Assembly (NCBI RefSeq): GCF_900113005.1 | Contig: NZ_FONW01000019.1 | Coordinates: 1 to 60,752 of the forward strand | Reading direction: 5' to 3' | DNA: 60,752 bases | From: Sunxiuqinia elliptica | GTDB taxonomy: Bacteria; Bacteroidota; Bacteroidia; Bacteroidales; Prolixibacteraceae | Shown: in pieces, positions 1 to 60,752 of the stretch | Position numbering within the stretch: the stretch's first letter is position 1 | Layout of the letters: each line of letters opens with the position of its first letter | Position numbers and translations under genes: made by a program | The notes under the pieces: model-generated | Told to the model about the DNA's origin: nothing | Database searches by the model: none | Seen by the model: only the letters and a program-made list of their open reading frames with translations

Positions 1-59
1 GAAATCAAAGTCCTCTGGAGAAACCTAAACTTAGAAACCTTATAAATCACTAAATAGAG

Positions 60-1565
60 ATGAAGAATATAAGCAGAAGAAAATTTGTAAAAGCAACTGC
101 CCTGGCAGGCGCTGCATTCTCAGTAGTCCCAAGTACCGTTATGGGAAAATCATTTGGACATACTGCGCCGAGTGATAAACTGAATATCGCCGGAGTTGGT
201 GTCGGTGGAATGGGACGTAACAACCTGCGTAACATGAGCGCTGAAAACATTGTAGCTCTGTGTGATGTGGATTGGAAATATGCCGATAAAACATTTAAAG
301 ATTATCCGAAGGCAGAACGATTTAATGACTGGCGCGAGATGCTGGATAAAATGGGTAACTCAATCGACGCGGTAATGGTGGCAACGCCAGACCATACCCA
401 CGCTGGTGTAACAGCACACGCCATGACTTTAGGCAAGCATGTTTACACACAAAAGCCTTTAACACACTCGGTATATGAATCACGCCTGTTGACCAAACTG
501 GCTGAAAAATATGGTGTTGCTACGCAAATGGGTAACCAGGGGAACTCAGGTGACGACATTCGTCGTGTTTGCGAGTGGATCTGGTCCGGAGCCATTGGCG
601 AAGTGACTGAAGTACATGCCTGGACTGACCGTCCGATCTGGCCACAAGGGTTGCAACGCCCAACTGAGAACGTGAAAGTTCCAAAAACCCTGGATTGGGA
701 TCTGTTTTTAGGGCCGGCTGCTTACCGTCCTTATCATCCTTCATACACACCCTGGAACTGGCGTGGCTGGTGGGATTACGGTACTGGCGCCTTAGGCGAT
801 ATGGCTTGTCACGTACTTGATCCGGTTTTCTGGGCCCTGAATTTAAAATACCCTTCAAAAGTTGAGGCTTCTTCAACGCTTGTAAATACCGAGAGTGCTC
901 CTCATGCCGAAAAGGTAACTTATACGTTCCCTGCCCGCAAAAACATGCCTGATGTTGGTATGCCAGAGGTTAAAGTGGTATGGTACGACGGTGGTTTCCT
1001 TCCTGAACGTCCGATTGAACTTCCTGATGGTGAAGTTTTAGGTAAAGACAGCGGCGGTGGTTTGCTGTTTGTGGGAACCAAAGGTAAGATCATGACCAGC
1101 TATTATGGTATGCAGCCTACCTTGTTGCCTTACGAAAGAATGGAAGACTTTAAAGAGCCAACACCAACGATTGCTCGTATCCCTGGTTCAGAAGCCGGCC
1201 CTTGGTCGGGAGCACACGAGCGTGACTGGATCCGTGCCTGTAAAGAATCGAAAGGCAGCCGAAAAGAGGCAAGTGCCAACTTCGCATACTCCGGACCATT
1301 CAACGAAATGGTTGTGATGGGAGTGCTGGCCGTACGTCTGCAGTCGCTGAACCGGACCCTTCACTGGGATGGTGAAAATATGCGTTTTACGAATATTTCT
1401 GATTCAGATAAGATTAAAGTGGTAACCGTTGATAAGTTTGAAGTGGTGGATGGCGATCCTCGTTTCGATCGTCAGTTTGCTGATTTCAATGCGAAAGCGA
1501 TTTCAGAAGAGTGGATTAACCACACCTATCGCGAAGGATGGGCTTTGCCACCAATGCCTAAATAG
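60..1565 (+). CDS. Tat-exported Gfo/Idh/MocA family oxidoreductase
   Basis: A 501-residue NAD(P)-dependent sugar or polyol dehydrogenase-like protein. The N-terminus carries a twin-arginine signal (SRRKFVKATALAG), so it is probably exported folded with its cofactor. A Rossmann motif GVGVGGMGRNN follows near residue 45, then ATPDHTHA and, in place of the usual EKP, the sequence TQKPLTH. The C-terminal half has the WWDYGTGALGDMACH stretch typical of this exported Bacteroidota group. The following gene encodes a sugar isomerase/epimerase-like protein, and the two often occur together in glycan loci. The exact substrate cannot be read from the sequence. Family assignment is confident. Confidence 0.93.
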   Translation: MKNISRRKFVKATALAGAAFSVVPSTVMGKSFGHTAPSDKLNIAGVGVGGMGRNNLRNMSAENIVALCDVDWKYADKTFKDYPKAERFNDWREMLDKMGNSIDAVMVATPDHTHAGVTAHAMTLGKHVYTQKPLTHSVYESRLLTKLAEKYGVATQMGNQGNSGDDIRRVCEWIWSGAIGEVTEVHAWTDRPIWPQGLQRPTENVKVPKTLDWDLFLGPAAYRPYHPSYTPWNWRGWWDYGTGALGDMACHVLDPVFWALNLKYPSKVEASSTLVNTESAPHAEKVTYTFPARKNMPDVGMPEVKVVWYDGGFLPERPIELPDGEVLGKDSGGGLLFVGTKGKIMTSYYGMQPTLLPYERMEDFKEPTPTIARIPGSEAGPWSGAHERDWIRACKESKGSRKEASANFAYSGPFNEMVVMGVLAVRLQSLNRTLHWDGENMRFTNISDSDKIKVVTVDKFEVVDGDPRFDRQFADFNAKAISEEWINHTYREGWALPPMPK

Positions 1566-1587
1566 GCTAAAAGCAAAATACTTTAAT

Positions 1588-1615
1588 GGAGAAACTGGTG
1601 CAAGCTGGTTTCTCC
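1588..1615 (+). other. Intergenic hairpin
   Basis: An 8-bp perfect stem (GGAGAAAC / GTTTCTCC) with a 12-nt loop lies between the oxidoreductase and the isomerase-like gene. No T-run follows, so it is a weak terminator or an mRNA processing/stability hairpin rather than a clear operon end. Confidence 0.35.
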
Positions 1616-1659
1616 TGTTAGAACACAAAACCAACAACAAACACTAAAATTGAAGGATA

Positions 1660-2517
1660 ATGAGACAAACAATGAAGACTTGTGGTCTTTTTTTAATTGC
1701 ATTAGTAATGGCATTTCCAGTAGTAGCTCAACCAAGTAAAAAATTAAAGAAAGCCGGATGGGAACTAGGTGTTCAGAGTTATACGTTTCACCGTTTTACC
1801 TTTCAGGAAGCAGTAGATAAAGCGCAGGAATTGGGCTTGAACTACATGGAAGTTTACTACGGACAGCCATTGGGAAAAGACATTGAAGGAACCATGGATT
1901 TCAAAATGGATAAAGCCACCCAAAAAGAGGTGTTGAAATATGCTAAATCCAAAGGCGTAAAAATTAAGGCCAGTGGTGTGGTTATTTGTAAAGATGAAGC
2001 AGAATGGGAACAACTGTTCCAGTTTGCGGATGCCATGGGCATTGAAATTATCACCTGCGAGCCCGAATACAAACACCTGAAGTTTGTTGATCAGCTGGCC
2101 AACAAGTACAAAATTGATGTGGCCATTCACAATCACCCTAAACCATCCAATTACTGGTCGCCTGAGTTATTCATGAAAGCTGTTGATGGCTTGAGCGATC
2201 GCATTGGGGCATGTGCTGATGTTGGTCACTGGAAACGGATGGGCATTGATCCGGTTGAAGGGTTGAAACAATATGGAAGCCGTTTGAAATCGCTTCACTT
2301 TAAAGACATCAAAGAAAAAGTGGAAGGCGAAGCCGAACAGCATGATGTAATTTGGGGAACAGGAATCCTGCCTTTGAAAGACATGTTGGAAGTTTTGAAA
2401 GAGGAAAAATTTGAAGGATTATTCTCCATCGAATATGAATACAACTGGGACAACTCAGTGCCTGATATCAAAAAGAACATCGCTTACTTCAATCAGGTAG
2501 TTGATGAACTATTCTAG
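1660..2517 (+). CDS. Secreted sugar phosphate isomerase/epimerase-like TIM-barrel protein
   Basis: A 285-residue xylose-isomerase-like TIM barrel (AP endonuclease 2 superfamily). A signal peptide ends near VVAQ, so it is probably periplasmic. Motifs typical of the family are LGVQSYTFHRF at the barrel start, DVAIHNHPKP, CADVGHWKRMG and SLHFKD, which supply metal-binding Glu/Asp/His residues. Two ATGs in frame are possible: 1660, which has AAGGAT close upstream, and 1672, which gives the cleaner signal peptide MKTCGLFLIALVMAF. It sits 95 nt after the Gfo/Idh oxidoreductase and is probably co-transcribed with it. The specific sugar is unknown. Confidence 0.88.
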   Translation: MRQTMKTCGLFLIALVMAFPVVAQPSKKLKKAGWELGVQSYTFHRFTFQEAVDKAQELGLNYMEVYYGQPLGKDIEGTMDFKMDKATQKEVLKYAKSKGVKIKASGVVICKDEAEWEQLFQFADAMGIEIITCEPEYKHLKFVDQLANKYKIDVAIHNHPKPSNYWSPELFMKAVDGLSDRIGACADVGHWKRMGIDPVEGLKQYGSRLKSLHFKDIKEKVEGEAEQHDVIWGTGILPLKDMLEVLKEEKFEGLFSIEYEYNWDNSVPDIKKNIAYFNQVVDELF

Positions 2518-2577
2518 CGATAACCCAAACTTATCCTCAAAAAATATAATCTTATTACTACATATTCTTCCCTTTTC

Positions 2578-2625
2578 AGCCAACTCTTTATCAGCAATTC
2601 AATCTGATAGGAGTTGGCTTTCTTT
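2578..2625 (+). terminator. Rho-independent terminator after the isomerase-like gene
   Basis: Inverted repeat AGCCAACTC / GAGTTGGCT followed by TTCTTT. It ends the oxidoreductase-isomerase transcript before the GH9 gene. Confidence 0.7.
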
Positions 2626-2784
2626 AGCAATAAAGAAGCATTTGATCATTTCAACAGTTCATTATCACCAAGCTTTTAATTCAGTAAAAAAGGCAGGTTA
2701 TTCAGCATATACTTCCTAAAATCCGACATTTTTTAGATAGTTTTATAGGTACAAACAACTACTTACTTTAATCGTTAAACACTT

Positions 2785-4572
2785 ATGAAAAAACTCATCT
2801 TAACCATGTTCGCAATGGCTACGTTCCAATTTTCTCAAGCAAAAGACCCCGTCACTCCCCAAGTGCTGACCAACCACATCGGTTACGAAACCACTGGCTT
2901 TAAGCAAGCGACTATTCTGGGCTTTGAAGGAGATCATTTTGATTCTTTTAAAATCATTAATAACCACACGAAACAAGAAGTAACTTCCGGAGAAGTGACT
3001 GCCGTCGGAAAAGTTGACAACTGGAAAAACTGGTTGTTCTGGACGCTTGATTTCACCTCGCTGGAAACTCCAGGTGAATACATAATTCAAACGTCCTCTC
3101 AAGGAAAAACCTATTACTCCTATCCTTTTCAAATTCAAGAGCAAATTCTGGAGCGAAATACCATTTCTGATATTGTTTATTATTTCAGAGGACAACGGGC
3201 TGTTGGGTTATTTGAAAAAGCCGATGCAGAACTACCGGTAATGAAAAATGAAAATGGAGAAGAAGTAATCGTCAAACGCATTGATGCACGCGGAGGTTGG
3301 GCTGATGCGACTGGTGACTACTCCAAAGTATTCTCTCACCTATCCTACTCCGAATTTTTCAATCCTCAACAAATTCCGTTAACTGTTTGGAGCTTGTTCA
3401 AATCTTACGAAGAGATTTGTCGACGTAATGAAAAAGGCTTGGCGCAAGTCAAAAAGCGGATGATTGATGAAGCCATCTATGGAGCAGATTACCTGGTCAA
3501 TGTCAAAATCCCAAATGGTTCTTTTTACCGTTCGGTTTCTTGCTGGGGGAAAAAGCTTCCTTCTGATCGAAAAATTGAGCTGGTCGATCCCGAAACCAAT
3601 GAGTACAACACCAACTACCGCGAAGGAGCTGGCGTAGCGATTGCCGCATTGGCTATGGCCAGTATGAACGAATTCTCTGGCCAATATTCCTCAGAAAAAT
3701 ACCTCGAAACTGCGGAAGAAGCCTTTCATTTTTTAGAAGCCAATAATCAACGTTTAATCATTGGTGGCAAAGAAAACATTGTTGATGATTATTGCGCCTT
3801 GGTTGCTGCTGTTGAATTGTATAAAGCAAGCAAGAAACAAGTCTACAAAGATGCGGCTGACAAAAGAGCCAATAAATTGATGAACCGCTTAACAACTAAT
3901 GACAGCTATCAAAATTATTGGCGAGCTGACGATCAAGACCGTCCGTTCTTTCATGCAGCTGATGCCGGATTCCCGGTAGTAAGCCTTTTGGGCTACATTC
4001 AAATTGTTGATGAGGCCAAAAAGCAACAAGTTTTAGAAGTGGTCAAAAAATCGTTGCATTTTGACTTGGCTATTTCTGAAGAGGTCAACAATCCTTTTAA
4101 CTATGTGCGTCAGTACGTGCAACATAAGGGTGGCAAAAGAGAAAGCGGTTTTTTCTTTATTCACGATTCAGAAACAGCTCCTTGGTGGCAAGGTGAGAAT
4201 GCCCGTTTAGGCTCCATGGCAACTGCGATGAAACTGGCAGCCCAGCATTTCGAAAATGACCAGGCTTTTGCTCGTCAACTCAAAAAATACGCTCAAAGTC
4301 AACTCAACTGGGTACTCGGATTAAACCCTTTTAACTCCTGTATGCTTGAAGGCTCTGGCTACAACAATCCGCAGTACTTGTTTTTTGGCTCCTACGAATA
4401 CAAAAATGCTCCAGGAGGAATTGTCAATGGAATTACAGCAGGATTAACAGACTATCATGACATTGATTTTCAAAAAGGTTATGCTGAAACAGGCAACGAC
4501 GATGATTGGCGCTGGGTTGAACAGTGGCTTCCTCATACTTCCTGGTTCCTTTATGCCGTTTCATTAAAATAA
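2785..4572 (+). CDS. Glycoside hydrolase family 9 enzyme with N-terminal Ig-like (CelD_N) domain
   Basis: A 595-residue secreted protein. A signal peptide (MKKLILTMFAMATFQFSQA) is followed by a CelD_N Ig-like domain (about 25-115; starts VLTNHIGYETTGFKQATI) and an alpha6/alpha6-barrel GH9 domain to the C-terminus. The GH9 nucleophile-side motif is GGWADATGDYSK at residues 170-181, one residue longer than the usual GGWxDAGDY form. C-terminal blocks NWVLGLNPFNSCM and DDDWRWVEQWLPHTSWFL correspond to the conserved substrate-binding and general-acid region. Family members cleave beta-1,4-glucans or release terminal sugars from them. Strong terminators on both sides make it a monocistronic unit beside the SusCD locus. 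Endo or exo action cannot be told from sequence. Confidence 0.88.
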   Translation: MKKLILTMFAMATFQFSQAKDPVTPQVLTNHIGYETTGFKQATILGFEGDHFDSFKIINNHTKQEVTSGEVTAVGKVDNWKNWLFWTLDFTSLETPGEYIIQTSSQGKTYYSYPFQIQEQILERNTISDIVYYFRGQRAVGLFEKADAELPVMKNENGEEVIVKRIDARGGWADATGDYSKVFSHLSYSEFFNPQQIPLTVWSLFKSYEEICRRNEKGLAQVKKRMIDEAIYGADYLVNVKIPNGSFYRSVSCWGKKLPSDRKIELVDPETNEYNTNYREGAGVAIAALAMASMNEFSGQYSSEKYLETAEEAFHFLEANNQRLIIGGKENIVDDYCALVAAVELYKASKKQVYKDAADKRANKLMNRLTTNDSYQNYWRADDQDRPFFHAADAGFPVVSLLGYIQIVDEAKKQQVLEVVKKSLHFDLAISEEVNNPFNYVRQYVQHKGGKRESGFFFIHDSETAPWWQGENARLGSMATAMKLAAQHFENDQAFARQLKKYAQSQLNWVLGLNPFNSCMLEGSGYNNPQYLFFGSYEYKNAPGGIVNGITAGLTDYHDIDFQKGYAETGNDDDWRWVEQWLPHTSWFLYAVSLK

Positions 4573-4600
4573 GCTAACAAAACAAAATCAGATGTATACT

Positions 4601-4640
4601 AAAAGGACTGATTGCTCTCAGCAATCAGTCCTTTTCTTTT
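4601..4640 (+). terminator. Strong Rho-independent terminator after GH9
   Basis: A perfect 15-bp stem (AAAAGGACTGATTGC / GCAATCAGTCCTTTT) with a 5-nt loop, followed by CTTTT. It separates the GH9 gene from the sigma/anti-sigma unit. Confidence 0.9.
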
Positions 4641-4667
4641 ACGACAACAACCTATATTACAACACAC

Positions 4668-4691
4668 TACAATAGACTTTATTCTATTGTA
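4668..4691. promoter_or_regulatory. Inverted repeat upstream of the ECF sigma gene
   Basis: TACAATAG and CTATTGTA form a perfect 8-bp inverted repeat with an 8-nt spacer. It lies about 10 nt upstream of the TTTG at 4701. It could be an operator for the sigma gene or part of a transcript-end structure. No cognate regulator is identified. Confidence 0.4.
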
Positions 4692-4700
4692 CAAATCCCC

Positions 4701-4734
4701 TTTGTATTAGATCAATCATTTTTTCTTAAACTTG
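4701..4734 (+). promoter_or_regulatory. Possible Bacteroidota-type promoter of the ECF sigma gene
   Basis: TTTG at 4701-4704 and TAAACTTG at 4727-4734 resemble the -33 TTTG and -7 TAnnTTTG boxes, with a 22-nt spacer. That spacing is slightly long and the -7 box has one mismatch. The sigma start codon follows at 4757. Confidence 0.35.
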
Positions 4735-4756
4735 TAGCAACTTTTGAATTGGGGCA

Positions 4757-5359
4757 ATGGTGATTGAAAGCAAGGGAAGACACAAGTTTGAAAAATTTAA
4801 AACTGAATTATCGCAAGAATCTTTTGCGACATTCTTCGACGCTTATTTCCTCCGGTTGAGTCAGTTTGCCTGCTCCATCGTCAAATCAAATTTGTTAGCC
4901 GAAGAGATTGTTCTCGATGTATTTTTAAAGCTCTGGGAAAGCAGATCCGATTTAACGAAAATAAAAAACATTGAACCCTACCTTTACATTTCAACAAGAA
5001 ACAAAGCGATTTCCACTTTACGGAAAGAAACCAAATTTCATTTTGATCTCATAGAAGACTCAGAAATAAAGCTTACTGACTACAAGCCATCAGCCGAAGT
5101 TGATCTTATTGAGCATGAACTGTTTGACACCCTCAATAAAACAGTTGCAAACTTACCCCCCAAATGCAAGATCATTTTCAAACTGATTCGGGAGGACGGA
5201 CTTAACAGGCAGGAAGTTGCTGAAATTCTTAATATTTCTGTAAAAACGGTTGACAATCAATTAGCCATCGCCATTCGCAAAATTGCAACAGTTCTGAACA
5301 TTGACTTGTCTAACCCACAAAATACACGCAAACTTAAAACACTGCTGCTTAGCCTTTAA
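4757..5359 (+). CDS. ECF-family RNA polymerase sigma factor
   Basis: A 200-residue sigma-70 family protein of the Bacteroidota ECF expansion. Region 2 is FDAYFLRLSQFACSIVKSN through AEEIVLDVFLKLWESR (about residues 27-65). Region 4 is LPPKCKIIFKLIREDGL and NRQEVAEILNISVKTVDNQ, a helix-turn-helix that reads the -35-type element. It is followed by a FecR anti-sigma gene and an STN-type SusC gene, the standard surface-signalling cascade. It therefore probably activates the downstream SusCD operon when the glycan binds SusC. Confidence 0.93.
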   Translation: MVIESKGRHKFEKFKTELSQESFATFFDAYFLRLSQFACSIVKSNLLAEEIVLDVFLKLWESRSDLTKIKNIEPYLYISTRNKAISTLRKETKFHFDLIEDSEIKLTDYKPSAEVDLIEHELFDTLNKTVANLPPKCKIIFKLIREDGLNRQEVAEILNISVKTVDNQLAIAIRKIATVLNIDLSNPQNTRKLKTLLLSL

Positions 5360-5475
5360 CCGCAGTCAAAACTTATCGTTCTAACTTTTTTATATTTTTT
5401 TCAGATTTCTTTTAGGGAGAATTAGAAAAGGCTGCGTCATTATCATGAAGAAGAGGATCAATAACGACAGAGGAG

Positions 5476-6465
5476 ATGAAAGATTTATCGCAGAGTATCG
5501 CCAGATTGCTGCAAAAAGCAGCAAGCAACAAAGACAAGGATTCGATTTCGGACTGGAAAAATCGGAATCCACAAAACGAACGTTTTTTACAAAACCTGGA
5601 AACTTATTGGAATTCACATGCTGATATATCCAGGTCTTCTTCCACATCCGAGGCAAGACAAAGATTAATCAGTCGTTTATCTCCAATTTCAGAGAAACGA
5701 CACACCAAAACCTTTTTCCTTGCTACCAAGTTGCAACGAATTGCAGCTATTTTAATACTCATCCTAACAATTACGGGGCTGTCTGTTTATCTTTCTTCTG
5801 AGTATATTTTCCCCACCCAAGCCAATTGGATTGAAATTTCGACCCAAGCAGGACAACAAAGTAAAGTAACACTCCCTGATGGCAGTTTGGTTTGGCTAAA
5901 CTCAAACACCCAATTGAAATACCAAATGCAACGTAAGACCAGAAAGGTTAACCTCTCTGGTGAAGCTTATTTTGAAGTTTATCATGCCGAAAAAAATCCG
6001 TTCGTTGTCGAAACATCGGAGGCAACCATCAAAGTCGTTGGGACCAAATTCAATCTATCTCATTATCCAGAGTCTAACATTACGGAGACCTCCTTACTCG
6101 AAGGAAAAATTGAGCTAACGATTGACCGAAACAATAAAACTGCGGTATTAAATCCTTCTGAAAAAGCAATATATAACGCAAAAGACCAAACCTTACAAGT
6201 ACTTCCAAGCCGTGTTTCGAATGATATATCCTGGAAAGAAGGGATCCTTTCTTTTGAAAATGTTCCATTCGTCAATTTCATTCAAAAATTAGAGCGCTTC
6301 TATGCGGTGGAATTTCAATATGATGAAAAACAATTTGAAAATAAACACTATACCGGTACCCTTGATAATTTGAGCATACAAAGTGTACTCGACTTTATTA
6401 ACCTAACAATACCTGTTAATTATGAAATAGACAACAAAACAATTCACTTAAAATCAAAACAATAG
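5476..6465 (+). CDS. FecR-family anti-sigma factor
   Basis: A 329-residue inner-membrane anti-sigma factor. A cytoplasmic N-terminal segment of about 87 residues binds the sigma factor. One transmembrane helix follows (about 88-108, RIAAILILILTITGLSVYL). Then come the periplasmic FecR domain (QAGQQSKVTLPDGSLVWLNS) and a C-terminal DUF4974 domain (VPFVNFIQKLERFYAVEF). AGGAG directly abuts the start ATG. In this class the periplasmic domain receives a signal from the STN domain of the cognate SusC, encoded next. Family and role by context are secure; direct partnership is inferred. Confidence 0.93.
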   Translation: MKDLSQSIARLLQKAASNKDKDSISDWKNRNPQNERFLQNLETYWNSHADISRSSSTSEARQRLISRLSPISEKRHTKTFFLATKLQRIAAILILILTITGLSVYLSSEYIFPTQANWIEISTQAGQQSKVTLPDGSLVWLNSNTQLKYQMQRKTRKVNLSGEAYFEVYHAEKNPFVVETSEATIKVVGTKFNLSHYPESNITETSLLEGKIELTIDRNNKTAVLNPSEKAIYNAKDQTLQVLPSRVSNDISWKEGILSFENVPFVNFIQKLERFYAVEFQYDEKQFENKHYTGTLDNLSIQSVLDFINLTIPVNYEIDNKTIHLKSKQ

Positions 6466-6553
6466 AAGAATAAAAAGAAGAAGGTGATATCCGCGCCAAC
6501 GTTATACCACCTCCTTAAATAATTGATTTAAAACTGTAAATCTTTTCGAAATT

Positions 6554-9500
6554 ATGAAAAAAAACCGATTATCTGACTCATCCAGATGGGTCAAATGGGA
6601 AAAACTACTACTTGTTATGAAACTTACGACATTACTGGTTTTAATTTTTGTGTTTAATGCTTCAGCAGAACTCTATTCGCAGAACTCAAAAATTTCACTT
6701 CGAGTTGAAGATGAATCGCTGAATGAGATTTTCAACAAAATTGAGGAGCAATCCGAATTCCGATTTTTCTATCAAAATGAACAGATTAAAGATGTAAAAA
6801 AGAAATCGGTAGATGTTTCTCAAAAAGACATTCATGAGCTTGTTGACAATTTACTATCTGAAACCAACCTGACCTTCAAGCTGGTTGATCGAAACATCAT
6901 TGTTTATCCACAGTCTCAGTTAAATGCTAGTCTTCAGCAAGAGAAAACTGTATCCGGAAACATCACAGATTCAGAAGGACAACCGCTTCCTGGAGTGACC
7001 ATTCTTATAAAAGGAACGACCAATGGAACCATCAGTGATTTTGACGGAAAGTATACAATCGCCAATGTTCCTGCCGGTTCTACCTTGGTATTCTCGTTTG
7101 TGGGAATGAGTGCCCAGGAAATTGTCGTGGCCAACCAAACGAGCATTGATATTGTGATGACCGAAGATGCCATTGGTATTGAAGAAGTTGTTGCAATTGG
7201 ATATGGTGTGCAAAAAAGAAGAAGCCTGACATCTTCCGTTGCTTCTGTAGATGTTGCGGAAGCCGTAAAAATTCCAACCTCCTCAGTCTCTCACACCTTA
7301 CAAGGAAGAGCTGCCGGGCTAAGCGTTAACTTAAACTCGGCACAACCCGGAGGAGCTGTAAAACTTCAAATCAGAGGATCAGCAACCAACCGCTCGCCTT
7401 TAATTGTTATTGATGGCATGCCAACTTCAGACTTTTCCCCTTCGAGTGTTGGTTATTTCGGTACAGGAGCTCTTGATGGCGTACTTTCTTCATTAAACCC
7501 CAATGACATTGAAAACATCGACATCTTAAAAGACGCATCTGCAACATCTATTTATGGTTCTAAAGCTGCTGGTGGAGTTATTCTAATAACAACTAAAAGA
7601 GGAAAAAAGGGAGAAGATAGATTCTCGGTCGACGTCAATGCTTCTACAGGAATTCAGGAAATGGTGAATTTACCAGAAATGTTGAACGCCGTTGATTACA
7701 TGAAAGAAACCAATCGTGTAAAAAGAGAAAAATGGCTATATGATAGCCGTACAGATGTTTATTCTTCAGTTCCAAAACCGAATGGCTGGGTTGCTCCAGG
7801 GGAGTTCTCTCCATATTTCTCAGCAGAACAGATTGCCGAATTTGAGAATGGAACCAGAACCGGAACAAACTGGACCGATGAGGTAACACGCACAGGAATG
7901 GTTCAGAATGTAGACTTATCCTTATCCGGAAACAGTAAAAATACCCGTTATTATGCTTCTTTTGGCGCTTTCGATCAAAAAGGGATTATCAAAAATAACA
8001 ACTTGTCAAAATATACTGGTCGAGTTAATGTTGACCAGGAAATTGGAGATAAAACAACTGTTGGGGTAACCATCAATTTTAGCCAGATCAACACAGATAA
8101 TGTATCTATCGGAAATGGTGGTCAATGGGAAAACAGCGGTGTTTTAATGAGTTCCTTGGTGTTCTCACCAACCTTGCCAGTTTACGATGAAAATGGAAAT
8201 TTTTCAACCAACGACCGGATGTCTGTACTTCCAAACCCTGTATCGTACCTTGATATTACCAACCAAACAACCATGGAGCGTTTCTTTAGCTCTGCTTTTC
8301 TGAAGTACAATATTCTGCCAGGGCTTTCCATAAAAACCCAATTAGGTTTTGACCGTAACGCCAGTGATAACTATGGCTATCTGCCGACAACTACCGTTCC
8401 TGGAGCCAGTTACAATGGCCGCGCTGACAGGTCGACAAATCAAAAAAGCAATTACCAGTTCCAAACCTTATTGAACTACATCAAAACATTTGGGGACAAC
8501 CATAACCTTTCGGCTACATTAGGTACCGAATACATGAAGTACAAATGGGAAAGTTTCTCGGCAAGAGCAACTGATTTTCCGTTTGATGGCATTTTATGGA
8601 ACAACATGAATTTGGGAGCCGAAAGACCACAAGTTTGGTCATCAGGAGGAAGCTCTGAAGTGATCTCTTACTTCCTTCGCGCTAGCTACGATTATGACTA
8701 TAAATACTTTGTTACTGCCAACCTTCGTGTAGACGGTTCGTCCAATTTCTCTCCAGAAAACCAATACGGAATATTTCCTGGAATTTCTCTTGGCTGGGAT
8801 ATTTCCAGAGAATCTTTTATGAGCTCTTCTTCACACTGGTTAAACCAATTAAAGCTTAGAGTTGGTTACGGACAAACCGGAAATGATAATATTGGGACCG
8901 CTTTTTCAGATTACTACAGTCCGGGTGCAAATACCATGTGGGGAAACTCCATTATATCAGGTGTAAGACTTGCTGGTTTGGGTAATCCTGATCTGAAATG
9001 GGAGAAACAAGAAGATATCAATGCTGGGTTGGACTTTTCACTTTTCAACCACCGAGTTGCTGGTTCGTTGGAATATTTCAACCGAACAATCAGTCGTATT
9101 TTAGGCACCAAAAATCTCTTAAGCTCAAATCCTGTTTCCAAAATTGCTTACAACCTGGATGCAAAAAAGCAAACTTACGGAACTGAGCTAACCTTGAATA
9201 CCAAAAATATTGTCTCGGATAAATTTAACTGGAACTCTGATATCACCTTCACCTATTATCGTGATCGTTGGTTGCAACGCGACCCAAGCTACGTGCTGGG
9301 AATCAACGAATCTCCAAAACAATATTTTGGTGAGCTTTGGTATTACGAAACAGATGGTTTAGTTGAAGTTGGAAGCACAGACCCACTAAACCTAATTCCT
9401 GGCACAGTTAAAATTGTCGATCGCGATGGCTACCTTCTGGATGATGACGGAAACAGGGTACTCGACAGCGATGGCAAACCTCAACGTTCAGGTAAGCCTG

Positions 9501-10027
9501 ATGGAAAGATCGATGATGCCGATAAAGTAAAAGTAGGTGTTAATACCCCATTTACCATTGGCTTCAATAATACCTTCAATTACGGAAATTTCGACCTTTC
9601 AGTCTACACCTACGGTGTTTTTAACAGATGGAAATTGAACGAAACCTACACCAAACTGGGAGTTTCAAACCCTTACACACTAGTTTCTACAGCGTCCAAT
9701 ATTCCAGTAGAAGCTTTAGATCGATGGAACAGTGATAACCTGGAAGGAACAGGGGTATCTGCACTTCAAAGTTCTGCACAACATGGCACTGGAGACTTCT
9801 TTCTTGAAGATGCTTGGTTTATTCGGGTTCGCGATATTACGCTTGGCTATACGCTCCCAAAACACATTTTGCAAAATGCAAAAATCAAACGTCTGCGTCT
9901 TTATTGCAATATTACCAACCCATTCTTATTTACGCCTTACACCGGAATGGATCCGGAGACAGACCAGTATGTTGCAGCCTATCCGAATCACAGAAGCTAC
10001 AACTTAGGGTTACAACTTAGTTTCTAA
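6554..10027 (+). CDS. SusC-like TonB-dependent receptor with STN signalling domain
   Basis: A 1157-residue outer-membrane transporter for oligosaccharides. The N-terminus has a hydrophobic export segment (about 20-40), then a secretin/TonB short N-terminal (STN) domain (about 47-122). A carboxypeptidase-regulatory-like Ig domain follows (about 130-210; VSGNITDSEGQPLPGVTI). The plug domain carries the SusC signatures LQGRAAGLSVN, LQIRGSA, LIVIDGMP and ILKDASATSIYGSKAAGGVILITTK. The rest is a 22-strand beta-barrel ending in the aromatic terminus LGLQLSF. The STN domain matches the adjacent sigma/FecR pair. SusD follows 75 nt downstream if the preferred SusD start is used. Confidence 0.96.
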   Translation: MKKNRLSDSSRWVKWEKLLLVMKLTTLLVLIFVFNASAELYSQNSKISLRVEDESLNEIFNKIEEQSEFRFFYQNEQIKDVKKKSVDVSQKDIHELVDNLLSETNLTFKLVDRNIIVYPQSQLNASLQQEKTVSGNITDSEGQPLPGVTILIKGTTNGTISDFDGKYTIANVPAGSTLVFSFVGMSAQEIVVANQTSIDIVMTEDAIGIEEVVAIGYGVQKRRSLTSSVASVDVAEAVKIPTSSVSHTLQGRAAGLSVNLNSAQPGGAVKLQIRGSATNRSPLIVIDGMPTSDFSPSSVGYFGTGALDGVLSSLNPNDIENIDILKDASATSIYGSKAAGGVILITTKRGKKGEDRFSVDVNASTGIQEMVNLPEMLNAVDYMKETNRVKREKWLYDSRTDVYSSVPKPNGWVAPGEFSPYFSAEQIAEFENGTRTGTNWTDEVTRTGMVQNVDLSLSGNSKNTRYYASFGAFDQKGIIKNNNLSKYTGRVNVDQEIGDKTTVGVTINFSQINTDNVSIGNGGQWENSGVLMSSLVFSPTLPVYDENGNFSTNDRMSVLPNPVSYLDITNQTTMERFFSSAFLKYNILPGLSIKTQLGFDRNASDNYGYLPTTTVPGASYNGRADRSTNQKSNYQFQTLLNYIKTFGDNHNLSATLGTEYMKYKWESFSARATDFPFDGILWNNMNLGAERPQVWSSGGSSEVISYFLRASYDYDYKYFVTANLRVDGSSNFSPENQYGIFPGISLGWDISRESFMSSSSHWLNQLKLRVGYGQTGNDNIGTAFSDYYSPGANTMWGNSIISGVRLAGLGNPDLKWEKQEDINAGLDFSLFNHRVAGSLEYFNRTISRILGTKNLLSSNPVSKIAYNLDAKKQTYGTELTLNTKNIVSDKFNWNSDITFTYYRDRWLQRDPSYVLGINESPKQYFGELWYYETDGLVEVGSTDPLNLIPGTVKIVDRDGYLLDDDGNRVLDSDGKPQRSGKPDGKIDDADKVKVGVNTPFTIGFNNTFNYGNFDLSVYTYGVFNRWKLNETYTKLGVSNPYTLVSTASNIPVEALDRWNSDNLEGTGVSALQSSAQHGTGDFFLEDAWFIRVRDITLGYTLPKHILQNAKIKRLRLYCNITNPFLFTPYTGMDPETDQYVAAYPNHRSYNLGLQLSF

Positions 10028-10101
10028 TAGCAGATAAAAGATGTTTATCGATGATGCAAGTAACATTTGGAAATACCGAAAAAAATAAAAACTACAAACT
10101 A

Positions 10102-11667
10102 ATGAAAACGAAATACATAATTGCAATTGTACTCTCCTTACTCATAACAACACAAAGTTGTGACCTGGAAATGGAAGAGTACAATAAAATAACACCAGAT
10201 AACTTCTACAATACGGAGAAGGATGCGAAACTAGCCATTGCGGCTTTATATTATAACTCAATTACGAAAGTCGGAACCTGGAGTCCAGGACTCTTTGTTC
10301 AAAATATCAATTCAGTATTAACACTGTCCGATATTGCTGCAGGAGATATGATGGCGTGCTCTTATGGAACAAATCCTTGGGAATACCTAAGAACACACCA
10401 ATGGACAGAGTCTAACGGATATGGTACACAAAACGTTTTTAAGTATTACAACCATATTTCCAATGCGCGTATTGTTGCAAAACAGATAGAGAAAATGGAC
10501 ATTTCAGAAAATCTAAAAGCCGGATTGATTGCAGAAGCAAAGGCTGTTGGAGCATGGAAGGCCGCCATTCTTTATGACTATTATGGCCCGGTTCCTTACC
10601 CTACTGACGAAATGTTGGCAACTCCAGCAGAATTGGTTTATCCAGAGCGTCCATCAAAAGAAAATTTCGTGAAAATTATCGAATCACTATTTGATGGAAA
10701 AGATGCCCTTCCCGAAGCAGATTACGGTCCAAACTTTGGCCGAATCAATAAAAGTATAGCCAACATGGTCCTTTTAAGACTATACATGAATGAAGCAGCG
10801 CGGACAGGTGACGTTAATTTCTGGAACAAAGCCAAAGATTGTGCAGAACAAATCATTAGCTCTGGCTCGCACGAATTGCAGAATAGCTATAGTGATGTAT
10901 TTAGTGTTAACAACACAAAGAATAACGAAATCATCTTTGCAACTCCTTCTGACTACTCTTTCAATACCATGATGTGGCATGCCGAATCACTTCCAAATAA
11001 TTTTCCGTTGCCTGGAGGTGGTAGCTCAAACTCATGGGGTGGGTATAAAATTCTTTGGTCGTTTTACGATACCTTTGACGCAAATGACCAACGTTTGTCT
11101 GGCATCGCCGCATCATACACAACATCTTCTGGAGTAGAAATAACCAGAGAAAATCCGGTGGATAACCGTCATGGCCTAGGTGATGGAGCCATTCCTGTAA
11201 AATATGATCTTGATCCAAATCAAGTCAGCTTTTTCCAGGGACATGATTTTATTGTTTACCGCTATGCCGAAGTCCTTTTAGCAATGGCCGAAATTTTAAA
11301 CGAACTGCAAACAACCGCCGATGTTAATGCCCCTTTAGTTGCTCAAGTTTCAAAAGAAGGAGTTACTTACACCAGCGATGGCGGAAATACAGCCTATTCA
11401 TTTATTAACGCTATTCGGGTAAGAGCAGGATTAGAACCGCTCACAACCATGTCGAAAGAAGCTTTGCGTGATGCCATTTTGATGGAGCGCTCACACGAGT
11501 TATACTGCGAAGGAACACGTCGGATGGACTTAATTCGATATCAACGAATGACTGATGGCAATGGATATAAGAAATTTGATAATGATGAAAATAAATTCTT
11601 ATTCCCCATTCCTGTTAGCTACATTAACGAGTACAAAGGAAACTTAACTCAAAACCCAGGTTACTAA
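10102..11667 (+). CDS. SusD/RagB-family surface glycan-binding lipoprotein
   Basis: A 521-residue lipoprotein that pairs with SusC as the lid of the transporter. The start at 10102 (MKTKYIIAIVLSLLITTQSC) is preferred over the upstream in-frame ATG at 10051 because it begins the lipoprotein signal peptide, with the lipobox Cys in TTQSC. Helical TPR-like segments occur through the protein (EAKAVGAWKAAILYDYYGPVPY). The C-terminal SusD signatures are FIVYRYAEVLLAMAEILNE, AINAIRVRAGLEPL-like FINAIRVRAGLEPL, and LMERSHELYCEGTRRMDLIRY. Specificity cannot be read from the sequence. Confidence 0.95.
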   Translation: MKTKYIIAIVLSLLITTQSCDLEMEEYNKITPDNFYNTEKDAKLAIAALYYNSITKVGTWSPGLFVQNINSVLTLSDIAAGDMMACSYGTNPWEYLRTHQWTESNGYGTQNVFKYYNHISNARIVAKQIEKMDISENLKAGLIAEAKAVGAWKAAILYDYYGPVPYPTDEMLATPAELVYPERPSKENFVKIIESLFDGKDALPEADYGPNFGRINKSIANMVLLRLYMNEAARTGDVNFWNKAKDCAEQIISSGSHELQNSYSDVFSVNNTKNNEIIFATPSDYSFNTMMWHAESLPNNFPLPGGGSSNSWGGYKILWSFYDTFDANDQRLSGIAASYTTSSGVEITRENPVDNRHGLGDGAIPVKYDLDPNQVSFFQGHDFIVYRYAEVLLAMAEILNELQTTADVNAPLVAQVSKEGVTYTSDGGNTAYSFINAIRVRAGLEPLTTMSKEALRDAILMERSHELYCEGTRRMDLIRYQRMTDGNGYKKFDNDENKFLFPIPVSYINEYKGNLTQNPGY

Positions 11668-11767
11668 TAAGACAATCTTGGTCTTGATTAAGGTCTTATA
11701 AGATATGAGTCAAGGATTTCCATCGATTGTTAATCCTTGATTCATCTAAAAATATAATCATTCATAA

Positions 11768-11794
11768 ATGTCCGGTAACTTGCCGGGCATTTTG
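11768..11794 (+). terminator. Terminator after susD
   Basis: ATGTCCGGT / GCCGGGCAT form a 9-bp stem with two G-U pairs and a 5-nt loop, followed by TTTTGAT. A second imperfect hairpin (ATGAGTCAAGGATT / AATCCTTGATTCAT, 11705-11745) precedes it. Together they probably attenuate transcription between susD and the enzyme genes. Confidence 0.55.
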
Positions 11795-11808
11795 ATATTA
11801 CCTTAATT

Positions 11809-13326
11809 ATGAAATTCTTTCATCTTAGTTATTTAATCTTCATTGTGTCCTGTTGCTTGGTCGGCTGTCAAACCGGTACAACGCAAAAGAAAACATTCAC
11901 AATTACTCCTGATACGACTTCGGTCTTAAAGAACCCAGCTATGGGATGGACGATGTACAGCGAAGGTTGGGAGCTTTACCCCTACTTTCAAAACAACTTT
12001 GACCGGATTAATGTGGACAGCTTCTGGGAAGAGATGGATGCCGTTGGAGCTCCTGATGTAAGTAATATTTTGTACATAAGAGCAATATGGACTGCTTTTG
12101 AACCAGAAGAAGGGAAATACGCCTGGGAAAGCGATCCCAATTTTATAAAGCTTGTAGAGGGAGCCCAAAAGAGAAAATTGAAATTGGCTTTCCGAATCTT
12201 TCACGACAGCCGGGACATGGTTCAGCAAGCCACTCCTGAGTATGTTTTCGAGGCAGGAGCATCTTTTAAAAAGGTGATAGGAAAAACAGGAGAGCTTAAA
12301 ACACCCTATTACGACGATCCCGTATTTCAAGAAAAATTTGATCGTTTTTTAACGGCCTTCGCAAAAAAATTTGATAATCCTGATCTTGTTGATTTCATCG
12401 ATGCCTACGGCTTAGGAAGATGGGGAGAAGGACATGGAGTCTTGTTAAAAAACAAAGAAAACTACCACCAGGTCGTTGACTGGATTACCACATCTTATGC
12501 TGAAAGATTTCAGAAGATCCTCCCCGTTCTCAATGTCTCCTTTGCTGACTACAAATACACCAACCCATTAGCGTTCGACAGGTATCAATTTCTTCCGCGT
12601 CGCGATGGGTTGGGGAGTTTTTGGTTTAGTAAGCAAGATCAGGAAATACTGAACAGTTTATTTCCCCAAAATGCTTTTATTGGCGAAGCCTGCTACTGGC
12701 TGACCAGCCCAACGGGAGACACGCTAAAAAACCGATCTTTTGAGCAAGACAAACAATACCATTTTAAAAGCTTCAAATCCACTTTTCCTGCTGCTTTAAA
12801 CGATGCGCTCAATTTTCATTCAAACACCATGGATTTACGCGTTCCTCTGGAATGTAAATATTGGATTGAAGAGCTCCCCGATTTGGTTCAAAAATTTATT
12901 ACTCATGGAGGCTATCGTTTCTATCCTTCTCAACTATCGGTAACTCAAAATGGCAACACCTTAACAATAGCTCACCAGTGGAATAACTTGGGGGTCGGAA
13001 TTCTCCCCAACAAACATCCTAACTGGAACCAAAAGTATCAGGTCGCTTTTGCGCTGTTTAACGAAGCAGGTAGCCTAAAGAAAAAATGGATCAGTAAAAA
13101 AGCAGAACCTTCTGATTGGCTCAAAGATATTCCCGGGAAGTATTCAGAAACATTTAATTTGAGTGATGTCCCTGAAAATACGTACCAACTCGCTGTCGCA
13201 ATTGTTGACACCTCATCCGATGATCAACCTGGCATTCAACTTGCCGTCGATCAAAAAAGATTGAATGATAAAGGATGGGTACAAATTGGGATGCTTCCAA
13301 TTAATCAAAAAAATAAGAAAGAATGA
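11809..13326 (+). CDS. DUF4832-type TIM-barrel lipoprotein, putative glycoside hydrolase
   Basis: A 505-residue lipoprotein (lipobox near SCCLVGC). The N-terminal part reads NPAMGWTMYSEGWE, with PEEGKYAWESDP resembling the start of GH42/GH5-like barrels. The segment DAYGLGRWGEGHGV resembles the GxWGEWH block of DUF4832/DUF4874 proteins and may hold a catalytic Glu. A C-terminal beta-sandwich follows (TLTIAHQWNNLGVGILPNKHP). The position directly after susD suggests it acts on the imported or surface-bound glycan. Catalysis is not established for this family, so the enzymatic role is inference. Confidence 0.7.
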   Translation: MKFFHLSYLIFIVSCCLVGCQTGTTQKKTFTITPDTTSVLKNPAMGWTMYSEGWELYPYFQNNFDRINVDSFWEEMDAVGAPDVSNILYIRAIWTAFEPEEGKYAWESDPNFIKLVEGAQKRKLKLAFRIFHDSRDMVQQATPEYVFEAGASFKKVIGKTGELKTPYYDDPVFQEKFDRFLTAFAKKFDNPDLVDFIDAYGLGRWGEGHGVLLKNKENYHQVVDWITTSYAERFQKILPVLNVSFADYKYTNPLAFDRYQFLPRRDGLGSFWFSKQDQEILNSLFPQNAFIGEACYWLTSPTGDTLKNRSFEQDKQYHFKSFKSTFPAALNDALNFHSNTMDLRVPLECKYWIEELPDLVQKFITHGGYRFYPSQLSVTQNGNTLTIAHQWNNLGVGILPNKHPNWNQKYQVAFALFNEAGSLKKKWISKKAEPSDWLKDIPGKYSETFNLSDVPENTYQLAVAIVDTSSDDQPGIQLAVDQKRLNDKGWVQIGMLPINQKNKKE

Positions 13327-13537
13327 TTGCTACAAATTTCAAGGCTTTAAGAACAATACCATTAAGTCTCTAATTTTAAATAATTAAGCATAGCATATTG
13401 TTCTTTTACCACGCAACTTCTATGGGAAATTTCATTATAATCGTAATGCGATCATATCGTTCTGATCCGTTATAAATACAAAAAACAATTTTAATCGTTT
13501 CTTTGTGTTTATTGCATAACCTCAAAATGTTTAAAAT

Positions 13538-14548
13538 ATGGTAATTAAAAGTAAAGAAAGGACTATCAAGCAGTGGCTACTCTTTTTGTCCTGCATTTTT
13601 TTAATCAACACCTCTTTTGCAAAAGGCTTTGAACTAAAATTTAAGGACAATCAGAAATTCAAGATCGTTCAGTTTACGGATACGCACATAAAGGCCAACA
13701 ATCCCGAGTCGAAAGCAGCCATCACAATGATCAATAAAGTGCTTGACGAAGAAAATCCCGATTTAGTAATCTTCACCGGCGATGTGGTTACAGGAAATCC
13801 GGTTATTCATGGATGGGAAATGGTTACTGAGCCAATTATTGAGCGCGACATTCCATTTGCCGTGGTCCTTGGAAATCACGATGATGAAAATGAATTGAGC
13901 AGAGAAGAAGTTGCCAACTTTGTGGTTAAACTTCACGGCAACCTGTTTATTCCTCACACAAAAGGAGTTGATGGTTTTGGGAATTATGTCCTTCCTGTAA
14001 AATCACCATCTGGATCTGCAAATGCCGCCTTACTGTACTGCATGGATTCAAATGCATATAGCACCATTGAAGGAATCAAAGGATATGGTTGGTTTCAGGA
14101 ATCCCAGATCAACTGGTACCGAAAGGAAAGCCAAAAACAAAAAAAGGAAAATGGGCGAGTACTTCCGGCTTTAGCATTTTTCCATATTCCCCTTGTAGAA
14201 TATACAGAGGCTTATAAAAACGAAAAACATCCTCCCATTGGAATCCGCCTCGAAAAAGAATGCTCTCCCGAGATTAATTCGGGCATGTTTACCGCAATGC
14301 TGGAGTCTGGTGATGTCATGGGAACATTTGTAGGCCATGATCATTCCAACGATTACATTTCCTACTTGCATGGCATAGCCTTGGCTTATGGACGTTTCAG
14401 CGGAGGTAAAACAACTTACGGCGAACTAAGCAATGGAGCGCGAGTGATCGAACTAACCGAAAATGAAAGAGGTTTTAAAACCTGGATTCGAACCAATCAA
14501 GGAGAAGTTCTTCTTCCGGTTGATTTCCCCAGCGATTTTGACAACTGA
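13538..14548 (+). CDS. Exported calcineurin-like metallophosphoesterase
   Basis: A 336-residue protein with a signal peptide (CIFLINTSFA). The binuclear-metal motifs occur in canonical order: QFTDTHIKANN (D-x-H), FTGDVVTGNP (GD), VLGNHDDEN (GNHD), FFHIPLVEY (H) and GTFVGHDHSND (GHDH). It resembles Dcr2/PhoD-unrelated secreted phosphodiesterases of Bacteroidota glycan loci. It may remove phosphate or phosphodiester groups from a glycan or nucleotide in the periplasm. The context within a polysaccharide locus is clear; the substrate is not. Confidence 0.88.
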   Translation: MVIKSKERTIKQWLLFLSCIFLINTSFAKGFELKFKDNQKFKIVQFTDTHIKANNPESKAAITMINKVLDEENPDLVIFTGDVVTGNPVIHGWEMVTEPIIERDIPFAVVLGNHDDENELSREEVANFVVKLHGNLFIPHTKGVDGFGNYVLPVKSPSGSANAALLYCMDSNAYSTIEGIKGYGWFQESQINWYRKESQKQKKENGRVLPALAFFHIPLVEYTEAYKNEKHPPIGIRLEKECSPEINSGMFTAMLESGDVMGTFVGHDHSNDYISYLHGIALAYGRFSGGKTTYGELSNGARVIELTENERGFKTWIRTNQGEVLLPVDFPSDFDN

Positions 14549-14610
14549 TATTTCTCAAACTCAATATTATTCTAAAAGATATTAGAAAATAAAAACTACG
14601 ACTAATTACT

Positions 14611-16188
14611 ATGAACAAATTAAAAACTACTTCACTTATTTGCTTACTTATTTTACTAAGCAATTTCTCAATCGGACAAACGTCGGATACGCTGATTATC
14701 AAAAACAACAGTGATCGAAACTGGTGGGCCGGAATTATTGGCCTTGGACAGTTGATGCCTTTGCAAAAAGACATTGATGTTAACACCTATGGAAAAGGGT
14801 TTGGCAACCAGATACAGCCACTACTCCTTTCAGACCAGGGAGATGTTATCTGGAGTGAATCTCCTCTGCATATCATCCTCAAGTCGGGCCAGTTAACCGT
14901 AACCAGCAAGGACAAAATCATCCACTCCGATGGTCATCAAAACCTGAAAGGCGCCTACTTGCATGCCAGCAATACTTACTTTCCTCCTTCCGGCAAAACT
15001 CCGGATGAAATTTTATTTACAAGCCCTCAATACAACACCTGGATTGAGCTCATGTATGACCAGAATCAAAAAGATATTCTGAAGTATGCCCACGCCATCA
15101 AAAACAACGACTATCCGGCAGGCGTACTGATGATTGACGACAACTGGCAAGAGGATTATGGCAAGTGGAACTTTCATGAAGGACGATTCGACGATCCGAA
15201 AGCCATGATGGATGAGTTGCACGATATGGGCTTCAAGGTGATGTTATGGGTGTGCCCCTTTGTAAGCCCCGACTGCGATGTGTACCGTGCTTTAGATAAA
15301 AAAGGCTATTTCATCAAAGACAAGTCCGGACAAACCGCAATGATTCGTTGGTGGAATGGCGTAAGCGCAGTATTGGACCTGTCAAATCCAGATGCTAAAA
15401 AATGGTTTCGTGATGAGTTACAACGCCTGGTTGATGAATATGGTGTTGATGGTTTTAAACTGGATGCTGGCGATGCCCGCTTTTATACCGGTGATTTAGA
15501 CTTAAACGGACTCACTCCCAACGACCATTCAAAGCTGTATGGAGAAATTGGTCTTGATTTCCCATTGAATGAATACCGGGCGATGTGGAAAATGGGAGGT
15601 CAACCGCTGGCTGAGCGCTTGCACGATAAGAATCACAGCTGGGAACACCTGAATATGTTGATCCCTCAAATGTTGGTCGAAGGTATTATGGGCTATCCGT
15701 TCTCTTGTCCCGACCTTATCGGTGGTGGACAATACATTTCCTTTATTGACGGGGCAATTATTGATCAGGAGTTAATCGTTCGTTCCGCTCAGTGCCATGC
15801 ATTGATGCCGATGATGCAATTCTCGGTTGCTCCGTGGCGCGTGCTGGATGCCGAGCATTTGCAAGCCGTTAGCCGATCTATTGAAATTCGCCAGCAACAC
15901 AAAGACTATATTCTAGCGTTAGCCCGGCAAGCTGCAAAAACTGGCGAACCCATTATGCGCCCCATGGAATATAACTTCCCAAATCAGGGTTTTGTAAACG
16001 TTGTTGACCAATTTATGTTGGGTGAAGATATCCTGGTTGCTCCTGTTGTTGAAAAAGGTGCCCGGAAACGTATGGTTCAATTGCCAAAAGGAAAATGGGA
16101 AACCCATTCAGGAAAAGTTGTAAGAGGAGGAAAAAGCCTGGAATTTGATGTTGCCTTGGACGAACTCCTATACTTTAAAAAAAGATAG
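14611..16188 (+). CDS. Glycoside hydrolase family 31 enzyme
   Basis: A 525-residue secreted retaining alpha-glycosidase (signal peptide ends near NFSIGQ). The barrel has YPAGVLMIDDNWQEDYG. The nucleophile is Asp285 in VDGFKLDAGDARF, and the likely acid/base is Asp368 in SCPDLIGGGQ. It is short for GH31 and lacks long C-terminal beta domains, resembling the MYORG/SNS-like branch, which includes alpha-galactosidases, more than classical alpha-xylosidases or alpha-glucosidases (inference from motif style). It follows the metallophosphoesterase by 62 nt, so they are probably co-transcribed, ending at the terminator near 16215. Confidence 0.88.
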   Translation: MNKLKTTSLICLLILLSNFSIGQTSDTLIIKNNSDRNWWAGIIGLGQLMPLQKDIDVNTYGKGFGNQIQPLLLSDQGDVIWSESPLHIILKSGQLTVTSKDKIIHSDGHQNLKGAYLHASNTYFPPSGKTPDEILFTSPQYNTWIELMYDQNQKDILKYAHAIKNNDYPAGVLMIDDNWQEDYGKWNFHEGRFDDPKAMMDELHDMGFKVMLWVCPFVSPDCDVYRALDKKGYFIKDKSGQTAMIRWWNGVSAVLDLSNPDAKKWFRDELQRLVDEYGVDGFKLDAGDARFYTGDLDLNGLTPNDHSKLYGEIGLDFPLNEYRAMWKMGGQPLAERLHDKNHSWEHLNMLIPQMLVEGIMGYPFSCPDLIGGGQYISFIDGAIIDQELIVRSAQCHALMPMMQFSVAPWRVLDAEHLQAVSRSIEIRQQHKDYILALARQAAKTGEPIMRPMEYNFPNQGFVNVVDQFMLGEDILVAPVVEKGARKRMVQLPKGKWETHSGKVVRGGKSLEFDVALDELLYFKKR

Positions 16189-16214
16189 ATTTAAAATATT
16201 TATAGACCTGATCG

Positions 16215-16253
16215 AATAGGGTTGGCGAATATCGCCAACCCTATTTTAGTTTT
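16215..16253 (+). terminator. Strong Rho-independent terminator after GH31
   Basis: A perfect 13-bp stem (AATAGGGTTGGCG / CGCCAACCCTATT) with loop AATAT, followed by TTAGTTTT. Confidence 0.9.
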
Positions 16254-16307
16254 CAGCTGACCATCATTGAACGACCCTCATTATAAATTTTCATTTTTCG
16301 CTTGCTA

Positions 16308-16321
16308 TTCTCACGTGAGAA
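16308..16321. promoter_or_regulatory. Palindrome just upstream of lacI-family gene, putative operator
   Basis: TTCTCACGTGAGAA is a perfect 14-bp palindrome with a central CG, the form expected of LacI-family operators. It ends 19 nt before the regulator start codon, where it would overlap the promoter, which suggests autoregulation. No second copy was seen in front of the other glycan genes. Confidence 0.5.
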
Positions 16322-16340
16322 CTATTCTTTTGTAAGAACA

Positions 16341-17345
16341 ATGAAGAAAAACGTTACCATAAAAGATATTGCTAAAGAACTAGGCGTGCATCACACAACC
16401 GTTTCATTGGCACTGCGCAACAGTAAATCAATACGAGAGGAAACCCGCAAAAAAGTGTGGGACAAAGCAAACGAAATGGGTTATCGTCCAAACCGATTGG
16501 CGCAAGGTTTTCGGAACAAACGAAGCAATACGATTGGCTTGCTGGTTCCCAACATACAACACCATTTCTTTGCCAAGTTTATCGCTGAGTTTTCGGAAAA
16601 GGCAAACCAGGAAGATTATGCCGTAATGGTGTTTCAATCCAATGAAAAACTGGCAACAGAAAAAAAGAATGTCGAAGCCCTTATCGCCAATCGAGTTGCC
16701 GGAGCCCTTGTTTCCATTTCCAAGGAAACAATTGAAGCCAACCATTTCAAAGCCTTCAACGAAGAGGATATCCCCCTTGTTTTTTTTGATCGGACTCCTA
16801 CACAAACAGGCCTATCCCGGGTTGTTGCAGATAACTTCCACGGAGCCTATCAAGCGGTCAGCCAAATGATTGGCAAAGGTCGAAAAAGAATTGCTTTTAT
16901 CACCGGCTCCAGTCATATCAATGTTTATCATGAACGCCTTCAAGGATACCAGCAGGCACTCATTGATCATGGGCTGCCCCTTAATGAAGAACTACTAATT
17001 TATGGCGACTTTTTCATGGAAGATGGGATTAAAGGTGCTAAAAAGCTCATGCAACTATCTCCCCAGCCTGATGCCATTCTTGGAGTTGGTGATGATGTCG
17101 CAATCGGTGTCATTAAGTTCTTGAATGGAGCTGGGTATAAAGTTCCCGATGATGTTGCTGTTATCGGTTTTGATAACGACCCCATGGGAATTGCCATTGA
17201 GCCTGAGTTAACCACGGTCGATCAACCCATCAAAGAAATGGCAGAGTCTGCATTACAACTTCTACTAAAAAATATAAACTCAGACGATAAAAAACCGGAA
17301 GAAATACTTTTAACCCCCAGAATATTAGAACGTAAATCCTGCTAA
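16341..17345 (+). CDS. LacI-family transcriptional regulator
   Basis: A 334-residue repressor or activator. The start at 16341 gives MKKNVTIKDIAKELGVHHTT, which puts the LacI helix-turn-helix and hinge (VSLALRNSKSIREETRKKV, GYRPNRLAQGF) in the normal place; an upstream in-frame start at 16302 would add a non-conserved tail through the palindrome. The C-terminal periplasmic-binding-like domain has TIGLLVPNIQHHFFAKF, DAILGVGDDVAIGVI and VAVIGFDNDPMG. It abuts the GH29 gene with 2 nt between them, so it probably controls the fucosidase operon in response to a fucose-related sugar (inference). Confidence 0.94.
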   Translation: MKKNVTIKDIAKELGVHHTTVSLALRNSKSIREETRKKVWDKANEMGYRPNRLAQGFRNKRSNTIGLLVPNIQHHFFAKFIAEFSEKANQEDYAVMVFQSNEKLATEKKNVEALIANRVAGALVSISKETIEANHFKAFNEEDIPLVFFDRTPTQTGLSRVVADNFHGAYQAVSQMIGKGRKRIAFITGSSHINVYHERLQGYQQALIDHGLPLNEELLIYGDFFMEDGIKGAKKLMQLSPQPDAILGVGDDVAIGVIKFLNGAGYKVPDDVAVIGFDNDPMGIAIEPELTTVDQPIKEMAESALQLLLKNINSDDKKPEEILLTPRILERKSC

Positions 17346-17347
17346 CG

Positions 17348-19435
17348 ATGAAGACAACATATCTATTTTTACTACTTTTCCTAAGCGCATGTACGCAAAA
17401 GCCAACACCTCCAGCGCCCTACGGCCCCACTCCTTCTGAAGGACAATTAAGCTGGCACCAAATGGAGTATTTTAGCTTGATCTGTTATGGACTGAATACC
17501 TATACTGAAGAAGAATGGGCTTATGGAGACGTTGATACGCAACGGTTTAACCCCTCTGATTTGGATACCGACCAATGGGCAAAAGTTGCCCATGACGCTG
17601 GAATGAAAGGCCTGATTTTAGTCGCAAAACACCATGATGGTTTTTGCCTGTGGCCCAGCCAGTACACCGATTATTCAGTCAAATCAACGCCATGGAAAAA
17701 TGGAGAGGGAGACGTTTTGGGAGACTTGGCTGCATCATGCAAAAAGTATGGATTGAAACTTGGCGTTTACCTGTCTCCCTGGGACCGGAACCATCCTGAC
17801 TATGGGCGACCTGAATACGTTGACTATTACTACAAACAACTGGAAGAATTGATGACCAATTATGGTGAGATATTTGAGTTCTGGATTGATGGGGCCAATG
17901 GAGGTACCGGTTACTATGGAGGAGCCAACGAGCATCGCAACATAGATCGCAAGTCTTATTATGGATACGATGAAATATTCTCAATCGTTAAGCGCCATCA
18001 GCCCAATGCTGTTATATTTAGCGATGTAGGCCCCGGCACCCGATGGGTAGGAAATGAAGCAGGAATTGGCAGCGAAACAAATTGGAACCGTATCACCACC
18101 AATGGGAAATTTCCCGGAGAGTCAAGTCCCGAATACACCAAAAAGTTGGGAACCGGAGATCCTGACGGCACAGCCTGGATCCCTGCCGAAGTAAATACGA
18201 CACTGCTTTGGCCTAAAGCCTGGTATTTTCACACCGGTCACCAACAACGCAGTTTATCCAACTTAATGGACCTATATTATACATCTATTGGGCGAGGCAG
18301 TCCTTTGAACCTCGGATTAGCCATTGCTCCAACCGGAAAAATCAGGGATATTGACGCACAGGCTCTTCTTAACTTCAAGAAGCAAGTTGACCGCGAGTTC
18401 GCAGACAATCTGGTTCTGGGAGCCAACATACAAGCCAGTGATTACCGGAACAAACAAGCGGCCTTTGCGCCCGATAAGTGCCTTGATGAAGATTCCGATA
18501 CCTATTGGGCAACAACAGACAGTGTTCAACAAGCCACCTTGGAAATCGATTTTCAAAAGCCAGTAACGTTTAACCGTTTGCTGCTGCAAGAGTGCATTGC
18601 CTTGGGACAACGAATTCACGAATTTGCGTTGGAGGTTGAAGAAAACGGGGAATACCGACAAATTGTAAACGGAACAACGGTTGGCTACAAACGAATCGTC
18701 CGCTTCGATGCTGTGAAAACATCTAAAGCCAGAATAACCCTAAAAACCGAAGCTCCCTGCTTAACCTTATCCAACCTGGGATTTTACAATGCGCCGCGCT
18801 TGGTTGCAGACCCTATTGCTCACCAAGATATTCATGGGAAGCTACATTTCAACCAAGAAAAAGGAATTTCCGTTTTCTACGCGTTAAAAGAAGGCACACC
18901 AACCGCAAACTTTACCAAGTATTCGGAGCCCGTAGATTTATCCTTAGGCGGAAAAGTATACAGCTACGCCAAAGATGAAGAATCAGGATTTCAAACAGAC
19001 ATGCTGATCAACCAATTTGGGATTGCCAGAGACGCATGGAAAATTAGCACCACAAATCTGCAAGTTTTAAAAGAGGCACAAAAAGCCATTGATAACAATC
19101 CACAAACCTTTTTTATAGGCGATGCTTCGAATGAGTTGATCATCGATCTGAATCAAAAATTAAAGCTTAACGGATTTAGCTATCTCCCCCGCCAAGATGG
19201 AGAAAAAGAAGGAATCATCTATGAATATGCCTTCTTCCTAAGTAGCGATGGAAAAAACTGGGAACCAGCAAAAGCAGAGGGAACTTTCAGCAACATTGAA
19301 AACAATCCAATTCGTCAAATCATCACGTTTGATTCAGCCGAAACTGCTCGGTTTATTAAGTTGGTTGCGAAATCAGATGTCAGACAAAGTGGACAGGCCT
19401 CCTTCGCTGAAATAGAAATATTTGTCAAGCAATAA
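17348..19435 (+). CDS. GH29 alpha-L-fucosidase with C-terminal discoidin-type domains
   Basis: A 695-residue lipoprotein (lipobox FLSACTQ). The GH29 barrel spans about 30-350: LVAKHHDGFCLWPS, LGVYLSPWDRN, and the nucleophile Asp181 in FEFWIDGANGG. A galactose-binding/F5-8 type C-like domain follows (about 370-490; CLDEDSDTYWATTDSVQQATL), with a second sandwich region reaching the C-terminus (DASNELIIDLNQKLKLNGFSY). The FWIDGANGG form resembles GH29 subfamily B, which prefers internal alpha-1,3/1,4-fucose, though this is inference. It is translationally close-coupled to the LacI gene and followed by another GH29 gene. Confidence 0.92.
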   Translation: MKTTYLFLLLFLSACTQKPTPPAPYGPTPSEGQLSWHQMEYFSLICYGLNTYTEEEWAYGDVDTQRFNPSDLDTDQWAKVAHDAGMKGLILVAKHHDGFCLWPSQYTDYSVKSTPWKNGEGDVLGDLAASCKKYGLKLGVYLSPWDRNHPDYGRPEYVDYYYKQLEELMTNYGEIFEFWIDGANGGTGYYGGANEHRNIDRKSYYGYDEIFSIVKRHQPNAVIFSDVGPGTRWVGNEAGIGSETNWNRITTNGKFPGESSPEYTKKLGTGDPDGTAWIPAEVNTTLLWPKAWYFHTGHQQRSLSNLMDLYYTSIGRGSPLNLGLAIAPTGKIRDIDAQALLNFKKQVDREFADNLVLGANIQASDYRNKQAAFAPDKCLDEDSDTYWATTDSVQQATLEIDFQKPVTFNRLLLQECIALGQRIHEFALEVEENGEYRQIVNGTTVGYKRIVRFDAVKTSKARITLKTEAPCLTLSNLGFYNAPRLVADPIAHQDIHGKLHFNQEKGISVFYALKEGTPTANFTKYSEPVDLSLGGKVYSYAKDEESGFQTDMLINQFGIARDAWKISTTNLQVLKEAQKAIDNNPQTFFIGDASNELIIDLNQKLKLNGFSYLPRQDGEKEGIIYEYAFFLSSDGKNWEPAKAEGTFSNIENNPIRQIITFDSAETARFIKLVAKSDVRQSGQASFAEIEIFVKQ

Positions 19436-19466
19436 CGAACCTAAAAATCAATAAAAATTTAAACTC

Positions 19467-20498
19467 ATGAAAACCAAGCTACTACTTTTTATATCATTAT
19501 CCTTGCTATTGGGTTGCGCTTCAAACAAGGCAAACAACTACACCCAAAAGATTGACGACAATACCCGAGCCGAACAAATAAAAGCGATGGAGTTTGGCAT
19601 GTTCATCTGCTGGTCATTCAGTACCTTCTCAGGACAAGAGTGGACTCCCACCCTGGATAAGGATGCCAGCTATTTTAAGGCCAGTGGGTGCGACACCGAC
19701 CAATGGTGCAAGTTGGCCAAAGACGCAGGCATGCAGTACATTCTTTTTCTGACGAAACATCACGACGGCTTTTGCTTATGGGATACTCAAACAAGCGAAA
19801 AAAAGGTTACCAATAGCCCACTGGGAATCGATGTACTGGCCAAGCTTCGTAAATCCTGCGACAAATACGGAATCAAGTTGGCTCTCTATTTCTCAGAAAG
19901 CGACTGGAACTGGGAAGGAGCAGCTGATGGTAAAGGCTGGGAAAGAGGTATCGGCATCAATCCAGAAATGAAGAAAGCTCAACTAAAAGAATTGGTAAGC
20001 CAATATGGCCCCATCGAATTTTTCTGGATGGATCACGCCGTTGGCGATGGTGGTTTAAATCATCAGGAAACTGTGGAATGGATACACCAATTTCAGCCCA
20101 ACTGTTTTGTTGGCTTTAACCATGGTGAACCCGCCGGACGTCTATCTTTACGGGAAAGAGGAACACCCGGTCCAATTGGAGATCCCTCTACAACGAAATA
20201 CAACAAAGACGCCGAGGCCAATTATAAAGGCTATTTAGCAGCAGAATTCACCTACCCCATTCTTCCGGCACACGAAGGTGGAGCCGCTTGGTTTTATTCT
20301 CTCCCTAAACACGACAACTTATGCCTTCCGGCAGAGAAAGTTTATGCTGACTATTTAGGAGCTAAAAAATTCGGCAACATCTTCTCCATTAATATTGGGC
20401 CAAACTACGAAGGAAAAATCCGTGAGATAGATGTAAAAACACTTCAACAAGTAGGAAAATACATTAGCGGAGAGCTTCCACCACCTGACGTAAACTAA
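19467..20498 (+). CDS. Short GH29 alpha-L-fucosidase-like lipoprotein
   Basis: A 343-residue lipoprotein (lipobox LLLGCASN) made of a GH29 catalytic barrel only. Motifs are FLTKHHDGFCLWDTQ, LALYFSESDWNWEG, and nucleophile Asp189 in IEFFWMDHAVGDGG. It lacks the carbohydrate-binding domains of its neighbour 31 nt upstream. The two paralogues probably remove fucose in different linkages or positions. The operon ends before the convergent oxidoreductase genes. Confidence 0.9.
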   Translation: MKTKLLLFISLSLLLGCASNKANNYTQKIDDNTRAEQIKAMEFGMFICWSFSTFSGQEWTPTLDKDASYFKASGCDTDQWCKLAKDAGMQYILFLTKHHDGFCLWDTQTSEKKVTNSPLGIDVLAKLRKSCDKYGIKLALYFSESDWNWEGAADGKGWERGIGINPEMKKAQLKELVSQYGPIEFFWMDHAVGDGGLNHQETVEWIHQFQPNCFVGFNHGEPAGRLSLRERGTPGPIGDPSTTKYNKDAEANYKGYLAAEFTYPILPAHEGGAAWFYSLPKHDNLCLPAEKVYADYLGAKKFGNIFSINIGPNYEGKIREIDVKTLQQVGKYISGELPPPDVN

Positions 20499-20573
20499 GG
20501 GAAGTCCAAGAGAAGTTCCACGGAACAAGTTTAACTCAACACTCAAATACGCCTCCTCATAGGACAATACAAA

Positions 20574-20605
20574 AACAGGTCATTCCTTTTTGGGAATGAC
20601 CTGTT
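20574..20605 (-). terminator. Terminator of the 2-oxoacid oxidoreductase operon
   Basis: A 13-bp perfect stem (AACAGGTCATTCC / GGAATGACCTGTT) with a 6-nt loop between convergent genes. The T-run is on the minus-strand side, so it mainly ends the minus-strand operon; it may also slow the opposing transcript. Confidence 0.85.
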
Positions 20606-20626
20606 CTAACCACTTTAAACTATCGA

Positions 20627-21178
20627 TTATAAGACATGGACTTCTTCCAACTTGCTCTGGCCAGCTTCAATCGCTTCCAGGTTCAGCGGAATCAGTTTAT
20701 GGTGCCTTTCAGGCAATGATTTTTCCAATCCTTTACGGATACTCTCCATTTTTACGATCGGCTTTGCTTTAAGATAAGCTCCCAGCACAACCATATTGAA
20801 TGTTTTCACATTTCCCAGATCAGCGGCGATCTTTGTGCCTTCAATCTTGTAAATATTGATATCCTTGCGGGTTGGTTCGTTAACAATTCCGTTGGGGTCG
20901 AAAAGCAAAACGCCACCAGGCTTCACTGCTTTTTCAAATTTATCCATCGATTGCTGATTCAGAATGATAGCCGTATCAAATTCATGAAGAATTGGAGAAC
21001 TAATTCGTGAATCGCTGATAATTACAGAAACGTTAGCTGTTCCTCCACGCATTTCGGGGCCATAAGATGGGAACCAGGTTACTTCCTGATCCTGCATAAC
21101 TCCTGAGTATGCCAGGATTTTTCCCATGGACAGAACTCCTTGTCCTCCAAATCCGGCGATGATAATTTCTTCAGTCAT
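20627..21178 (-). CDS. 2-oxoacid:ferredoxin oxidoreductase gamma subunit
   Basis: A 183-residue gamma-domain protein. It begins TEEIIIAGFGGQGVLSMGK, the standard gamma start, with WFPSYGPEMRGGTANV also typical. In these enzymes the gamma subunit contributes to CoA binding and assembly, while TPP sits between alpha and beta. The start lies 12 nt after the beta stop. It is the last gene of a ferredoxin-alpha-beta-gamma operon. Substrate class (2-oxoisovalerate, 2-oxoglutarate or other) is not certain from sequence. Confidence 0.93.
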   Translation of the reverse strand: MTEEIIIAGFGGQGVLSMGKILAYSGVMQDQEVTWFPSYGPEMRGGTANVSVIISDSRISSPILHEFDTAIILNQQSMDKFEKAVKPGGVLLFDPNGIVNEPTRKDINIYKIEGTKIAADLGNVKTFNMVVLGAYLKAKPIVKMESIRKGLEKSLPERHHKLIPLNLEAIEAGQSKLEEVHVL

Positions 21179-21190
21179 GATTTCAGTTTT

Positions 21191-21988
21191 TTAGTTCTTT
21201 TTTAAATAAGCATCCGGTGCATCCCGTTCGCCATCTTTCATATCTCCCATTGGGAAAAATGGGAACATATTTTCTTCCATCCATTTATTGGCATCAACCG
21301 GACTCAAACGCCAGCCTGAATTACAGGTTGAAACCACCTCAACAAATGAAGTTCCTTTCTTATCCAATGCATTTTGGAAAGCCTTTTTAATAGCCTTGCG
21401 GCATTTACGCGCCGTAGCTGGAGTGTGTGCAGACTGGCGGGTTACGTATGCAGTTCCAGGCAGTTGAGAAATCAACTCAGTTATTTTTAATGGGTAACCA
21501 TTGCGATCCAAATCCCGTCCGCAAGGCGTAGTGGCAGTGACCTGCCCTAGCAAAGTCGTTGGAGCCATTTGTCCTCCGGTCATTCCGTAAATCGCATTGT
21601 TGATAAAAATAACCACAATGTTTTCCCCACGGTTACAAGCATGCATGATCTCGGCTGTACCGATTGATGCTAAATCGCCATCGCCCTGGTAAGTGAAAAC
21701 CACTTTATCTTCGTTTACCCGTGCTATACCGGTAGCTACAGCTGGAGCCCGCCCGTGAGCAGCTTCTTGCCAATCAATATCGATATAATTGTAGGCAAAA
21801 ACCGAACAACCTACAGGAGAAACACCAATGGTTTTTTCCTGAATATCCAGCTCTTCAATGACTTCGGCAACCAAACGATGAACGACCCCATGAGTACAAC
21901 CTGGACAGTAGTGCATCGTATTGTCTGTCAATAATTTTGGTTTTTCGTAAACCAAATTTTCGGGTTTGATAATATCTTTAACGTCCAT
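21191..21988 (-). CDS. 2-oxoacid:ferredoxin oxidoreductase beta subunit (TPP-binding)
   Basis: A 265-residue TPP-binding subunit. The TPP/Mg motif is GDGDLASIGTAEIMHACNRG ending in IFINN, and the N-terminal CPGCTHGVVH supplies Cys residues of the beta-subunit type. The ATG at 21988 (MDVKDIIKPENL) is chosen: it starts 4 nt after the alpha stop, whereas the longer reading would need a TTG inside alpha. The enzyme oxidatively decarboxylates a 2-oxoacid to acyl-CoA and reduces ferredoxin. Confidence 0.94.
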   Translation of the reverse strand: MDVKDIIKPENLVYEKPKLLTDNTMHYCPGCTHGVVHRLVAEVIEELDIQEKTIGVSPVGCSVFAYNYIDIDWQEAAHGRAPAVATGIARVNEDKVVFTYQGDGDLASIGTAEIMHACNRGENIVVIFINNAIYGMTGGQMAPTTLLGQVTATTPCGRDLDRNGYPLKITELISQLPGTAYVTRQSAHTPATARKCRKAIKKAFQNALDKKGTSFVEVVSTCNSGWRLSPVDANKWMEENMFPFFPMGDMKDGERDAPDAYLKKN

Positions 21989-21992
21989 CTTT

Positions 21993-23087
21993 TTAAGCTT
22001 CAATTAGTTTTTGTTCCAATGCTTCAACAACTTCACCCGGTGTAGGGATAATTCCCCCCATGCGGCCAAAGTACTCAACAGGTACCGAACTATTACCACA
22101 TCCAGCGGCCAACTTCACGTCTTCCACCATTTGTCCGGCATTCATTTCAACAGTCAAAAAGCCTTTTACCTTTTTAGCTAATTCAGCAATTGGCTTTTTC
22201 GGGAACGGATACAAGGTAATTGGACGCAACAGCCCAACTTTCAATCCTTTTGCTCGAGCGATATCAACCGATTTTTGGCAAATACGGGCAGATGATCCAA
22301 AAGCAACCAAAATGTACTCGGCATCCTCGCAATCAATCATTTCGTAACGTACTTCTTCCTCTTCCATCTGACGATACTTTTCCTGGAAACGCAAGTTGTT
22401 AGCTTCCATCTTGTCTGAATCCATTTCCAAAGAAGTAATGATGTTGTAATCGCGATCGGCCTTTTTACCATTGGTTGCCCAGCTACCGCACTTAGCATCC
22501 AACTCTTCGGCCGTCATGCGAGGTTTATAATCGCTCAATTCAACTTTTTCCATCATCTGACCAATGGCTCCATCCGTCAAAATCATGGCTGGATTACGAT
22601 ATTTAAAGGCCAGTTCAAAACCTAACTCCACAAAATCATTCATCTCCTGAACCGAAGCCGGAGCCAGTACAATTAATTTATAGTCACCATGACCACCTCC
22701 TTTGGTGGTTTGAAAGTAGTCGGCCTGCGATGGTTGAATTGTTCCTAAACCAGGGCCTCCACGCTGTACATTGACAATTAAACAAGGTAATTCTGCTCCG
22801 GCAATGTACGAAATGCCTTCAGCCATTAAGCTGATTCCGGGGCTGGATGAAGATGTCATCACTTTTTTACCACTACCTGCAGCTCCATAAACCATATTGA
22901 TTGAGGCAACTTCACTTTCAGCCTGAAGCACCACCATGCCAGTTTCGTCCCAGGGTTCGCGGACCATTAACGTTTCCATCACCTCAGATTGTGGGGTGAT
23001 TGGGTAACCGAAGTAACCATCGCATCCACAACGAATTGCGGCTTCTGCAATAACTTCATTACCTTTCATTAATCTTAATTCTCCCAT
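21993..23087 (-). CDS. 2-oxoacid:ferredoxin oxidoreductase alpha subunit (VorB/KorA-like)
   Basis: A 364-residue alpha subunit. It has the pyrimidine-binding domain start GNEVIAEAAIRCGCDGYFGY PITPQSEVMETL-type segment, TSSSSPGISLMAEGISY, and a C-terminal domain II with PVEYFGRMGGIIPTPGEV. The VorB-type annotation (3-methyl-2-oxobutanoate) is common for this four-gene order, but 2-oxoglutarate oxidoreductases share these motifs. An aminotransferase gene and aryl-acid CoA ligases nearby fit amino-acid fermentation through 2-oxoacids. Confidence 0.92.
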   Translation of the reverse strand: MGELRLMKGNEVIAEAAIRCGCDGYFGYPITPQSEVMETLMVREPWDETGMVVLQAESEVASINMVYGAAGSGKKVMTSSSSPGISLMAEGISYIAGAELPCLIVNVQRGGPGLGTIQPSQADYFQTTKGGGHGDYKLIVLAPASVQEMNDFVELGFELAFKYRNPAMILTDGAIGQMMEKVELSDYKPRMTAEELDAKCGSWATNGKKADRDYNIITSLEMDSDKMEANNLRFQEKYRQMEEEEVRYEMIDCEDAEYILVAFGSSARICQKSVDIARAKGLKVGLLRPITLYPFPKKPIAELAKKVKGFLTVEMNAGQMVEDVKLAAGCGNSSVPVEYFGRMGGIIPTPGEVVEALEQKLIEA

Positions 23088-23115
23088 CTATTGAATCTTT
23101 TAATGTTTACAGAAA

Positions 23116-23340
23116 TTATAACTTAACGCGGTATACGGTAATGCACGTATCCGGACAAACCACTGCACAGTTTGAACATCCGATACACGCCTCAGGGTTT
23201 TCCATAAAGGAATAATGGTACCCCCGGCTATTTACCTGTTTGTTTTGTCCTAAGACCTGCTGAGGACAAGCAACAACACAAAGGCCGCAACCTTTGCATT
23301 CTTCAGTGTCAACAACAACTGCACCTACTACTTTTGCCAT
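23116..23340 (-). CDS. 2x[4Fe-4S] ferredoxin subunit of the 2-oxoacid oxidoreductase
   Basis: A 74-residue ferredoxin (delta subunit). Two clusters are bound by [12 protein letters not shown] (about residues 15-26) and [13 protein letters not shown] (about 52-64). It is the first gene of the operon and probably carries electrons from the TPP site to soluble ferredoxin, which the hydABC hydrogenase in this window could then reoxidise (inference). Confidence 0.95.
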
Positions 23341-23414
23341 GGTTTTTATTTTTTATTAATTCTCAAATCTTAATGCACGTCCACCTCTTAGGTTCAGCCC
23401 GCCTGGCGGCAGTA

Positions 23415-23422
23415 CAAATCTA
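23415..23422 (-). promoter_or_regulatory. -7 promoter box of the 2-oxoacid oxidoreductase operon
   Basis: On the minus strand this reads TAGATTTG, a perfect match to the Bacteroidota -7 consensus TAnnTTTG. No good TTTG lies at the normal -33 distance; instead a Crp/Fnr-like palindrome is centred 29.5 nt upstream of the box, near -41.5 of the expected start site. This fits an activator-dependent promoter. Confidence 0.55.
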
Positions 23423-23443
23423 TACGATCAGTATTTTTCAGCT

Positions 23444-23459
23444 TGCAACAAAAGTTGCA
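23444..23459. promoter_or_regulatory. Crp/Fnr-like palindrome upstream of the ferredoxin/2-oxoacid oxidoreductase operon
   Basis: TGCAAC-AAAA-GTTGCA, a perfect 6+6 inverted repeat with a 4-nt spacer. It lies between the Crp/Fnr-type regulator gene and the oxidoreductase operon. It has the same form as the palindrome in front of nrfH (35069-35084). Confidence 0.6.
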
Positions 23460-23495
23460 TATTCGGTTCAACCTTTTTTTAAATGCCTTACGGCT

Positions 23496-24071
23496 CTATA
23501 TTTTATTTAATATCCGCGTAAAAATGTTCCGATGAATTCCCAGGTAGGAGGCAATATGCTGCCGTTGTACCCGAGAAACCAAATCGCGATGTTCTTTTAC
23601 AAATTGCTTTACCCGTTGCGAAGCGGTCAACGATTGCAGCATATGCACTCGTTTCAAGGCATTCACATAACTTTCTTCCGCCATTCGTCGCACCAAACTT
23701 TGTAGTTCACTGCTATTCTCCAAGAGCTTTTCGAATTCGGGTTTACTTATAAAAATAATCTCTGAGTCTTCATAGGCCCGGATTGCCTCTGTTGAATTTT
23801 CGCCTGAAAGAAAGGAATCATGGCTGCTTAACACCGCATTGTCCGGCGTGTAGAAAAAGCGCGAAATCCATTCCTGCCCACTCTCAGCAACATAAGTGGC
23901 ATACATCAACCCTTTCAACAGGATTCCCAACTTTTGATTTGGTTCATCATAGGCCAAAAAGGTTTCACCTTTCTTCAATGAAACCCGCTCCTGCTTTGAG
24001 AAATATTCCATCAACAAAGCAAGCGTTGAATTATCGGTTTCATGCATTGAATAGGCACTCATTTGGCTCAT
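23496..24071 (-). CDS. Crp/Fnr-family transcriptional regulator
   Basis: A 191-residue regulator: cyclic-nucleotide-binding-like sensor (about 15-130; GILLKGLMYATYVAESGQEW, AYEDSEIIFISKPEFEKLL) and a C-terminal helix-turn-helix (RQHIASYLGIHRNIFTRILNKI). No N-terminal cysteine cluster is present, so it is not an Fnr-type Fe-S sensor; the ligand is unknown. It starts 11 nt after the aminotransferase stop and is probably co-transcribed with it. Candidate targets are the palindromes at 23444 and 35069, though another regulator outside the window could bind them. Confidence 0.9.
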   Translation of the reverse strand: MSQMSAYSMHETDNSTLALLMEYFSKQERVSLKKGETFLAYDEPNQKLGILLKGLMYATYVAESGQEWISRFFYTPDNAVLSSHDSFLSGENSTEAIRAYEDSEIIFISKPEFEKLLENSSELQSLVRRMAEESYVNALKRVHMLQSLTASQRVKQFVKEHRDLVSRVQRQHIASYLGIHRNIFTRILNKI

Positions 24072-24082
24072 TTATTATCGAA

Positions 24083-25399
24083 TTAATCAACAGGGAAATC
24101 TTTGGCAAATTGTTTTAGCCGTGTTTCCAAATCGTCAAACTGGTTACGATTGACATGTGAGACACACGCTCGTAGTCCTTCTTTTTCACTTCCGGTATTT
24201 TTCAGAGCAATTGCGCTAATGCCGTAATACAGCAAGTTGCCCAAGAGCTCCTCTCCTGTCATCTTCGGATAACCAATTGTAAAGTAGAAGCCGTCTCCAA
24301 TCAGTTCATCCCCGTCTTTTTCGTATACAATGTAGAAGCCATATTTTTGAAATAGCTCCTTCATGATGCGGGCTTTATCACCATATTCCTTCACATCCTC
24401 CACAAAATTAAATTGGCCATCGCTGGCTGCTTTAAACATGGCTGCCAAAGCAAACTGTGCCGAATGGCTCGTTCCTGAAGATAAGGCATACAACACCCTC
24501 AGCGTAATGGTATTTCCAAAAGTGTTGCTCTGAAAACGTACCTTCAGGTTTTCGTATTCCCGCTGGTACAAAGCATCAGAAATTATCATAATACCGCAGC
24601 GTTGCCCGGCATATGAAAAGATTTTTGAACTGGAGATAAAAAGAATATAATTGTCGGTGTAACGAGCTACTGTGGATTGATAAGGAGGTTTCCCCGGTGT
24701 ATATAAGTCTTTCCGGAAATCCATAGCAAAGTAGGCCAGGTCCTCCATCACGATCACATCATACTTATCGGCCAATTCACCAATCGTTTGCAGTTCTTCT
24801 TCAGTAAAACAAATCCAGCTGGGATTATTCGGATTGGAATAAATCAGTGAGTTGATGTTTCCCTTCGCCAATATACTTTCCAGTTTTTCGCGAAGTTTTG
24901 CCCCCCGATAATTAAAGACATCAAAGGTTTCGTATTTGTGTCCCATAACCAGCATTTGTTGCTTTTGAACCGGAAATCCCGGGTCAATAAACAAAGCGGT
25001 ATCTTTTTCCGGATGGACGTTGCTGGCAACCAATAAAGCTGCGTAGGTTCCTTGCATAGAACCTACCGTCGGAATACATCCGGCCGGCTCGACATCAACA
25101 TTCATAAATGATTTTACAAAACGGGCGGCTTCGTTTTTCAGCGGTTTAATTCCATCCATCATCGGGTATTTTGAAGCAACCCCCGACTCCAGCGCTTCAA
25201 TCTCGGCCTTCGTTCCTACGGCAGCAGGAGGTAAGCCCGGAACACCCATTTCCATTCGAACAAATTTATCGGAACCACCTTCTTCAATCAGATTTACTAA
25301 AGCTACAATTTCGCGTATCGAAGCCTGGCCAATATGGTCAATCTTCAGTTTAGCGATATTTTGGTCAACAAGTTGTTGATCGATTGGTGTTTTTTTCAT
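24083..25399 (-). CDS. PLP-dependent class I/II aminotransferase
   Basis: A 438-residue fold-type I aminotransferase. Motifs are YSNPNNPSW, VMEDLAYFAMDF, and the PLP lysine Lys259 in SSSKIFSYAGQRCG; LRACVSHVNR near the C-terminus holds the substrate carboxylate Arg. It probably interconverts an amino acid and its 2-oxoacid. Position between prephenate dehydratase/flavodoxin and the 2-oxoacid oxidoreductase fits either aromatic or branched-chain amino acids. It heads a two-gene unit with the Crp/Fnr gene. Confidence 0.9.
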   Translation of the reverse strand: MKKTPIDQQLVDQNIAKLKIDHIGQASIREIVALVNLIEEGGSDKFVRMEMGVPGLPPAAVGTKAEIEALESGVASKYPMMDGIKPLKNEAARFVKSFMNVDVEPAGCIPTVGSMQGTYAALLVASNVHPEKDTALFIDPGFPVQKQQMLVMGHKYETFDVFNYRGAKLREKLESILAKGNINSLIYSNPNNPSWICFTEEELQTIGELADKYDVIVMEDLAYFAMDFRKDLYTPGKPPYQSTVARYTDNYILFISSSKIFSYAGQRCGIMIISDALYQREYENLKVRFQSNTFGNTITLRVLYALSSGTSHSAQFALAAMFKAASDGQFNFVEDVKEYGDKARIMKELFQKYGFYIVYEKDGDELIGDGFYFTIGYPKMTGEELLGNLLYYGISAIALKNTGSEKEGLRACVSHVNRNQFDDLETRLKQFAKDFPVD

Positions 25400-25812
25400 T
25401 TTATGTAAATTGTTAATCTTTTATGGCACATCATCAGCCTAAGCTTTGCTTGCTTCCAATTTTGGAAATGCTCTTATTCATCATCGGCAGCTATTGAATT
25501 CCACACAGCTCATTTCATCTGTCTTCTCCTGATTCAAGAGCTCTTTCCTGCCAGCAAAATTACCATAAACGACACGTTTTCAACAAAAAACACGTTCTAA
25601 AGATTCCGTCCGACAAATAGAATCTATCACTAAAAGAAGCAAAGTATTCCCTATTTACCAAGGAACTTTGAGGTATTTCTGAACAGGTTTTACAAATCGA
25701 AAATTCGAGCTGACAGAAAGAATAAAATTGAAATTATTTTGAAATGATTCAGCTGAAATTAAAAGAAATTCAGGCCATTTTACTGACCTGAATTATATCA
25801 TGTTTTTTTGAT
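25400..25812. other. 413-nt intergenic region without a recognisable gene
   Basis: It separates flavodoxin from the aminotransferase. The only clear structure is the flavodoxin terminator at its right end. The promoter of the aminotransferase-regulator unit must lie here, but no good TTTG/TAnnTTTG pair was found. Confidence 0.6.
25767..25794 (-). terminator. Terminator after flavodoxin
   Basis: Stem AATTCAGG / CCTGAATT with a 12-nt loop; on the minus strand it is followed by TTTCTTTTAATTT. It ends the pheA-flavodoxin transcript. Confidence 0.7.
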
Positions 25813-26337
25813 CTAGAATCCGAAGTCTTTCTGAATGGACTTCAACCAGTTGGCAATGCGTTCATCGGTTTGTTCCGGTTCAAAATCTTCATCAATTGGC
25901 AGCCCAATAAAACGCCCGTCTATCAATGCTTCTGAATCCTCAAATTCGTAGCCTTCCGGATCGACCGATCCAACAATATTGGCGTCTTTAGTCTTCAGTT
26001 CTTTGGCCAAACGACCAATTGCATTAACAAAATGATCAGGATAAGTCACGTGATCTCCCAACCCATAAATAGCAACTACCTTTCCATCATAATTGGCTTT
26101 GCTAACTTCTGGAAAGAATTTGCTCCAATCGGTATTTGAATAGTCAGAATCCCAAGTTTCTTTTCCAACGGTTGAAATTCCAAAAATGATTTGGTCATAT
26201 TGCTCCAGATCAGCAGCCGAAGCATCATTTACTGAAACCAGTTCTACTTTTTCTTCGCCAATTACTGCTGCAATTTTCTCAGCAACGCGATGTACTGACC
26301 CTTTTTCAGGTCCAAAAAATAATCCTATTTTACTCAT
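25813..26337 (-). CDS. Flavodoxin
   Basis: A 174-residue long-chain-type flavodoxin (FMN electron carrier). The start at 26337 (MSKIGLFFGPEKGS) is chosen because the upstream in-frame extension overlaps pheA and is not flavodoxin-like. The phosphate-binding loop reads FGPEKGSVHRVA rather than the usual G-S-T-T-G-N-T form. IYGLGDHVTYPDHFVNAIG and WDSDYSNTDW are the FMN-ring loops. It lies just downstream of pheA and may replace ferredoxin under iron limitation (inference). Confidence 0.92.
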   Translation of the reverse strand: MSKIGLFFGPEKGSVHRVAEKIAAVIGEEKVELVSVNDASAADLEQYDQIIFGISTVGKETWDSDYSNTDWSKFFPEVSKANYDGKVVAIYGLGDHVTYPDHFVNAIGRLAKELKTKDANIVGSVDPEGYEFEDSEALIDGRFIGLPIDEDFEPEQTDERIANWLKSIQKDFGF

Positions 26338-26353
26338 AACTATCTGGTTTTTT

Positions 26354-27193
26354 TTACTGATTTTGAATTTCGAGTTCGCCCCGAACATATTCACCTAAAA
26401 TAGATAAACTTGATACAGTTTTCAAAATTAAATGAATGGCATGTTCATAATTTTCCATGCTGTCCCATTCAACATCCACATGAATCGTATATTCATTTGG
26501 TTTTCCAAGAATTGGAACTGACAGAATCCGGTTCAGGTTAATTTGATGCTCCGAAAAGATATTCAACACTTTAGCCAGCGCACCATAATAATGACCTACT
26601 TCAAAACAAATTGATGCTTTATTACTATCCTTGGAGTGGTTGGCATGTTTGGAAAGAATCCAGAAGCGGGTGTAGTTCTTCTTATTACTTTCAATTCCTT
26701 TGTCAATCACATTTAAGCCATAAAGCTCAGCCGTACGCAGGTTGCCAATTGCGGCAGCATCGGTTAGTTTTTGCTGCACCAACAATTTTCCTGAAGCCGC
26801 TGTATCCTGGTTTTCCTGGATCGTAGCATTGGGATAGTACTTTTCGATGTACTCTGTACACTGCCGAATAGCGATCGGATGTGAATAAATTGTTTTAACG
26901 TCTTCCGGTTTAGCTCCGGGCAACATCATCAGGTTCATTTGAATATGAATATATATTTCACCAATCACTCGTAAGTGAAAATCCCGAATAAGCGAATAGT
27001 TTTGGATAATGCTTCCGGCAATCGAATTTTCAATAGCCATAACCGCAATATCAACTTGATCAGAGTCAATCAGTTCACAAACACGCTGAAATGACTTGCA
27101 CTCCACCACTTCAATCTCTTCATCACCAAAATAATTTCGTGCAGCGTCTTCGTGAAAGGAACCGGCGATTCCCTGAATTGCAATCTTCTTCAT
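26354..27193 (-). CDS. pheA: Prephenate dehydratase
   Basis: A 279-residue monofunctional enzyme converting prephenate to phenylpyruvate in phenylalanine synthesis. The catalytic domain has GIAGSFHEDAARNYFG, AVMAIENSIAGSI and the Thr-Arg-Phe motif in KKNYTRFWIL. The C-terminal ACT domain has GALAKVLNIFSEHQINL, but the phenylalanine-binding ESRP motif is replaced by LSVP, so feedback control may differ. No chorismate mutase domain is fused. It is followed by flavodoxin. Confidence 0.95.
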   Translation of the reverse strand: MKKIAIQGIAGSFHEDAARNYFGDEEIEVVECKSFQRVCELIDSDQVDIAVMAIENSIAGSIIQNYSLIRDFHLRVIGEIYIHIQMNLMMLPGAKPEDVKTIYSHPIAIRQCTEYIEKYYPNATIQENQDTAASGKLLVQQKLTDAAAIGNLRTAELYGLNVIDKGIESNKKNYTRFWILSKHANHSKDSNKASICFEVGHYYGALAKVLNIFSEHQINLNRILSVPILGKPNEYTIHVDVEWDSMENYEHAIHLILKTVSSLSILGEYVRGELEIQNQ

Positions 27194-27219
27194 AGTTTTC
27201 GTTGTGTATTATAAAAAAA

Positions 27220-27240
27220 TCCCGGGTACTAAGCCCGGGA
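27220..27240 (-). terminator. Terminator of the ligase-ACT-small protein operon
   Basis: Stem TCCCGGG / CCCGGGA with a 7-nt loop. On the minus strand a run of seven T follows, so it ends transcripts coming from the 47-residue gene and its upstream operon, before pheA. Confidence 0.85.
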
Positions 27241-27419
27241 CAATTTACGCAAAAACACGTTTATATCATTATCTAAACAGATAAGAGGTTCAAAAAATTA
27301 ACAATAAAAGCATGTCTTTTCATGCTTCTGCAAGCTGTCTGGAAAAGATTCCTTTAAGTTCAACTTGGCATTCCCAGGTGACTTCAAATCCCTTCTCCCA
27401 GCAACTAACTGGCTCAGTA

Positions 27420-27563
27420 CTACTTTGCTGTTTCCTCTGTAGGTGTTTGCTGAAACGCATCCCGAACTCCCTTTGAAAAGTCTTTCCAGTTAAATGCGAT
27501 GGCGACAAGCAACACAATAATGAAACTGATTAAAAACTTTTCACTTGTATTCAATTTTCGCAT
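27420..27563 (-). CDS. 47-residue single-pass membrane protein
   Basis: A complete small gene: ATG at 27563, TAG at 27420-27422. The product starts MRKLNTSEKF, has one hydrophobic helix (about residues 10-25, FLISFIIVLLVAIAFN) and ends in a polar tail DAFQQTPTEETAK. It sits after the ACT-domain gene of the ligase/symporter operon and before that operon's terminator. The function is unknown. Its placement mirrors the 59-residue accessory gene after the other ACT gene. A longer reading frame on the same strand (27320-27517) overlaps it but has no protein-like features. Confidence 0.6.
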   Translation of the reverse strand: MRKLNTSEKFLISFIIVLLVAIAFNWKDFSKGVRDAFQQTPTEETAK

Positions 27564-27720
27564 GTTGTAAGTTTTAAGTCTTCATAACTCACTGAGTGAC
27601 TACAAACAAGCAAATCTCTGAACATCAGAAATCGTATCCTATTTGCTCCCAGTATTATTCATCAGCCAACAAATGCTGATATTTTTGCGCTCAACTTATG
27701 ACACGCTAAGCAAAACCAAG

Positions 27721-28149
27721 TCAGATTTTATACAAATCACTGGCTTTAACCAGCTCCAGCTGATGTTCTTGTAAAACGCGAATACATTTTTCGATGTTTG
27801 CCGGCTTTAAAACAACATTGGCTGATTTATTGTCCATTGAGAAAGCGTAAAGATACTCAATAAACACTTCCTCGGAAGACAAAATATTTAAAGCTTTTGC
27901 CAGAGCTCCCGGCACATTAGGACTGCTTAGGCAAACGACATCTGTTAGCTTAACGGAGAAATCAGCAGCTTTCAGCACTTGGTAAGCCTTGACCGGGTCG
28001 GAAACAATCAAGCGTAAAATGCCAAACTCAGAGGTATCGGCAACACTAAAAGCAGACATATTGATTCCGGCTTCGCCCAACAATTGAGAAACTTCATTCA
28101 GGCGTCCACTTTTATTTTCAAGAAAAACAGATAATTGTTTAATAATCAT
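27721..28149 (-). CDS. Tandem ACT-domain protein
   Basis: A 142-residue protein of two ACT domains (first: IIKQLSVFLENKSGRLNEVS; second: VVCLSSPNVPGALAKALNIL). Such free-standing double-ACT proteins usually sit beside phenylacetate-CoA ligase genes and are thought to bind an amino acid or related ligand. It starts 9 nt after the ligase stop. A paralogue lies at 31622-32071 beside the second ligase. Confidence 0.92.
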   Translation of the reverse strand: MIIKQLSVFLENKSGRLNEVSQLLGEAGINMSAFSVADTSEFGILRLIVSDPVKAYQVLKAADFSVKLTDVVCLSSPNVPGALAKALNILSSEEVFIEYLYAFSMDNKSANVVLKPANIEKCIRVLQEHQLELVKASDLYKI

Positions 28150-28158
28150 AGTAAGCTC

Positions 28159-29457
28159 CTAAATTTTACGGTTATCAATAACACGGCGGGCTTTTCCTGC
28201 CGTACGTTCAATCGTTTTGGGTTCAACCAGTTTCACATTCACCGAGATGCCCAAAGTACTCTGAATATTGTGTGTAATTTTCTTACGCAAAACCTCCAAC
28301 TGTTTTACTTCATCCGAGAAGAATTGTTCCTGCACCTCAACCATCAATTTCAAGGTATCCAGGTTTCCCTCGCGCTCAACAATAAGCAGGTAGTGTGGCT
28401 CGGTTTCACTCATTTCGAGCAACACGCTTTCAATTTGCGATGGGAATACATTCACCCCTCGAATAATCAACATATCATCACTTCGTCCCTTGCATTTTTC
28501 CATTCGAACTAAAGTCCTTCCACAGGCACATTTCTCATAGTTCAGCCGTGTTAGGTCACGCGTACGATAACGTATAATTGGAATTCCTTCCTTGGTAACT
28601 GTTGTAAACACCAACTCACCAATTTCACCTTCAGGCAATGGCTGCAGGGTTTCCGGATCAATAATTTCAGGAATAAAATGGTCTTCGTTGACATGCATGC
28701 CTTGCTGATGGCTACACTCACAAGAAACACCCGGTCCAATCACTTCACTCAGGCCATAAATATCGATGGCTTTCAAGCCCAACTTGGCTTCTATCTCCCG
28801 GCGCATTTCCTCGGTCCACGGTTCAGCGCCAAAAATACCAACCCGCAAATTAAGGTTTTCTTTTTCAATTCCAGCTTCATCCATCGCCTCTGCTAAAAAT
28901 AACGCATAGGAAGGCGTACAAGCAATTACCGATGTTCCAAAATCCTGCATCAATTGCAACTGCTTTTGTGTATTTCCTCCTGAAATGGGAATCACCGATG
29001 CTCCCAGGTTCTCACAACCATAATGCATTCCCAACCCTCCGGTAAACAAGCCATAACCATAGGCAATCTGAACCATGTCATTGCGATGCAAACCAGCCAT
29101 ACACAAGGTTCTGGTTACCACTTCGGCCCAAGTATTCAAATCTTTTCGGGTATACCCCACGACGGTTGGCTTTCCTGTTGTCCCTGACGATGCATGCACA
29201 CGCACAATTTCGCTCATGGGAACCGTAAACATGCCAAAAGGGTAATTATCCCGCAAATCCTGCTTGGTGGTAAATGGTAATTTTTCCAAGTCATCCACTG
29301 AGCGAATATCTCCCGGAACTAAGCCGGCATCCTGCATTTTTTTCCGATAACTCGGAACATTGTGATAAATGCGCTGCACGGTATCGACTAAACGTTCCGA
29401 CTGGATTTCCCGCATCTCATCACGGCTTGCACATTCTATTTTTTCATTCCAAATCAT
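28159..29457 (-). CDS. Phenylacetate-CoA ligase family protein (copy 1)
   Basis: A 432-residue adenylate-forming ligase that makes an aryl-CoA from an aryl acid, ATP and CoA. Motifs: P-loop-like [30 protein letters not shown], and [20 protein letters not shown]; the C-terminal region has [20 protein letters not shown]. In anaerobes that make 2-oxoacid oxidoreductases these ligases recover or activate aryl acids such as phenylacetate or indoleacetate. It is 16 nt downstream of the symporter stop and 9 nt upstream of the ACT gene. Confidence 0.93.
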
Positions 29458-29473
29458 AACATTAGCTTTCTGG

Positions 29474-31066
29474 TTAATGAATGCCTTTCAGGCACACATC
29501 CAAATGTTTTGAATCAATTTTTGGTGTTAATAGGCTTACCCCAACCAAGACTAAAATTGAAATTGGCAGGGCAATCAGTAAGGGGTCAATAATCATCCAA
29601 GGAAATTCATTGACCAATATTTCTTTTCCAAATAACGCTTGACAAATTCCAAGAGGAACCGCTTCTTTTTGATGCACAAAAGCCAGTAAAAAAGCACTGA
29701 CCAACATCCCGGCAAGCATACTCCAAACGACTCCGGTACGGGTTGTACGCCGCCAGTACAATCCGCCAAAATAAGCGGGTAAAAACGCAGCCGCACAAAT
29801 CCCAAAAAAGATAGCTGTTCCGCGAGCAACAATCCCGATGGGCAAATGGTAACCAATAATGATACTAACCACAATAGCGACAACAATTCCCACTCGGGCA
29901 ATCAACATGCTATTCATCTGTGTGTCAGGAAACAGATTTTCAAATAAGTCGCGCCCAATCGAAGTTCCCATTGTGTGGAATTGAGAGCTTAATGTTGACA
30001 TTCCGGCAGAAAGCAAGGCCAACATAAACAGGTAAACAAACCACTCGGGCATGGCTGCATTCAGGTATTCAGGAATGACTAAATCCACATTTCCCTGGGC
30101 CACCTCAATCGCTAACTTTCCAGTTTCCTGGTAAAAATAGAGGTTGGATAAGGCTCCAACAGTGTAAATAAAACCGGTAACCACAAAAATAAAGATCCCT
30201 CCAATCAGCACTGCGCGGTTCAACTCCCGGTTACTTTTAACAGTCATAAAACGAACAACGAGCTGAGGTTGGGCCAACACGCCAATTCCTACACCAAAAA
30301 TAATATTGGTCGTAAGCACCCACCACCAAGCCGAACCCAACCTAGGGAAGGCGGTCCATCCCTGATGTCCTTTCCCTTGGAGCTCAACCGGAACGAGCTT
30401 GGCCATATTTGTCAAGGCCTCGTGTGCTCCTGAAACGCCTCCTAGCTTTAAATAGGTCATAAACAACAAGAAGAAAAGACTCAAAAACATGACTCCTCCT
30501 TGTAAGGCATCGGTGTACATCACTCCTTTCAGGCCTCCGGCTATCACATAGGCTGCAATAATCAGGGAGAAAAAAGTGAGTGCCATCCCAAAATCAATCT
30601 CGAAAATACTTTCAATAAAGCGGGCGCCGCCAATCAATACAACTGCCGCATACAAAGGCATGGCGATAAAAATAATTGCCCCACTAAGCATCTGAATTCC
30701 TTTGGACTGAAAGCGACTTCCCAAAAATTCCGGGAAGGTATGAGCATCCAGGTTGTGTCCCATTTTTCGGGTACGCCGGCCAAAAAACACAAAAGCTATC
30801 AACACCCCAATCAAAATGTTTAACACCGTTAGCCAGATCAATCCCATGCCGTAAACCCCGGCAATCCCTCCAAATCCGATAATGGCAGAAGTTGAAATAA
30901 ACGTTGCGCCATAGGAAATTGCCATCACAAAAGGGTGAATCTCACGACCTCCCAATAAGTAATCTTTAGCCGTCTTGGTCTTTTTAAAGCCCACATAACC
31001 CAAATAAGCAATCACTAGTAGATAAGTGATGACCACAAGTCCAAGTGTATAGGTGTTCATATTCAA
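29474..31066 (-). CDS. Sodium:solute symporter (SSS/SLC5 family)
   Basis: A 530-residue membrane transporter with about 13 hydrophobic helices. The N-terminus includes [18 protein letters not shown] and [19 protein letters not shown], typical of SSS carriers, and the sodium-site helix reads [17 protein letters not shown]. The gene order with aryl-CoA ligase suggests import of an aryl or short-chain carboxylate. The 59-residue accessory gene expected just upstream is separated from it by a 376-nt region containing a dispersed repeat. Confidence 0.93.
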
Positions 31067-31442
31067 AGTTGTTTCAATTCAAGTTTTTCTATTCAAGCCA
31101 CAATCGTTAATCATTCATCAACTCCCCTTGTCCTATCGGACGGATTTTCATTTTTGTCTTGACACAAAAACGAAACAAAAAAGTCAAGGCTCACGATCGT
31201 TTTTAATAGAAAACTACGGATCGTTCGCCCCGGCGCAATCCAACTCCTCCCTTCAGTCGTTAAACAGGATTGCTTCCCAGTGCCACCGCAACTCACTCCC
31301 TTGTTTTCCAAATCAAAACCCTCGTAGGCCCGCCCATAACGCAAACCCTCGCACGAAAAACAAATTCTTTATTCAAAATCTCGGCTTGGGAGATAATCAT
31401 TTATCAAGCTTTCATGCCCTGTGCTCTCTGCTCTACCGCTTG
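31067..31442. other. Intergenic region carrying a dispersed repeat
   Basis: 376 nt between the symporter and its small accessory gene. No gene is seen. Most of it is a copy of repeat family B (31151-31334). Confidence 0.7.
31151..31334. repeat. Dispersed repeat family B, copy 1
   Basis: It shares ordered blocks, in the same orientation, with 56881-57064: TCAAGGCT, ACGAT, AAAACTACGG, CCAACTCCTCCC, AAACAGG, TCCCTTGTTTTC and TCAAAACCCTCGTAGGCC. It begins with a short hairpin TTTTTGTCttgaCACAAAAA and an A-rich run. The intervening bases have diverged. Confidence 0.8.
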
Positions 31443-31622
31443 CTACATCTTTTCTTTTAGCAGTTCGTCCCGGTCTTCCCAAGCAAGGTCTTTTTCCATT
31501 TCCGAAGCGTCAGTTTCCTGCCCCCGGTTCCAGTTTCTAACACCATACCAAACGCAAGCAATTAAGCTCAATACTGCCAAAGCATAGCCCCAGTAAATTG
31601 AAGGATCATCAATTCCGAACAT
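31443..31622 (-). CDS. Symporter small accessory protein (59 residues)
   Basis: ATG at 31622 overlaps the ACT-gene stop as TGATG; TAG at 31443-31445. The product starts MFGIDDPSIYWGYALAVLS, has one membrane helix (about residues 8-28) and a charged tail (EMEKDLAWEDRDELLKEKM). The MFGIDDP start and size match the small accessory proteins that precede SSS symporters in many anaerobes and archaea. Its stop-start coupling with ACT copy 2 argues that it is translated. The symporter it should serve is 376 nt downstream across a repeat. Confidence 0.82.
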   Translation of the reverse strand: MFGIDDPSIYWGYALAVLSLIACVWYGVRNWNRGQETDASEMEKDLAWEDRDELLKEKM

Positions 31623-32071
31623 CAGGAGATTTTTTTAGATGTTACACCATAAACCAACTCATCGGCCAGCGGATACAAATCCACAGCAGTAACCTGCTCC
31701 AGCGCTAGCTCATAATCCTCAACATCGACAATCAGCAGCGCTCGCTTATTATCTTCCAAAACCCGCCCATAGGCATTCAGGAAATTGACGCCTGCCCTAG
31801 CCAGTTGAACGAGTGTTTCATCCAGTCCTCCCGGATGATCATCCATGCCAAAAGCGAGCACTTGTCGCAAGGTTGCCGAGAAACCATTATCCTGCAATGC
31901 CTCACAAGCCTTTTGCGGTTGATTAACCAGCAAATTAAAAATTCCCCACCCACTAACGGTATGGGTTAAAGTCATCGACCGGATATTGATGTGATTTTCC
32001 CGAAGCACTCGGGTAACACGTTCAAAATGCCCGGTTTTATTCTCTAAAAAGATGGAAACCTGGTAAGCCAT
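31622..32071 (-). CDS. Tandem ACT-domain protein (copy 2)
   Basis: A 149-residue double-ACT protein (YQVSIFLENKTGHFERVTRV; FGMDDHPGGLDETLVQLARA). It lies 10 nt after ligase copy 2 and overlaps the start of the accessory gene by 1 nt. It is a paralogue of 27721-28149, clearly diverged. Confidence 0.92.
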   Translation of the reverse strand: MAYQVSIFLENKTGHFERVTRVLRENHINIRSMTLTHTVSGWGIFNLLVNQPQKACEALQDNGFSATLRQVLAFGMDDHPGGLDETLVQLARAGVNFLNAYGRVLEDNKRALLIVDVEDYELALEQVTAVDLYPLADELVYGVTSKKIS

Positions 32072-32081
32072 GTCGTCTGAT

Positions 32082-33395
32082 TTATAGTTTTACGGTATTT
32101 AAAGTTCGGTTATCTTTCACCCGAACAGCTTTTCCTTCGGACTTGGGAATGGATCCCGGTTCAACCAACCTCACAATGGGTTTAGCCAATACTTCATCAC
32201 GAATTTGCTGGGTTATTTTTCGGGTCAGGCGATCCAGACGGGTAATGTCGCCATTGAACCAGTCCTTCTTCACTTCTACATCTACAATCATTTCGTCTGC
32301 ACCATTTCGCTGTTCAAGAGTAATGAGGTAGTCTGCCCCCACTTCTGGAATTTTAAGCAGCACCCCTTCAATTTGCATCGGAAAGACATTGCATCCTTTT
32401 ATAATAAACATGTCGTCGCTGCGGCCAGTAATCCGGTCAAGTCGGGCATGCGTCCGCCCACAGGCACAAGTTCCTGGAATGATACGTGTTAAATCGCGGG
32501 TTCGATAGCGAATCAAAGGCATGGCCTGACGGTCGAGGGTGGTCAGCACCAACTCGCCAACTTCACCATCAGGAACAGGCTCCAGCGTGTCGGGATTCAG
32601 AATTTCAACCAGGTAAGAATCTTCCCAAATATGTAAGCCAGCCTGCTCCGTGCATTCAAAGGCAACTCCCGGCCCATTCATCTCAGACAAGCCAAATGAG
32701 TTGTAAGCTTTTACACCAAACATCTCCTCTATTCGCTGGCGCTGCTCTTCGGTGTGTGGTTCTGCTCCAATTACGAATAAACGCAGGTCAGTATCTTTTC
32801 TCGGATCCAGTCCTTCGGCCTGAAAAATTTCGTACAAACGGCCCAAGTAACTCGGGATCGCATGGACAACAGTAGTGCCATAGTCCTGCATCAGTTTGAT
32901 TTGACGCAAGCTATTACCAGCTCCCGCAGGAATGCTCAAGCACCCCAGGCGCTCAATCCCATACTGAAAGCCCAAGCCTCCAGTAAAAAGCCCATAGCCA
33001 CATATATTTTGGAAAACATCAGTATCGCGAACTCCTGCACAATACAGCGATCGTGCCATTAGGTTAGCCCAACTGGCAATGTCATGTCGGTTATGAAAGA
33101 TGACGGTTGGATTACCCGTTGTTCCGCTGGAACTATGCAGGCGAATCAGTTCTTGTTTAGGTGCCCCCAAAAAGCCATACGGAAAATTTTCACGTAAATG
33201 CTGCTTGGTGGTATACGGTAACCGTCGGATATCGTCAGGTTGTTTGATCAGCTCAGGACGAATACCTTTTTGTTGAAAAACTTGCTTATAAAAAGGCGAC
33301 CGCGCTGCATAAGTTAGCGTTTCTTTCAGTCGTTCAGTTTGCAGTTTTTTCAGTTCATCATGAGCTAAGGTTTCAAGTTGTTTTTCCCAGTACAT
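32082..33395 (-). CDS. Phenylacetate-CoA ligase family protein (copy 2)
   Basis: A 437-residue paralogue of copy 1 with the same motifs: [51 protein letters not shown] and GRSDDMFIIKGCNVFPMQIE. The two ligases differ along their whole length, so they are old paralogues that probably prefer different aryl acids. It lies 36 nt downstream of a porin gene, and the porin-ligase-ACT-accessory order looks like one operon. Confidence 0.93.
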   Translation of the reverse strand: MYWEKQLETLAHDELKKLQTERLKETLTYAARSPFYKQVFQQKGIRPELIKQPDDIRRLPYTTKQHLRENFPYGFLGAPKQELIRLHSSSGTTGNPTVIFHNRHDIASWANLMARSLYCAGVRDTDVFQNICGYGLFTGGLGFQYGIERLGCLSIPAGAGNSLRQIKLMQDYGTTVVHAIPSYLGRLYEIFQAEGLDPRKDTDLRLFVIGAEPHTEEQRQRIEEMFGVKAYNSFGLSEMNGPGVAFECTEQAGLHIWEDSYLVEILNPDTLEPVPDGEVGELVLTTLDRQAMPLIRYRTRDLTRIIPGTCACGRTHARLDRITGRSDDMFIIKGCNVFPMQIEGVLLKIPEVGADYLITLEQRNGADEMIVDVEVKKDWFNGDITRLDRLTRKITQQIRDEVLAKPIVRLVEPGSIPKSEGKAVRVKDNRTLNTVKL

Positions 33396-33431
33396 TTAGG
33401 TTTTTAGTTTCATTGGTTAAAAAGCTTCCGG

Positions 33432-34703
33432 TCAGAAGAGGTACATCATCATAACACAGAAGCGGTTATTCATCGTTTGGTGCTTATCAGCATATAATCC
33501 ATCAGAAAAATCAAATGCTCCAACACCATAATTAGCGGTTGTTAGTTCATACTCGGCAACTACGCGTAGTTTCGATACATTTAGGGCAATATGTGGCGAC
33601 ACCCTTGCCAGGTTTTGGACATTGGGCAGCAAACCTGTCACAATGCCTTTACCAGAGCCATCATCATAAAGCGGATCGGTTGTACCCAAGTTTCCTCCAT
33701 AGCCAAACAAGGCTCCAACCTGCCACTTTTTGCCATACACCACATTAAATAAGGTGGTATAATTATTATAGTTTGTATAAGTTTCTTCTCCGGTAGCTTC
33801 ATCGCGTGTAGCAACTCCATAACCACCCAAAAAAGTCAGGTGGGTCATGTTTTGCCCATAATATCCTTTGGCAACCACACTTAACTTATCTTGCTTATGC
33901 TTGAAGTAAGCCATGAAACCAGAGCTTGTTAGAAATTCATCGGCTTTAAACTTGCCCTCGGTACCAGTAACCGTCATTCGGGGTTTTATGCGTTTTATTT
34001 GTGCTCCAACTCCAGCCGTAATTCCATTGTGATGATATTCTGTTGACCAAACCAACTCAGGCATAACGCCATTACGTTGCGCTTGGTTAGGCGTACTAAA
34101 ATTACTAGCTTCAAAACATTTTGACGTGTACTGATTTTCATAAACCGCAGCACCTGAGACAGTCCAATTGCCTGAAATCATATCGTAACGCACCATCGGA
34201 GAGCGGTTAAAAGCCTGGAATGGAGCTCCTGTATTTAAGCCTGCAACCGTAGGAAAAGCACCACCACCCCAGAACGGGTGCCAAGTTTGTCCAACTAACA
34301 AGCGCGAGCTTTCCCAATCAAGCACCATATTTGCATGACGAATCCGAAAAAGTGTTGGCTCCGTTTTAACAATTCCACCAAAATCGAACTCAATGTTCCC
34401 GCTACTCTTTGCTCCCAAAATTTCAGGACCAGAAATCCGCAGACCAATACGAGACGCTAAAGCCGAAAGGTTTGAACTAGCTTGTTCATTAATATCCTCT
34501 CCATTAGCATCCTTCCCAACATAAAGCGGAACAAGATAAAAAGTTTCATTTGCAGCATCCAAGCCTTTATACGAATCGATAAAAAACTCATTTCTCACAA
34601 ATCCATACCAATCCAGCTTAACATCCTTTACTTCTTGCGCATTGGCATACATGGTTAAACCGATCAAACAGAGCAGTCCCCAAATTCTCTTCATCATCTT
34701 CAA
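33432..34703 (-). CDS. Outer-membrane porin-like beta-barrel protein
   Basis: A 423-residue protein with signal peptide (GLTMYANAQ) and many alternating amphipathic strands (SRIGLRISGPEILGAKSSGN, FRIRHANMVLDWESSRLLVG) ending with the outer-membrane-type aromatic terminus MMYLF. It resembles DcaP-type porins that pass small aromatic or dicarboxylate anions, which fits the downstream aryl-CoA ligases. ATGs at 34703 and 34697 are both possible starts. Confidence 0.78.
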   Translation of the reverse strand: MKMMKRIWGLLCLIGLTMYANAQEVKDVKLDWYGFVRNEFFIDSYKGLDAANETFYLVPLYVGKDANGEDINEQASSNLSALASRIGLRISGPEILGAKSSGNIEFDFGGIVKTEPTLFRIRHANMVLDWESSRLLVGQTWHPFWGGGAFPTVAGLNTGAPFQAFNRSPMVRYDMISGNWTVSGAAVYENQYTSKCFEASNFSTPNQAQRNGVMPELVWSTEYHHNGITAGVGAQIKRIKPRMTVTGTEGKFKADEFLTSSGFMAYFKHKQDKLSVVAKGYYGQNMTHLTFLGGYGVATRDEATGEETYTNYNNYTTLFNVVYGKKWQVGALFGYGGNLGTTDPLYDDGSGKGIVTGLLPNVQNLARVSPHIALNVSKLRVVAEYELTTANYGVGAFDFSDGLYADKHQTMNNRFCVMMMYLF

Positions 34704-34831
34704 TTTAAAAGCAGTGTTTTTGGTTTTTCTTTACAAAATGTAGACAAACAACATCCAGAAAAACAGGAAAAGCAATCCCAATCGGAAAGAATCGTGAAAT
34801 TCCGTTAGTCTCATTTTGGTTAATTGGAAGT

Positions 34832-34839
34832 CAAAAATA
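34832..34839 (-). promoter_or_regulatory. -7 box of the porin-ligase operon
   Basis: On the minus strand this reads TATTTTTG, a perfect TAnnTTTG. The predicted transcript has a leader of roughly 120 nt. No clear -33 TTTG is present. Confidence 0.35.
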
Positions 34840-35068
34840 AAACAATTCGTTCCCCCTCCAATCCTACGGCTGAAGATAATTCATTCAAAAACAGCCTTCT
34901 GATTTACATTTCGCTAATCAAACACTCCGACAAACAAGCAATTGTAAATAATTAGTGGCTATAAATTACAATTTGAAAATTCTGTAATTTATAATGATTT
35001 TGAATAATAACTCCTTAAAAATCATTTTCTGAGCATATTTCAATTCAACAAAAAAAAACTCAAGACTT

Positions 35069-35084
35069 TGTAACATTGGTTACA
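35069..35084. promoter_or_regulatory. Crp/Fnr-like palindrome upstream of nrfHA
   Basis: TGTAAC-ATTG-GTTACA, a perfect 6+6 inverted repeat with a 4-nt spacer. Its centre is 29.5 nt upstream of the -7-like box TAGTTTTA at 35106, the same spacing as at the 2-oxoacid oxidoreductase promoter. It also overlaps a TTTG (35067-35070). Confidence 0.6.
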
Positions 35085-35090
35085 TTTTCG

Positions 35091-35113
35091 TAACTTTTAG
35101 TGGACTAGTTTTA
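35091..35113 (+). promoter_or_regulatory. Candidate -7 boxes of the nrfHA promoter
   Basis: Two near-consensus boxes occur: TAACTTTT at 35091-35098, 20 nt after TTTG at 35067-35070, and TAGTTTTA at 35106-35113, placed for activation from the palindrome. Either would give a short leader before the nrfH ATG at 35137. Confidence 0.4.
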
Positions 35114-35136
35114 AACAATAAAAAATGTAGCCAGAT

Positions 35137-35709
35137 ATGATCAAAAAACTCCATCCACCAAAAATCTGGAGGATCCCAGTTATTCTTGCTCTGGGTGTCT
35201 TTTCCGGACTTTTCATGTTGTCGGTCTACCTGTCGAAAGCGCATTCGTACCTCTCCGATGATCCAAAAACCTGCGTAAACTGCCACATCATGGCACCGCA
35301 ATACGCAACCTGGAACCACAGTTCACATCGGGAAGTAACCAATTGCAACGACTGTCATGTTCCTCACAACAACGTTTTTAACAAGTACTATTTTAAGGCA
35401 AAAGACGGATTACGACATGCCACGATGTTTACGCTTCGTAAAGAACCTCAGGTTATTTTCATTCATGAAGCCGGAGCTGAAGTGGTCCATCAGAATTGTG
35501 TACGATGCCACGAAAACCAACTGATGGATGCTCAACAATCAGTGTGCATTGCCAACTACAAAGAAAACCGGACTGAGCGTAAATGCTGGGACTGCCACCG
35601 GGAAGTGCCCCACGGACGTGTCAACAGCTTATCCAGTACGCCCTATGCCCGGGTTCCTCTTCCGGAAAGCCCCGTACCCGAATGGATTAAACAACTCGAT
35701 AACAACTAA
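35137..35709 (+). CDS. nrfH: Cytochrome c nitrite reductase small subunit NrfH
   Basis: A 190-residue NapC/NirT-family tetrahaem quinol dehydrogenase. One N-terminal membrane anchor (about 12-32, IPVILALGVFSGLFMLSVYL) is followed by four CxxCH sites at residues 46-50, 70-74, 121-125 and 150-154. The first is CVNCHIM, with the Met that ligates haem 1 in NrfH. It passes electrons from menaquinol to NrfA, encoded 12 nt downstream. Confidence 0.96.
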   Translation: MIKKLHPPKIWRIPVILALGVFSGLFMLSVYLSKAHSYLSDDPKTCVNCHIMAPQYATWNHSSHREVTNCNDCHVPHNNVFNKYYFKAKDGLRHATMFTLRKEPQVIFIHEAGAEVVHQNCVRCHENQLMDAQQSVCIANYKENRTERKCWDCHREVPHGRVNSLSSTPYARVPLPESPVPEWIKQLDNN

Positions 35710-35721
35710 AAAAGCAATACA

Positions 35722-37236
35722 ATGAAACCATTAAAAACAACAATTGAAAAAAGACCGATTATTGGTTGGCTTCTTTTCCTGGCCACAATCTTAGTCGTTT
35801 TCCTATTGGGCCTTTTAGCCTCCTCAATTATGGAACGTCGCGCTGAAGCAAGCTTCGTCAATGTTCCCAAAGTTAAGCTCTCAGAATTTGAACCCCGTAA
35901 CGAAGTTTGGGGAGAAAACTTCCCTCGCGAGTACCAATCGTATTATCAAACAGCTGATACCTCTTTCCAAAGCAAATACAATGGTAATACCATGATCGAC
36001 ATGCTTGAGGTTGACCCAAGATTGGTGGTTCTATGGGCTGGTTATGGTTTTTCGAAAGACTACAACCAAGGACGAGGACACTACTATGCTGTTGAAGATA
36101 TTCATAAAACCTTGCGAACAGGAGCCCCTCAGGGTGACGACGATGGGCCAATGCCTTCAACATGCTGGACCTGCAAAAGCCCTGATGTGCCGCGCGTGAT
36201 GCAAGAAGAAGGTGTTGCTGAATTTTACAAAGGCAAATGGTCGCGCCTGGGGGCTGAAGTTGTTAACCCAATTGGCTGTGCCGACTGCCACGATCCGGAA
36301 ACAATGAACCTGCGGATTACCCGTCCGGCTCTGGTTGAAGCATTTGAAAAAATGGGAAAAGATGTCAATAAATCTTCTCACCAGGAAATGCGTAGCTTGG
36401 TGTGTGCACAATGCCACGTTGAGTATTACTTCGACAAAAAGAACGTAGAAGGAGCTCAATACCTTACTTTTCCATGGGAAAAAGGCTTAACCGTGGAAGC
36501 TGCTGAAGAATACTATGATGACATCAATTTTAGTGATTGGACACATTCCCTGAGTAAAGCCCCCATGTTGAAAGCCCAACATCCGGGATATGAGATTTAC
36601 AAACAAGGAATTCATGCCGAACGTGGTGTATCATGCGCCGACTGTCACATGCCTTATAAATCTGAAGGTGGACAAAAATTTACCGATCACCATATTCAGT
36701 CTCCATTGAATAATGTTGCCAACTCTTGCCAGGTATGCCACCGTGAAGAAACTGCCAACCTGTTGAAAAATGTATTTGACCGTCAGGACAAAATCATTGA
36801 AAACCGCGACAAACTGGAAGAACTCTTGGTACGCGCCCACCTCGAAGCACAAAAAGCTTGGGAATTGGGGGCGACAGAGCCTCAAATGCAAGACATCTTA
36901 AAAGGAATTCGCCACGCACAATGGCGTTGGGATTATGCTGCAGCAAGCCACGGAGGTTCATTCCATGCGCCACTGGAAACCAGCCGGATCATTTCAACCG
37001 GGCTGACCATTGCTCAGGAGACCCGAATCAAACTGGCTCGTTTGCTGGCTGAAAAAGGATTCAATGAAGAATTACCTTACCCAGATATTTCAACCAAAGC
37101 TAAAGCCCAGGAATTTATCGGTCTGGACATGGATAAACTCAACGAGGAGAAAGCTGAATTCCTTGAAACAGTTGTCCCAGAGTGGCTCAATAAAGCAAAA
37201 GAACGTGAAGCTGGCTGGGAAGTAAAACGCAATTAG
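35722..37236 (+). CDS. nrfA: Ammonia-forming cytochrome c nitrite reductase NrfA
   Basis: A 504-residue pentahaem enzyme reducing nitrite to ammonium with six electrons. An uncleaved N-terminal hydrophobic segment anchors or exports it. The active-site haem motif is CWTCK at 148-152 (lysine-ligated), and CxxCH sites are at 186, 228, 305 and 336. The CAQCHVEYYF block contains the conserved active-site Tyr and calcium-site residues. All five haem sites are intact and the length is standard. With NrfH it forms the membrane-bound ammonification complex. Confidence 0.97.
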   Translation: MKPLKTTIEKRPIIGWLLFLATILVVFLLGLLASSIMERRAEASFVNVPKVKLSEFEPRNEVWGENFPREYQSYYQTADTSFQSKYNGNTMIDMLEVDPRLVVLWAGYGFSKDYNQGRGHYYAVEDIHKTLRTGAPQGDDDGPMPSTCWTCKSPDVPRVMQEEGVAEFYKGKWSRLGAEVVNPIGCADCHDPETMNLRITRPALVEAFEKMGKDVNKSSHQEMRSLVCAQCHVEYYFDKKNVEGAQYLTFPWEKGLTVEAAEEYYDDINFSDWTHSLSKAPMLKAQHPGYEIYKQGIHAERGVSCADCHMPYKSEGGQKFTDHHIQSPLNNVANSCQVCHREETANLLKNVFDRQDKIIENRDKLEELLVRAHLEAQKAWELGATEPQMQDILKGIRHAQWRWDYAAASHGGSFHAPLETSRIISTGLTIAQETRIKLARLLAEKGFNEELPYPDISTKAKAQEFIGLDMDKLNEEKAEFLETVVPEWLNKAKEREAGWEVKRN

Positions 37237-37336
37237 TGGACAATTGGACATTCGGTTTTAGATCGTAGACTTCAATCATGTCAAAGGCATAAAAATCTAA
37301 TTTCTGAAACCGGATGTCTTCCTAAAATAGAAACGA

Positions 37337-38557
37337 ATGAGAAACAAAATAATCAGCAGTTTAGCAGGCCTTTTTTTGATACTAATCGCCTTTCAGGCAT
37401 CTGCCCAGTTCTCGTTAAGTGGCGAGTTTCGTCCACGAACAGAGTTAAGCCATGGTTATAAAAGTTTAGCAGGGCCCGATCAGGATGCCTCGTTATATAC
37501 CGCCCAGCGGACTCGCTTGAATGCTCGTTACCAATCAGACAACGTGATTACTTTCCTGGTTCTTCAAGATGTTAGAGCCTGGGGAAGTCAGGCTCAGCTA
37601 ACCGGCAATGAAGATTTTGCAACTTCAATTCATCAGGCTTGGGCCGAAGTGTTCTTCACGCCTGAGTTGTCTCTAAAAGCTGGACGACAAGAATTGGTGT
37701 ACGATGATCATCGAATTTTTGGGAATGTTGGCTGGGCGCATCAAGCTCGCTCACACGATTTGGCCATTTTGAAATACCAGGAGGAAATCAGCCTTCACCT
37801 GGGGATTGCTCATCATGAAAACACCAATGTGACCAATAATATTTTTGATGGTAATGATGCCTACAAAGACCTTCAATTCGTTTGGTTTAATAAAGCTTGG
37901 GACGATGCAAGTTTGAGTTTGCTAGTCCTCAACAACGGAGTCCCTTATTTCTCCAACGATGAGCAAAAAGTTAACTACAGCCAAACGATGGGAGGACACA
38001 CCAAATTTAAAATAGGGAAATTTAATGTTGCAGCCAATGCGTATTATCAAACCGGCAAAACAGGTTCTGGAGATGATTTAAATGCTTACAATTTGCTCAT
38101 CGAAGCCACCTGCCCACGAGGAATTACCTGGGGTTATGAACGTCTTTCAGGAACAGCTTATGACGATGATCAAAACAAGTCATTCACCCCGCTGTATGGC
38201 ACCAACCACAAATTCAATGGTTTCATGGATTATTTCTACGTCGGCAACCATGCCAACAATGTTGGCCTCAACGATATCTATGCCAAGTACAGTTACAGCA
38301 AAGACAAGCTCAGTTTGAATGCACACTTGCATTATTTTTCGGCAGCTACCAAAATTAATGCTGATGCATCCAATTACTTAGGAACAGAGCTCGACTTAGG
38401 CGCAGGATGGAAAATTAGCGATGAAGCAAAAATCAGTTGTGGCCTTTCTTTTATGTTTGCAGGCGACAGCATGGAGCTTTTAAAGGGTGGCGATCAGTCA
38501 TCAACAAATTATTGGAGTTACCTGATGTTGAGTGTCACTCCAAACTTTATCAAGTAA
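37337..38557 (+). CDS. Outer-membrane porin (alginate-export-like barrel)
   Basis: A 406-residue protein with signal peptide (LILIAFQASAQ) and beta-barrel pattern (FSLSGEFRPRTELSHGYK, SLKAGRQELVYDDHRIFGN). The repeated strand pattern and the GRQEL segment are typical of alginate_exp-domain porins. It follows nrfA by 100 nt and probably admits nitrite or nitrate to the periplasm (inference). A terminator follows. Confidence 0.82.
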   Translation: MRNKIISSLAGLFLILIAFQASAQFSLSGEFRPRTELSHGYKSLAGPDQDASLYTAQRTRLNARYQSDNVITFLVLQDVRAWGSQAQLTGNEDFATSIHQAWAEVFFTPELSLKAGRQELVYDDHRIFGNVGWAHQARSHDLAILKYQEEISLHLGIAHHENTNVTNNIFDGNDAYKDLQFVWFNKAWDDASLSLLVLNNGVPYFSNDEQKVNYSQTMGGHTKFKIGKFNVAANAYYQTGKTGSGDDLNAYNLLIEATCPRGITWGYERLSGTAYDDDQNKSFTPLYGTNHKFNGFMDYFYVGNHANNVGLNDIYAKYSYSKDKLSLNAHLHYFSAATKINADASNYLGTELDLGAGWKISDEAKISCGLSFMFAGDSMELLKGGDQSSTNYWSYLMLSVTPNFIK

Positions 38558-38608
38558 AAGAAAAATCATTTTTTTAAAACCAAATTATTGTTCAAGGAGT
38601 TTGAATAA

Positions 38609-38645
38609 AAAAGAACAGGTTAAATCATCAACCTGTTCTTTTTCA
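38609..38645 (+). terminator. Terminator of the nrfHA-porin operon
   Basis: Stem GAACAGGTT / AACCTGTTC with an 8-nt loop, followed by TTTTTC and preceded by AAAAAA, so it may act in both directions. Confidence 0.85.
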
Positions 38646-38751
38646 AGCCCCCGGAATAGCTTTTGACCAAAAGAACCAAAAACCAACCAGTCTGCAAACT
38701 AGCAAGCTCACCCTAAAATTGAGTTATTTTAACCCTTAATTTTCAAAAAGC

Positions 38752-40002
38752 ATGAAGCAAAGAAATACCTGGCAAGCGCCCTGGTCGTACCGCGAAGGAT
38801 GGATTATAACAGGAGGCTTAGCTATACTGGGAATTGTTTGGCAAGTATTCCTTCCCGCATTTAAGGCTGAACTACCCCGTTGGCCCGGCAACCTAATCTT
38901 AGGACTTTTCTTTACAGGCATTATAGTTAGTCTCTATTGGTTCTTTCCCAAATCGAGCTTGGTAAAATGGCTTTCATCGGTACCAGCTGCCGTCACCTCT
39001 GCTTCTTTTTACTGCGGGCTGGCCATCTTAATGGGAATCATTCCACAACAGCAAGCATCCCCTTCTGCACTCATCAATCTGACTGGCCTAAATCAACTCA
39101 CCATCTCTTGGATTTTTGCATTGGCCAATCTTTACTTTTTATCCAGTTTGGGACTGGCAACTTTAAAACGCTTGATTCCATTTAAGAAAAAAAATATCGG
39201 TTACATTCTCAACCACTTGGGTTTGTGGCTTGCCCTCACCACAGCTGCCCTGGGAAGCAGCGATCTACAACGGCTACACATGAATTGCTACGAAGGACAA
39301 CCAGAATGGCGGGCAACCAATCAGCAAGGACAAGTTGTTGAGCTTCCCATTGCCATTGAACTTCTCGATTTTAAGATCGAAGAATATGCTCCAAAACTCA
39401 CCCTAATTGACAACCAAACGGGAAAAATTGCTGTAACAGACATTAAAAACCCCTATTTTTCCATAACCGATACGCCCTTTCAACTTGGAGACTACACCAT
39501 TGAAATGGAGCTTTATTTACCACAAGCTGGCCTTATTGGCGATCGTTTTGAGCGCGTTAATGAAATAGGCTCACCTCCTGCAGCTAAACTAATAGTTACC
39601 AATACGGTTAATCAACAAAAATCAACTGGTTGGGTCAGCTCGGGAAGTTTCAGACAGCAGCCCTATGCATTCACCCTAAATGAACGACATTCGCTGGTTA
39701 TGCTGCCTCCAGAAGCGCAGAAATACCAATCCGATATCCGCATCATAACCCAAGAGGGACAACAACTAAGCACAACACTAGAAGTCAACAAACCATTTAA
39801 GCTTGGAGGCTGGAAGCTCTATCAACTTAGTTACGACTCAGAAAAGGGCAAATGGTCAACCCTCAGCGTTATCGAACTCGTTCGTGATCCTTGGATTCCG
39901 GCTGTTTACCTGGGTATTTTTATGTTACTGGCTGGATCCCTGTTTTTATTCCGCGAGGGAACCACTAAAAGAAAGAAAGGAGAAAATCATGGCTTGGATT
40001 AA
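38752..40002 (+). CDS. ResB-like cytochrome c biogenesis protein
   Basis: A 416-residue membrane protein of system II cytochrome c maturation. Four hydrophobic helices lie in the N-terminal third (for example GWIITGGLAILGIVWQVFL). A large periplasmic domain follows (LTLIDNQTGKIAVTDIKNPY; FKLGGWKLYQLSYDSEKGKW) and there is a final helix near the C-terminus (IPAVYLGIFMLLAGSLFLF). It overlaps the CcsA gene by 14 nt. The location beside nrfHA fits supply of haem to NrfH and NrfA. Confidence 0.85.
   Translation: MKQRNTWQAPWSYREGWIITGGLAILGIVWQVFLPAFKAELPRWPGNLILGLFFTGIIVSLYWFFPKSSLVKWLSSVPAAVTSASFYCGLAILMGIIPQQQASPSALINLTGLNQLTISWIFALANLYFLSSLGLATLKRLIPFKKKNIGYILNHLGLWLALTTAALGSSDLQRLHMNCYEGQPEWRATNQQGQVVELPIAIELLDFKIEEYAPKLTLIDNQTGKIAVTDIKNPYFSITDTPFQLGDYTIEMELYLPQAGLIGDRFERVNEIGSPPAAKLIVTNTVNQQKSTGWVSSGSFRQQPYAFTLNERHSLVMLPPEAQKYQSDIRIITQEGQQLSTTLEVNKPFKLGGWKLYQLSYDSEKGKWSTLSVIELVRDPWIPAVYLGIFMLLAGSLFLFREGTTKRKKGENHGLD
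39976..39982 (+). promoter_or_regulatory. Shine-Dalgarno sequence deciding the CcsA start
   Basis: AAAGGAG six nt before the ATG at 39989, inside the end of the resB-like gene. It is unusually strong for this window and favours 39989 over the upstream in-frame ATG at 39803. Confidence 0.7.
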
Positions 40003-40792
40003 TTTTGAAGGCTATGCAGCAGTTACCCTATTGCTGTGGCTTACCAGTGGCTTTGTTTTACTATTTGGCAAAAATAAAATCAAATCGGCCAACAAGCTGG
40101 CGAGTCTGCTAGCAGGAGCCGGGCTGGCCTGTTTGCTCTTGTTCATTATTCTGTTATGGTCGAAACTGGAACGTCCTCCTATGCGTACCTTGGGCGAAAC
40201 AAGATTATGGTATGCTTTCTTGCTTCCGCTGATTGGCTTAGTAAGCTTCCTTCAATGGAAGTACCGCTGGCTATTGGGATACAGTCTTTTCATGGGGGCA
40301 CTTTTTTTAGGCATTAATTACCTGCATCCGGAAACTTACAGTAAAAGTCTGATGCCTGCCTTACAAAGCATTTGGTTTATTCCTCATGTGATTGTGTACA
40401 TGTTTGCCTATGCCCTACTGGCCGCTTCAAGCTTGGTTGCCGTAAAAGCCATGTATCAGGATTACCGGGGGAAAAACTGGCAAACACTACCTGCACTTGC
40501 AGACAATTTTGTGTATCTGGGTTTTTCATTTTTAACCATGGGCTTACTTTTCGGTGCCCTCTGGGCCAAAGAAGCCTGGGGACACTATTGGACTTGGGAC
40601 CCCAAAGAAACCTGGGCGTTTATTACTTGGGCTGCTTACCTGATCTATATTCACTACCGCTACAAGCATTTACACAAACATAAACAGGCCATGGGAATTT
40701 TGATTATCTCTTTTGTATTGCTACTGGTGTGCTGGTTTGGCGTGAATTATTTACCAACAGCCCAAAATAGTGTTCATACTTATTCTGGCTAA
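39989..40792 (+). CDS. ccsA: CcsA-type cytochrome c haem lyase subunit
   Basis: A 267-residue protein with about eight membrane helices. The haem-binding tryptophan-rich motif is WGHYWTWDPKETWAFITW near residue 195, and histidines flank it (IPHVIVYMF, IYIHYRYKH). It exports and attaches haem to CxxCH proteins together with the ResB-like partner encoded upstream. NrfA needs a CxxCK site to be served as well; no dedicated NrfE-type lyase is seen in the window. Confidence 0.9.
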   Translation: MAWINFEGYAAVTLLLWLTSGFVLLFGKNKIKSANKLASLLAGAGLACLLLFIILLWSKLERPPMRTLGETRLWYAFLLPLIGLVSFLQWKYRWLLGYSLFMGALFLGINYLHPETYSKSLMPALQSIWFIPHVIVYMFAYALLAASSLVAVKAMYQDYRGKNWQTLPALADNFVYLGFSFLTMGLLFGALWAKEAWGHYWTWDPKETWAFITWAAYLIYIHYRYKHLHKHKQAMGILIISFVLLLVCWFGVNYLPTAQNSVHTYSG

Positions 40793-40919
40793 TCCCAGTT
40801 GAGAACAACATAGAAATTGAAAAGAAACTCAACCATAAAACCAGAGAGCTTGTTCTGCTAAGCCTGCAATGACAAATTCCCCGACCTTGAGTCTCTGATA
40901 GCTTAGAAAATATAAACGA

Positions 40920-42449
40920 ATGAAAAAGTCGCTAAAACTATTTCGAAAACTACATAAATGGCCAGGTATTGTTATCGCTTTCCTGGCTATCCTCTTTGCT
41001 TTGTCGGGAATTGTTATGAACCACCGTTCCCTGTTTTCATCCATCGATATTAACCGAAACTGGCTTCCTCCTGGCTTTCAGTACAACAACTGGAATTTAG
41101 CAGCCGTACGCGGAGGGATTCCACTCGATTCAAGCAATTTTCTTTTCTATGGAAATATTGGCATTTGGAAGAAAAATGATCAAAGCATCAGCGATTTCAA
41201 CCAAGGATTTCCTTCCGGAATTGATCATCGGAAAATCTACCAGCTTGTTGAATTCACCCCTAAGCAGTTTTATGCGGCAACTCATTTTGGACTTTATAAA
41301 CGTCAGCTACCTGAAGGGCAATGGGAACAAATTACGATTCCCATCAAAGAAAATCGGCTAACAGATGTTTTTGTCAAGCAAGATACCTTGATTGTTTTAA
41401 GCCGGCATCACCTGCTAAAATCGGCTGACGGAAACCAATTTCAGGTCATACAACTTCCGGAACCTACAAACTACAAACGAGAGACCGGCTTGTTTAATAC
41501 CTTGTGGGAATTACACAGCGGAGAATTGTTTGGGCTCCCGGGCAAGCTCTTTGTCGATTTACTCGGCATTGTCACAATTCTCCTGGCGGTCACCGGCCTG
41601 CTTCATTTCTTTTTTCCGAAGATTGCCAAGCGACGAAGAGAAAAAAAGAAGGACAACACCAAACTTACAACGACTCGCCGGTTAAACTTACGCTGGCACA
41701 ATGTTGTTGGCTACCTATTTTTAATCTTACTATTGCTTAATACCATGGCCGGTATGTTTCTACGACCGCCATTACTTATTCCCATTGCTGGCAGTAAAGT
41801 AGGTCTCATTCCCGGCACTCACCTGGATAGTCCTAATCCGTGGTTCGACAAGCTGCGTAAAGGCGTTTGGGATGAAGAACGTAAACAGTACCTATTTTCA
41901 ACCTCCGATGGCTTTTTTGTTGCTGACGAAAGCCTCTCCCACCCGCTTCAACGAATGGATTTTCAGCCACCAGTAAGTGTCATGGGATGCAATGTATTGA
42001 GTTCGATTGGCCCAAGCCAATACCTTGTTGGATCGTTTAGTGGTTTATTTATTTGGGATCTTAACAAGCAGCTTGTTCTTGACGCGTTTACCCAACGCCC
42101 ACCAATGAACACGGGCGGACGTCCCATCTCCGACAATATGGTAACGGGGTATTTTGAAGTCAATGCCAACGAGCATTACCTGTTCGATTACAACCGAGGG
42201 ATGTATAGTTTTGAAGGAAACCCGGATTGGCCCATGTCCGAAGAAGTCTTGGAGAAAACACCACTATCGCTTTGGAATACGGCACTGGAAATTCACACGG
42301 GGCGAATCTTCGAACATCTTTTGGGGCCATTTTATATCTTATATGTGCCTTTGTCAGGTCTCTGCCTGCTGATGGTACTTATTAGCGGATTTCTCATTTG
42401 GTGGAAAGCTTATCGCAAAAACAAGCCCAAAAAGAAGGTTCGCACCTAG
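40920..42449 (+). CDS. PepSY-associated membrane protein
   Basis: A 509-residue protein with the PepSY_TM pattern: first helix after LFRKLHKWPGIVIAFLAILF, a large periplasmic region, a helix pair near 205-230, RLNLRWHNVVGYLFLILLLL and a C-terminal helix (GPFYILYVPLSGLCLLMVLI). Related proteins are linked to iron-siderophore or flavin reduction and to cytochrome or metal handling. It follows the CcsA gene and may support haem or redox work there. Exact role unknown. Confidence 0.78.
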   Translation: MKKSLKLFRKLHKWPGIVIAFLAILFALSGIVMNHRSLFSSIDINRNWLPPGFQYNNWNLAAVRGGIPLDSSNFLFYGNIGIWKKNDQSISDFNQGFPSGIDHRKIYQLVEFTPKQFYAATHFGLYKRQLPEGQWEQITIPIKENRLTDVFVKQDTLIVLSRHHLLKSADGNQFQVIQLPEPTNYKRETGLFNTLWELHSGELFGLPGKLFVDLLGIVTILLAVTGLLHFFFPKIAKRRREKKKDNTKLTTTRRLNLRWHNVVGYLFLILLLLNTMAGMFLRPPLLIPIAGSKVGLIPGTHLDSPNPWFDKLRKGVWDEERKQYLFSTSDGFFVADESLSHPLQRMDFQPPVSVMGCNVLSSIGPSQYLVGSFSGLFIWDLNKQLVLDAFTQRPPMNTGGRPISDNMVTGYFEVNANEHYLFDYNRGMYSFEGNPDWPMSEEVLEKTPLSLWNTALEIHTGRIFEHLLGPFYILYVPLSGLCLLMVLISGFLIWWKAYRKNKPKKKVRT

Positions 42450-42526
42450 CTTCTATACAAGATGATTTTAACAGGAGATAAACACTCAATTAGTCTCCCT
42501 GATTTGCTATTCTTTTTATTAGAGGA

Positions 42527-43279
42527 TTAGGACGTAGCGCGCTCTGCTGACACAATCAATGGCAAATGGTTACCACCAAAGGGCTTTTTCTTGAAGTTGA
42601 CATAATAGCGCATCCGCTCGAAACCATAGTACTCCAACAAGGATTCTAAATCCTTTTTTTTCAGTGGTAATAAGCGTGATGCGTGAAACAAGGATTCCCG
42701 GCTACTCTTGATGACCAGTTCAGTATTGAAAATGATTTTCTCTTCCTCAAAAGTAGGCAGGTCATATTTTCGGATAAAGCTGATCTTTGGTGTATCAATC
42801 AACGGCAGCTCCTCAATCTGATGATCCAGAATGTAATCGTAATTCAGAATTTGCAAAAGCAACTTACCGCCCGGCTTTAAGGTTTTCGAAACCGATTTCA
42901 GGAAATGGGCAACCTCATCAATCGAATCCAAATGAACCAAGGTATTTCCGAAACAAAGTACAGCATCCTGCGAAGCTTCCTCAGAGAACGATTCGACTTC
43001 CAGCATGTTGCCAACAGAAAAGTTGACTCCCGGAAAATGGTTTTCCTCTTGAGCCAGTTTAATCATATCCTCATTCAGATCAATACCGGTAATCTGTGCT
43101 CCCAAACTTCCGAGCTGAATAGCCAGCTGCCCTGTTGAGCAACCAATATCCAGAATCGTGCGTCCATCCAAGGTTCCTAAAGCAGTCTGAACAAATTGAA
43201 CCTGATCTTCATTTAACGGAAATATCTGATTGTAATATTGAGCTATTGAGGAGTAAAATATGCCTTGATCAATCTTCAT
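42527..43279 (-). CDS. Class I SAM-dependent methyltransferase
   Basis: A 250-residue methyltransferase. The SAM-binding motif I is ILDIGCSTGQLAIQLG, with acidic ITGIDLNEDMIK, then CFGNTLVHLDS and LKPGGKLLLQILNYD. The substrate is unknown. It is convergent with the PepSY gene, with only 77 nt between them and no clear hairpin. Confidence 0.9.
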   Translation of the reverse strand: MKIDQGIFYSSIAQYYNQIFPLNEDQVQFVQTALGTLDGRTILDIGCSTGQLAIQLGSLGAQITGIDLNEDMIKLAQEENHFPGVNFSVGNMLEVESFSEEASQDAVLCFGNTLVHLDSIDEVAHFLKSVSKTLKPGGKLLLQILNYDYILDHQIEELPLIDTPKISFIRKYDLPTFEEEKIIFNTELVIKSSRESLFHASRLLPLKKKDLESLLEYYGFERMRYYVNFKKKPFGGNHLPLIVSAERATS

Positions 43280-43417
43280 AATCTCGATGGTTTTGCGGAT
43301 TTATTAACTCTATTGAAGTTTGTGAAAATCACCATTTTCACACCAAATACCTATTTTCAAATCGAAACAAACGATTTGAGTTAATGTTTTAAAAACGTAC
43401 GATCGTAAAGAAAAGTA

Positions 43418-43888
43418 TCAGGCTTTCAAATCAGCCAAAAGACCTTCACAGGCATCTTCCAAAATGTCCAACACCAGCTCAAAACCGTCAGCCCCACCGT
43501 AATAAGGATCGGGAACTGATTCGTAGCCTTTGGTTGATGCAAAATCAGTCATCTTGTGGATTTTCCGGATGTCATTGAGGTTACGGGCCATTTTCTTCAA
43601 ATCCCATACATTATTGTCGTCCATCCCAATGATGTAATCAAACTCATCAAAATCACGATCCGGATCCACCGGTCGGGAAATAGAAGTCAATCGATATCCC
43701 CGTTCAATTGCATGACTTTGCATGCGCCTGTCCGCCTGCTCTCCAGCATGATAGCCTGTTGTTCCGGCCGAGTCGCACTCCACTTCACTTTGTAAACCTT
43801 GATCCTCCAACATGCTGTTGAAAACAGCCTCTGCACTCGGCGATCTACAAATGTTCCCCAAACAAACGAACAAAACCCTTTTTTTCAT
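43418..43888 (-). CDS. Low-molecular-weight protein-tyrosine phosphatase
   Basis: A 156-residue enzyme. The start at 43888 puts the catalytic loop CLGNICRS (Cys9, Arg15) at its usual place, preceded by MKKRVLFV; a longer reading from 43915 adds nine unconserved residues. The general-acid Asp is in VPDPYYGG. Length is standard for the family. Such enzymes dephosphorylate tyrosine kinases or act on low-molecular-weight phosphoesters; the target is unknown. Confidence 0.93.
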   Translation of the reverse strand: MKKRVLFVCLGNICRSPSAEAVFNSMLEDQGLQSEVECDSAGTTGYHAGEQADRRMQSHAIERGYRLTSISRPVDPDRDFDEFDYIIGMDDNNVWDLKKMARNLNDIRKIHKMTDFASTKGYESVPDPYYGGADGFELVLDILEDACEGLLADLKA

Positions 43889-44143
43889 ACTCACAATTTT
43901 AAACAATTCTTGCATAACTTTTCAATAGGCTAATCGCCAATAATGAGAAGTTTGAGTTTATCCCGAGCAAAATTAGGAAAGCATTGGCTGAAAAAAAAGA
44001 ACAAGCCATTCTTAAACAAAAAAATAATCATCATTCAATAATAAAGTTGCCTAAAATAACACCATGATTCAGCCCAGAATGAAGCTTTTGGCATTTTGAA
44101 ATACAATTAAAAATAGTCAGCTTTGCATTCTGTTTTTTTGAAA

Positions 44144-45490
44144 ATGAGAGATTTTACCGTTGGAAGCGAAGCAAAGATTATCCTGAATTTTTCAATCCCA
44201 CTGGTTGTTGGAAACTTATTTCAGAATCTGTACAACATTGTTGACAGTATCATTGTGGGCAACTACCTTGGCAAAGAAGCCCTAGGAGCTGTTGGTGCTT
44301 CCTTTCCAATCATTTTCACCTTAATGTCGCTAATCATTGGAATTGGTTCCGGAGCCTCTACTGTTGTTTCTCAGCACTTTGGAGCCAAGCAGATGACTAA
44401 AGTTACCAAGACAATCGACACCATCTTCATTTTCTTTTTAGGTGCGTCGCTGATTGTTTCTTCCTTCGGAATTTATTTTGCCGAAGATATTTTCAGGCTG
44501 TTACAACTTCCCGAAGCAATACTTCCTGAAGCGGTTAACTACATGAGTATCTACCTATCCGGCATGTTCTTTTTCTTCGGATTTAATGGTATCACGTCAA
44601 TCTTAAGGGGGCTGGGCGACTCAAAAACGCCCTTGTATTTCATGGTTATCTCGACCCTTACCAACATCTTTCTCGATTTGCTTTTCGTGGTGGTGTTTGG
44701 ATGGGGAATTAAAAGTGTAGCCATTGCCACAGTTGTTGCTCATGCCGGCGCATTCTTTGCCGCAGCGTGGTACCTCAACCGCAAGCATCCGGTAATCAAG
44801 CTCTCTTTCCGAAAATATTTATTCGACCGCGATATTTTTAAGAGCTGTGTCCGCATTGGCCTGCCAACCGGTTTTCAGCAATCGTTTGTCGCCTTTGGGA
44901 TGATGGCAATTATGGCCATTGTCAATGGATTTGGGACCAATGCCGTTGCTGCTTATGCCGCAGCCATCCGAATTGACTCCTTTGCCAAAATGCCGGCCAT
45001 TACCTTTTCATCAGCGTTATCGAGCTTCACAGGGCAAAACCTGGGTGCTTTCAAGGAAGACCGGGCAAAGAAAGGATTAAAAATCACCTTACTTTTCTCC
45101 TTAGTGTATTCCATTTCCATCTCCATCATTATTCTGTTTTTTGGAGAATACCTCATCCAGTTTTTCACCTCCGATCAGGGTGTAATTGCTATTGGACAGG
45201 ACTACCTTGTTATCGTGTCTTCCTTTTACCTGCTCTTAGCAATCATGTTTACCCTGACCGGATTTCTAAGAGGAGCAGGAGCTACTTTCATCCCCATGCT
45301 CACGACTTTGGCTTCGCTCTACCTATTTCGGATTCCAATGGCCTATTTTCTTTCCGACCACATTGGCGTTAATGGCATTTGGTGGGCTGAGCCAACCGGA
45401 TGGATGGCAGGGACATTAATACTAATAGCCTACTACTACAGTGGGAAGTGGCGAGGAAAAGAAGTTGTCAAGAAACCCACAGAAAATTAG
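44144..45490 (+). CDS. MATE-family efflux transporter
   Basis: A 448-residue multidrug/toxic-compound exporter with 12 hydrophobic helices in two repeats (IPLVVGNLFQNLYNIVDSII; GLPTGFQQSFVAFGMMAI). The ATG at 44144 (MRDFTVGSEAKII) is chosen over a TTG at 44123. It is typical of the DinF/NorM-like Bacteroidota group, driven by Na+ or H+. A terminator is not obvious downstream. Confidence 0.94.
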   Translation: MRDFTVGSEAKIILNFSIPLVVGNLFQNLYNIVDSIIVGNYLGKEALGAVGASFPIIFTLMSLIIGIGSGASTVVSQHFGAKQMTKVTKTIDTIFIFFLGASLIVSSFGIYFAEDIFRLLQLPEAILPEAVNYMSIYLSGMFFFFGFNGITSILRGLGDSKTPLYFMVISTLTNIFLDLLFVVVFGWGIKSVAIATVVAHAGAFFAAAWYLNRKHPVIKLSFRKYLFDRDIFKSCVRIGLPTGFQQSFVAFGMMAIMAIVNGFGTNAVAAYAAAIRIDSFAKMPAITFSSALSSFTGQNLGAFKEDRAKKGLKITLLFSLVYSISISIIILFFGEYLIQFFTSDQGVIAIGQDYLVIVSSFYLLLAIMFTLTGFLRGAGATFIPMLTTLASLYLFRIPMAYFLSDHIGVNGIWWAEPTGWMAGTLILIAYYYSGKWRGKEVVKKPTEN

Positions 45491-45604
45491 AATTCGATGT
45501 AGAGTAACAAGATTGACAAATATCAATATATTACTTTATTCTTTAGAATGCCTACAAATTATCAGACAAGACTGCTGCAATCTTTCAATATTTATTTTTC
45601 AGTT

Positions 45605-45612
45605 TATCTTTG
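45605..45612 (+). promoter_or_regulatory. -7 promoter box for hppA
   Basis: TATCTTTG is a perfect TAnnTTTG; a TTTC about 20 nt upstream may serve as -33. It predicts a leader of roughly 145 nt before the ATG at 45764. Confidence 0.4.
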
Positions 45613-45763
45613 TTCTACAAAAACGAAAGGTTTGAACCGCCTGCCATATAACATTCCTTTGCAGCCACTCGGCCCATCAAATATTGCTATATTAAAGGCT
45701 GTTTTCCCTAACACTAATAAAAATCTCTAACCGCAACTCCGTTGCACTAAATTAAATTAACTT

Positions 45764-48058
45764 ATGAATGCTCTATTCTGGATAGTCCCTGTTTGTTCAG
45801 TACTGGCACTCGTTTTCGCTTGGTTCTTTTTCAAGTCGATGATGAAAAACCCGGAAGGTACCCCTAGAATGATTGAAATTGCCCAATATGTACGAGAAGG
45901 GGCAATGGCTTATCTTTACCGCCAGTACAAAGTTGTAGGAATTGTTTTTCTCATTTTATTATTAATCTTATTACTTCTCGCCTACCTGGGCGTTCAAAAC
46001 CCATTTGTTCCAATTGCATTCCTAACCGGGGGGTTCTTCTCCGGCCTGTGTGGATTCCTTGGCATGAAAACAGCAACCTATGCTTCGGCCCGGACAACTC
46101 ACGGAGCTTCTCAATCCCTCAACAAAGGGTTGAAAGTAGCCTTCCGCAGTGGAGCCGTAATGGGGCTCATTGTTGTTGGCTTTGGCTTGTTGGACATTGC
46201 TTTGTGGTACTGGTTTTTAAATAGCGTGGTATTTACGCCCGAGCACATGGCTAACGGATTCCACCTTTTAGGATTGAATTTTGTTCATGCCGGAACCACT
46301 GAAGCACAAAAACTTGTTGAAATTACCACCACCATGTTAACCTTCGGAATGGGTGCTTCAACCCAAGCTCTTTTTGCACGTGTTGGAGGTGGAATTTATA
46401 CCAAAGCGGCCGATGTTGGTGCCGACCTAGTTGGCAAAGTAGAAGCCGGCATTCCTGAAGATGATCCTCGCAACCCAGCTACCATTGCTGATAACGTAGG
46501 CGACAATGTAGGCGATGTTGCCGGTATGGGAGCCGATTTATACGAATCCTATTGTGGTTCCATTCTGGCTACGGCAGCTTTAGGTGCAGCGCTTCCTGCT
46601 GCTGCCTTAAAAGTATCGGGCATGCAAACTGAAATGGCAGTTATTGCCCCAATGCTTGTAGCAGCCATCGGTATTATCTTTTCCATCTTGGGAATTTTCA
46701 TGGTGCGCACCAAAGAGTCTGCCACCCAGAAAAACCTGCTAAACGCATTGCTGCTTGGAACCGGAGGCTCTTCTGTCTTAATTCTGATTGCCATGGCAGG
46801 AATGGCCTACGTGGGATGGCTTACCTGGGGCGTTTTTGGCGCTGTAGTTATTGGCCTAGCTGCTGGAGTCATCATCGGACAGGCAACCGAATACTTTACT
46901 TCAGATGAATATAAACCAACCCAAGGTATAGCAGGGCAAGCACAGCAAGGACCTGCTACAACCATTATCGACGGAATAGCTGTTGGCATGTACTCAACAT
47001 GGATTCCTGTTGTAACAATCGTTCTGGGAATTATTGGATCTTTCTGGTCTTCCGGTGGTTTTGACCATTTCGCCATGGGCGTCTACGGAATCGGATTTGC
47101 TGCCGTAGGTATGCTTTCAACTTTAGGAATTACCCTCGCCACCGATGCCTTCGGTCCCATTGCTGATAATGCCGGAGGAAATGCAGAAATGGCTGAGCTT
47201 CCCAAAGAGGTCCGCGAACGCACCGATGCTTTAGATATGCTTGGAAACACCACCGCTGCCACCGGAAAAGGGTTTGCCATTGGTTCGGCAGCATTGACTG
47301 CCATGGCTTTGATTGCAGCTTACATGGAAGAAGTTCGCTTGTGGTTTGGTAAGATTGCGAAAGCCGGCGATGGTTTTGTTCGCGTTGGCGATTTTGCCTT
47401 TTACAATGATGTTGCTCCTCGTGTGGAAGAAGGCGTAAAAGCGGTTCAACTTTCATTGGCTTCAGTGAAAGACTTTTCTGCAGCTTACGATATCACCCTC
47501 TTTAACCCACTCTTTTTAGGAGGTTTGTTCGCAGGTTCTATGATGGCCTTTGTTTTCTGTGCCATGACTATGAAAGCTGTGGGCCGGGCTGCCGGAGCGA
47601 TGGTGGACGAAGTACGTCGTCAGTTCCGCGAAATCAAAGGAATCCTGGATGGAACAGGAACGCCTGAATATGCTAAATGTGTTGAAATTTCAACCCGTGG
47701 TGCTCAACGTGAAATGTTATTGCCATCCTTAATTGCCATTATTGTTCCTGTTGCTGTAGGAGCTTTTATGGGCGTTGCCGGAGTTGTTGGCTTATTGGCA
47801 GGAGGACTAACTTCAGGTTTTACCCTGGCAGTGATGCTAAACAATGCCGGAGGAGCTTGGGACAATGCGAAAAAGTACATCGAGAAAGGAAACTACGGAG
47901 GCAAGGGAAGCGATGCCCATAAAGCTAGCGTTGTAGGAGACACTGTTGGTGATCCATTCAAAGATACTTCAGGTCCATCGTTGAATATTTTGATCAAGCT
48001 GATGACCATGGTTTCTGTAGTTATGGCCGGTTTAACCGTAACCTTAAGTTTAATGTAA
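45764..48058 (+). CDS. hppA: Membrane ion-translocating pyrophosphatase
   Basis: A 764-residue integral membrane enzyme with about 16 helices that pumps Na+ or H+ using pyrophosphate. The catalytic loops include [20 protein letters not shown] and, near the C-terminus, [19 protein letters not shown]. The motif [10 protein letters not shown] at 494-503 has Ala at the position that is Lys in K+-independent enzymes, so this is the K+-dependent type. Whether Na+ or H+ is pumped is not settled by these motifs. It recovers energy from biosynthetic pyrophosphate in anaerobes. Confidence 0.96.
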
Positions 48059-48083
48059 ACAACAACTAACAACAGATACAATC

Positions 48084-48117
48084 AAAACCCGGAGAGCAAA
48101 AGTTTTCCGGGTTTTCC
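48084..48117 (+). terminator. Terminator after hppA
   Basis: Stem AAAACCCGGA / TCCGGGTTTT with a 12-nt loop, the right arm ending in the T-run. Confidence 0.85.
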
Positions 48118-48303
48118 ATTTCCTAACTCTTTCCTCCAAGTCTCCGATCGCCATAACACGTCCTTTTTTTCAGTTTTGAATATCTGAACGAACTCCTCCT
48201 CATCTTTTCAAACTAGAAATTGATCAATCAAGTGCTGAAACAACATGCACAAATCTGATTCAATTCATTATCTTTAAGAACCTTAATCCAAACAAACCGA
48301 CCT

Positions 48304-49824
48304 ATGAAACAAACGCTTCTCGTTCTTTTCGCATTATATTCCGGAATAACGTTCGCCCAAAGCCCAACCGGAATTTTCGACAACAACAAAGACATTGGCT
48401 CTCCAAAGCTCGAAGGTCATGCAACCTACGATTCTTCAACACAAACCTATAGCTTGAAAGGAGCCGGATACAATATCTGGTTTGGGCGCGATGAGTTCAA
48501 TTACCTCTACAACCAGCTGGAAGGCGACTTTATTCTCACAGCAAACTTTGCCTTCACCCAAAACGGAGGAAATCCTCATCGTAAAGTTGGCTGGATGGTA
48601 AGAGCTTCAGAAGAAGAGCATGCTCCTCATTGTTCAGCGGTCATCCATGGCGATGGCCTTACCTCCATGCAATGGCGTCCGTTAAAAGGAGCCTGGATGC
48701 GCCCTCAACTTGATGAAATAACTGCTCCAAAGCCAAATTACCAGATCCTGCAACTGGAACGTTCGGGACAAGAATTCATCTTCAGGGCTGCCCACCCAGG
48801 TGAGCCCTTGCAAACAATCGGTATTCAAAAACGAAGCGAGCTGCCCGACAAACTACTTGCTGGCTTATTCATTTGTTCACACGACTCCTCCATCCTCGAA
48901 GAAGCAAAAGTTTGGAACGTACGCATTGATCAGCCTGTTCCCAACGATTACAATCCGGGTGAAAACGGCTGGCTAGGCTGTCGGCTTGAAACCATCAATG
49001 TGTTTACCGGCCACCGGAAGGTGGTCTTTGAAAAAGCAGACCGATTTGAAGCTCCCAACTGGATGCCCGATGGCACAAAGCTTCTCTTCAACATGGAGGG
49101 CTCGCTATACACCATCCCGGTTGAAGGAGGTGCCCCCGAGCAACTCAACACGGGGTTTGCCAATCGCAATAACAACGATCACGGAATCTCCTTCGACGGA
49201 AAACTGCTGGCCATCAGTCATCATCGAGAAGGACTAAAAGGCGGTGGCTCTTCTGTTTATGTGCTTCCCCTGGAGGGAGGAACGCCACGCTTAGTTACCG
49301 AAAAAACACCTTCGTATTGGCATGGCTGGGCACCAAACAACAAAGAAGTTGTGTACGTTGCCATGCGGGAAGGAAGCTCAACCTACAATATTTATAAGAA
49401 AAATATTGACGGAGGCGATGAAATTGCCTTGACCAATACTCAGCCCGGCGAACATGTTGACGGCTGTGAATATTCACCCGACGGGAAATACATTTACTAC
49501 AACGGAAGTCAATCAGGCACAATGCAACTATGGCGCATGCATCCGGATGGAAGCCACAAAGAACAAATAACGTTTGATGAATACAACGATTGGTTTCCAC
49601 ACATTTCGCCAGATGGAAAGTGGATCGCCTTCATCTCGTTCCCCCCGGATATTGAATTCAACTCACACCCTTCCTACAAACGGGTTATGCTGCGATTGAT
49701 GCCGGCCAACGGAGGAGCACCACGAACAATCGCCTACCTTTATGGCGGACAAGGAACAATCAACGTTCCGTCCTGGTCGCCTAACAGCAAGCACATCGCT
49801 TTTGTCAGTAACTCAAAACCATAA
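48304..49824 (+). CDS. Secreted PD40 beta-propeller (TolB-like) protein
   Basis: A 506-residue exported protein (signal peptide ends near ITFAQ). The N-terminal part (about 20-215) looks like a concanavalin-type DUF1349-like sandwich (YNIWFGRDEFNYLYNQLEGD). The C-terminal part has repeated WD40-like PD40 blades (NWMPDGTKLLFNMEGSLYTI; EYSPDGKYIYYNGSQSGTMQ; HISPDGKWIAFIS). It is often labelled a TolB-like transporter component, but no TolR/TolQ genes are near. Its role is probably carbohydrate or protein binding in the periplasm (inference). Confidence 0.8.
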   Translation: MKQTLLVLFALYSGITFAQSPTGIFDNNKDIGSPKLEGHATYDSSTQTYSLKGAGYNIWFGRDEFNYLYNQLEGDFILTANFAFTQNGGNPHRKVGWMVRASEEEHAPHCSAVIHGDGLTSMQWRPLKGAWMRPQLDEITAPKPNYQILQLERSGQEFIFRAAHPGEPLQTIGIQKRSELPDKLLAGLFICSHDSSILEEAKVWNVRIDQPVPNDYNPGENGWLGCRLETINVFTGHRKVVFEKADRFEAPNWMPDGTKLLFNMEGSLYTIPVEGGAPEQLNTGFANRNNNDHGISFDGKLLAISHHREGLKGGGSSVYVLPLEGGTPRLVTEKTPSYWHGWAPNNKEVVYVAMREGSSTYNIYKKNIDGGDEIALTNTQPGEHVDGCEYSPDGKYIYYNGSQSGTMQLWRMHPDGSHKEQITFDEYNDWFPHISPDGKWIAFISFPPDIEFNSHPSYKRVMLRLMPANGGAPRTIAYLYGGQGTINVPSWSPNSKHIAFVSNSKP

Positions 49825-49827
49825 AAT

Positions 49828-49866
49828 AACAGGCCGAAAGCAATACACTTTCGGCCTGTTATATCT
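49828..49866. terminator. Bidirectional terminator
   Basis: A perfect 13-bp stem (AACAGGCCGAAAG / CTTTCGGCCTGTT) with a 7-nt loop between convergent genes. Confidence 0.88.
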
Positions 49867-49883
49867 TTTCCAGACAACTGGAT

Positions 49884-50264
49884 CTATTCTTCAAACAGTT
49901 GGTTGAGCGCATCAAAGTAATCTTCCTGCCAACCGTCAACAATATTGTCATAGGCTTCATCAGGAATATTGGTATGCCTCACTTCCATGCTTGTTCCGGT
50001 ACCGTCTTTGTGCAATTTAATGGTCACGATGCTTGGCTCATCCTGTTCTCCAAAATACCATTCCTGAACCAGTTTATGATCTTTTACAAACTCCAGGTTC
50101 TTGCCACAAATACTTCCATCCCACAAGGAGAATTCAGTCCCTTCCTTTTCTTCCATCACCACATCTTCCCCCGTCCAAATTTCCAACATAACTGGATTGG
50201 TCAGTGCATTGTATATATCTGCAGGCTCGGCAGCCAATCTAAAGTATTTTTTATAGTCTTTCAT
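49884..50264 (-). CDS. SRPBCC/AHSA1-like protein
   Basis: A 126-residue START-like ligand-binding fold: NALTNPVMLEIWTGEDVVME, GTEFSLWDGSICGKNLEFV, and GWQEDYFDALNQLFE. The ATG at 50264 (MKDYKKYFRLAAEPADIY) starts the domain; 50285 would add seven residues. Related proteins activate Hsp90 or bind lipids, but single-domain Bacteroidota forms are uncharacterised. It follows the DUF3078 gene closely. Confidence 0.85.
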   Translation of the reverse strand: MKDYKKYFRLAAEPADIYNALTNPVMLEIWTGEDVVMEEKEGTEFSLWDGSICGKNLEFVKDHKLVQEWYFGEQDEPSIVTIKLHKDGTGTSMEVRHTNIPDEAYDNIVDGWQEDYFDALNQLFEE

Positions 50265-50288
50265 TCCTGTTGTTTGTTTTAACATTCA

Positions 50289-52262
50289 TCAATTCAATCG
50301 TTCTCTACGATAAACCCGCTTGTTGAAGTTGTAAGAAAAGCCAATGGTTATAAATTCCTTAACTTGCCACTTGGGTTCTAAAATCGCGTTTCCATTAGCA
50401 TCTTCACCAACATTAAACTTGACATTATCATCATAAATCAAGTGCAACATCATCCGCAAGTTAATAAAGTCGTTCAACTGCATCACCAGGTTGTTCTCCC
50501 AATCAACATCAAACTTCGAAAATGGGGCACTGTAATTGATGAACATCTTGTATTTCATCTGGTACGAAATATCGTGTGTAATTTTCTTCTTCCACTTGAT
50601 ATCTGCGTTTAAACCAGGCTCCCAGTAACGCTTCTTTCCAGCTTCGATTCCAAAATTTGACGGATCGATATTCACCGTATCTCGTACATAAACCGTTTTT
50701 GAAGTAAAAGGCGATAGGAATAAAGAGAAATCATTGTTGGGTTTATAGTCCAAACCAACCTTGATCATGGTTTTCGCTGGTGCCATAAAGGCCGAAATTT
50801 TATTATCCCGATCGGGATATTTGTAACCATTAAACAGCTGGGTCTGGAAATCAATCTCCGCACTGTAGTACCATTTCTTGAAGGCACTCAGTCCAAATCG
50901 AGAGATGAACTCAAACTTATCATCATTCTTTTGAATGGGCCCCGAAGGCTTAATCCACCCATTTCGCAGTTCTACTGAGTTTTCCCATTTCACTTTTCCA
51001 TACGAGTAGTTGGCAAAGCCTTTCAGCACCAACAAAGTAGACAGAGCACTTTTTCCACCCTTTTTCCAGTTGCTAACGGCCGTTTGGGTAAATCCAAAAG
51101 TGCCGTCACCACCAAGATTCCAAGGCGTAACCACCTTGTACCGCTGGTCAATCGACCTCAGGTTACTCTCCGGCTCAAAGCGATCAAAATTAAAATCTTT
51201 GGTTTGTTGAGTTGAGAATCGTTTCAAGGTCACCGCATCATCAATAAAAATCTGCATGGCATTTTTAGAGGTATTGATAACCCGGATTCCCAATGAATCT
51301 TTCTGCTCATTTTTCAAGAACATGCGAGCATAACGACTACCGTTATTTCTCAAAATAACTTTAGTCGAATCGCCTTCGCTATTTTGCACCCATACTTCCA
51401 CCTCTTCATTTTCGGCATAGTCGGTTAACACATCAATCATCCGGGCAATGGAATCATTAACCGAACGCATCACTTGCTGATTGTAGACGTCGAGCACGCG
51501 ATAGTTGTGTCCTTTAATTGAGTCAGAAAAAAGTGCTTTTTGTGTGTTCACATATTGCTGAACGTACTCTTCGCGGTAAGCTTCCGATACAGAGTCAATG
51601 TAAAATTGCAACACGTTGTTGTTGTACTGAAGCCGGGCATTCTCCAACAAGGCGTTTTTCATACTGTCCAAACGCTGCAAACGTTTAAAATCGGCAGGGC
51701 TGCTAATCAAAGAATCTGGAATGACATCAAAGCCTTGCAGGCTGTCAGGTAGAATTACCAGCGAATCGCGCAACAACAGTTCTGCTTCATCCCGTTCGAG
51801 CAAGCGTACTTTCGAATCCAAGTCACTCAACAGGTCTTCAGGAACTGGAATTTGATCTTTCACAATGGTTGAACGGATCGACCGCTCCATCTTTCCAACC
51901 TGTTCTTTCACCTCTTCCTGCGACACGTAACCGTCAACCTCCAAACTATCGGCAACTCGTGTTGTTGGACGGTAAAAGAAATCGCCATCATTAATTTCCC
52001 GGTAACGCCCGATCTTATTCAGAATGGTGTCGATCTTTTCATCTTCAACAAAATGAACCAATCCCTTCAGGTTTTGCATCAAATCCTCACTTCGGGGAAT
52101 CCAGTTGTTATTCTGCTCTAAAAAGTACTTCAAATAATCGACACTAACCTGTACCGAATCTACTTGTGATTTTTTTCGTTTAGAAGAGTCTCTTTCTGCT
52201 TGAACATTTAAACTGCAACAAACTGTTAACAAGATAACAGCTAAAAAGAATCTGTGTCTCAT
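50289..52262 (-). CDS. DUF3078-family outer-membrane protein
   Basis: A 657-residue exported protein (signal peptide LTVCCSLNVQA). The N-terminal half is charged, rich in Asp/Glu/Gln and predicted helical. The C-terminal part is the DUF3078 barrel: NLGGDGTFGFTQTAVSNWKK, GGKSALSTLLVLKGFANYSY, WENSVELRNGW and a terminal strand FITIGFSYNF. The family lies in the outer membrane of Bacteroidota with unknown function. Its long N-terminal extension is unusual compared with compact DUF3078 proteins. Confidence 0.85.
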   Translation of the reverse strand: MRHRFFLAVILLTVCCSLNVQAERDSSKRKKSQVDSVQVSVDYLKYFLEQNNNWIPRSEDLMQNLKGLVHFVEDEKIDTILNKIGRYREINDGDFFYRPTTRVADSLEVDGYVSQEEVKEQVGKMERSIRSTIVKDQIPVPEDLLSDLDSKVRLLERDEAELLLRDSLVILPDSLQGFDVIPDSLISSPADFKRLQRLDSMKNALLENARLQYNNNVLQFYIDSVSEAYREEYVQQYVNTQKALFSDSIKGHNYRVLDVYNQQVMRSVNDSIARMIDVLTDYAENEEVEVWVQNSEGDSTKVILRNNGSRYARMFLKNEQKDSLGIRVINTSKNAMQIFIDDAVTLKRFSTQQTKDFNFDRFEPESNLRSIDQRYKVVTPWNLGGDGTFGFTQTAVSNWKKGGKSALSTLLVLKGFANYSYGKVKWENSVELRNGWIKPSGPIQKNDDKFEFISRFGLSAFKKWYYSAEIDFQTQLFNGYKYPDRDNKISAFMAPAKTMIKVGLDYKPNNDFSLFLSPFTSKTVYVRDTVNIDPSNFGIEAGKKRYWEPGLNADIKWKKKITHDISYQMKYKMFINYSAPFSKFDVDWENNLVMQLNDFINLRMMLHLIYDDNVKFNVGEDANGNAILEPKWQVKEFITIGFSYNFNKRVYRRERLN

Positions 52263-52349
52263 GAATACAAATGGTTTATTTGGCCTAACTTAGAAAACGG
52301 CTATTCTAACAAAATCTTGTGCTTAGCATACAAAAACTAAGCCATGAAT

Positions 52350-52814
52350 TTATTTTTGTGCTGAGAAAGGATAGCGTGCCAGATAGGAGTTGTGATACCT
52401 TTCCTCTCCAGTCACTTCAACATCAATCCAGTTTGGTAACTCAACCTGCTCCTGCTCATCTGCCAATTCCACTTCAGCAAGAATTAATCCCTTGTTTGCC
52501 CCTTTAAAAAAATCAACTTCCCAAGTCTTTCCCTTATAAACAATCAAATGGCGATCTTTCTCGATGGGCGGATAACAAGCCAGTTTGATCAACTCTTCAG
52601 CATCAGCTTTCGGAATCGGGTATTCAAACTCAGCGCGCGAAAAGCCCACTTGCTTGCCTTTAATAGTCAAAAAAGCCGATTCATCCGTAATTCGAACCCG
52701 GATTGTCCGTTCCGGCTCCGTTTGTAAATAAGCCTGACTCATTCGGATAATCTGATCCATCTTAGGGAGCATTTCTTCCTTCACTAAAAACTTGCGCTCA
52801 ATCTCTGTTGCCAT
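52350..52814 (-). CDS. CYTH-domain protein (triphosphate tunnel enzyme)
   Basis: A 154-residue protein with the N-terminal ExExK motif EIERKFLV, followed by RIRVRIT-like TIRVRITDESAFLTIK and GKTWEVDFFKGANKGLILAE. The start at 52814 (MATEIERKF) puts the motif at the N-terminus as in the family. Homologues hydrolyse inorganic triphosphate or bind triphosphorylated ligands; the specific activity is not known here. Confidence 0.93.
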   Translation of the reverse strand: MATEIERKFLVKEEMLPKMDQIIRMSQAYLQTEPERTIRVRITDESAFLTIKGKQVGFSRAEFEYPIPKADAEELIKLACYPPIEKDRHLIVYKGKTWEVDFFKGANKGLILAEVELADEQEQVELPNWIDVEVTGEERYHNSYLARYPFSAQK

Positions 52815-53170
52815 GGGATTAGTATTTCCACACAAAAATAAGACTCCTGTTAGGATTTTAACGCCTTTCCACGGTAATAAATTGTTACTAATTTCTAATT
52901 ATCCTTTGAGCAATCGCAAAGGGATGCACAAGACAGGCCGACCAAAACGCTCAGATTATGCTGAACAACAGAAAACTTTTAAGTCTTTATGACAAAAGTC
53001 GTTAGCATATAAAATCGTCCTTCCTTAAATTTATAATGAATTGAACAAATGCTCTTCCTTTTAGTCCATAAAGGAACTATTGCTCCAGTAAAGTCCCAGC
53101 CTTTCATTAGGCGCACCTAACAAACTGTCACTATCAATTCCTTTACAAAAAACCAATAAATCCAACCTAC
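52815..53170. other. Intergenic region upstream of hydABC
   Basis: 356 nt with no gene seen. A GAC-AAAA-GTC half-palindrome at 52991-53000 and a TAAATTTA box at 53026-53033 are the best candidates for the hydrogenase promoter, but both are weak. Confidence 0.5.
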
Positions 53171-53635
53171 ATGAATCCCGTACAGGACCTGATTAAAGAC
53201 CTGGCCAATGAACATGGACGATCGCGCGCGAATTTGCTACCGATTCTCCAAGGAGTTGTTGAACAGGAAAAATTCCTTTCAGAGTATTCCATGATTGAAA
53301 TTGCCCGGGAGTTAGATCTTCCGGCTGCCGATGTTTACGGAACCGCCACTTTTTACTCCTTTCTCGAACACAAAAAGATGGGCACGTTCATTATTCGGGT
53401 ATGCAAAACCATCACCTGCTCGATGAAAGGGAAAAACCAAATTCTGCTGGCCATCGAAGACATGCTGAAAATCGGCATTGGCGAAACAACGCCCGATGGT
53501 AAATTCTCGCTACTGCAAACCAACTGCCTGGGTTGGTGTCACAAGGCACCAGCCATGCTGATTAACGACGATGTTTATACCGAGCTGACCCCCGAGTTGG
53601 TTCGTGATATTTTAAGTCAATACCTCAAAAAATAA
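53171..53635 (+). CDS. hydC: [2Fe-2S] NuoE-like hydrogenase subunit HydC
   Basis: A 154-residue thioredoxin-fold ferredoxin. Cluster ligands are in CKTITCSMKG and NCLGWCHKAPAM. The helical N-terminus (IEIARELDLPAADVYGTATF) is typical of NuoE/HydC. It is the first gene of a three-gene NADH-linked [FeFe] hydrogenase operon, 6 nt before hydB. Confidence 0.93.
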   Translation: MNPVQDLIKDLANEHGRSRANLLPILQGVVEQEKFLSEYSMIEIARELDLPAADVYGTATFYSFLEHKKMGTFIIRVCKTITCSMKGKNQILLAIEDMLKIGIGETTPDGKFSLLQTNCLGWCHKAPAMLINDDVYTELTPELVRDILSQYLKK

Positions 53636-53641
53636 CGAACC

Positions 53642-54829
53642 ATGGTTGCAGCAACATATCAATTAAAACGAGCCGATTTCATTTTCAAGAATGATAATGA
53701 TTGGGAAAAAATTCTCGATAAAACCTTGAAAAGAGCTCCGCAAGAACTCATTAATGAATTGATGAGCTCGGAACTAAAAGGACGTGGCGGCGCAGGTTTC
53801 CCCACTGGCCTAAAGTGGAAACTAACAGCCGAAGATTCGTCGGAGCAAAAGTTTGTGATTTGCAATGCCGACGAAGGTGAGCCGGGCACCTTCAAAGACC
53901 GGGAAATTCTTTCGAAAGTCCCCTACAAAGTACTTACAGCCATGGCTGTTTGCGGGCATGTTATTGGAAGCCAACAAGGCTACATCTACTTACGTGGTGA
54001 ATATAAATTCCTGGTTCCCGAATTGCAAAAAGCCATCAACGAGTTTGAATACTACTGCCAACAAACCGGACACGAGTTTTCCATCAAAATTTTTCTGGGC
54101 AGCGGAGCTTACATTTGCGGAGAAGAAACGGCTCTATTCGAATCGATGGAAGGAAAACGCGGCGAGCCTCGGAATAAGCCACCCTACCCGACTTCCAGTG
54201 GCTACATGAGTCAACCAACCGTTGTTAACAATGTTGAAACCCTAGCCCACACCTTTACCATTTTCAAATACGGAGCTAAAAAGTTTTATGACCTGGGAGT
54301 GCAGTATTCCCGCGGGTCCAAGCTGTTTTCCGTTTCGGGCGACACACCTAAACCCGGCATCTACGAACTGGAACTCGGCATGAGCCTTCAGGATTTTGTG
54401 AACGAATTTGGCGATGGCGACACCAAAGCCGTTCAGGTTGGTGGAGCATCCGGATTTTTGGTTCCCCGCAAACGATTTGAAAAAACCACCATTGGCTATC
54501 GCGGAAAGCTCACCGGAATTTCCTTGCCTACCGGAGGTTCCATGATGCTTTACAATAGCTCACGATCCATGTACAATGTGCTGGACAACTACCTGGAATT
54601 TTTCCGTGAAGAAAGTTGCGGACAATGCACTCCTTGCCGGGTGGGCTGCCAGCAACTGCACAGCGGCATTAAAGCAGTGAAACGCGGAGAAAAGCCAGCC
54701 CAGTACCTCGACAAGTTGCTCAAGCTAACTGAAACCATGCAGCTAACGGCAAAATGTGGGCTGGGGCAATCCGTAGCCAACTCATTTAGTTCGATTGTTG
54801 AGAACTTCCGCGAAGAAATGATTTACTAA
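53642..54829 (+). CDS. hydB: NuoF-like NADH-binding hydrogenase subunit HydB
   Basis: A 395-residue flavoprotein. The FMN/NADH site is GRGGAGFPTGLKW and ICNADEGEPGTFKDRE, and the C-terminal [4Fe-4S] motif is ESCGQCTPCRVGC. It lacks the N-terminal thioredoxin-like and C-terminal ferredoxin domains found in the larger HydB of Thermotoga-type bifurcating enzymes, so it is a short form. It passes electrons between NAD(H) and HydA. Confidence 0.93.
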   Translation: MVAATYQLKRADFIFKNDNDWEKILDKTLKRAPQELINELMSSELKGRGGAGFPTGLKWKLTAEDSSEQKFVICNADEGEPGTFKDREILSKVPYKVLTAMAVCGHVIGSQQGYIYLRGEYKFLVPELQKAINEFEYYCQQTGHEFSIKIFLGSGAYICGEETALFESMEGKRGEPRNKPPYPTSSGYMSQPTVVNNVETLAHTFTIFKYGAKKFYDLGVQYSRGSKLFSVSGDTPKPGIYELELGMSLQDFVNEFGDGDTKAVQVGGASGFLVPRKRFEKTTIGYRGKLTGISLPTGGSMMLYNSSRSMYNVLDNYLEFFREESCGQCTPCRVGCQQLHSGIKAVKRGEKPAQYLDKLLKLTETMQLTAKCGLGQSVANSFSSIVENFREEMIY

Positions 54830-54847
54830 TTCAAAAAGCACCAAACA

Positions 54848-56638
54848 ATGAGTACTAAAATAAGTGTCACCATCAACGGAATTCAGCTCGAAGTTGAACC
54901 AGGCAAAACCATACTCGAGGCTGCCAATGAAGCTGGTATGATCATTCCAACGCTTTGCTACCACAAAGATCTGTGTATTGCCGGTAATTGCAGGGTATGT
55001 GTGGTTGAAGTCACCGGGCAAAAGCGGCTGGCAGCAGCTTGTGCAACTCCCTGCGAAGAAGAAATGGAAATTTTAACCAACAGCCTAAAGGTTCGTAATT
55101 CACGCAAACACATCATCGAGCTATTGCTGTCCGAACACAATGCCGACTGCACCAAGTGCTATAAAAACGGCAACTGCGAACTACAGGAACTGGCTTCGGA
55201 ATACAAAATTATGACCCAGGACTTTTTGCGCCTGGCACCATTGAAAAACTATACCATTGACCAATTTTCGCCTTCCATTATCAAAGACGACAGCAAATGC
55301 ATTCGTTGCCAACGCTGTGTGCGCACCTGTGCCGAACTGCAAGGCGTTAACGCTCTGACGGTAGCTTACAAAGGCGACGAAATGAAGATTGCCACCTTCT
55401 TTGAAAAAGCCATGAATGATGTGGTGTGCACCAACTGCGGACAATGTGTTAACCACTGCCCTACCGGAGCCTTGGTTGAACGCAACTACATCGAAGAAGT
55501 GTGGGATGCCATTGCTGATCCGGACAAGCATGTGGTGGTGCAAACAGCTCCGGCCGTGCGTGTTGGGCTAGGCGAAGAGCTCGGGCTGGAAGCTGGCGAA
55601 CGTGTTACCGGCCGGATGGTTTCTTCTCTGAAACGATTGGGATTTAACTCAGTTCTGGATACCGATTTTACTGCTGACCTGACCATCATTGAAGAAGGGA
55701 CCGAATTGCTGCATCGCTTAAAGAAAGCCCTGGCTGAAGAAGATCAAAGCGTAAAACTTCCTATGGCAACCTCCTGCTCACCGGGCTGGATTAAATACAT
55801 CGAACACATGTACCCCGAATTGCTCGATAACCTGTCGAGCTGCAAGTCGCCCCAGCAAATGTTTGGTGCGCTGGCCAAAACCTATTATGCCAAAGCCCGC
55901 AAAATCGATCCCGACAAAATCATCTCGGTGTCCATTATGCCTTGTACCGCCAAAAAGTTTGAAGCCGACCGACCAGAAATGCATGACAGTGGCTTCCGCG
56001 ATGTTGATTATGTATTGACCACCCGCGAGCTGGCCATCATGATTAAACAGGCAGGTATTGATTTCAAGAAGTTGCCCGATGCCAAGTTCGACCGCCTGAT
56101 GGGAGAATCAACCGGAGCTGCCGTTTTGTTTGGAGCAACCGGAGGGGTCATGGAAGCTGCCTTGCGAACCGCTTACGAATTGGTCACCGGACGCGAGGTG
56201 CCGTTTGAAAACCTGGACATCACTCCTGTGCGAGGAATGGAAGGGGTTAAAGAAGCCAGTGTGCTGATTGAAAAGCCACTGGACGAATGGGCCTTTTTGG
56301 ATGGCATTGAATTGAAATGTGCCGTTGCACATGGGCTGGTCAATGCCAAGAAGGTGATGGATGCTGTGAAGGAAGGAACCAGCGACTACCATTTCATTGA
56401 GATTATGGCTTGCCCGGGAGGATGCCTCGGAGGTGGCGGACAACCTATTCCAACTAACCCGGAAATCAGACAGAAGCGGGCCGAAGCCATTTATGCTGAA
56501 GATGGTGGTATGCCACTTCGCAAATCGCACGAAAACCCGGAAGTCCTCAAAATCTACCAAGACTTTCTGGGGCAACCACTCGGCGAAAAATCGCACCATT
56601 TACTGCATACCAAATACACCGGGCGAAACCGGTTCTAA
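54848..56638 (+). CDS. hydA: [FeFe] hydrogenase catalytic subunit HydA
   Basis: A 596-residue group A-type enzyme that evolves or takes up H2. N-terminal [2Fe-2S] domain (CYHKDLC from residue 37, with CRVC), a His/Cys cluster (HNADCTKCYKNGNC), and two [4Fe-4S] motifs (CIRCQRCVRTC; CTNCGQCVNHCPTG). All H-cluster Cys are present: Cys310 in TSCSPGW, Cys366 in MPCTAKK, and Cys522/Cys526 in MACPGGCLGGGG. With hydC and hydB this forms a trimeric NADH-dependent, possibly electron-bifurcating hydrogenase that would also use ferredoxin. Maturase genes are not in the window. Confidence 0.95.
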   Translation: MSTKISVTINGIQLEVEPGKTILEAANEAGMIIPTLCYHKDLCIAGNCRVCVVEVTGQKRLAAACATPCEEEMEILTNSLKVRNSRKHIIELLLSEHNADCTKCYKNGNCELQELASEYKIMTQDFLRLAPLKNYTIDQFSPSIIKDDSKCIRCQRCVRTCAELQGVNALTVAYKGDEMKIATFFEKAMNDVVCTNCGQCVNHCPTGALVERNYIEEVWDAIADPDKHVVVQTAPAVRVGLGEELGLEAGERVTGRMVSSLKRLGFNSVLDTDFTADLTIIEEGTELLHRLKKALAEEDQSVKLPMATSCSPGWIKYIEHMYPELLDNLSSCKSPQQMFGALAKTYYAKARKIDPDKIISVSIMPCTAKKFEADRPEMHDSGFRDVDYVLTTRELAIMIKQAGIDFKKLPDAKFDRLMGESTGAAVLFGATGGVMEAALRTAYELVTGREVPFENLDITPVRGMEGVKEASVLIEKPLDEWAFLDGIELKCAVAHGLVNAKKVMDAVKEGTSDYHFIEIMACPGGCLGGGGQPIPTNPEIRQKRAEAIYAEDGGMPLRKSHENPEVLKIYQDFLGQPLGEKSHHLLHTKYTGRNRF

Positions 56639-56645
56639 ACCTACC

Positions 56646-56679
56646 AGAGGCTGTCCAATTTCCTGTTCGGGCAGCCTCT
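56646..56679 (+). terminator. Terminator after hydA
   Basis: Stem AGAGGCTGTCC / GGGCAGCCTCT, 11 bp with one G-U pair and a 12-nt loop. The downstream T-run is weak. Confidence 0.65.
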
Positions 56680-56732
56680 AACATTTTCATCCCCGATCAC
56701 GCGTCTTTCCGAATCTTTCCCATCGTTCTTTC

Positions 56733-56850
56733 AAAACCAATTTCTCAACCACTCGCCCATTTCTCCTCCTTCCCGAGGAGGAGTGCCACCGATTTATCGA
56801 TGTCGAGGTGGTTCGCTTTTCTTTATCAGCGTAAGGCTTGATTTGTTCTT
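56733..56850. repeat. Repeat family A, partial copy
   Basis: It matches the first third of the two longer copies: CTCAACCACTC, TTCTCCTCCTTCCCGAGG AGGAG, CACCGATTTATCG, CGAGGTGGTT, then diverges. Confidence 0.75.
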
Positions 56851-56880
56851 AACTCTTCCGCTCGCATTAAACCAACTTGT

Positions 56881-57064
56881 CCTTTTGGCTTAATCCAAAA
56901 GAACGAAAAAATCAAGGCTGACGATGCTTTTGAAGGAAAACTACGGCTCAGTCACTCCCCGAAAACCAACTCCTCCCGTTGGTCGTCAAACAGGTTTTTC
57001 TTAGCGAGTGCCTACTCAAATTCCTTCCCTTGTTTTCTGGTTCAAAACCCTCGTAGGCCACTCC
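56881..57064. repeat. Dispersed repeat family B, copy 2
   Basis: Same block order and strand as 31151-31334. It begins with the hairpin CTTTTGGcttaatCCAAAAG and an A-rich run and ends at CCCTCGTAGGCC. A related partial start occurs at 57569-57625 (hairpin CTTTTCcgatGAAAAG plus A-rich run). Confidence 0.78.
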
Positions 57065-57112
57065 TTTTACCGATAATTAGAATTTGGCTTCGTGCCTTCT
57101 TTGAGTTTAGCG

Positions 57113-57508
57113 TCTTCCTGAACTTGTTTCAGGATCTGTCCCATCGCTTGCTTCAAAACCATTCTCAACCACTCGCCCATTTCTCCTCCTTCCCAAGGAG
57201 GAGTGGCACCGATTTATCGGTGTCGAGGTGGTTGCGATATTCTTTATATGAACGTGAAATTCGATTCCTTCTTAACCCTTCCGGTTCCGATGATCGGAAC
57301 CACCTTCCCTTGAGAAAGGGAAGGAAACCCAAACGCCAACGAATAATTCCAATCGCCGCCCCAACGGGGCTATAGCATCAGCTCAGAGCAACGCTCTGGG
57401 GATTGACATGCAATAATAATTCTCGGCACAACTGCCAAGAATCGTCAAGCTCTAGAGCAAGCATGTGCCGAGCAATTTTCCCAATTTATTATCGAATTTA
57501 CTCCACGT
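57113..57508. repeat. Family A direct repeat, copy 1
   Basis: A repeat unit of nearly 400 bp, almost identical to 57741-58138. It contains in order the hairpins CTCCTCC/GGAGGAG, CACCGATTTATCGGTG, GGTTCCGATGATCGGAACC, CTTCCCTT/AAAGGGAAG, GCCCCAACGGGGC, AGAGCAACGCTCT and CTCGGCACA/TGTGCCGAG. Confidence 0.9.
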
Positions 57509-57740
57509 CTCTTTTAATCTGATACCAAGTTATTTTCTTAATCGTCAGGCTTGACTCAGATAACGCTTTTCATTTCTTTTCCGATGAAAAGAAACAGAAA
57601 CAAAGAAAAATCCTGAAAATTTAATCCTTCACCCTACAAGGCCATCGCTGGCCCGGGCCAAATTTTCCGGCCTACCCGCTTTTTCACCTACGGTGAAATC
57701 AGGATATCATTTTCTAACGCCCAATAACAAAAGAAAGGCA

Positions 57741-58138
57741 TCTTCCTGAACTTGTTTCAGGATCTGTCCCATCACTTGTTTCAAAACCAATTTCTCAACC
57801 ACTCACCCATTTCTCCTCCTTCCCGAGGAGGAGTGGCACCGATTTATCGGTGACGAGGTGGTTGCCATACTCTTCAGATGAACGTGAAATTCGATTTGTT
57901 CTTAACCCTTCCGGTTTCGATCATCGGAACCAACTTCCCTTGAGAAAGGGAAGGAAATCCAAACGCCAACGAATAATTCCAATCGCCGCCCCAACGGGGC
58001 TATAGCATCAGCTCAGAGCAACGCTCTGGGGATTGTCATGCAATAACAATGATCGGCACAACTGCCAAGAATCGTCAAGCGATAGAGCAAATATGTGCCG
58101 AGCAGTTTTCCCTATTTATTATAGAATTTCCTCCACGC
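57741..58138. repeat. Family A direct repeat, copy 2
   Basis: The second copy, offset by about 630 nt. The arms of several hairpins differ at one base, and some stems are broken here (for example GGTTTCGATCATCGGAACC). Confidence 0.9.
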
Positions 58139-58201
58139 TTGTTTTTTCAGAAAGGCTTCTCCTTTTCCAAAGTTTGAAACTTTAGAAAAGGTTTGATCAG
58201 A

Positions 58202-58474
58202 CGAACGCGCCAACCAGCCAGAGGATGAAGCCAAGTGGCCAGACGATGTCAGCAACTCGCCGGAAGATGATGGCCAAGCGCCAAACGAACTCGCCGATGT
58301 GTTAAACGAACCCGGCGAGAAGCTTGACGAACTCGACAACCGTCAAGAAGTCAGTCCGCTAGAGCCAGACGAACTCTGCGACTGCCAAGAAGTCAGTCCG
58401 GAGGCGCTAAATCAACTCGCCGAGCCTCTAAATGAAGTCCGGCAGCTCCTAAAACAACAAAACCTCCTTAAAAC
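58202..58474. repeat. Degenerate 21-bp tandem repeat (13 units)
   Basis: Twelve units of 21 bp plus a decayed thirteenth in exact register, many starting CGAACTC and ending CCAGA or CTAAA. Because 21 is divisible by 3, the plus strand stays open as a 7-residue periodic, Glu/Asp/Leu-rich reading frame to the TAA at 58497-58499 (GTG at 58299 is the only plausible start), and the minus strand gives a Ser/Gly-rich frame with SSGELLT, SSGHLAS and SSGWLAR. No ribosome site or ATG supports translation. Confidence 0.88.
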
Positions 58475-58886
58475 TGTGACCTTTCCTAAAATAGCTTAAC
58501 AGAACTTAAAAGGAAAAACTTACCCGAACTTCAAAAAAGCTCAAACACCAAGCAATTCTTGAACCAAGCCTCTCTCCGGGCATAGAAGAAACGTAGGATT
58601 TAATTTGTGTATCAAGCTATTCTTATTGATAAACATATTTTATATATTCGGAGTGCCAAAGGACAACAAGAGCTAGCAGGCCTTGATCAATTTACTCCTA
58701 TAACTAAAAACGATATCGAAAAAATTTAAAAACCCTTTAGATCACATTTTAATTACTCGATACAATAGGTGTTGTTATCTCCATGAATTTAGAGGTATAA
58801 CAACCATAGTTGATGCTTACTAGTTCTGCGTCATGTTAAAAAAGAATCAAGTGCATTTGTAAAGTAATGAATCATTTAACTTAAAT
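58475..58886. other. AT-rich spacer before the DUF4365-like gene
   Basis: About 410 nt with no convincing gene. A 40-residue frame lies at 58607-58729. AT content rises sharply here compared with the upstream genes. Confidence 0.5.
58607..58729 (+). pseudogene. 40-codon open frame, possible gene remnant
   Basis: It starts with GTG just after an in-frame TAA and reads YQAILIDKHILYIRSAKGQQ before ending NDIEKI. It looks protein-like but is too short for a recognised family. It may be the remnant of a gene disrupted in this accessory region, or chance. Confidence 0.2.
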
Positions 58887-60419
58887 ATGCCGACTAAAAT
58901 TCCAGAAAATAGATTAGCTATTTATCAAACATCTAATAGTTTAAAAGAGGCAGGAAGTGTAAAATGGCTTGACATGCTTTTTTGTAGGGAAAACGTTAAG
59001 GCAAATTTTGAAATTGATGATAAAAAACCTGATATCGATGGAAATTTTGAGATATTAAATAATTCCCGATTTGATGGCAGGCTTGAGGCTCAGATTAAAA
59101 CTTATAACTCAAAGTCATCACGAAACAAACCAACCTATTTGTGCGATATTAAGCTCATTAATTATGCTCGTAAAAACAGATTGGCTTGTGTAATACTATT
59201 TGTAGTTGATTCTATTAATGAGAAATCCTATTGGAAGTATTTGTCTAGCTCTTTTATCCGTAGTCTCATTCTCAAACCGAATCAGAAGAAAATAACAATC
59301 AAGTTTGATGAAGACGAATATGTTAATGCAAAGAATTTTAATTCATGTCTAAAGAAATGGCACTCATTTTACACCGTTAAGAACAATGGCATTTTCTTTG
59401 AAAATTGCAGTATTGAGGAATCAATTAAAAACAAAAAACGGATTAGCAAGTTTTTCAGAAATATTAGTTTTTCTAATATTGACAAGACGGAAGTAATTCA
59501 AATCCAAAAGTTTATTGACCGATTTAATCATCAACTTGACAACGATTATAATTTTATTAAACGGTTCTACTATCAGGAAATGTGGAAAATGGGAATAGCA
59601 ATTGGTAATTATTCAAAAACTAGTTTGAGCTATGTCTTGTATCCAATCTTTTATGGTACGAATGATTTCATAATTAAAAAAGTAAAACTTAGAACATTTG
59701 CAGACATCGATTACTTAAACGAAGACCCCTTTATAATTGCATCAATAAATAACAATCAAAATTCGATAATCGATGGTTCTTCAGATATTGTCATGAATCA
59801 CATTAATGAGAAAATTAAGGACTTAATAGAACACAAAAAGTTTTTATTCTTAACTCCTGAGATTTGTACCGAATACATATTTGATGCTCTAAAAGAAAAG
59901 TATAGAAGTTGGAGGATAAATTACCAAGGCTCCATAAATCTTTTAAAATTAAGAGATTATATTGAAAGTAATTACAGTTCTCGGATTGAGAACAGAACAT
60001 TACAAACTTATTCTGAGAATAAATCGAATTTAAGCACCTTATTTCAATGTATTAAGTATTTGTTGAATAATGACATAAAGGAAATAACTAATTTCTATCC
60101 TTTAAAAACAAAAGACAATGAGAATTATATCGATTCTGTTTATTCAAAAGTGAAGATTATTTACAAGTTATTACCTAGTTTGTTCAATTCATATTTGTAT
60201 TACACATTTCCCTCCTTAGCATCAAAGATTAATTTCTGGAAAGGATATGATTTAATATCGGTGAATTTAAGAACTAATAAAAATGACATATTCCTTCATA
60301 TCCATTATTTTACAAGAACAGATGAAGCTGCAGTAGCTCCCAAAATGATTTTTACAAAAAATTTTGAACATGAACTATATGACTCTTTCTTCACAGAACC
60401 AGATTGTAAGCTTCCCTAA
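58887..60419 (+). CDS. DUF4365-like protein, 3' end formed by IS sequence
   Basis: A 510-residue protein with an N-terminal DUF4365-like (PD-(D/E)XK nuclease fold) domain: KPDIDGNFEI (Asp51) and LEAQIKTY (Glu67-x-Gln69-x-Lys71), then INYARKNRLACVILFVVDS and KSYWKYL. The rest (about 130-510) has no recognised family. It is strikingly AT-rich with codon use unlike the hydrogenase genes upstream, suggesting acquisition. The last four codons and stop (CKLP then TAA) are the end sequence of the adjoining IS element, so the native C-terminus is probably lost. A role in defence or DNA processing is possible but unproven. Confidence 0.65.
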   Translation: MPTKIPENRLAIYQTSNSLKEAGSVKWLDMLFCRENVKANFEIDDKKPDIDGNFEILNNSRFDGRLEAQIKTYNSKSSRNKPTYLCDIKLINYARKNRLACVILFVVDSINEKSYWKYLSSSFIRSLILKPNQKKITIKFDEDEYVNAKNFNSCLKKWHSFYTVKNNGIFFENCSIEESIKNKKRISKFFRNISFSNIDKTEVIQIQKFIDRFNHQLDNDYNFIKRFYYQEMWKMGIAIGNYSKTSLSYVLYPIFYGTNDFIIKKVKLRTFADIDYLNEDPFIIASINNNQNSIIDGSSDIVMNHINEKIKDLIEHKKFLFLTPEICTEYIFDALKEKYRSWRINYQGSINLLKLRDYIESNYSSRIENRTLQTYSENKSNLSTLFQCIKYLLNNDIKEITNFYPLKTKDNENYIDSVYSKVKIIYKLLPSLFNSYLYYTFPSLASKINFWKGYDLISVNLRTNKNDIFLHIHYFTRTDEAAVAPKMIFTKNFEHELYDSFFTEPDCKLP

Positions 60420-60440
60420 AAATGTAAGCTTCCCTAAAAA
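60405..60440 (+). repeat. Tandemly duplicated IS end (18 bp x 2)
   Basis: TGTAAGCTTCCCTAAAAA occurs twice in direct contact (60405-60422 and 60423-60440). The second copy continues into TCGGACAGTTT and the transposase gene. The sequence begins TG as expected for an IS3-family left end. The first copy lies inside the 3' end of the DUF4365-like gene. Confidence 0.75.
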
Positions 60441-60486
60441 TCGGACAGTTTAAAATTAGACAAATTATTAATTTTAAGCTGTAATT

Positions 60487-60752
60487 ATGAAACGATCGAC
60501 ATTTAGTGAAGGCCAGATTCTGAAGATGGTCAAAGAGTATGAATCAGGCCGTGATGTGCAAAGTATTTGCCGGGAATACGGTGTCTCCCGGGCAACTTTC
60601 TACAATTGGAAGAAGAAGTATTCCGGGATGGATGGCAGCCAGGTCAAGCGTTTAAAAGAGCTGGAGGAAGAGAACCGCCGGTTAAAGCGGATGTATGCCG
60701 ATCTAAGCCTGGATCACCAGATGCTTAAAGATATTTTAGGAAAAAAGTTCTG
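60487..60752 (+). CDS. IS3-family transposase OrfA (runs off the window)
   Basis: 88 codons are visible. An N-terminal helix-turn-helix reads MKRSTFSEGQILKMVKEY and SICREYGVSRATFYNWKKK, followed by the leucine-zipper-like coil LKELEEENRRLKRMYADLSL and LKDILGKK. This is the IS51/IS407-type OrfA that is fused to the DDE OrfB by a programmed frameshift or read as a separate protein. The frame is still open at the window edge. Confidence 0.92.
   Translation, partial: MKRSTFSEGQILKMVKEYESGRDVQSICREYGVSRATFYNWKKKYSGMDGSQVKRLKELEEENRRLKRMYADLSLDHQMLKDILGKKF

Follow-up and report, generated by a model that had tools for sequence, protein, structure and literature searches.

The marine bacterium Sunxiuqinia elliptica carries two closely similar palindromes, one before a 2-oxoacid oxidoreductase (vor) operon and one before the nitrite reductase genes nrfHA, and the question they raise is whether a single regulator of the Crp/Fnr family reads both or each has a regulator of its own. 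Both lie in a 60,752-nt stretch of contig NZ_FONW01000019.1 (NCBI RefSeq assembly GCF_900113005.1; genome size 5.09 Mb), referred to here as the window. An earlier note on this DNA had fitted both to one consensus, TGYAAC-N4-GTTRCA, and had proposed that one Crp/Fnr regulator, possibly that encoded at 23496-24071, joins 2-oxoacid oxidation to nitrite ammonification. The palindromes were found exactly where that note placed them. The vor palindrome, TGCAAC-N4-GTTGCA or C-type, occupies 23444..23459 on the minus strand (exact match TGCAACAAAAGTTGCA) and is where the Crp/Fnr regulator encoded next to it is predicted to bind; the nrfHA palindrome, TGTAAC-N4-GTTACA or T-type, occupies 35069..35084 on the plus strand (exact match TGTAACATTGGTTACA) and is of the published HcpR2 type. 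The common spacing is likewise exact, with a gap of 21 nt between palindrome and -7 box at both promoters (TAGATTTG at 23415..23422, minus strand, for vor; TAGTTTTA at 35106..35113, plus strand, for nrfHA), which sets each dyad centre 29.5 nt before its box.

The exact consensus occurs twice in the window versus 0.03 times expected, a count reached by 0 of 100 shuffles; with two mismatches allowed, the window shows no excess (6 matches versus 7.8 expected). Across the genome the exact pattern is found in three places and the reversed pattern in two, and the palindrome alone is therefore not enriched genome-wide. The third genomic palindrome, on contig C13, falls within a coding sequence, that of a gene resembling carbamoyl-phosphate synthase (named from its sequence), and was set aside as a chance occurrence. 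A search of relatives for the palindrome plus a -7 box at the fixed spacing, as the earlier note had proposed, returned 22 matches, spread over 18 of the 149 order genomes searched, and 0 for the reversed control. To judge from sequence, both palindromes are probably Crp/Fnr-type operators, each standing at the same fixed distance from a -7 box of the Bacteroidetes type.

We favor, with a probability of roughly 0.85, the reading that each palindrome is the operator of its own Crp/Fnr-family regulator, HcpR at nrfHA and the protein encoded in the window at vor; the two regulators would share a promoter geometry and are most likely activators. In this geometry, the dyad centre precedes a TAnnTTTR -7 box by 29.5 nt and would precede the transcription start by some 40-41 nt, and a bound dimer would replace a weak -33 contact. 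The observations are two motifs that differ in one operator base and stand before different genes, a co-occurrence with the respective regulator that is strong for vor and weaker for HcpR, and a cassette arrangement; within the two-regulator model we infer binding, positive rather than negative control, start sites, and effectors.

The vor operon is encoded on the minus strand. Its first gene (23116..23340) encodes a 74 aa 4Fe-4S ferredoxin-like protein, recognized by its reading frame and by its association with the promoter in relatives. The remaining genes encode the oxidoreductase alpha subunit of VorB type (21993..23087; NCBIfam NF005507, 544.6 bits, cut-off 399), the beta subunit (21191..22003; the best NCBIfam models are those for 2-oxoacid:ferredoxin oxidoreductase beta subunits, all below cut-off), and the gamma subunit (20627..21178; Pfam POR, 130.9 bits, cut-off 27.4). 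Upstream on the same strand lies the gene for the predicted dedicated vor regulator, a Crp/Fnr-family protein of 191 aa (23496..24071), and directly upstream of that a PLP-dependent aminotransferase gene (24083..25399; NCBIfam aminotransferase models, the 25 listed of 57 all below cut-off). The regulator has a cyclic-nucleotide-binding-type sensor domain (Pfam cNMP_binding, PF00027, 32.2 bits, cut-off 27.5). No Pfam helix-turn-helix model matched it at E 0.001; in its structural model (pLDDT 80.6), which Foldseek matches to CRP at E 2e-11, the region from 150 to 190 contains helices that appear to form the C-terminal helix-turn-helix of the Crp/Fnr superfamily. Its recognition helix is GIHRNIFTR, of which GIHRNI is invariant in all 30 aligned sequences, its own included. 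The protein scores 22.9 bits against the NCBIfam equivalog for cAMP-responsive CRP, far below the cut-off of 266, and it lacks the N-terminal cysteine cluster of FNR; since it contains no cysteine at all, it is not an FNR-type Fe-S sensor. Searches by sequence gave no clue to the effector, with only three generic Crp/Fnr structures matching at E up to 0.001. No paper on this regulator or on GCAAC-N4-GTTGC was found in the open-licence literature, including the accessible portions of PMC7366714, PMC12750200, PMC12040651, PMC6955866, and PMC8510549; the accessible portion of the last nowhere mentions Bacteroidetes, Bacteroidota, or nrfA, and P. gingivalis papers, as far as their text was accessible, gave no operator sequence for the terms looked up.

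In the family, GCAAC-N4-GTTGC followed by the -7 box occurs exactly once in each of 49 of 120 genomes, and the reversed control never. Thirty of these 49 loci were read for the downstream gene, and a relative of the vor ferredoxin gene begins within 400 nt in 28, the other two being at contig ends. Orthologs of the window regulator (E below 1e-55, the cut that defines the regulator-positive class; the next matches stand at 1e-18) are present in 52 of the 120 genomes, and the C-type box is found in 49 of those 52 versus 0 of the 68 others. The Fisher value of 1.7e-30 overstates the number of independent events, because regulator and box are adjacent in 40 of 49 genomes and one deletion can remove both. 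In the three regulator-bearing exceptions GCAAC-N4-GTTGC still precedes the ferredoxin gene, the spacing being shifted by one or the -7 box imperfect. Regulator and box are separated in the remaining 9 of the 49 genomes, all from one genus, by at least 180 kb in seven and on different contigs in two, and the box is kept. In genus g150, both are present in the same 10 of 20 genomes. A class-wide sample yielded the regulator (E 1e-30) in 1 of 295 genomes, namely the S. elliptica genome itself; three other class genomes have the C-type pattern, at loci with no relative of the aminotransferase, regulator, or ferredoxin.

Loci chosen by homology to vor, instead of by the operator, give the same picture. 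In regulator-bearing genomes the dyad precedes vor in 25 of 27 loci, too little upstream DNA being available for the other two (L230 and L236), the variable position is C/G in 25 of the 25 readable, and TAnnTTTG follows at the same 21-nt gap in 22 of those 25. In an alignment of 23 vor promoters, the columns of the -7 box, its third-base n apart, are identical in 20-23 of 23 sequences and spacer columns in 8-18 of 23; the two arms served as the search key, so that their invariance is no evidence and only the box and spacer columns count. None of 53 vor loci from regulator-less genomes has a C-type box, a number that includes three loci with under 170 nt of upstream sequence (L227, L273, and L280); in genome G261, which has two VorB genes, one of the two was read. 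These comparisons make it very probable that the Crp/Fnr protein of 23496-24071 regulates the oxidoreductase operon beside it, and the vor box would be its site.

In 50 of the 53 loci from regulator-less genomes, a relative of the aminotransferase gene lies 12-128 nt before the ferredoxin gene, and the regulator gene and promoter look like an optional cassette between the aminotransferase and ferredoxin-vor genes. No replacement promoter was evident in the 53 loci: in 44 of them the 260 nt ahead of the ferredoxin gene contain no TAnnTTTG, and just one has TAnnTTTG with TTTG about 20 nt before it, a pattern consistent with read-through transcription from the aminotransferase gene. Such a cassette would give the oxidoreductase its own regulated promoter. 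It is possible, if doubtful, that the window regulator is an undescribed Crp/Fnr protein that senses a branched-chain or other 2-oxoacid, or else the redox state of the ferredoxin pool, and that its cassette has been repeatedly gained or lost inside one aminotransferase-ferredoxin-vor operon; if so, 2-oxoacid oxidation would be coupled to its aminotransferase in some related species and uncoupled from it in others.

The T-type box precedes nrfH (35137..35709, plus strand; TIGR03153, 163 bits, cut-off 134.2), the gene for the small subunit of cytochrome c nitrite reductase, and nrfA (35722..37236, plus strand; NF008339, 684.5 bits, cut-off 595), encoding the ammonia-forming enzyme. According to the accessible part of PMC1274295, the HcpR2 motif is GTAACnnnnGTTAC and is tied to a proline at CRP residue 181. 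The nrfHA box fits this motif perfectly, and the hcp promoter of the same genome has TGTAACAAATGATACA, one mismatch away, then N21 and TATATTTG. The genome's HcpR gene (L011:1405-2079, contig C10) is divergent from an Fe-S gene (fes) followed by hcp, and so stands next to hcp as an HcpR2 gene should; the recognition helix, GVTRPALAR, has a proline at the CRP-181 position (matched by eye) in an HcpR2-type Arg-Pro. Among the 16 Crp/Fnr proteins of the genome, also compared by eye, Arg-Pro or Arg-Asn occurs in this helix in HcpR (TRPALAR) and the window regulator (HRNIFTR) only. The T-type pattern has 68 matches in the family versus 4 for the control. At 51 loci read (30 of the 68, plus 21 of the 22 order matches, the window's vor site, L110, being omitted), the next gene is hcp itself or the Fe-S gene of its operon in 29, nrfH in 6, and others in 16; boxes before hcp and nrfH also occur in order genomes outside the family. 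Viewed from the nrfA side, a perfect dyad lies near nrfH at 18 of 80 loci, with T/A at the variable position in all 18; the other 62 nrfH promoters have no perfect dyad, some having near-perfect ones. HcpR is present in 104 of 120 family genomes, and the T-type box in 45 of these 104 versus 1 of the 16 without it (p 0.005), which is weaker evidence because HcpR is nearly universal. We suggest that the nrfHA box is an HcpR2-type site and that under nitrosative stress HcpR, encoded beside fes-hcp, probably acts as an activator of both hcp and nrfHA. Against this assignment, deletion of hcpR in B. thetaiotaomicron abolished hcp expression and changed nrfA only modestly, according to the accessible part of PMC13370916.

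That one Crp/Fnr regulator, possibly the protein at 23496-24071, binds both boxes and joins both pathways is a natural first thought, for the boxes differ by one base per half-site, their spacing is identical, and a protein can tolerate such a change. We nevertheless judge it unlikely. The supposed single consensus splits at its Y/R position by target gene, C/G in 25 of 25 vor promoters and T/A in 18 of 18 at nrfH, and the C-type box follows the window regulator, whereas the T-type box does not (16 of 52 genomes with the regulator versus 30 of 68 without, p 0.18). T-type boxes, moreover, extend beyond the family to other genomes of the order, while the regulator, looked for in the class sample, appeared in a single genome of 295. 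The earlier proposal thus holds in naming this protein as regulator of the operon beside it; its extension to the nrfHA box, and with it the link between pathways, is not supported. Still less probable is control of both promoters by HcpR, with TGCAAC accepted as a weaker site. HcpR and the window regulator each have an arginine at the position of CRP Arg180 (by eye), and the geometry is common to both; however, HcpR is widespread in the family, the C-type box occurs there only alongside the window regulator, and two genomes (G185 and G224) have that box with no HcpR found. Least probable is that 23444-23459 is a terminator hairpin of the aminotransferase-regulator transcript, since this perfect 6-bp inverted repeat, although 37-52 nt past the regulator stop codon, has no T run after it on the transcribed strand, has a -7 box conserved at a fixed distance, and remains before the ferredoxin gene where the regulator gene is elsewhere.

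A weaker site noted earlier upstream of the hyd genes, GAC-AAAA-GTC, is as described, centred at 52995.5 and 30.5 nt before TAAATTTA at 53026-53033. Six of seven genus members, read by eye, have a TGAYAAAWGTC core in similar placement at hyd.

With two regulators, an attractive cross-pathway link gives way to two testable regulon assignments, and the comparison suggests that in Bacteroidota a single operator base may keep apart two parallel Crp/Fnr circuits whose promoter geometry is identical. With a single regulator, a single operator under the strict pattern, and a genus in which some members naturally have the regulator and others lack it, vor is a clean system in which to study the entry of a regulator cassette into an operon and the divergence of Crp/Fnr specificity. 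If the nrfHA assignment is right, nitrite ammonification and Hcp should be controlled together, by a sensor of nitrosative stress, in relatives of Sunxiuqinia.

Among known systems, the nrfHA promoter most resembles the HcpR2 regulon, in the fit of its box, in the proline of the genome's HcpR, in the divergent fes-hcp neighborhood, and in the matching box and spacing at hcp. In the accessible text of PMC1274295 (2005), nrfHA of Desulfuromonas and Geobacter was already predicted to be under HcpR, whereas most Bacteroides HcpR2 regulons consist of hcp only; here nrfHA carries the box too, and the modest effect of hcpR on nrfA in B. thetaiotaomicron (preprint PMC13370916, accessible part) is a further difference. 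The vor promoter resembles Crp/Fnr class II activation, having two 6-nt arms with 4 nt between them, centred about 40-41 nt before the expected start, and a regulator with a cNMP-binding domain and, in its model, a C-terminal helix-turn-helix-like fold. The window regulator differs in its operator, GCAAC-N4-GTTGC, in its His-Arg-Asn recognition helix, in its lack of cysteine, and in having, under the strict pattern, a single target in each genome. NtcA is the 2-oxoglutarate-responsive Crp/Fnr protein of cyanobacteria. It is among the best Foldseek matches of the regulator model (TM up to 0.80), in a list where CRP, NtcA, and FNR stand almost equal; CRP and FNR chains are nearly as good (TM 0.66-0.78 among the best 50 matches), and sequence identity is 18-20%. 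For an operon that encodes a 2-oxoacid oxidoreductase, a sensor of 2-oxoacids would be a fitting regulator.

Re-reading of the sequence confirmed the coordinates in the earlier note for two palindromes, their -7 boxes and a weaker site before the hydrogenase (hyd) operon. The palindromes, at 23444-23459 before the 2-oxoacid oxidoreductase (vor) operon and at 35069-35084 before the nitrite ammonification genes nrfHA, fit TGYAAC-N4-GTTRCA, which occurs exactly twice in the 60.7-kb window against 0.03 expected. With two mismatches allowed, the window holds no excess over expectation, and across the 5.09-Mb genome, of which the window is contig C16, the palindrome alone is not enriched (three places, two for the reversed pattern). 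The fixed spacing to a -7 box held up in relatives: the palindrome with a TAnnTTTR box 21 nt downstream gave 22 matches in 18 of 149 order genomes, and the reversed pattern none. The consensus is TAnnTTTG at -7 with TTTG at -33, according to PMC7366714. If the box is centred near -7, simple arithmetic puts the centre of each dyad some 40-41 nt upstream of the predicted start. Both dyads occupy the place of a -33 element; a dimer bound there would serve as class II activator at both promoters.

Because the order matches all read TGTAAC...GTTACA, the vor site in the window excepted, the two variants, GCAAC-N4-GTTGC (C-type) and GTAAC-N4-GTTAC (T-type), were searched apart in the same 120 Prolixibacteraceae genomes. 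The C-type box with its -7 box was found in 49 genomes, once in each (control 0), and the T-type combination 68 times in 46 genomes (control 4). In 28 of 30 C-type loci read from the 49 matches, the ferredoxin gene that opens the vor operon lies within 400 nt downstream; the remaining two stop at a contig edge. Among 51 T-type loci (30 of the 68 family matches plus 21 order matches), the box precedes hcp or the Fe-S gene in its operon in 29 (15 family, 14 order), nrfH in six (four family, two order, window included) and other genes in 16 (11 family, five order). Since pattern searches fix the T/C base, the comparison was redone from loci chosen by homology, with that base allowed to vary. Of 27 loci with the window's Crp/Fnr regulator (23496-24071, minus strand), 25 have a dyad before the ferredoxin gene, and the other two lack enough DNA; upstream of nrfH, a perfect GNAAC-N4-GTTNC dyad is present in 18 of 80 loci and absent in 62. 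The vor dyads are C/G in 25/25 and the nrfH dyads T/A in 18/18, so that one regulator for both operons, as the earlier note had proposed, is not supported. In its place, the sequences suggest two parallel regulons, C-type vor and T-type nrfHA.

Seven of the "other" T-type loci (L183, L184, L185, L190, L193, L194 and L196, from seven family genomes) share one conserved membrane protein, PepSY-like by eye from sequence, with an open frame of about 493 aa in six and 375 aa in L194. Other T-type boxes (L106, L112, L121, L187, L207, L208) stand before genes for what by eye are small cytochrome-c-like, radical-SAM-like, 4Fe-4S membrane, cytochrome-oxidase-II-like, porin-like and YceI-like proteins. 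These last boxes possibly belong to a wider HcpR regulon, or arise partly by chance, given four control matches.

Orthologs of the window regulator occur in 52 of the 120 family genomes (E < 1e-55; next matches at 1e-18). The C-type box is present in 49 of these 52 and in none of the 68 genomes without the regulator (Fisher 1.7e-30, the genomes not being independent events). The three exceptions (G161, G157, G239) have a dyad before the ferredoxin gene, with spacing off by one or with TTATTTTG as the box. In 40 of the 49 genomes no more than 1.2 kb separates regulator gene and box, and joint loss is possible; in the other nine, all of one genus, they are apart, seven pairs by 185 kb to 4.7 Mb (contig coordinates) and two on different contigs, and all nine retain the box. 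In genus g150, regulator and box occur in the same 10 of 20 genomes. VorB, the alpha subunit, is found in 104 family genomes, and the 53 of these without the regulator show no C-type dyad in the one vor locus read per genome. In a class sample of 295 genomes, only the window's own has the regulator (E cut 1e-30); the C-type pattern occurs there and in three others, a background of about 1%, and those three loci hold nothing related to the regulator, the ferredoxin or the aminotransferase.

When 23 vor promoters are aligned by their dyads, -7 box columns are identical in 20-23 (one free column: 11), and spacer columns in only 8-18. The third of the four inter-arm bases is T in 23/23 aligned sites (vor promoters L213-L242 and L312 surveyed) and A in L312 and the G254 and G257 sites, a bias rather than a rule.

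In loci lacking the regulator, 12-128 nt separate the end of an aminotransferase gene from the ferredoxin gene that follows on the same strand (50/53; the other three gave no match). Where the regulator is present, this distance is 677-1032 nt (22 of 27 loci with both matches), and the regulator lies between the two genes in 24 of 27, followed by the box. The regulator gene and its operator-promoter therefore look like a cassette inserted in an aminotransferase-ferredoxin-vor operon.

The window regulator contains no cysteine and falls below the cut-off of the CRP equivalog; its model (pLDDT 80.6) matched CRP, NtcA and FNR structures about equally. From context, we would guess a 2-oxoacid or related signal as effector. 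The hyd site is neither C-type nor T-type, having GAC in place of AAC. In front of the hydrogenase operon (window 52991-53033; L313-L319), TGAYAAAWGTC with a TAAWTTTA-like box about 30 nt further on can be made out by eye in six of seven genus members; this may represent a third Crp/Fnr-like operator type on which another Crp/Fnr protein acts.

For nrfHA, the likely regulator is HcpR, on grounds of motif fit, recognition helix and co-occurrence. Among the 80 loci listed, the window's NrfA is closest to that of Sunxiuqinia indica (90%), whose genus is placed in Prolixibacteraceae and, at NCBI, in Marinilabiliales. The genome's sole hcp (C10:976441-978063, minus) lies in an operon divergent from the Crp/Fnr gene HcpR (C10:979302-979973, plus); between them stand TGTAACAAATGATACA, N21 and TATATTTG, oriented towards the Fe-S gene and hcp. 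Of 20 HcpR loci, our own included, 17 keep the dyad and, at an unchanged gap, the TAnnTTTG box; in one the box that follows the dyad is poorer, and in two neither is present in the 400 nt scanned, one of these (G238) having them farther out. The T-type box occurs in 45 of 104 genomes with detected HcpR vs 1 of 16 without (p 0.005), that one genome being 76% complete. Arg-Pro is present in the recognition helix of 20/20 HcpR proteins read; among our genome's 16 Crp/Fnr proteins, by eye, Arg-Pro occurs only in HcpR and Arg-Asn only in the window regulator. By-eye comparison, under a rule from PMC1274295, suggests that the Arg, at a CRP-180-like position in both, corresponds to the G that the two boxes share in TGNAAC, and that the adjacent Pro or Asn may correspond to A for G two bases further in. 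Four Crp/Fnr-type genes (L016, L018, L012, L015) cluster within about 7.5 kb at C6:135664-143036 of this genome, which has 16 cNMP-binding matches in all.

We found no published description of the vor regulator in the open-licence literature searched, and it appears to be a local regulator. PMC1274295 ties the HcpR2 motif, GTAACnnnnGTTAC, to Pro at position 181, reports no target but hcp for most Bacteroides species, and counts nrfHA with the HcpR targets predicted for Desulfuromonas and Geobacter. In B. thetaiotaomicron, according to PMC13370916, modelled HcpR contacts are Pro187, Ser188 and Arg191, and hcpR deletion abolished hcp expression and modestly lowered nrfA. The nrfHA operon is likely a member of HcpR2, a known kind of regulon.
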